A stretch of 20,512 bases of DNA, taken from Streptosporangiaceae bacterium (GTDB lineage: Bacteria; Actinomycetota; Actinomycetes; Streptosporangiales; Streptosporangiaceae). Below are positions 1 to 20,512 of this stretch, piece by piece. The position numbers were made by a program, and so were the translations under genes. The number at the start of each line of letters is the position of its first letter. Position 1 is the stretch's first letter. The notes below the pieces were generated by a model, which did not search any database, was not told the origin of the DNA, and saw nothing but the letters and a program-made list of their open reading frames with translations. The stretch covers positions 1 to 20,512 of the forward strand of contig JASHOI010000005.1 in the NCBI GenBank assembly GCA_030041195.1, in the 5' to 3' direction.

Positions 1-1031
1 TCGTTCTCAGCGAGGATCCGGAGCAGGTCGGCCGCGAACGCCGGCCCGCTGGACGGTGTCGTCGAGTTCGACAGCTTGATGGCCGCGTCGCCGCTCGCGG
101 CGTCGATCCGCAGCACCCCGGTAAACCCGGGCATCGAGCCGGTGTGGCCGTAGCTGCGGCGGCCGCCGGAGTTCCAGAGCTGCAGCCCGAGCCCGTAACC
201 GAGGTCCCACGGCCGGTCCGGCTCGTCGGAGACAGCGACCGGCCGGCGCATCTCGGCCAGCGTTTCGGGGTTGAGCAGGGTGCCGCGCCCGGGGCCCGCG
301 CCGGCCAGGAATCCTGCCCAGCGCGCCAGGTCGGCGACGGTTGTCCACAGCTGGCCAGCGGGCGACATCACCGCCGCGTCGTGCTCCGGCTCGGGCAGCA
401 GCAGGTCAGCGTGCGGGTGCACGGCGAAACCGATGGCATGCGGCGGCTGCGGCCTGACCGTGGTCCGGTGCATGCCCAGCGGGGCCAGCAGTTCCTCTCC
501 GATCACGTCATACCAGGGCCTGCCGCGCAGCCGAGCGATGAGCTCGCCGAGCAGCGCGTAGCCGACGTTGGAGTAGTGGAACTGCCAGCCAGCCCGCATC
601 CGCCGCGCGTCCGGGCCGAGCGATCCGGCCGCCAGGGCGCCGAGCGGGAACCCCGCCGTCCGCTCCCACCACGGCCCGGCGGTCTCGGCGCGCAGCCCGG
701 AGGTGTGCGACAGCAGCTCGCCGATGGTCAGCTCGCTCGCCCCGGCCGCGCCCGGGACGTGCCGCCCGATCGGGTCGGACAGATCCAGCCGGCCCTCGTC
801 GCGGAGCCGCAGCACCGCAACCGCGATGAACGTCTTGGTGATGGAACCCGCCCGGTACTGCACGTCCGCATCCGGCGCCGGTCCCGTCGTGCCGCCGATC
901 CGGCCGCGCCCGCCGGACCAGACCAGCTCGGCGCCGCGGACCAGGCCGGCCGCCACGGACGGCAGCCTGTGCCGGATCTGCTCCTCTGCCAGCCGCGCGG
1001 CCAGCAGCCGCCGGGTGCGCTCATCGGTCAC
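1..1031 (-). CDS. Serine hydrolase, beta-lactamase / class C fold (3' end off window)
   Basis: Penicillin-binding-protein/beta-lactamase-fold hydrolase of the kind annotated as beta-lactamase family, esterase or D-aminopeptidase. All three active-site motifs are visible: SITK (nucleophile Ser63, Lys66), YSN (Tyr153-Asn155) and HTG (His296-Gly298, replacing KTG). There is no signal peptide at the N-terminus, so a cytoplasmic location is likely. The GTG at 1031 is chosen because the protein reads VTDERTRRLLAARL from there and a -10-like box lies 8 nt upstream with no Shine-Dalgarno sequence. At least 343 codons are present with no stop before the left edge, so the C-terminus is missing. The substrate cannot be told from the sequence. 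It is transcribed away from the S9 peptidase gene. Confidence 0.9.
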   Translation of the reverse strand, partial: MTDERTRRLLAARLAEEQIRHRLPSVAAGLVRGAELVWSGGRGRIGGTTGPAPDADVQYRAGSITKTFIAVAVLRLRDEGRLDLSDPIGRHVPGAAGASELTIGELLSHTSGLRAETAGPWWERTAGFPLGALAAGSLGPDARRMRAGWQFHYSNVGYALLGELIARLRGRPWYDVIGEELLAPLGMHRTTVRPQPPHAIGFAVHPHADLLLPEPEHDAAVMSPAGQLWTTVADLARWAGFLAGAGPGRGTLLNPETLAEMRRPVAVSDEPDRPWDLGYGLGLQLWNSGGRRSYGHTGSMPGFTGVLRIDAASGDAAIKLSNSTTPSSGPAFAADLLRILAEN

Positions 1032-1039
1032 GCCCGCCT

Positions 1040-1067
1040 ACGCTAGGCCGTCCCCGGTTCTTGTGAA
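1040..1067 (-). promoter_or_regulatory. Putative promoter of the serine hydrolase gene, leaderless type
   Basis: On the minus strand TTCACA (1062-1067, 5/6 match to TTGACA) is followed after 16 nt by TAGCGT (1040-1045, TANNNT type). The GTG start begins 8 nt after the -10 box and no ribosome binding site is present. That is the geometry of actinobacterial leaderless transcripts. Inferred by eye only. Confidence 0.4.
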
Positions 1068-1151
1068 ACCCCCAGGTGCGTCAGACTGGGCCATGGGCCG
1101 GAGACCGCGCCGAGGCCGCGCCCACGCGGCCCATGCACCGAGAGGATCGCA

Positions 1152-3524
1152 GTGCCCTACAAGGTCCCGGAACGCGACGTCGTCGCGATCGTCGATGCGC
1201 CGCCGACTCCCGTGGCGCTGCTGGCTCCGGGCGGACGGTTCGTCGCGCTCGTCCACTACGAGTCGCATCCGCCGATCGCCCTGCTCGAACGCCGTTATCT
1301 GCGGCTGGCCGGAGTCCGCCTGGATCCGGTGCTGGCCGGGCGCCAGCGAGTGCGCCGGCTGACCGGCCTTTCGGTGCTCCGGCTGGCCGACGGGACCGAA
1401 CGGGCCGTGGCCCTGCCGGAGGGGGCACAGCCGAGCGTTCCGGCCTGGTCGCCGGACGGCGGCGCGTTCGTGTTCACGGTGGACGAGGCCGACGGCATCG
1501 GGGTGTGGCTGGCCGACGCCGAGTCGGCCACGGCGCGGCAGGTGCCCGGGCTGCGGGTCCGCGATGTGCTCGGGGGTGACCCGCTCACGATCGGCGCGGC
1601 GGTCAGGTGGGCCCGCGACGGCGGCTCGCTGCTGGCGCTCGGCGCGCCGCGGGAGGCGCCAGAGCTGCCCGGGGCGCTGCTCGAGCCGCGCGTCGAGGAG
1701 ACCGAGGGCAAGCGATCGCAGATGGCGACCTACCAGGATCTGCTGCGGACCGCCGCCGACGCCGGCGCGTTCGAGGCGCTGGCCACCACGGTCCCGCTCC
1801 GGGTCGAGCCCGGCACCGGGGCGGTGAAGGAACTGGGGCCGCCAGGGCTCTACCAGCGCCTTTCCGACTCCCCGGACGGCGAGCACCTTCTGGTGCACCG
1901 TCTGCGGCGGCCCTTCTCGTTCCGGGTCCCTTACCAGTATTTCGCGCGCAACGTCGAGGTCTGGTCGGCCGAGGGCGAAGTGCAGCGCGTCATCGCCGAG
2001 CTCGGGGTCAGCGACGAGGTCCCGCGGCAGGGAGTGCCGACCGGCCCGCGGCAGGTGTCCTGGGAGGAACGGGCGCCGGCCACGCTGATCTGGACCGAGG
2101 CGCTGGACGGCGGCGACCCGGTGGCGCCGGCCGAGCACCGCGACCGCGTGATGCGGCTGGCCGCGCCGTTTGCCGCGGAGCCGGAGCGGGTGTTCGATGT
2201 GCAGCACCGCTGCCTCGGCTGGCTGGACCTGGACGAGCCGGATCAGCTGCTGCTGACCGAGCACGACCGCGATCGCCGGTGGCTGACCACCTGGATGTGC
2301 GACCTGGCCGAGCCGGAGCGCCGCCGGGTCCTGTTCGACCACTCGGTGGACGACGCCTACGCCGACCCCGGCTCGCCGATGATGGTGACCAACCCCGACG
2401 GCAGCCGGACCGTGCTGCAGGACGGCTCGGTGATCTACCTGCGCGGGGACGGGTCGACGCCGGAAGGGGACCGGCCGTTCCTCGACCGCCTCGATCTCGC
2501 CACGCTGGAGAAGCAACGGCTGTACCAGAGCCCGGCGGAGGGCCTGGACCAGGTGATGGGCTTCCCAGCGCCCCCCGCCGCCGCCGAAGCCCCCGCGGGC
2601 GCCGTGCCGCAGCGCACCGAGATCCTGCTGTGGCATGAGAGCAGCAGCGAGCCGCCGAACCTCTACGTCGCCGAGCTCGACGGCTCGGCCGCGCGCGCGC
2701 TGACCGCCTGGCCGGACCCGCACCCGGAGCTGACCTCGATGCACAAGCGGCTGATCGTGCACGAGCGCGGCGACGGGGTCCAGCTTTCCGGCATGCTGCA
2801 CCTGCCGCCGGGCTACGACCCGGCCAGCGGCGGCCGCCTGCCGCTGGTGATCTGGGCCTACCCGCTGGACTACGGCGACCCGGCCACCGCGGGCCAGGTC
2901 CGCGGCAGCAGCCAGCGGTTCACCCGGCTGAACGCCCTGGAGCCGACGTGGTTCGTGCTGCGCGGCTTTGCGGTGCTCTCGAACGCCACGATGCCGGTGA
3001 TCGGCGATCCGGAGACGATGAACGACTCCTTCATCGAGCAGGTCACGGCGTCGGCGCGGGCGCACATCCAGGCCCTGGACGAGATGGGTATCGTGGACCG
3101 CTCGCGGGTGGTGGTTGGCGGGCACAGCTACGGCGGGTTCATGACCGCGAACCTGCTGGCGCACACCGACCTGTTCACCGCCGGGATCGCCCGCAGCGGC
3201 GCGTACAACCGGACCCTGACACCGTTCGGCTTCCAGGCCGAGCGGCGCAGCTTCTGGGAGGCGCCCGCCGTCTACGACCAGCTGTCGCCGTTCCGCTTCG
3301 CGGACCGGATCACCGCGCCGCTGCTGCTCATCCACGGCGAGCTGGACAGCAACTCGGGCACGTTCCCGATTCAGTCGGAGCGGCTTTACCAGGCGATCCA
3401 GGGCAACGGCGGGACCGCACGGCTGGTGCTGCTGCCGTACGAGAGCCACGGCTACCTGGCCCGCGAGTCGGTGCTGCACGTGCTCGCCGAGCAGTTCGAC
3501 TGGCTGCGGCGCTGGCTCGGCTGA
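1152..3524 (+). CDS. S9 family serine peptidase, glutamyl-endopeptidase-like prolyl oligopeptidase
   Basis: 790-residue alpha/beta-hydrolase peptidase with an N-terminal propeller-like region (about 1-540) and a C-terminal catalytic domain. The triad is readable: Ser659 in GGHSYGGF, Asp732 in HGELDSNSGT and His766 in ESHGY. The stretch SGAYNRTLTPFGFQ after the nucleophile is characteristic of the chloroplast glutamyl-endopeptidase (cGEP)-like branch of S9, so cleavage after Glu in peptides is a family-based guess. There is no signal peptide, so it is likely cytoplasmic. The GTG at 1152 is supported by GAGAGG about 7 nt upstream. It stands alone, divergent from the hydrolase to its left and followed by a strong hairpin. 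Confidence 0.93.
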   Translation: MPYKVPERDVVAIVDAPPTPVALLAPGGRFVALVHYESHPPIALLERRYLRLAGVRLDPVLAGRQRVRRLTGLSVLRLADGTERAVALPEGAQPSVPAWSPDGGAFVFTVDEADGIGVWLADAESATARQVPGLRVRDVLGGDPLTIGAAVRWARDGGSLLALGAPREAPELPGALLEPRVEETEGKRSQMATYQDLLRTAADAGAFEALATTVPLRVEPGTGAVKELGPPGLYQRLSDSPDGEHLLVHRLRRPFSFRVPYQYFARNVEVWSAEGEVQRVIAELGVSDEVPRQGVPTGPRQVSWEERAPATLIWTEALDGGDPVAPAEHRDRVMRLAAPFAAEPERVFDVQHRCLGWLDLDEPDQLLLTEHDRDRRWLTTWMCDLAEPERRRVLFDHSVDDAYADPGSPMMVTNPDGSRTVLQDGSVIYLRGDGSTPEGDRPFLDRLDLATLEKQRLYQSPAEGLDQVMGFPAPPAAAEAPAGAVPQRTEILLWHESSSEPPNLYVAELDGSAARALTAWPDPHPELTSMHKRLIVHERGDGVQLSGMLHLPPGYDPASGGRLPLVIWAYPLDYGDPATAGQVRGSSQRFTRLNALEPTWFVLRGFAVLSNATMPVIGDPETMNDSFIEQVTASARAHIQALDEMGIVDRSRVVVGGHSYGGFMTANLLAHTDLFTAGIARSGAYNRTLTPFGFQAERRSFWEAPAVYDQLSPFRFADRITAPLLLIHGELDSNSGTFPIQSERLYQAIQGNGGTARLVLLPYESHGYLARESVLHVLAEQFDWLRRWLG

Positions 3525-3550
3525 CCGCCAGACCCGGGATCACAAAGAGA

Positions 3551-3597
3551 GTCACCCGGGGGCCCGGCGGTCCACAGGCCGGGCCCCTCCGGGTGAC
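3551..3597 (+). terminator. Strong stem-loop terminator after the S9 peptidase gene
   Basis: GTCACCCGGGGGCCCGGC (3551-3568) pairs with 3578-3597 over about 18 bp with one 2-nt bulge and a 9-nt loop. It begins 26 nt after the stop codon. There is no clear T-tract, which is common for actinomycete terminators. The rest of the gap up to 3727 shows nothing else I can name. Confidence 0.7.
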
Positions 3598-3727
3598 GTG
3601 CGCGGCAGTGCCGGATTTGCGGGAGCAGGACAGGTTCCGGCGGGCCCTCGGCCGCGCTATGGAAATAGCACACCGCAGCAAGGTGGGACCACGCTGAGTA
3701 TCGTCTTCGGATCACCTGGATAGTGAG

Positions 3728-3753
3728 GCGGCGTCTGGGCGCCGGGACGCCGC
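3728..3753 (-). terminator. Short stem-loop after the PEP-mutase-like gene
   Basis: GCGGCGTC (3728-3735) and GACGCCGC (3746-3753) form a perfect 8-bp stem with a 10-nt loop. It starts 1 nt beyond the leftward gene's stop codon. The position suggests a terminator or 3'-end-protecting hairpin; there is no T-tract. Confidence 0.5.
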
Positions 3754-3754
3754 G

Positions 3755-4588
3755 TCAGCGGGCAAACAGGCCGTTGATCGCGCCGAAGCCGAGCGCCGCC
3801 TCGAGCCCGCCGTAGCTGCCCCCAGCGAGCAACTCGGCCGCCGCGTCCCTGGCGACGGTATAGGCCGCCTGGGCGATCGCGGTGCCGACGCTGACCCGCC
3901 GGACGCCGGCCGCCGCCAGCTCGCCGACCGGCGGCGCGCCAGGCCCAGCCATGATGTTGACCGGCAGCGGCGACGATCTGGCCAGCTCGGTTATGGCCGG
4001 CAGCGCGGTGAGACCGGGCACGAACAGGCCGTCAGCGCCGGCCTCGGCGTACCCAGACGAGCGGGCGAGCACATCGGCGAGCCGTCCCGGCGCGGCCCCG
4101 ATGCCGTAGAGGAATACGTCGGTCCGCGCGTTGACAAACAGCCCGGGCAGGCCGGCGGCGTCCGCAGCGGCCCGGGCGGCCCGGATGCGGGCAGCCTGCG
4201 CGGCGGGGTCGAACAGCGGGCCGCCGGGGGCGCGGGAGTCTTCGACGTTCACGCCGACCGCGCCGGCGGCTATGACGGCCCGCACCGTGGCGGCCACATC
4301 GTCCGGGCCGGGCCCGTATCCGCCTTCGATGTCGGCCGTCACCGGGATCGCCACCGCGGCCGCGATCTCGCGGACCCGCTGTGTCATTTCGGTGCGGGTG
4401 AGGCTCTGGCCGTCCGGGCGGCCGAGCGACCACGAGATGCCGCCGCTGGTGGTGGCGATCGCCTGCGCGCCGGCCAGCGCGATCACCGCCGCACTGCCGG
4501 CGTCCCAGGCGTTCGGCAGGATGAGCACGCCGGCCTGGTGCAGGGCCCGAAGCCGCTCGGCACTGGCCAGCTGGGTCTTTCCGGTCAT
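3755..4588 (-). CDS. Isocitrate lyase / PEP mutase family protein
   Basis: 277-residue TIM-barrel protein of the PEP-mutase/isocitrate-lyase superfamily (PF13714 type), which makes or breaks C-C or P-C bonds next to a carboxylate. Visible signatures are LILPNAWDAGSA (residues 22-33), the metal-site segment TADIEGGYGPG with Asp86, and GVNVEDS with Glu117 and Asp118. The KKCGH catalytic loop of true isocitrate lyases is absent, so it is not a glyoxylate-cycle enzyme; a carboxy-PEP mutase, lyase or oxaloacetate hydrolase-type activity is possible. ATG at 4588 has GAAGGAA about 6 nt upstream. It follows the ABM-domain gene by 74 nt in the same direction and probably shares its transcript. Confidence 0.9.
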   Translation of the reverse strand: MTGKTQLASAERLRALHQAGVLILPNAWDAGSAAVIALAGAQAIATTSGGISWSLGRPDGQSLTRTEMTQRVREIAAAVAIPVTADIEGGYGPGPDDVAATVRAVIAAGAVGVNVEDSRAPGGPLFDPAAQAARIRAARAAADAAGLPGLFVNARTDVFLYGIGAAPGRLADVLARSSGYAEAGADGLFVPGLTALPAITELARSSPLPVNIMAGPGAPPVGELAAAGVRRVSVGTAIAQAAYTVARDAAAELLAGGSYGGLEAALGFGAINGLFAR

Positions 4589-4662
4589 GCTGTTCCTTCG
4601 TCCGTTGCCGGGCCGGGCGCCGTGCCGGAAGCGTTCCCGGCGCGGCGCCGCGCCGCGGTGCC

Positions 4663-4959
4663 TCAGATGCCGACGACGAGCTGGTGGTCGAGCTCGACGA
4701 ACTCCGTGATCAGGTCGGCGAACCTCCCGGCGATGAGCTCCTTGTAGGCCGAAGAGCCGGTGTGCGCGTCGTAGGCGGCCTGGTCGGCGAAGTGCTCGAC
4801 GAACAGCAGATAATCCGGCCTGGCCGGGTCGCGGTAGACGCGGAACGACAGCGTGCCCGGCTCACTGGCCGGCCCACGGGGCGCGAACTCCTCGACGATC
4901 GCTTCGACCTCGGCCTGCCGGCCGGGCTTGAGGTTGATCGGGAACACCTTTGCCAGCAC
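4663..4959 (-). CDS. ABM-domain (antibiotic biosynthesis monooxygenase-like) small protein
   Basis: 98-residue ferredoxin-like alpha/beta barrel of the ABM / putative quinol monooxygenase type. The chain opens LVLAKVFPINLKPG, followed by the family-typical EPGTLSFRVYRDPARPDYLLFVEHF and AYDAHTGSSAYKEL. Such proteins usually dimerise and act on small aromatics or quinones without cofactors; the substrate here is unknown. An upstream TTG at 4965 is open in frame, but AGGAGG ends only about 2 nt before it and lies 8 nt before the GTG at 4959, so GTG 4959 is the better start. It is the first gene of the leftward pair with the PEP-mutase-like gene and is divergent from the Ada/AlkA-like gene. Confidence 0.85.
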   Translation of the reverse strand: MLAKVFPINLKPGRQAEVEAIVEEFAPRGPASEPGTLSFRVYRDPARPDYLLFVEHFADQAAYDAHTGSSAYKELIAGRFADLITEFVELDHQLVVGI

Positions 4960-5034
4960 GAGCAATCCCTCCTGAGTCAGGCGCAGCGATGCGCATCCGA
5001 TGCGGTCAACGATGCCGGCCGGGGCCGGGGATGT

Positions 5035-5099
5035 CTGGCCGGATCCGGACCGATGGTGCCCGGCCGCAGGCGCCCGGGATCTTGTCCGGATCCGGCCAG
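5035..5099. promoter_or_regulatory. Perfect 16-bp inverted repeat in divergent intergenic region
   Basis: CTGGCCGGATCCGGAC (5035-5050) is repeated exactly in reverse complement at 5084-5099 with a 33-nt spacer. Each arm contains the self-palindrome CCGGATCCGG. The element lies between the divergent ABM (start 4959) and Ada/AlkA-like (start 5133) genes, so it could be a dimer-of-dimers operator or a long leader stem-loop. No protein partner is established. Confidence 0.6.
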
Positions 5100-5132
5100 C
5101 GGCGCTGCCGCGCGGCGCCTATACCTGAAGAG

Positions 5133-6317
5133 GTGACCAGCTACTCGGCCGTGCTGACCACCGGGATCTACTGCCGGCCTGGCTGCGGCGCCAGGCCGCT
5201 GGCGGAGAACGTGCGCACGTTCGAGATGGCCGCGAGCGCGGAAGCGGCCGGGTTCCGGGCCTGCCTGCGCTGCCGCCCGTACCGGTCAGCGAGCCCCATC
5301 GCTTCCGGGGCGCCGGAACTCGTCTGCCGCGGAGTCCAGCTGATCATCGACGGGGTGCTGGACACCGGCACCGAGGCTTCGCTCGGGGCGCGGCTTGCGG
5401 TCTCGCCGCGGCATCTGCGGCGGATCTTCAACGACCACCTGGGCGTCACGCCCGACCATCTGGCCCGGTCGCGGCGAGCACATTTCGCCCGGCGGCTGCT
5501 CGACGACACCGACCTGAACGTGGCCGACATCGCGTTCGCGTCGGGGTTTGCCAGCCTGCGGCAGTTCAACCGGCAGATGCGCCAGGTCTTCCTTGCCTCA
5601 CCGCGCGAGCTGCGGGACCGCCGGCACCGCACCGACCGGCTGGCCGCCGACGGCGGTCTGACCATGCGGCTGCCGTTCCAGCCGCCCTTTGACTGGGATC
5701 ACATGGCGGCGCTGCTTGCCGACCGCGCCGTGCCCGGCGTGGAGTCGGTGTCCGGCCGGGTCTACCGCCGGACGATCAGCCTCGACGGCGCCCCGGGCGT
5801 GCTCGAGGTCCATCCGGGAGGACCAGATCACCTGCTGCTGCGCGCGCACCTGCCGTACTGGGAAGGGCTGATTCACGTGGCGGAACGCGCCGGCCGGATG
5901 GTCGGCGCCGACGCCGCCCCCGCGGCCCGTGCGCCGGGAGCCTGGGGCCCGTTCGAGGCGGCTGTCCAGGCCATCGTCGCCGAGGACGGCGAGCACCCCG
6001 GCGCGGCGAGCGCGCGACTTGGCCGGCTGGTGCGCCGGTTCGGCCCGCGCGTGCCGGGGCTCACCCACGGGCTCACGCACCTGTTCCCGTCTGCCGAGGT
6101 CCTGGCCGCCGCGGACCTCGGCGGCCTCGGCCTGCCCCCGGCTGCCGCCAGCAGCATCGCCGCCCTCGCCGCCGGCGTTACCCGTGGGCAGATCGCGCTC
6201 GACCACGCCGTCCCCCGGTCAGACCTGGTCGCCTCGCTGACCGCGGTGGCAGGTATCGGGCCGGCCACCGCCCAGGAGATCGCGGTACGGCTGGGCCACC
6301 GCGACCGGGCGCGCTGA
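5133..6317 (+). CDS. Ada-type Zn domain + AraC HTH + degenerate AlkA-like glycosylase
   Basis: About 394 residues. Residues 1-50 form the Ada Zn/methyl-acceptor domain (TTGIYCRPGC ... ACLRC, four Cys). Residues 60-155 are an AraC-type double HTH (LGARLAVSPRHLRRIFNDHLG; VADIAFASGFASLRQFNRQM). Next come an AlkA N-terminal-like domain (MRLPFQPPFDWDHM) and a helix-hairpin-helix glycosylase part ending at GIGPATAQEIAVRL. The chain stops about 10 residues after that hairpin. The catalytic Asp segment of AlkA (DVFLPDD in E. coli), the hairpin Trp and the usual GQQVS-type helix are missing, so base excision is doubtful while DNA binding and methyl sensing may remain. GTG 5133 fits the family N-terminus but has only a weak GAAGAG upstream; the frame is open back to 4950 (ATG at 4989 and 5031). 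Confidence 0.8.
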   Translation: MTSYSAVLTTGIYCRPGCGARPLAENVRTFEMAASAEAAGFRACLRCRPYRSASPIASGAPELVCRGVQLIIDGVLDTGTEASLGARLAVSPRHLRRIFNDHLGVTPDHLARSRRAHFARRLLDDTDLNVADIAFASGFASLRQFNRQMRQVFLASPRELRDRRHRTDRLAADGGLTMRLPFQPPFDWDHMAALLADRAVPGVESVSGRVYRRTISLDGAPGVLEVHPGGPDHLLLRAHLPYWEGLIHVAERAGRMVGADAAPAARAPGAWGPFEAAVQAIVAEDGEHPGAASARLGRLVRRFGPRVPGLTHGLTHLFPSAEVLAAADLGGLGLPPAAASSIAALAAGVTRGQIALDHAVPRSDLVASLTAVAGIGPATAQEIAVRLGHRDRAR

Positions 6318-6345
6318 GCGCCAGCGGCCGCCGGCGTTACCGGGA

Positions 6346-6381
6346 GTTAACATTGTCAACACTTGCGTGTTGCTGCACTAT
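6346..6381 (+). promoter_or_regulatory. Promoter/operator of the TetR gene
   Basis: A 15-bp near-palindrome GTTAACATTGTCAAC (6346-6360) overlaps a -35-like TTGTCA (6353-6358). After 17 nt follows a weak -10, CACTAT (6376-6381). A second perfect dyad, CAACAC-TTGC-GTGTTG (6357-6372), fills the promoter spacer. The start GTG lies 6 nt past the -10 without a ribosome site. The layout is that of autorepression by the downstream TetR protein. Confidence 0.5.
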
Positions 6382-6387
6382 GAAGCC

Positions 6388-7041
6388 GTGGCACATACTC
6401 GTGTCGGCCGGGCCGGCTATCACCACGGCGACCTGCCCAACGCGCTGGCCGACGCAGCGACCGACCTGGCCCGCCGCGGCGGCCCGGAGGCGGTCGTGCT
6501 CAGGGAGGCGGCGCGCCAGGTCGGCGTCTCGGCCGCGGCCGCCTACCGGCACTACGTGGGGCACGGTGAGCTGCTGCAGGCGGTCAAGCGGCGGGCGCTC
6601 GAGTCGCTGGCCGACGCGATGCAGAACGGCCTGGACGGCGGCGAGCCGCTGCCGGATCCCGCCGCTGACGCGGTGCGCCGGTTCACGAACCTGGGCCGCG
6701 CCTACGTCGGGTTCGCGCTGACCAACCCCGGCCTGTTCCACACGGCGTTCTGCCAGCCGGGCATGGGGCGCCCCGACCGTGAGGTGAAGGCGCGGATCGA
6801 GGCCAGCCGCCCGTACCAGATCCTGTCCGGGTCGCTCGACGAACTCGTCGCCGCCGGCCTGCTCCCCGGTACCCGGCGCGGTGTTGCCTCGATCGCGTTC
6901 TGGGCGGCCGTGCACGGCCTGGCCACCCTGCTCGTCGACGGGCCGCTCGCGGCGATGAGCGAGCCGGAGCAGCGCCTGGCCATCCAGCGAACCCTGGACA
7001 TCCTCATCGAGGGCATCGGCTCGGCCCCCGGCCCCGCTTAG
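6388..7041 (+). CDS. TetR/AcrR family transcriptional regulator (WHG-type C-terminal domain)
   Basis: 217-residue one-component repressor. The N-terminal HTH (about residues 13-58) contains YHHGDLPNALADAATDL, a signature of TetR proteins with a WHG-type ligand domain, then VVLREAARQVGVSAAAAYRHYVGHGELL. The C-terminal region has FALTNPGLFHTAF and FWAAVHGLATLLVDGPL, again WHG-like. GTG 6388 is preferred over the in-frame GTG at 6367, because the latter falls inside the palindrome and would place the operator in coding sequence. It is preceded by its own putative operator and has no close partner downstream, so the target is not obvious. Similar sites stand in front of the small membrane protein gene at 9501. 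Confidence 0.88.
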   Translation: MAHTRVGRAGYHHGDLPNALADAATDLARRGGPEAVVLREAARQVGVSAAAAYRHYVGHGELLQAVKRRALESLADAMQNGLDGGEPLPDPAADAVRRFTNLGRAYVGFALTNPGLFHTAFCQPGMGRPDREVKARIEASRPYQILSGSLDELVAAGLLPGTRRGVASIAFWAAVHGLATLLVDGPLAAMSEPEQRLAIQRTLDILIEGIGSAPGPA

Positions 7042-7081
7042 CCCCGGAAAATCCCGGGAACGGGTGCGCGGGCGGCAGACT

Positions 7082-7111
7082 TGTCCATCTGGGCGGTCCG
7101 AGTTCGTCGTC
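7082..7111 (+). promoter_or_regulatory. Putative ECF-sigma-dependent promoter of the YCII-sigma pair
   Basis: TGTCCA (7083-7087 plus flank) and CGTC/CGTCGTC (7105-7111) are separated by 17 nt, about 50-60 nt ahead of the YCII start. As I recall, ECF42 sigma factors are predicted to use TGTCGA ... CGTC-type promoters upstream of their own DGPF genes, so this would be an autoregulated promoter with one -35 mismatch. Confidence 0.4.
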
Positions 7112-7168
7112 ATGGCGACCGGCCGCTGCGGACACCGGCCGTCCGGACCGTGAAACCCTGGAGGAGCC

Positions 7169-7510
7169 ATGAAGTACCTGCTGCTGATCTGCAGTGACGA
7201 GAACGCCGAGCTGACCCCCGAGGAGCAGGCGGAGATCGGGCCCACGATGGACGCCTGGCTGAAGGACGTCGACGGCCGCGGGGTCCGCCTGCTCGGCAGC
7301 CAGCTCCGCCCGGTCAGCGACGCCACCACCGTGCGGATGCGTGGCGCCGACGTGCTGGTCGCCGACGGGCCGTTCGCCGAGACCAAGGAGCAGATCGCCG
7401 GCTTCGACATCATCGAGTGCGCCGACCTCGACGAGGCGATCGACGTGGCGTCCCGGCACCCGGTGGCGAGGTTCGGGTCGATCGAGGTGAGGCCGTTCTG
7501 GACGGACTGA
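7169..7510 (+). CDS. YCII-related (DGPF) domain protein
   Basis: 113-residue protein of the YCII superfamily. It starts MKYLLLICSDE and carries the diagnostic ADGPFAETKEQIAGFDIIEC segment (about residues 72-91). Members are small dimeric ferredoxin-like proteins of unknown, possibly enzymatic, function. They are typically encoded next to ECF sigma factors, as here. ATG 7169 has GGAGGAG just upstream. The stop codon overlaps the 5' region of the sigma gene, implying translational coupling; the pair probably responds to the same signal. Confidence 0.93.
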   Translation: MKYLLLICSDENAELTPEEQAEIGPTMDAWLKDVDGRGVRLLGSQLRPVSDATTVRMRGADVLVADGPFAETKEQIAGFDIIECADLDEAIDVASRHPVARFGSIEVRPFWTD

Positions 7511-8751
7511 GCGCCGACGTCGGTGACGCCGTCGCCGAGGCGTTCCGCGAGGAATGGGGCCGCGTGGTCGCCGCCCTGATCGGGATGACCGGCGACTGGG
7601 ACCTGGCCGAGGAATGCGCGCAGGAGGCGTTCGCCAGCGCGCTGAAGACCTGGCCTCGCGACGGCGTGCCGCGCCGCCCGGGCGCCTGGCTGACCACGGT
7701 GGCGCGCAACCGCGCCCTGGACCGGCTGCGCCGCAGCGCGGCGGAGGCGGCGAAGCTGAGGGAGGTGGCCGCCTTGGCACCGGCCGACGATCCCGGCCCC
7801 GACGACGACAGCGGGATCAGGGACGACCGGCTGCGCCTGATGTTCACCTGCTGCCATCCGGCGCTGCCGCTGGAGGCCAGGGTCGCGCTCACCCTGCGCA
7901 CGCTGGCCGGCCTGACCACGGCGGAGATCGCCCGGGCGTTCCTGGTGCCGGAGCCGACGATGGCGAAGCGCCTGGTCCGGGCCAAGAACAAGATCCGTCA
8001 TGCCGGAATCCCGTACCGGGTGCCCCCCTCACACTTGTTGCCGGAACGCGTCGTCGGCGTGCTTGCCGTGCTCTACCTGCTCTTCAACGAGGGGTACGCG
8101 GCCAGCGCCGGGGCCGACCTGGTGCGCCAGGGCCTGTGCGCTGAGGCCATCCGGCTGGCCCGAGCCCTGGCCGGGCTGATGCCCGACGAGCCCGAGGCAC
8201 TCGGCCTGCTGGCGCTCATGCTGCTGCACGACTCCCGCCGCTCAGCCCGCGTGGACGCCGCCGGTGACCTGGTAACGCTGGAAGACCAGGACCGCGCCCG
8301 GTGGGACCGCACCGAGATCGACGAGGGCACCGGCGTCCTCGACGCGGCGCTGCGCCGCGGCCGCCTCGGTCCCTACCAGCTGCAGGCGGCGATCGCCGCG
8401 TGCCATGCGACGGCCCCGGACACGGCCGCAACCGACTGGGCCCAGATCGCGCTGCTGTACCGGACGCTCGGCCAGGTCGCGCCCTCGCCGGTAGTCGAGC
8501 TGAACCGGGCGGTCGCCGTGGCCATGGCCGAGGGCCCCGAGGCCGGGCTCGAGCTGGTCGCGGCGATCGAGCATTCCGGCCTGCTGAACGGCTACTACCT
8601 GCTCCCCGCCACCCGGGCCGACCTGCTCCGCCGCCTCGGCCGCCGGGCCGAGGCAGCCGCCAGCTACCGCGCGGCCCGCGACCTGGTCGCCACCGACGCC
8701 GAGCGCCGCTACCTGGACCGCCGCCTGGCCGAAACCGGCCCCCCGCCCTAA
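7417..8751 (+). CDS. ECF42-type RNA polymerase sigma factor with long C-terminal extension
   Basis: Extracytoplasmic-function sigma factor directing RNA polymerase to a small regulon. Region 2 includes DWDLAEECAQEAFASALKTW, then PGAWLTTVARNRALDRLRR. Region 4 is LRTLAGLTTAEIARAFLVPE with TMAKRLVRAKNKIR. The roughly 200-residue C-terminal DUF6596/TPR-like part (VLYLLFNEGYAAS; LYRTLGQVAPSPVVELNRAVAVAM) and the YCII neighbour point to group ECF42. GTG 7417 is the only ATG/GTG/TTG in frame before conserved region 2, giving 444 residues and a 94-bp overlap with YCII. Homology suggests translation really begins near 7498-7507, where only CTG codons exist; CTG 7507 overlaps the YCII stop as CTGA and would give 414 residues. 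Confidence 0.92.
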   Translation: MRRPRRGDRRGVPAPGGEVRVDRGEAVLDGLSADVGDAVAEAFREEWGRVVAALIGMTGDWDLAEECAQEAFASALKTWPRDGVPRRPGAWLTTVARNRALDRLRRSAAEAAKLREVAALAPADDPGPDDDSGIRDDRLRLMFTCCHPALPLEARVALTLRTLAGLTTAEIARAFLVPEPTMAKRLVRAKNKIRHAGIPYRVPPSHLLPERVVGVLAVLYLLFNEGYAASAGADLVRQGLCAEAIRLARALAGLMPDEPEALGLLALMLLHDSRRSARVDAAGDLVTLEDQDRARWDRTEIDEGTGVLDAALRRGRLGPYQLQAAIAACHATAPDTAATDWAQIALLYRTLGQVAPSPVVELNRAVAVAMAEGPEAGLELVAAIEHSGLLNGYYLLPATRADLLRRLGRRAEAAASYRAARDLVATDAERRYLDRRLAETGPPP

Positions 8752-8753
8752 CG

Positions 8754-8787
8754 CCCCGGGCGGCCCGCATCCCCCCGCCGCCCGGGG
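8754..8787 (+). terminator. Rho-independent terminator after the sigma factor gene
   Basis: CCCCGGGCGGC (8754-8764) and GCCGCCCGGGG (8777-8787) form a perfect 11-bp stem with a 12-nt loop, followed by TTCTCGTT. It begins 3 nt after the TAA stop, so it ends the YCII-sigma transcript. Confidence 0.8.
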
Positions 8788-8849
8788 TTCTCGTTGCCCC
8801 TGTGGCTACGTCGCCTCGCTGGCTGGCACTCGCCCGCCGGCCGTTACCT

Positions 8850-9190
8850 GGTTTCGGACGTTCACGGCGCTCCCGCGGCACAGTCCGGATGCCGCTCGGC
8901 TATACATATCACTCGTCCGGTAACCACATTTCAGACATATAGCCCAATAAAATGAACGGATCCCGTGATAAGTGGCGAGCCGAGGTCAAGGTGCTGCGGG
9001 TGACGGTGCGCGCGGCGCCCACCATCTGGTCGCGGGTGCCTCCAGCTACCCCGGTTTCGGACAGTCGTGGTTGGTTTCAGTAGGTGTCCGAATATCTCTC
9101 CAGCGCACAGTTACTTCGCTTGGTGATCGCATTCCGGACATATAGGCATCGGAAATGGCTGAAACGAAGGAAAAGTTGAGGGGCGAGGTG
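8850..9190. repeat. Diverged tandem duplication, two copies offset by exactly 203 bp
   Basis: Copy 1 starts at 8850 and copy 2 at 9053. Shared landmarks at identical spacing are GGTTTCGGAC (8850/9053), GTCCG (8883/9086), CATT-C-GACATATAG (8927/9130) and an AATG (8951/9154). About 60 of 111 aligned bases match without a gap. The core GTCCG/CGGAC motif recurs several times per copy, so the unit may be a duplicated regulatory region plus the start of a former small gene. Confidence 0.55.
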
Positions 9191-9255
9191 GCAGGGGAGC
9201 GGCAGTGGTCGGCGCGGCGAGGGCGGCGGAGTAGCGGCCGCTGGCGTGGGGCAGC

Positions 9256-9378
9256 GGTCGGCGGCGCAGACGCGGCAGGGCTGGCGGCGCAGACGGGGCA
9301 CCGGTCGGCGGCGCAGATGGGGCAGGGCCGACGCCGGAGACGGGGCAGCGGTTGGCGGCGCGGAGGGGGCAGGGCCGG
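9256..9378. repeat. GC-rich tandem repeat, ~23-24 bp period, about five units
   Basis: Units built on GGCGGCGCAGACGGGGCA recur at about 9260, 9283, 9307, 9330 (degenerate) and 9354. No stable coding frame is implied: translations are Arg/Gly/Pro-rich in several frames. Likely a slippage-expanded non-coding repeat. Confidence 0.6.
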
Positions 9379-9427
9379 AGGCGTTGGCGGGGTGAAGGCG
9401 GCGGCGTTGGCGCGGGCGCGGAAAATA

Positions 9428-9481
9428 TGTTGACAGTGTTTACTTTGGAGGGTCATACTGGAAAAGTAAACAGTGTAAACA
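9428..9481 (+). promoter_or_regulatory. Promoter flanked by a 19-bp inverted repeat of two operators
   Basis: TGTTGACAGTGTTTACTTT (9428-9446) is mirrored at 9463-9481 with 17 of 19 positions matching and a 16-nt spacer. The arms contain 15-bp near-palindromes at 9429-9443 and 9466-9480, centres 37 bp apart. A perfect TTGACA (9430-9435) lies in the left operator. CATACT (9454-9459) follows at 18-nt spacing, and the right operator covers the expected start site. This is a textbook repressor layout controlling the gene at 9501. The 15-bp sites resemble the one at 6346-6360. Confidence 0.65.
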
Positions 9482-9500
9482 TCGGGTGAAGGTGGTTCCA

Positions 9501-9692
9501 GTGATCGACATGCAGCTTCTGAACGATGCCCTGCTGGCCGTCGCGTTCGCGGCGGGGGTGGCGATCCTGCTCGCGGTAGCGATCGTCGCAGCCGAGGCAC
9601 TGGCGCGACGGCACGAGCGCCACGGCATCCGCGAGATCGAGCAGCACCTGGCCGCGGTGGCGGACGAGCGGAGCTCGGCGTCTACCCACTGA
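9501..9692 (+). CDS. Small single-pass membrane protein of unknown function
   Basis: 63 residues, not recognised as a named family. After VIDMQLLNDA comes one hydrophobic helix of about 22 residues (roughly residues 10-32, rich in Ala/Val/Leu). A basic stretch ARRHERHG follows, then an amphipathic, acidic tail ending in EQHLAAVADERSSASTH. The positive residues after the helix suggest N-out/C-in topology. GTG 9501 is chosen because GAAGG lies 8 nt upstream; GTG 9486 and ATG 9510 are alternatives. It is the only gene in more than 1.1 kb and has a dedicated, operator-flanked promoter, which argues that it is real and conditionally expressed. The role could be a regulatory or stress-related micro-membrane protein, but nothing in the sequence decides this. 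Confidence 0.65.
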   Translation: MIDMQLLNDALLAVAFAAGVAILLAVAIVAAEALARRHERHGIREIEQHLAAVADERSSASTH

Positions 9693-9700
9693 TCTCCGGA

Positions 9701-9884
9701 TCCAGCCGGCTCTTGAGATCCGGCCGACTCTGCGGGCTCCAGTCGGCTCTGCGGATGCAGTCGGCTCTCGGGGTTCCAGTCGGCTGTGCGGATGCGGTCG
9801 GCTCTCGGGGTTCCAGCCGGCTGTGCGGATGCGGGCGGTTCTCGGGATCCAGCGGGCTTGCGGACACGGGCCGGCTCTGCGGAG
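9701..9884. repeat. 37-bp tandem repeat, five units
   Basis: Units begin TCCAG at 9701, 9738, 9775, 9812 and 9848 (spacings 37, 37, 37, 36). Each is made of two related ~18-bp halves around CGGCTCTGCGG and CGGCTCTCGGGG. The array lies between the small membrane gene and the convergent amidotransferase gene. No reading frame is supported across it. Confidence 0.75.
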
Positions 9885-9891
9885 CCGGCCC
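9868..9891. terminator. Perfect 10-bp hairpin between convergent genes
   Basis: GGGCCGGCTC (9868-9877) and GAGCCGGCCC (9882-9891) enclose a TGCG tetraloop. It sits 29 nt past the stop of the leftward amidotransferase gene and downstream of the rightward small gene. It could therefore act in both directions; it appears to have formed at the end of the 37-bp repeat array. Confidence 0.6.
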
Positions 9892-9920
9892 AGCCGGGGC
9901 GGGCCCTCGGCGTCAGAGCG

Positions 9921-10754
9921 TTAGCAGCTGGCCGTTCCCACCGGGACCGGTAACGGGCCGCTGACCGGGCCCGCCGCGGGCTGCGGGTTCAGCGGCGTGA
10001 CTTTGACCTGCAGCGTCTCCCGGTCGATCACCAGGGCGTGGCGGTTGGGCAGCGGCGTCCAGCCATCCTGGGGCCAGCCCGTTGAGGCCACGACGATGCC
10101 CGCTTCGGTCTCGAGGTAGGCGAGATCGAAGTACTGGTCCGCGGGCTGCTCGACTCCCTTGGCGGCCAGGGCGGCGTGGGGGATGCGTTCGGGCCAGTAA
10201 TAACAGACCGCGTACAGCGCGTCAGGAGTAAGGAGCACCGCGTTCAGGCTGTTCGGCGAGAACATCTGCCCGATGCGGGCGGTCGTGTGCTCGAACGCGG
10301 TGATGATGTCGCTGCCCGCCTCGAGGCCGGACATCACGTGCAGGAAGTAACGCTCGCTGTCGGTGGTGCCGGTGAGGCGGCGCTCCCAGGCCGGCGGCAG
10401 CAGCTCACCGAGCCGGTCCTGGGGGTGGATCGCGCCGTTGTGCGCCATCGCCACGTCGCCGCGGCGGAACGGGTGTGTGTTGCGGGCCTCGACCGCCAGG
10501 CCCGGGGTGGCCCCGCGGAGGTGCGCCAAGCCCAAGTTGCCGAGCCTGCGGTGGGCGAGTTCGTCGTAGTGGGCCGAGTCCGACGCCCGCAGCAGCGACT
10601 TCTCGACGTGCACCTGGTCGGCTTCGTACCAGGCAACGCCCCAGCCGTCGGCGTTGAATTTCGACAGCCGGGTGAACTCGCGCAGGCCGTGCTCGCCGAT
10701 GATCTCGGCGAGCGAGACGTCGGCCCTCGCGCAGTACCCAAGTAGGCGGCACAT
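9921..10754 (-). CDS. Class II glutamine amidotransferase-like protein (EgtC/YafJ type)
   Basis: 277-residue N-terminal-nucleophile (Ntn) hydrolase. The chain starts MCRLLGY, so Cys2 becomes the catalytic N-terminal residue after Met removal. Further class II glutaminase signatures are FNADGWGVAWY, AHLRGATPG, NTHPF, MAHNGAI and TTDSERYFLHV. There is no synthetase partner domain. Family members such as EgtC cleave a gamma-glutamyl amide bond, so a gamma-glutamyl hydrolase role is plausible here given the glutamine-synthetase-like gene nearby; this is inference. ATG 10754 lies 15 nt downstream of the SDR stop, so it is probably the last gene of the leftward operon, but it also has its own possible leaderless promoter. 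Confidence 0.9.
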   Translation of the reverse strand: MCRLLGYCARADVSLAEIIGEHGLREFTRLSKFNADGWGVAWYEADQVHVEKSLLRASDSAHYDELAHRRLGNLGLAHLRGATPGLAVEARNTHPFRRGDVAMAHNGAIHPQDRLGELLPPAWERRLTGTTDSERYFLHVMSGLEAGSDIITAFEHTTARIGQMFSPNSLNAVLLTPDALYAVCYYWPERIPHAALAAKGVEQPADQYFDLAYLETEAGIVVASTGWPQDGWTPLPNRHALVIDRETLQVKVTPLNPQPAAGPVSGPLPVPVGTASC

Positions 10755-10757
10755 GTC

Positions 10758-10768
10758 CAGAAATATAC
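10758..10768 (-). promoter_or_regulatory. Possible leaderless -10 box before the amidotransferase gene
   Basis: On the minus strand the SDR stop is followed by an A+T-rich AGTATATTTCTGGAC directly before ATG 10754. TATATT ends about 7 nt before the start codon and no Shine-Dalgarno is present, as in leaderless transcripts. No good -35 is visible, so this internal promoter is tentative. Confidence 0.3.
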
Positions 10769-10769
10769 T

Positions 10770-11552
10770 CTATAGATACTTTCCCATACCGCCAGCCACA
10801 TCAATCGAGGCGCCGGTGATGTAGCTCGCCCGGTCGCTGGCGAGGAACGCCACGATGCCGGCTACCTCGTCCGGGCGGCCGAACCGGCCGAGCGGGACCT
10901 CGGCGGCAGCCAGCTGCCCGAAGAACTCCTCGGCCGGCGTGTCCGGCGCGCGCCTGCGGTGGATGTTCTCCCACTGCGGCGTGGTGACGAAGCCGATGTT
11001 CACGCTGTTGACCAGGATCCCCTCGGGTCCCAGCTCCATCGCCAGCGCCTTGGCCAGGCCCAGGCACGAGGCCCGGTTGACCGACGTGGCGAAGAACGCC
11101 GGGTCCGGGTAGCGCCCGTACACCGCGTTCACGTTGATGACCCGCGGGGCCCGGCTCTGCCGCAGCAGCGGCAGCGCCGCGCGCGTGCAGCGGACCTGCG
11201 ACATCACCTTGACCTCGAAGTCACCCTCGAGATCGGCGTCGGCCAGCGTCTCGAACCGGCCGGGCCGCGCGGCGCCCGCGTTGTTGACCAGGATGTCGAT
11301 CCCGCCGAGGGCGGACGCGGATTCCTTGATGAACGCGGTCACCTGCTCGGGATCGGTGACGTCGCAACGTAGCGCGAGTATGGTTCCGCCAGACTTGCGC
11401 AGCTCGGCGGCGGTCGCTTCAAGCTCGGCGTCGTTGCGGGAGCAGATGACGACCTGCGCCTCCTCGGCGAGGAGCTCGGCGGCGATCGCCTTGCCCAGTC
11501 CCTTGGACCCGCCGGTGACGACCGCACGGCGGCCGGACAGGCCGAGGTCCAT
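10770..11552 (-). CDS. SDR-fold protein lacking the catalytic tetrad
   Basis: 260-residue short-chain dehydrogenase fold. The nucleotide site is intact (TGGSKGLG, residues 13-20; CDVTD 63-67; NNAG 90-93) and the C-terminal substrate loop and closing segment YITGASIDVAGG are normal. The catalytic residues are not. Aligned to FabG-type enzymes, the Asn is Lys115, the Ser is Ala143 (NVNAVYG), the Tyr is Thr156 and the Lys is Arg160 (FATSVNRAS). Ordinary hydride transfer is therefore doubtful; it may bind NAD(P) for another reaction or be a regulatory or structural paralogue. ATG 11552 follows the cupin stop directly (TAGATG), indicating translational coupling inside the aminotransferase-cupin-SDR operon. 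Confidence 0.9.
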   Translation of the reverse strand: MDLGLSGRRAVVTGGSKGLGKAIAAELLAEEAQVVICSRNDAELEATAAELRKSGGTILALRCDVTDPEQVTAFIKESASALGGIDILVNNAGAARPGRFETLADADLEGDFEVKVMSQVRCTRAALPLLRQSRAPRVINVNAVYGRYPDPAFFATSVNRASCLGLAKALAMELGPEGILVNSVNIGFVTTPQWENIHRRRAPDTPAEEFFGQLAAAEVPLGRFGRPDEVAGIVAFLASDRASYITGASIDVAGGMGKYL

Positions 11553-11996
11553 CTACTCGCCTGCCTGGCCGTCGGCCGCGGCCGCCCCCGCCCCGGCTGC
11601 CTGTGCCTCGGCCAGCGCCAGCAGGGTCTTGCGCGGCGGGCAGAACACGTCCACCTCCAGGCAGGTGGTGTCCGTCGTCCAGGCGCCGTGCGGCACCCAG
11701 GCCGGGATCACGGCGACGTCGCCCTTGCGCATCGTGCGCACGTCACCGTCGATGTCGAACGTCATCTCCCCGTCCAGGATGATCACGATCTGCTCTTCCT
11801 CGTGCACGTGCTTGGGCGCCTCGGCCCCCTGCTCGAAGTGCACGAAGTTGGTCATCACGCCGTCGCCGAGTACCGGCCGGAACGTCAGGCCGGGCACGAA
11901 CTCCGCCGACGCGATGTCATCGATGCGCACGTAGCGGCCGGGGCCCGAGGGCTCGCCCTGCGCCTCGGTGGTGAAGTGCGCGGCAGCGTCGGTCAT
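11553..11996 (-). CDS. Cupin-domain protein
   Basis: 147-residue single-domain cupin. Motif 1 reads KHVHEEEQIVIILDGEM (two His and Glu as metal ligands). Motif 2 reads GDVAVIPAWVPHGA with the fourth ligand His. It could be a small metal-dependent dioxygenase, isomerase or ligand-binding protein; substrate unknown. The C-terminus is an Ala/Gly-rich tail (AQAAGAGAAAADGQAGE). ATG 11996 overlaps the aminotransferase stop as ATGA, with GGAGGG in the end of that gene as ribosome site. This places it second in the leftward operon. Confidence 0.9.
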   Translation of the reverse strand: MTDAAAHFTTEAQGEPSGPGRYVRIDDIASAEFVPGLTFRPVLGDGVMTNFVHFEQGAEAPKHVHEEEQIVIILDGEMTFDIDGDVRTMRKGDVAVIPAWVPHGAWTTDTTCLEVDVFCPPRKTLLALAEAQAAGAGAAAADGQAGE

Positions 11997-13210
11997 GTTC
12001 CCTCCAGTGCGGTCCGGACGAGGTCCCCGAGCCGCCGGGCACCCTCGTCGATGAGTTCGTCGCTGACCCGGCTGTAGGCCAGACGCATCTGGGCGGCCCC
12101 GTCGGGGCCGGGGTAGAACGGCCGGCCGGGCACGTAGGCCACCTTGAGGGCGCTGGCCGCCGGTGAGAGCGCCACGGTGTCCACCCGGTCCGGCGCGGTG
12201 ACCCAGGTGAAGAAGCCGCCGCGCGGCGAGGTCCAGCTCGTGCCCTCGGGCATGTGCGCCTGCAGGGCCTTGGCCATCAACTCGGCGCGGCGCGCGTACA
12301 GCGCGCGGGATGCGACGAGCTGGCGGTCGAGGTGGCCGGCGCGCCCGTATTCCTCGAGCATCCGCTGGCCGAGCGCACCCGAGCACTGGTCGGAGTTCTG
12401 CTTGGCGGTGATCAGCTGCGCGATGACCTCGGGCGGCCCGGCCGCCCAGCCGAGCCTGACGCCGGGGAAGAAGGTCTTGGAGAACGTGCCGGCCTGAATC
12501 ACCACGTCGGGCGCTGCCGACCACAGACTCGGCGGCGCGATGCCCTCGAAGCCGAGTTCCCGGTACGCGACGTCCTCCAGAATCAGGAAGTGGTACCGGC
12601 GGGCCAGGTCGACCAGCTCGGCCCGGCGGCCGGGAGCCATGGACAGCCCGGTCGGATTCTGGTGATCGGGGATCGTGTACAGCAGCTTGGGCCGCAGCCC
12701 GGTGCCGAGCAGGTCGGCGAGCACGTCGACCCGCATCCCGTCGCCGTCCATGGGAATGCCGTGCAGGTCCGCCTCGTAGCCGCGGAACGCCATGATCGCG
12801 CCGAGGTAGGTCGGCGCCTCGACCACGACCGCGTCGCCGGTGTCCACGATGCTCTTGGCGACGAGTTCCATGCAGTCGATCCCGCCGCTGGTGACCATCA
12901 GCTCGCCCGGCGCCGGGCGCCGGCCCTGATGGGATTCCAGCCGGCCGGCCAGGTAATCGCGCAGGCCCGGCAGCCCCTCGGTGGGGGAGTACTGCAGCGC
13001 GACGGCCACGTCCTCGGCGATCAGCTTGGTCGCGATCTCCCCGAGCACCTCGCTGGGGAACGTCGCGGGATCCGGGAAGCCGCCCGAGAACGTGATCACG
13101 TCGGTGGCCCCGGCCAGGGAGAGGATCGCGGTGATCTCGCCACCGCCCAGCGTTTGCGTCCGGCGGGCGAAGCTCGCGGTCCAGTCACGCAGCTCCGGTG
13201 CGGCGGTCAT
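11993..13210 (-). CDS. PLP-dependent aminotransferase, class I/II (2-aminoadipate/MocR-like fold)
   Basis: 405-residue fold-type I aminotransferase. The PLP lysine is Lys245 in GTFSKTFFPGVRLGW. Other cofactor residues are Asn185 in PDHQNPTG, Asp213 and Tyr216 in EDVAYRELGF, and Arg252. The N-terminal DVITFSGGFPDPATFP and LQYSPTEGLPGLRDYL are typical of the LysN/2-aminoadipate and MocR catalytic-domain group, but there is no GntR HTH. It would exchange the amino group of an amino acid or amine-derived substrate with a 2-oxo acid. ATG 13210 has GGGAGG about 5 nt upstream. It is the first gene of the leftward operon and divergent from the Lrp gene, which probably controls it. Confidence 0.93.
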   Translation of the reverse strand: MTAAPELRDWTASFARRTQTLGGGEITAILSLAGATDVITFSGGFPDPATFPSEVLGEIATKLIAEDVAVALQYSPTEGLPGLRDYLAGRLESHQGRRPAPGELMVTSGGIDCMELVAKSIVDTGDAVVVEAPTYLGAIMAFRGYEADLHGIPMDGDGMRVDVLADLLGTGLRPKLLYTIPDHQNPTGLSMAPGRRAELVDLARRYHFLILEDVAYRELGFEGIAPPSLWSAAPDVVIQAGTFSKTFFPGVRLGWAAGPPEVIAQLITAKQNSDQCSGALGQRMLEEYGRAGHLDRQLVASRALYARRAELMAKALQAHMPEGTSWTSPRGGFFTWVTAPDRVDTVALSPAASALKVAYVPGRPFYPGPDGAAQMRLAYSRVSDELIDEGARRLGDLVRTALEGT

Positions 13211-13243
13211 CCGTGCCTCCCGATTTGTCGATACTGATCACTC

Positions 13244-13317
13244 TTGACACGGGCCCTGGCAAACGTAAGAATTCTCGGGACGAGGATATACATTTGCTCG
13301 GATCTTCCTCTGATAAT
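13244..13317 (+). promoter_or_regulatory. A+T-rich divergent control region with promoter(s) and dyad
   Basis: The 147-bp gap between the aminotransferase and Lrp starts is markedly A+T-rich. It holds a perfect TTGACA (13244-13249) with AAGAAT 17 nt later (13267-13272), and a second possible -10, GATAAT (13312-13317). The inverted repeat GCAAACGTA (13259-13267) / TACATTTGC (13289-13297), 8 of 9 matching, flanks the first -10 and is a plausible Lrp-family operator for both directions. Confidence 0.45.
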
Positions 13318-13357
13318 ACCCGAGATCAGCAACCTTCTCACCAGAGATATCTGCCAA

Positions 13358-13957
13358 TTGACAACCTACGCACCGCTCGCACGGCTCGCCGAAGTCGCCT
13401 CGCCGTCGCCCGAGAGGGTCGAGGTAGACGACCTCGACCTCACCCTGCTCCGGGCGCTGGCGGCCGACGCCCGCCAGTCCCAGCGCGCGCTCGCCCGCGC
13501 GGTCGGCATGTCGCCGCCCGCGATCGCCGACCGGCTGGCCCGGCTGGAACGCGCCGGCGCGATCCGCGGCTACCGGGTGGAGCTGGACTGGGCGGCGCTC
13601 GGCTACCCGGTCGTGGTCTACCTGGCGGTGACCGCGAACCCGGGGATGGACCTCAGCGAGATCGTCCGCGAGATCAGGGCGCTGCCCGAGGCCCAGGACA
13701 TGAGCGTGGTCACCGGCGCCTTTGACCTGCTGGTACGGTTGCGGGTCCGGGACCACACCCACCTTCGCGAGCTGCTGCTGAACACGATCTTCCAGATTCC
13801 CGGCGTCCAGCGCACGGAGACCTTCCTGTCGCTCGCCGACGCCGAGCCCGACAACTTCGCCGAAGCCCTGCTCGACCAGATGAGCCAGCTGGGCCACCTG
13901 GGCCAGCTCGGCCAGCGGGGCAGATCCGGCGACAAGGCCAGGGGCAGCCAGCCCTGA
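13358..13957 (+). CDS. Lrp/AsnC family transcriptional regulator
   Basis: About 199 residues. The AsnC-type winged HTH is DDLDLTLLRALAADARQSQR followed by ALARAVGMSPPAIADRLARLERAGAIRGYRVELD. A RAM/AsnC ligand-binding domain follows (YLAVTANPGM ... VVTGAFDLLVRLRVRDHTHL ... GVQRTETFLSLA). Such proteins usually sense an amino acid and act locally on divergent genes. The frame is open from 13244, but that codon is the -35 box itself. The TTG at 13358 gives a chain of normal family length, though its ribosome site is weak. The C-terminus carries an unusual Gln/Leu/Gly-repetitive tail (QLGHLGQLGQRG). It is the first gene of the rightward operon, 47 nt before the ligase gene. Confidence 0.88.
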   Translation: MTTYAPLARLAEVASPSPERVEVDDLDLTLLRALAADARQSQRALARAVGMSPPAIADRLARLERAGAIRGYRVELDWAALGYPVVVYLAVTANPGMDLSEIVREIRALPEAQDMSVVTGAFDLLVRLRVRDHTHLRELLLNTIFQIPGVQRTETFLSLADAEPDNFAEALLDQMSQLGHLGQLGQRGRSGDKARGSQP

Positions 13958-14004
13958 GGCACACCCGGCCAGGACCTGATTACCGATTAGGAGTGCACCC
14001 CAAA

Positions 14005-15534
14005 GTGAGCACCGCATCCCCAGAGCACCCCGACGAGCGGGTCACGACAACCGCGGGCGTCGGCCAGCCCGGCTTCATCGCGCGGCATGACCTGTACAGC
14101 GACCGGCAGGCCAGCGCCGCGGACCTGGTTGCCGCGCGGATCAGCGAACTGGACCTGCGCACCGTGCGGTTCGTGGTGGTAGACCAGCATGGCGTTCCGC
14201 GCAGCAAGTCGCTCTCCGCTGACGCCGCGCTGGCCGTGCTGGCCAACGGGCTCGACTTCTCCGGGGCGATCTACAGCCTGGACACGGGCAATAACGTGTT
14301 CGTCCCCGCGTTCGCCCAGGGCGGCGGGTTCGGCATCGAGGAGTTCACCGGCTTCCCCGACGTCGTGCTGGTGCCCGACCCCACCACGTTCCAGGTGCTG
14401 CCGTGGGCGGACCGGACCGGGTGGATACTCTGCGACGTCTACTTCTCCAACGGCCAGCCGATGCCGCTGGACGGCCGCGGCCTGATGCGCCGCGCCCTCG
14501 CCGACCTGGGCGACGCCGGCTACGACTACCTGGCCGGGATCGAGATCGAGTACTACATCGTCAAGCTCGAGTCGGACCTGATCACGCCGCAGAACGCCGG
14601 GTTCACCCCGCCGCCCCCGCCGGTGAGCGTGTTCGAGCGCGGCTACCAGTACCTGTCCGAGGTGCGCCTGGACAGCGTGACCGGCACGCTCGAGGCGATC
14701 AGGGACGCGCTGTGGGGTGTCGGGCTGCCGCCGCGGGCCATGGAGGACGAGTGGGGCCCGGGCCAGATGGAGTTCAGCTTCAGCCCGATTGGCGGGCTGG
14801 CCGCGGCCGACGCGGCCGTGCTGTTCCGGTCCGCGGTGAAGCAGGTCTGCCAGCGCCGCGGCCTGCTGGCCACGTTCATGTGCCGGCCCGGGCTGCCGAA
14901 CTTCTTCTCGTCCGGCTGGCACCTGCACCAGTCGCTGGTTTCCCGCCAGGACGGCAGCAACGCCTTCGCCAGCGAGAGCGAGCCGCTGTCGACCCTCGGC
15001 CGGCAGTACGTGGCCGGGCTGGTCGAGCACGCGCTGCCGATGATGCCGTTCTCCACCCCGACCGTGAACGGGTACAAGCGCTACCGCCCGTACTCGTTCG
15101 CCCCGGACCGGGTGTGCTGGGCGGTGGAGAACCGCGGCGCGATGGTGCGGGTCCAGGGCGCGCCCGGCGACACCAGCAGCCACGTGGAGATGCGGATCGG
15201 CGAGCCAGCGGCCAATCCGTACCTCTACATGGCCGCCAACATCGCGGCCGGCCTCGACGGGATCCGCCGCGGGCTCGAGCCGCCGCCCCCGGTCGAGGCG
15301 GATCCCTACGCCGCCGAAGCGCCGATGCTGCCCACGTCGCTGGCTGACGCGGTCAGCGCGCTCGACGCCGACAAGTTCTACCGCCAGGCGTTCGGCGACA
15401 CCCTGGTCGACTACCTGCTGCAGATGAAGCGCGCCGAGCTGAAGCGCTACGAGACGGCGGTGGCGGAGAACCCGCCGCCCGAGGGGCAGGACGTCAGCGA
15501 CTGGGAGATGCGCGAGTACTTCGAGTTCTTCTGA
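14005..15534 (+). CDS. Glutamine synthetase family protein (gamma-glutamyl ligase-like)
   Basis: About 509 residues with the glutamine synthetase fold: a beta-grasp N-terminus (about 45-150; VRFVVVDQHGVPRSKSL), then the ATP/glutamate catalytic domain. Key segments are GIEIEYYIV, EDEWGPGQMEFSF, GWHLHQSL, NGYKRYRP, ENRGAMVRVQG and HVEMRIGEPAANPYLYMA. No adenylylation-loop consensus is evident, and the setting is catabolic rather than nitrogen-assimilatory. It is therefore more likely a gamma-glutamyl-amine or amide ligase (compare PuuA, IpuC, AtdA1) than GlnA. GTG 14005 has TAGGAG about 11 nt upstream; GTG 13993 overlaps that site. Genes on both sides are tightly spaced (47 and 29 nt). Confidence 0.92.
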   Translation: MSTASPEHPDERVTTTAGVGQPGFIARHDLYSDRQASAADLVAARISELDLRTVRFVVVDQHGVPRSKSLSADAALAVLANGLDFSGAIYSLDTGNNVFVPAFAQGGGFGIEEFTGFPDVVLVPDPTTFQVLPWADRTGWILCDVYFSNGQPMPLDGRGLMRRALADLGDAGYDYLAGIEIEYYIVKLESDLITPQNAGFTPPPPPVSVFERGYQYLSEVRLDSVTGTLEAIRDALWGVGLPPRAMEDEWGPGQMEFSFSPIGGLAAADAAVLFRSAVKQVCQRRGLLATFMCRPGLPNFFSSGWHLHQSLVSRQDGSNAFASESEPLSTLGRQYVAGLVEHALPMMPFSTPTVNGYKRYRPYSFAPDRVCWAVENRGAMVRVQGAPGDTSSHVEMRIGEPAANPYLYMAANIAAGLDGIRRGLEPPPPVEADPYAAEAPMLPTSLADAVSALDADKFYRQAFGDTLVDYLLQMKRAELKRYETAVAENPPPEGQDVSDWEMREYFEFF

Positions 15535-15563
15535 GCAAAACCATCGACACTGACGGAGCCACG

Positions 15564-15908
15564 GTGACCCTGCAGCACATCGTCCTGTTCAGCTTCCCCC
15601 GCCCGCTCAGCGAGCAGGACGCGGCCGCGATGCGAGCGATGGTGGCGAGCTGGCCGAGCGAGATCGGGCTGATGACCAAGTGCCGGTTCGGCACCGACCT
15701 GACCCGGGAACGCAACCGCGGCTACGGCTACCTGCTCTACACCGAGTTCCCCGACACTGACACGCTGCGCGAGTACCAGGACCACCCGGTGCACGTGCGG
15801 TTCCGTAACTGGCTCGTGGAGCGCGAGTGCACGCCGCTCGCGTTCGACTACTACCTCGACGACGGCACCGTTTTGATGGCCGAGCCCGATTCCGCAGCCC
15901 GGAAGTGA
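15564..15908 (+). CDS. Dabb (stress-responsive A/B barrel) domain protein
   Basis: 114-residue dimeric alpha/beta barrel domain. It opens MTLQHIVLFSFPRPLSEQ with the conserved early His and hydrophobic strand, and has YGYLLYTEFPDTDTLREYQDHPVHVRF, the most conserved Dabb stretch. Such domains often occur in catabolic clusters as small-molecule-binding or cofactor-free enzymes. GTG 15564 is supported by GGAG 5-6 nt upstream. It sits between the ligase gene (29 nt) and the permease gene (20 nt), so it is clearly part of that operon and probably handles the same substrate family. Confidence 0.9.
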   Translation: MTLQHIVLFSFPRPLSEQDAAAMRAMVASWPSEIGLMTKCRFGTDLTRERNRGYGYLLYTEFPDTDTLREYQDHPVHVRFRNWLVERECTPLAFDYYLDDGTVLMAEPDSAARK

Positions 15909-15928
15909 AGTTAGGGAGGGCACCACCC

Positions 15929-17437
15929 ATGGCAGATACCGACCGCAGCAGCCTGGCCGTCGCGACCGGCCAGGACGAGCTGGCGCACGGCTCGCTCAGG
16001 ATCTGGGATGCCATCGCGATCTCGGTCTCGGTCATCGCACCGGGAATGGCGATGCTGCTGAACGTTTCCGGCGTCGCGATCGTGGCCGGCGGGTCGACTC
16101 CGCTGGCGTTCCTGCTCGGCGGCATCGCGTGCCTGGCGCTGGCGTTCGTGGTGATCGGCTTCACCCGGCGGATGGCGTCGGCGGGCTACGCCTACACCTA
16201 TGCCAGCCGCAGCCTGGGCAAGGAGGGCGGGTTCATGGCCGGCTGGCTGTATTTCGCCGGCATGATCTGCTTCGTGCCGATGACGATGTCCGGGGTCGGC
16301 TACCTGGCCGCGAACCTGCTCGGCCTGAACCCCAACTGGTGGATCCTGTTCTTCTTCCTCGGCATGGCGCTGCTGGTGGTGCTGTCGATCGTGCGGATCA
16401 AGGTCACCACCCGGACCCAGCTCGTCGTCGGCGTCATCACCGTCGCCGTGATCGTGATCGTCGACCTGGTCACCACCGCCAAGGGCGGCGTGCACGGCCA
16501 GGCCCTGTCCGCGTTCAGCTTCTCGCACACGGTCAGCGGCGGGTTCAACGGCGTGTTCTACGGCATCATCCTGGGCGTCACCTCCTACATCGGGTTCGAG
16601 ACCGCCGCCGACTTCGGCGAGGAGACCGCCAACCCGCGGCGGTACATCCCGATCGCGATCATCGCGGCGACCGTGTTCGCGGTGATCTTCTACCTGTGGA
16701 CCACCTACGCGATGGCCATCGGCTTCGGCGTGAAGAACGGCGCGGCCTGGGGCGCCGACCCGGTAGCCCTGCAGACGATCGCGAACAAGTTCCTCACCCC
16801 GTGGGTGGGCACGCTGGTCGAGGTCGGCGGGCTGGCCGCGGCGTTCATCGTGTGCGTGGCCTGCGCGACCGCCGGGTCGCGGACGCTGTTCGCGATGGGC
16901 CGCGAGGGCGTGCTGCCCAGGGCGTTCGCGCACACCCACCCGAGGTTCAAGACGCCGGTCAACGCGACGCTGGCGGTGGTCGCGGTCGCGATCGTGATGG
17001 CGCTGCTGATCGGCTACCCGCTGTCGGACAGCGCGTTCGGCGAGCCGTTCAGCAACTACTACTTCTGGGCCACCCTGGGCACCCTGCTGATCATCGTGGT
17101 CTACATCATGATCTGCATCGGCGGCATCATGTTCTTCCACCGCACCAGGAGCACCCGCAAGTGGAACCCCCTGGTGCACGTGCTGATCCCGGTGATCGGC
17201 GCCGTGGTGTTCGGCGCCGCGCTGTACGGCTCGGTGCACCCCACCCCGCCCGGCATCCTTAAGTGGACCCCGTACCTGGCCATCATCTGGCTGGTGCTCG
17301 GTATCGGCGTCGTGCTCTGGCTGCGCTCCAACCGCCCGGACTCGGTGGCCCGCATCGGCTCCATCCTCGGCGAGGAGGGCGGCACGGACGCGGCGCTGCT
17401 CGACGAGGAGCAGCCGCCGCCGGCCCCGGCCAGGTAG
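15929..17437 (+). CDS. APC superfamily amino acid/amine permease
   Basis: 502-residue integral membrane transporter with about 12 hydrophobic helices starting near residue 25 (AIAISVSVIAPGMAML). Visible family marks are GGSTPLAFLLGGIACLALAF, the TM5-6 region with SYIGFETAADFGEETANPRR, and AGSRTLFAMGREGVLPRAF. Uptake of an amino acid or amine by proton or sodium symport, or exchange, is expected. ATG 15929 has GGGAGGG about 8 nt upstream. It is the last gene of the Lrp-ligase-Dabb-permease operon and would supply the substrate. The 3' end, including the stop codon, has been duplicated into the adjacent non-coding DNA (see repeat). Confidence 0.94.
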   Translation: MADTDRSSLAVATGQDELAHGSLRIWDAIAISVSVIAPGMAMLLNVSGVAIVAGGSTPLAFLLGGIACLALAFVVIGFTRRMASAGYAYTYASRSLGKEGGFMAGWLYFAGMICFVPMTMSGVGYLAANLLGLNPNWWILFFFLGMALLVVLSIVRIKVTTRTQLVVGVITVAVIVIVDLVTTAKGGVHGQALSAFSFSHTVSGGFNGVFYGIILGVTSYIGFETAADFGEETANPRRYIPIAIIAATVFAVIFYLWTTYAMAIGFGVKNGAAWGADPVALQTIANKFLTPWVGTLVEVGGLAAAFIVCVACATAGSRTLFAMGREGVLPRAFAHTHPRFKTPVNATLAVVAVAIVMALLIGYPLSDSAFGEPFSNYYFWATLGTLLIIVVYIMICIGGIMFFHRTRSTRKWNPLVHVLIPVIGAVVFGAALYGSVHPTPPGILKWTPYLAIIWLVLGIGVVLWLRSNRPDSVARIGSILGEEGGTDAALLDEEQPPPAPAR

Positions 17438-17462
17438 TCCAGTCACCCGGCCAGGTAGTCCA
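17425..17462. repeat. Tandem direct repeat containing the permease stop codon
   Basis: CCCGGCCAGGTAGTCCA occurs at 17425-17441 and again at 17446-17462, 21 bp apart. The first copy encodes the last residues of the permease and its TAG. The second copy is non-coding and looks like a recent local duplication. Confidence 0.7.
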
Positions 17463-17471
17463 ACCAGCAGT

Positions 17472-17519
17472 GTGGTGGGACCCGCGCTGTTCCTCTTGCA
17501 ACGGCGTGGGTCCCACCAC
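17472..17519. terminator. Strong bidirectional terminator between permease and P1 peptidase genes
   Basis: GTGGTGGGACCC (17472-17483) and GGGTCCCACCAC (17508-17519) form a perfect 12-bp stem. It extends by several pairs (GCGC with GCGT) around an inner loop, and CTCGTTT follows on the plus strand. The two flanking genes converge on it, 34 nt and 5 nt from their stops, so it serves both. Confidence 0.85.
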
Positions 17520-17524
17520 CTCGT

Positions 17525-18694
17525 TTAGTTGCGCGCTCCCGGGATCGGGTCGCGCAGCAGCGCGGCGACCCGGTCCCTGGGCAGCGCCGGGACGCGGTGG
17601 CCGTCGCGGCCGGTCATGTCCTCGTTGGCGACGAGCGCGTTGGCCACGGCCTCCTCGGTGGCCTGGACCACGGCCGCGTAGAAGGGGTTGATCAAGCCCC
17701 ACGGCACGAACCGCAGCTGGTCGTAGCGCTCGGGCACCGCGCCGAGCATCACCTCGCCGCCGGGCGTGAACGCGCCGGGGTTGCCGGTGGAGAACGCGAG
17801 GAACAGGTCTCCGGAGAAGTGCGAGCCGGTGGTGCCGGTGCGGGCCAGCCCGAGCGTGACCCGGCGGGCGAGCGCCGCGGTTTGGTGCGGGAGCAGCGGC
17901 GCGTCGGTGCCGACGATCGCGATCACCGAGCCCGCGCCGGCCTGGCCACCGGGGCTGGCCTGCGTGGCGGACGATCGCTCGTCATCGGCGAGCAGCTCGC
18001 CGAGCGGCAGCCCGGCCAGCGTGAGTTCCTGCCTGCCGCCGAAATTGGCCTGCACGAACACGCCGACGGTATAGGTGGTTCCGGCGAAGCTCAGCACCCG
18101 GGAGGCGGTGCCGTTGCCGCCCTTGAACCCGTAGCAGATCATGCCGGTTCCGCCGCCGGCCGAGCCCTCCTCCACCGGCCCGGACGCCGCCGCCTGCAGC
18201 GCGTCCAGGCAGTCCTGCTCGGTGACGCTCCGCGTGTTGATGTCGTTGAGGTAACCGTCCCAGGTTTCGCCGACAACCGGCAGCAGCCAGGCCTCGGCGA
18301 GCCGGGGGTGATGACGCGCCACCCAGGCCACGATCGCGGCGTGCGCGATCCCGACCGCGTGGGTGTTGGTGATCGCCACCGGGCCGGCGAACGTGCCGGA
18401 TTCCCGGATCCAGGACACGCCGGTCATCTCCCCGTTGCCGTTCTGGGAGAAGAAGCCCGCGGCCACCGGGTCGGCGGCGCCGGCCGCGCCGCGGGGATGG
18501 ATCGCGGTCACCCCGGTGCGCACCGACGTGCCGCGGATCAGCGTCGTCCAGCCGACCTCCACCCCGGGCACGTCGGTGATCGCGTTCCACGCGCCCGGCG
18601 TGCCGCCGAACGGTATCCCGAGCGACCGGGCGCGCGGCTTGCCCGAGGGCGTCGCCGCGTGCGCTCCCGGGAGCCCCGAACCCGCCTCTGGCAT
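17525..18694 (-). CDS. P1 family peptidase (DmpA-like L-aminopeptidase/D-esterase)
   Basis: 389-residue Ntn-like hydrolase of family S58 (DmpA, BapA). It folds as a precursor and cleaves itself before the nucleophilic serine. Here the site is Gly255-Ser256 in AGAGSVIAIVGTDAPLLPHQ, matching Gly249-Ser250 of DmpA. Other family marks are SLGIPFGGTPGAWNAITDVPGVEVG at the N-terminus, GPVAITNTHAVG, the glycine-rich GGGTGMICYGFKGG and LGLARTGTTGSHFSGDLFLAFST. It releases N-terminal residues from small peptides, amides or esters, including D- or beta-amino acids in some members. ATG 18694 has GGGAGG 8 nt upstream; the frame is open to 18730. No signal peptide is seen. It converges on the permease operon. 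Confidence 0.94.
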   Translation of the reverse strand: MPEAGSGLPGAHAATPSGKPRARSLGIPFGGTPGAWNAITDVPGVEVGWTTLIRGTSVRTGVTAIHPRGAAGAADPVAAGFFSQNGNGEMTGVSWIRESGTFAGPVAITNTHAVGIAHAAIVAWVARHHPRLAEAWLLPVVGETWDGYLNDINTRSVTEQDCLDALQAAASGPVEEGSAGGGTGMICYGFKGGNGTASRVLSFAGTTYTVGVFVQANFGGRQELTLAGLPLGELLADDERSSATQASPGGQAGAGSVIAIVGTDAPLLPHQTAALARRVTLGLARTGTTGSHFSGDLFLAFSTGNPGAFTPGGEVMLGAVPERYDQLRFVPWGLINPFYAAVVQATEEAVANALVANEDMTGRDGHRVPALPRDRVAALLRDPIPGARN

Positions 18695-18759
18695 GGCGCC
18701 ATCCTCCCATCCGTCCGGTACCCGGCACATCCGGTGTGCGCGGGCGCTTGATCATGGTG

Positions 18760-19218
18760 CTAGGGCACGATGACCAGCGGCACCGGCGAGTGACGCGCCA
18801 GGCTGACCGCGGCCGAACCGACGAGCCGGTGGGCGGCGTGTGACGAACTGCCGACCACGATCACCACGGTCTTGCTGGGGTCGGCGTCGCGGATGTCCGT
18901 GGCCGCCGCGATCAGCTCGTCGGCGATGAGGCCCTGCCGCCGCTGGAATTCCCAGTCCGGTGCGCGCTCGCCCAGCTGCCTGGCGGCGGAGGCGCGCAGA
19001 TCCCCCGCGATCTCGTCGAAGTCCGCTTCCATCTCGGCGATGGCGCCGGGCGACAGGCTGACCATGCTGGACAGGTGGGCCACGTACACGACTTCGATGC
19101 GGCCGGTCCGGCCCTGCAGCAGGCTCACCGCGGCGTCGAGCGCGCGGCTGGCAGGCGGTGAACCGTCATATCCCACGACAATGTGCAAGAACGCGGCGGG
19201 CGGGGTGGCAGTGGTCAT
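18760..19218 (-). CDS. Universal stress protein (UspA family)
   Basis: About 152 residues, one Usp domain. It begins FLHIVVGYDGSPPASRALDAAVSLL and ends VVIVVGSSSHAAHRLVGSAAVSLARHSPVPLVIVP. The ATP-binding G-2x-G-9x-G(S/T) signature is partly kept: the second Gly is Ser, so nucleotide binding is uncertain. ATG 19218 is preferred over ATG 19227 because TAGCAT, a -10 of TANNNT form, ends exactly 7 nt before it and no ribosome site exists, suggesting leaderless expression. It lies 65 nt upstream of the P1 peptidase start in the same direction and 56-65 nt after the DUF2786 gene, from which a hairpin separates it. Confidence 0.9.
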   Translation of the reverse strand: MTTATPPAAFLHIVVGYDGSPPASRALDAAVSLLQGRTGRIEVVYVAHLSSMVSLSPGAIAEMEADFDEIAGDLRASAARQLGERAPDWEFQRRQGLIADELIAAATDIRDADPSKTVVIVVGSSSHAAHRLVGSAAVSLARHSPVPLVIVP

Positions 19219-19238
19219 AGTGATCATGCTAGTTGCCG

Positions 19239-19258
19239 CGGCGCCGCAACCGGCGCCG
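19239..19258 (-). terminator. 8-bp hairpin between the DUF2786 and Usp genes
   Basis: CGGCGCCG (19239-19246) and its copy at 19251-19258 form a perfect stem with a 4-nt loop, starting 25 nt after the DUF2786-type gene's stop. It probably ends that transcript just ahead of the Usp promoter. There is no T-tract. Confidence 0.45.
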
Positions 19259-19283
19259 TTGACCCAGCACGGATCCGGCGCGG

Positions 19284-20512
19284 TCAGGCGACGTGCGCGG
19301 CGGCCAGCCCGGGAAGCCAGCCCTGGCGGTCACGCCCCGCGCCCACGCCGTGCCGGGCCAGCTCGGGGAACATCTTGCCCACGGCCTCGTCGACAACGCG
19401 ATGCCGTGCGGCCAGCACCGGCAGCAGGCCCGAATCGGGCGCGACCGCGACGGCCTTCCGTTCCGCCGCCCCGGCCGCGTCGGCCAGCCGCTCGCCGACG
19501 CGCTGGGCGTAGGTCGCCAGGAACGCCTGCCGGAAGGAGCGGATGCGGGACGGCCCGACATCGCCCCGGCGCGAACCCTCCTGGACCATCGCGGTGCTGG
19601 CCTGCGCGAGCAGCGACGCGAAGAGCAGTTCCACGGCGTCCAGGTCGCCCGGGAACCCAAGCACCGTGCTCAGGCCCAGGTTCTTGTGCCAGACCGCCCG
19701 GCAGCGGTTCACCGTGGCCACGGCGTCAAGCAGATCCGTCTTGGCCACCTCGTAGGGGCCGTCGACGAAGAGCCTCCGGCCCGTCGCCGCCCGGCCCGGC
19801 CCGGTCTCGGCCGCCAGCACCGCGTCGTCGATGCTGCGGGCGGCCAGCAGTTCCTGCGCCCGCGCGCTCAGCGCCTCGGCCTCACCGGGGAAGTCCGCGG
19901 ACTCGGCCTTGGCCAGCAACGCCCTGGCCCGGCCGAGCACCCGCTGGGCGGCCGGCCGCGCCGCGGGCTGCTGCGCCGGGACGCCCTGCCGTGCGGTGCC
20001 GGGCAGCGGGCAGAGCCGGCCGAGTCTGGGCAGCGTGGCGAACCCGAACAGCACCTCGAGCGCGCAGGCCACCGCGGCTTCGGTGTCGGCCTGCTCGCGC
20101 TGCCGCCACTGCTCCAGGTAGCCGTCATCCGAACTCCACCAGGCCGTCGCGCCGAGCGCGGTCAGCTGGGCCTGCCACCGCTCATCCACGGCCGCGCTGG
20201 CGTAGTTGCGCATCTCCATGGCCGCGGCATCGGTCGCCATCCTGGCGTGCCTGGCGCCGAACTGCCTGCCGATCTCCCGCACCACCTCGGCGGGCTGCCA
20301 GCCTTGCCGCCAGCCGGCGGTGACGGCGCGAATGAGGCTGGCGAGCAGTTCCCGCTCGACGGCCCGCTGCCAGTCGCGGCGGGCCGCCCCGCGGGGCGGT
20401 TCCGCCAGCTCCGCGGCGCACCGGGTGAGCTCGTCGCGCCGCCCGTCGACCTGGGCCTGCAGCGCATCCGACACCAGCTGCTCGGCGCGGGCCGCCGCCG
20501 AAAGCCCGGCCG
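19284..20512 (-). CDS. DUF2786-domain protein (5' end probably off window)
   Basis: At least 396 residues. The DUF2786-like core is VLGRARALLAKAESADFPGE with AEALSARAQELLAARSIDDAVL (about residues 185-225 counted from GTG 20474). The N-terminal part is helical with many Ala/Arg/Glu, and the C-terminal region (RRLFVDGPYEVAKTDLLDAVATVN ... GFPGDLDAVELLFASLLAQAS) matches what usually follows DUF2786. The function of this family is unknown. GTG 20474 is a possible start, but it has no ribosome site and the frame stays open and helix-like to the right edge (AAARAEQLVSDAL), so the true start is likely beyond 20512. It is transcribed toward the Usp gene. Confidence 0.8.
   Translation of the reverse strand, partial: AGLSAAARAEQLVSDALQAQVDGRRDELTRCAAELAEPPRGAARRDWQRAVERELLASLIRAVTAGWRQGWQPAEVVREIGRQFGARHARMATDAAAMEMRNYASAAVDERWQAQLTALGATAWWSSDDGYLEQWRQREQADTEAAVACALEVLFGFATLPRLGRLCPLPGTARQGVPAQQPAARPAAQRVLGRARALLAKAESADFPGEAEALSARAQELLAARSIDDAVLAAETGPGRAATGRRLFVDGPYEVAKTDLLDAVATVNRCRAVWHKNLGLSTVLGFPGDLDAVELLFASLLAQASTAMVQEGSRRGDVGPSRIRSFRQAFLATYAQRVGERLADAAGAAERKAVAVAPDSGLLPVLAARHRVVDEAVGKMFPELARHGVGAGRDRQGWLPGLAAAHVA

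Follow-up and report, generated by a model that had tools for sequence, protein, structure and literature searches.

Eight genes in an uncultivated actinobacterium of the family Streptosporangiaceae form a conserved module, which resembles known amine-degradation routes but has a different enzyme set. We modestly favour the reading that they constitute one Lrp-controlled glutamate-masking pathway. A fuller version, put forward tentatively, is an undescribed pathway that Actinomycetota and Dormibacterota have in common. A GoaS-type ligase would attach a glutamyl group and an EgtC-like Ntn hydrolase would detach it, the chemistry in between being done by a catalytically atypical SDR, a cupin with three His and one Gln, and a Dabb protein of the His-Tyr-His kind; the conserved steps would outlast the exchange of both transaminase and hydrolase for unrelated proteins. 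Literature searches listed no published description of this gene set, which fits an earlier note on this DNA, whose author did not recognise the arrangement from a described pathway.

Gene arrangement and conservation of the module

The analysed stretch of DNA (20,512 nt; referred to as the window) carries the genes in two divergent arms. The leftward arm (minus strand) encodes a class I/II aminotransferase (11993-13210; Aminotran_1_2), a Cupin_2 protein (11553-11996; Cupin_2), an SDR-fold protein (10770-11552; adh_short_C2) and an EgtC-like class II (Ntn) glutamine-amidotransferase-like protein (9921-10754; GATase_4), proposed to be a gamma-glutamyl amide hydrolase. The aminotransferase and cupin genes overlap by ATGA (11993-11996), and gaps of 0 and 15 nt separate cupin from SDR and SDR from GATase, respectively. 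The rightward arm (plus strand) encodes an Lrp/AsnC regulator (13358-13957; AsnC_trans_reg), a GS-like protein proposed to be a gamma-glutamyl-amine ligase of the GoaS type (14005-15534; Gln-synt_C), a Dabb (dimeric alpha/beta barrel) protein (15564-15908; Dabb) and an APC-superfamily amino acid/amine permease (15929-17437; AA_permease_2), with gaps of 47, 29 and 20 nt, respectively. The ligase gene has a GTG start (alternative, 13993), upstream of which lies AGGAG (13989-13993). In a profile scan of the open reading frames all eight family assignments exceeded the Pfam cut-offs. Positions and family calls thus agree with the earlier description of a divergent eight-gene cluster with a single Lrp regulator, and the gaps and overlaps given there are all exact.

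Between the arms lies a divergent regulatory region (13211-13357). As the start of the Lrp gene, relatives favour the TTG at 13358 over 13244, the start of the longest open reading frame. Promoter-like elements were distinguished on the plus strand (TTGACA, 13244-13249, followed after 17 nt by AAGAAT, 13267-13272) and on the minus strand (GTGAGA, 13341-13336, and TATTAT, 13318-13313). In several relatives a palindrome, CTTACAAATGTAAG, is placed between the -35 and -10 elements; L002 and L007 have a perfect copy, L004, L005 and L010 differ from it at one position and L003 at two, whereas the copies in L030, L025 and the window (13256-13269) are degenerate. It is a candidate Lrp operator, offered as a lead only, because a general search for palindromes with 9-nt arms scored the window no better than shuffled sequences. 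Another palindrome, around the -35 element (13226-13249), was dropped, as it showed no conservation in L025 or the other aligned loci.

Linkage was surveyed in 39 GS-like loci, using seven partner families and the available DNA up to 10 kb on either side of the ligase. At least four of the seven families were found near the ligase in 16 loci and all seven in 5, while 19 loci had none (including L039, whose weak generic matches were counted as none); many loci are short MAG contigs, on which absences are weak evidence. Among 297 genomes of one family, the ligase was present in 11/11 SDR-positive and 10/286 SDR-negative genomes (p = 1e-14, Fisher test, which overstates independence, as the genomes are related and the centre genome, one of the 11, was chosen for its cluster); for each genome the scoring was confined to a handful of best candidates (8 in one genome search, 5 in the other). 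SDR and ligase share one contig in 9 of the 11 genomes. When genomes of other groups were found by the SDR alone, the ligase lay within a few kb in 5/6; the independent test consists of these six genomes only, G655, G656, G658, G659 and G660 having been found via the ligase. An SDR relative at 52% in G881 occurs without ligase or partners. The cluster is also present in Dormibacterota, and both arms are linked in two phyla. By these counts the arrangement exceeds chance, and the co-occurrence of the arms, on which the earlier note had made its proposal depend, is borne out.

In a class-wide sample the SDR was found in 1/394 genomes, that one being the centre genome itself, and the cluster therefore appears rare outside a few lineages. 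The ligase also works in other settings, judging from the 19 loci lacking partners and from L006, where a ligase 81% identical has only the permease as a partner. In L009 the EgtC-like GATase is the sole one of the seven partners adjoining the ligase, and in L003 and L004 another AA_permease_2 protein follows it. The divergent transcription would also suit two unrelated operons sharing only the intergenic region and the Lrp regulator, as would loci with a shuffled gene order or a ligase separated from some of the partners (L012, L021, L023 and L026) or loci in which only regulator and aminotransferase accompany the ligase (L019). We regard this reading as very unlikely: the shuffled orders retain largely the same gene set, the genes for regulator, aminotransferase, cupin, SDR and GATase in L028 all lie downstream of the ligase on one strand, and the co-occurrence p value speaks against it, even though related genomes are not independent.

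Several side candidates were dismissed. An apparent GATase-transaminase fusion in L023 proved to be two separate open reading frames; genes for PEP-mutase, AlkA/Ada and an ECF sigma factor were rejected as pathway members, since the close relative L025 does not have them there; and an anti-phage defence reading was set aside, since PADLOC gave no match for six window proteins.

The ligase and its relation to glutamine synthetases

To our knowledge, many GS-like ligases lack a known substrate; the one described here keeps company with a defined and conserved group of partners in two phyla, so that its substrate can be sought. Its Gln-synt_C domain scores 277 bits, and among solved structures the glutamyl-arylamine ligase NpaA1 is closest to it (45% identity); one search alone yielded 7,940 relatives at E <= 1e-60. 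The ligase tree left out L025, L033, L034 and six paralogue rows (partial or repeated), and L038 and L039, falling under the identity/length filter, never entered it.

That the protein is an ordinary ammonia-using glutamine synthetase is hardly credible, although the two share the catalytic domain and a conserved glutamate/metal site: ten positions that we take to be metal or glutamate ligands were checked and all are kept (Glu184, Glu186, Glu253, Glu260, His310, Arg363, Arg381, Arg386, Glu399 and Arg401). In the alignment, the positions of StGS Asp50 and of the flap residue, presumably Glu327, are occupied by Ser90 and Phe369, whereas GlnA rows keep Asp and Glu. The protein remains under the NCBIfam cut-offs for type I (221 vs 429 bits) and type III (235 vs 470 bits) glutamine synthetase, and of five checked genomes holding a ligase relative, four also have a distinct sequence that shares 52-55% identity with E. 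coli GlnA, the fifth, G005, showing only a partial one (34%). With both ammonia-activating acids gone and NpaA1 as its closest solved relative, the ligase appears unlike ordinary glutamine synthetase, the check on which the earlier proposal had also rested. The gamma-glutamylputrescine synthetase family NF045547 does not describe it either (253 bits vs a cut-off of 650).

NpaA1 and AtdA1 (gamma-glutamyl-1-naphthylamine and gamma-glutamylanilide synthases) represent the 'GoaS' group (glutamyl-organic-amine synthases), and the Asp50 and flap Glu equivalents are lost in NpaA1 and in the window ligase alike. For NpaA1, an amine site with Glu232 and Glu234, a gate Trp235 and an extra '15th motif' loop were described (PMC11335346). 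The corresponding ligase residues are Glu251, Glu253 and Trp254, Phe86 of NpaA1 is likewise kept, and the loop reads FSGAIYSLDTGNNV, aligned to NpaA1 positions 68-81. The same paper prints the flap residue as Glu357 (PMC11335346), which we read as Glu327 because the Glu357 position is kept in both the window ligase (Glu399) and NpaA1. The residues thus match the active-site pattern of gamma-glutamyl-organic-amine ligases, which supports the GS-like ligase of the earlier note. NpaA1 Val201, Phe75 and Met81 are replaced by Tyr220, Leu96 and Val102, and the pocket therefore probably differs. Unlike in the AtdA1 and NpaA1 pathways, no Rieske, Fer2 or ring-hydroxylating dioxygenase domain was found in the window open reading frames scanned, on which ground an aromatic amine dioxygenase pathway was dismissed.

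The proposed hydrolase, its possible substitutes and the remaining enzymes

EgtC is the nearest solved relative of the Ntn protein in both predicted fold and sequence, and the Cys2 nucleophile and the other residues checked are conserved (15 distinct loci; the aligned partner rows include seven repeats of the same genomes, L040, L041 and L044-L048), which supports its earlier identification as EgtC-like. Structures of EgtC itself exist with glutamine and with the natural substrate bound. The EgtC equivalog TIGR03442 gives 75.1 bits on the window protein against a cut-off of 218.65, and no egt-type genes were recognised among the Pfam matches of the window. If the proposed role is true, EgtC-type Ntn hydrolases would have a second use.

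Of 48 loci, 17 showed a class II GATase and 6 a class I GATase, and no locus showed both. The class II profile found no match near the ligase in L021, L026, L107, L109 and L110; the L021 and L026 genomes have relatives (37-38%) on other contigs, and in L110 a GATase_4 gene is present but was too diverged for the profile to detect. In some relatives the hydrolase is apparently replaced by another family. An amidohydrolase like the N-terminal part of FluG and 2qpx was found in 14/48 loci, seven of them without a class II GATase by profile, and the sole solved match of the L018 protein is 2qpx. These counts would also suit gamma-glutamylation with another remover, namely the FluG-type amidohydrolase, the class I GATase or a general gamma-glutamyl hydrolase, leaving the EgtC-like protein, for example, to supply ammonia or clear a side product. 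We consider this improbable: the profile scan of the window found neither a FluG-type amidohydrolase nor a class I GATase, the two GATase classes never occurred together in the 48 loci, as one would expect of substitutes, and L110, with its diverged GATase_4 gene, is one of the seven loci. PMC6478659 describes FluG as a fungal fusion of an amidohydrolase and a GS-like part, with 2qpx as the best match of its N-terminal part. The same pairing occurs in relatives of the window cluster, but as separate genes; the window ligase has only Gln-synt domains and is not fused to an Amidohydro_2 domain. Were the proposed role correct, the cluster would give a bacterial setting for the unexplained ligase-amidohydrolase partnership of FluG.

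The SDR-fold protein, whose best solved relative is Q9HYA2 (3lf1), keeps TGxxxGxG (26/26 rows, 19 distinct loci) and NNAG. At the catalytic Ser, Tyr and Lys positions, which we assigned by hand against FabG, it has Ala143, Thr156 and Arg160; Tyr is replaced by Thr or Ser and Lys by Arg in 26/26 rows, and Ser by Ala in 25, being kept in L018. Judged by these residues, it is probably not a classical dehydrogenase, and a dehydrogenase step is doubtful because the catalytic residues are lacking. If the proposed role is true, the cluster would be a place to learn the function of such proteins. The cupin has a putative metal site of three His and one Gln, conserved in 19 distinct loci (His63, His65, Gln69 and His103). 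In the Dabb protein, the conserved His5, Tyr71 and His77 correspond to His5, Tyr72 and His78 of OAC. A hydroxynitrile-lyase link, suggested by a cupin score of 25 bits to (R)-mandelonitrile lyase (cut-off, 140) and by a predicted Dabb fold near that of PeHNL, was rejected as too weak.

The aminotransferase belongs to the multi-substrate/2-aminoadipate (LysN)/kynurenine group, and its Ser244-Lys245 pair, which includes the PLP lysine, is invariant in 26/26 rows (19 distinct loci). Some relatives have an ilvE-type class IV transaminase in its place: searches of L107-L110 gave no class I/II enzyme of this family, but beside the SDR gene stands a class IV transaminase, which in L110 exceeds the curated ilvE cut-off.

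Proposed pathway and comparison with known systems

Gamma-glutamylation is a general bacterial way to handle amines. From gene content, linkage, active-site residues and the predicted Ntn and Dabb folds we infer every reaction of a route directed towards uptake and breakdown, their order, and a substrate that would be small or aliphatic, not bulky aromatic. The APC permease would import a small amine, an amino alcohol or a non-standard amino acid, whose amino group the GS-like ligase would join to the gamma-carboxyl of glutamate at the expense of ATP. Once masked, the compound would be transformed by cupin, SDR-fold protein and Dabb protein, and the EgtC-like hydrolase would free glutamate. 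The aminotransferase would exchange an alpha-amino group with 2-oxoglutarate. Its substrate is most likely the amino acid released in the last stage, comparable to PuuE acting on freed GABA in the putrescine route; action on the masked compound is less likely.

A biosynthetic cluster is unlikely, if worth keeping in mind. In that reading aminotransferase, cupin and SDR make an unusual amino acid, which the ligase couples to glutamate for storage, protection or export; the glutamyl group is trimmed by the Ntn protein, and the permease serves to export or exchange the product. BacF, BacB and BacG build an unusual amino acid for bacilysin, and gamma-glutamyl masking and unmasking occurs in butirosin biosynthesis, which counts in its favour. 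The aminotransferase, cupin and SDR trio fits it too, and weak or generic matches link the cupin to BacB (third-best solved match, 39 bits) and the SDR to YwfH (119 bits, among 686 SDR matches in all). Against it, no prephenate-decarboxylase, ATP-grasp or other exporter gene was found among the Pfam matches of the scanned window open reading frames, the transaminase can be of the ilvE type and the APC permease suggests uptake.

The proposed breakdown pathway would share with the Puu putrescine pathway of E. coli (PuuA, B, C, D, E, P and R) the common logic of permease, ligase, oxidation, hydrolase, aminotransferase and regulator, and the Puu genes likewise form divergent operons. The Puu ligase is only 26% identical to that of the window, where the regulator is of the Lrp type and SDR, cupin and Dabb proteins replace PuuB and PuuC. 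The hydrolase PuuD is a class I enzyme, in contrast to the class II Ntn protein of the window, in which no class I GATase was found by profile. The ethanolamine cluster of Streptomyces, as described in PMC6529630, combines an actinobacterial GS-like ligase, GlnA4, with an SDR, a regulator and a glutamine-amidotransferase gene. It names an aldehyde dehydrogenase, none of which was found in the window, and its legend, unlike the window, names no aminotransferase, cupin, Dabb or Lrp protein (PMC6529630). A permease is present in several of the species covered there, and the earlier view that known routes include a permease therefore holds for the two that were checked, Puu and, in passages of PMC6529630, the Streptomyces cluster.

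Gene organization and the divergent control region

The eight genes of the divergent cluster (9921..17437) lie exactly where the earlier note had placed them, with the spacing it gave for the rightward arm (47, 29 and 20 nt) and the leftward arm (an ATGA overlap, then gaps of 0 and 15 nt). Its family names also hold for all eight products, each scoring above the Pfam cut-off. Alignment with relatives shifted the Lrp start to TTG 13358, giving a divergent control region of 147 nt. A TTGACA box is present there in 11 of 11 aligned loci, and in several relatives the spacer separating the -35 and -10 boxes contains a palindrome, CTTACAAATGTAAG, which is perfect in L002 and L007 and has one mismatch in L004, L005 and L010. 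As the window copy is degenerate, this palindrome is a candidate operator and a lead only. A peptidase family S58 gene (17525-18730) is situated immediately 3' of the permease gene and convergent with it; among the relatives' loci compared, such a gene occurs near the ligase only in L001.

The GS-like ligase

The top solved relative of the ligase (14005..15534, + strand) is chain 8wwu (463 bits), which is NpaA1, the glutamylating enzyme for 1-naphthylamine according to PMC11335346. The ligase shares 45% identity with NpaA1, 29% with E. coli GlnA and 26% with PuuA. Glutamine synthetase uses Asp50 and the flap residue Glu327 on ammonia; in the alignment, these positions are occupied by Ser90 and Phe369 of the ligase, while the metal and glutamate ligands are kept (ten of ten checked). 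The lost flap residue is printed as Glu357 in PMC11335346, but that position is kept in both the window ligase and NpaA1, so the paper is taken to mean Glu327. The amine-site residues Glu232 and Glu234, the gate Trp235 and Phe86 of NpaA1, as named in that paper, are conserved in the ligase, whereas Val201, Phe75 and Met81 of NpaA1 are replaced by Tyr, Leu and Val. From these residues we infer a putative gamma-glutamyl-amine ligase with a pocket unlike that of NpaA1; its assignment to the glutamyl-organic-amine synthases (GoaS) is highly probable.

Proposed pathway

The E. coli putrescine (Puu) pathway, with its ligase, permease, oxidation, hydrolase, aminotransferase and regulator, served as the analogy from which the scheme is drawn. 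The substrate would be imported, masked with glutamate and modified by the cupin, SDR-fold and Dabb proteins; the Ntn hydrolase would then release glutamate, and the freed amino acid would be transaminated. The Ntn protein is rather likely to be the deglutamylase, and by this analogy the scheme in outline, substrate and step order apart, is slightly favoured. The earlier note recognized no described pathway with this arrangement, and the literature searched (mostly outside subscription journals) likewise yielded no description of the gene set or of a GS-like amine pathway that includes an Ntn/EgtC-type hydrolase. The amidoligase neighbourhood survey of Iyer and colleagues (2009), cited in PMC6478659, may mention parts of the set.

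Conservation and variants of the cluster

A search of the species-genome collection for ligase relatives gave 39 loci, in which up to 10 kb of DNA on either side was scanned with a profile set covering every family. Of the 39, 16 have four or more of the seven partners (Lrp, Dabb, permease, aminotransferase, cupin, SDR and class II GATase), bearing out in other genomes the co-occurrence of the two arms that the earlier note had proposed to check; five loci (L002, L005, L018, L020 and L023) carry all seven. L027 has three partners, L019 two, L006 only the permease and L009 only the GATase, and 19 of the 39 have none of the seven within this distance (weak generic matches in L039 were scored as none). 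The cluster-bearing loci fall in one tree group of 31 rows (support 93/85, slightly below the tool's firm-support mark), which includes a sub-clade (96/94) with ECF sigma, TauE and partly class I GATase genes instead.

In the one-family sample of 297 genomes (SDR E <= 1e-80, ligase E <= 1e-120), the SDR was detected in 11 and the ligase in 21. The ligase occurs in 11 of 11 SDR-positive vs. 10 of 286 SDR-negative genomes (Fisher p = 1.1e-14, for related genomes that include the centre genome, chosen for its cluster). Both share one contig in nine of the 11, among them G409, where the contig is shared with a second ligase (53% identical); in G430 and G496 contig ends fall inside the cluster. In addition, the SDR occurs in 6 of the 151 genomes sampled from the phylum around L018 (tree label Candidatus Dormiibacterota) and in 3 of 198 of a further class sample. 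Among these, G003, G658 and G660 supplied L018, L026 and L028; of the remaining six, found through the SDR alone, five have the ligase nearby, and in the sixth, G881 (52% SDR), neither ligase nor partners were found. Class-wide, the SDR was present in 1 of 394 genomes, the centre genome itself, and the distribution of the cluster is thus patchy.

Several loci differ in gene content. The sister ligase group L014, L015, L016, L017 and L022, apparently another glutamylation locus, carries a TauE-type exporter (5/5), an ECF sigma factor bearing a SnoaL-like domain (4/5) and a class I GATase (3/5). In Caballeronia/Burkholderia (L032-L034; domains scanned in L032 only), a Rieske oxygenase gene lies on one side of the ligase relative and genes for ferredoxin and a reductase on the other, an arrangement resembling that of aniline dioxygenase. 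An ilvE-type class IV transaminase is encoded after the class II GATase, in the same orientation, in L023 and L027; the L023 copy scores above the ilvE-II cut-off and is additional to the class I/II aminotransferase. The Dormibacterota variant L110 has a carboxymuconolactone-decarboxylase-family gene (5890-6294) between the amidohydrolase and an ilvE-type transaminase. The assembly of L025, a close relative of the window, contains a second ligase copy (L001, 1-4825; 90.5% identical over an 896-nt overlap), followed, as in the window, by the S58 peptidase gene, with no Dabb and permease genes found between them; this reflects either a strain mixture or a real deletion. Compared with L025, the window has extra blocks at 3722-6338 and 7033-9422, with a PEP-mutase-family and an AlkA/Ada-type gene and with an ECF sigma factor containing DUF6596, and the DNA flanking them aligns to almost adjacent L025 stretches.
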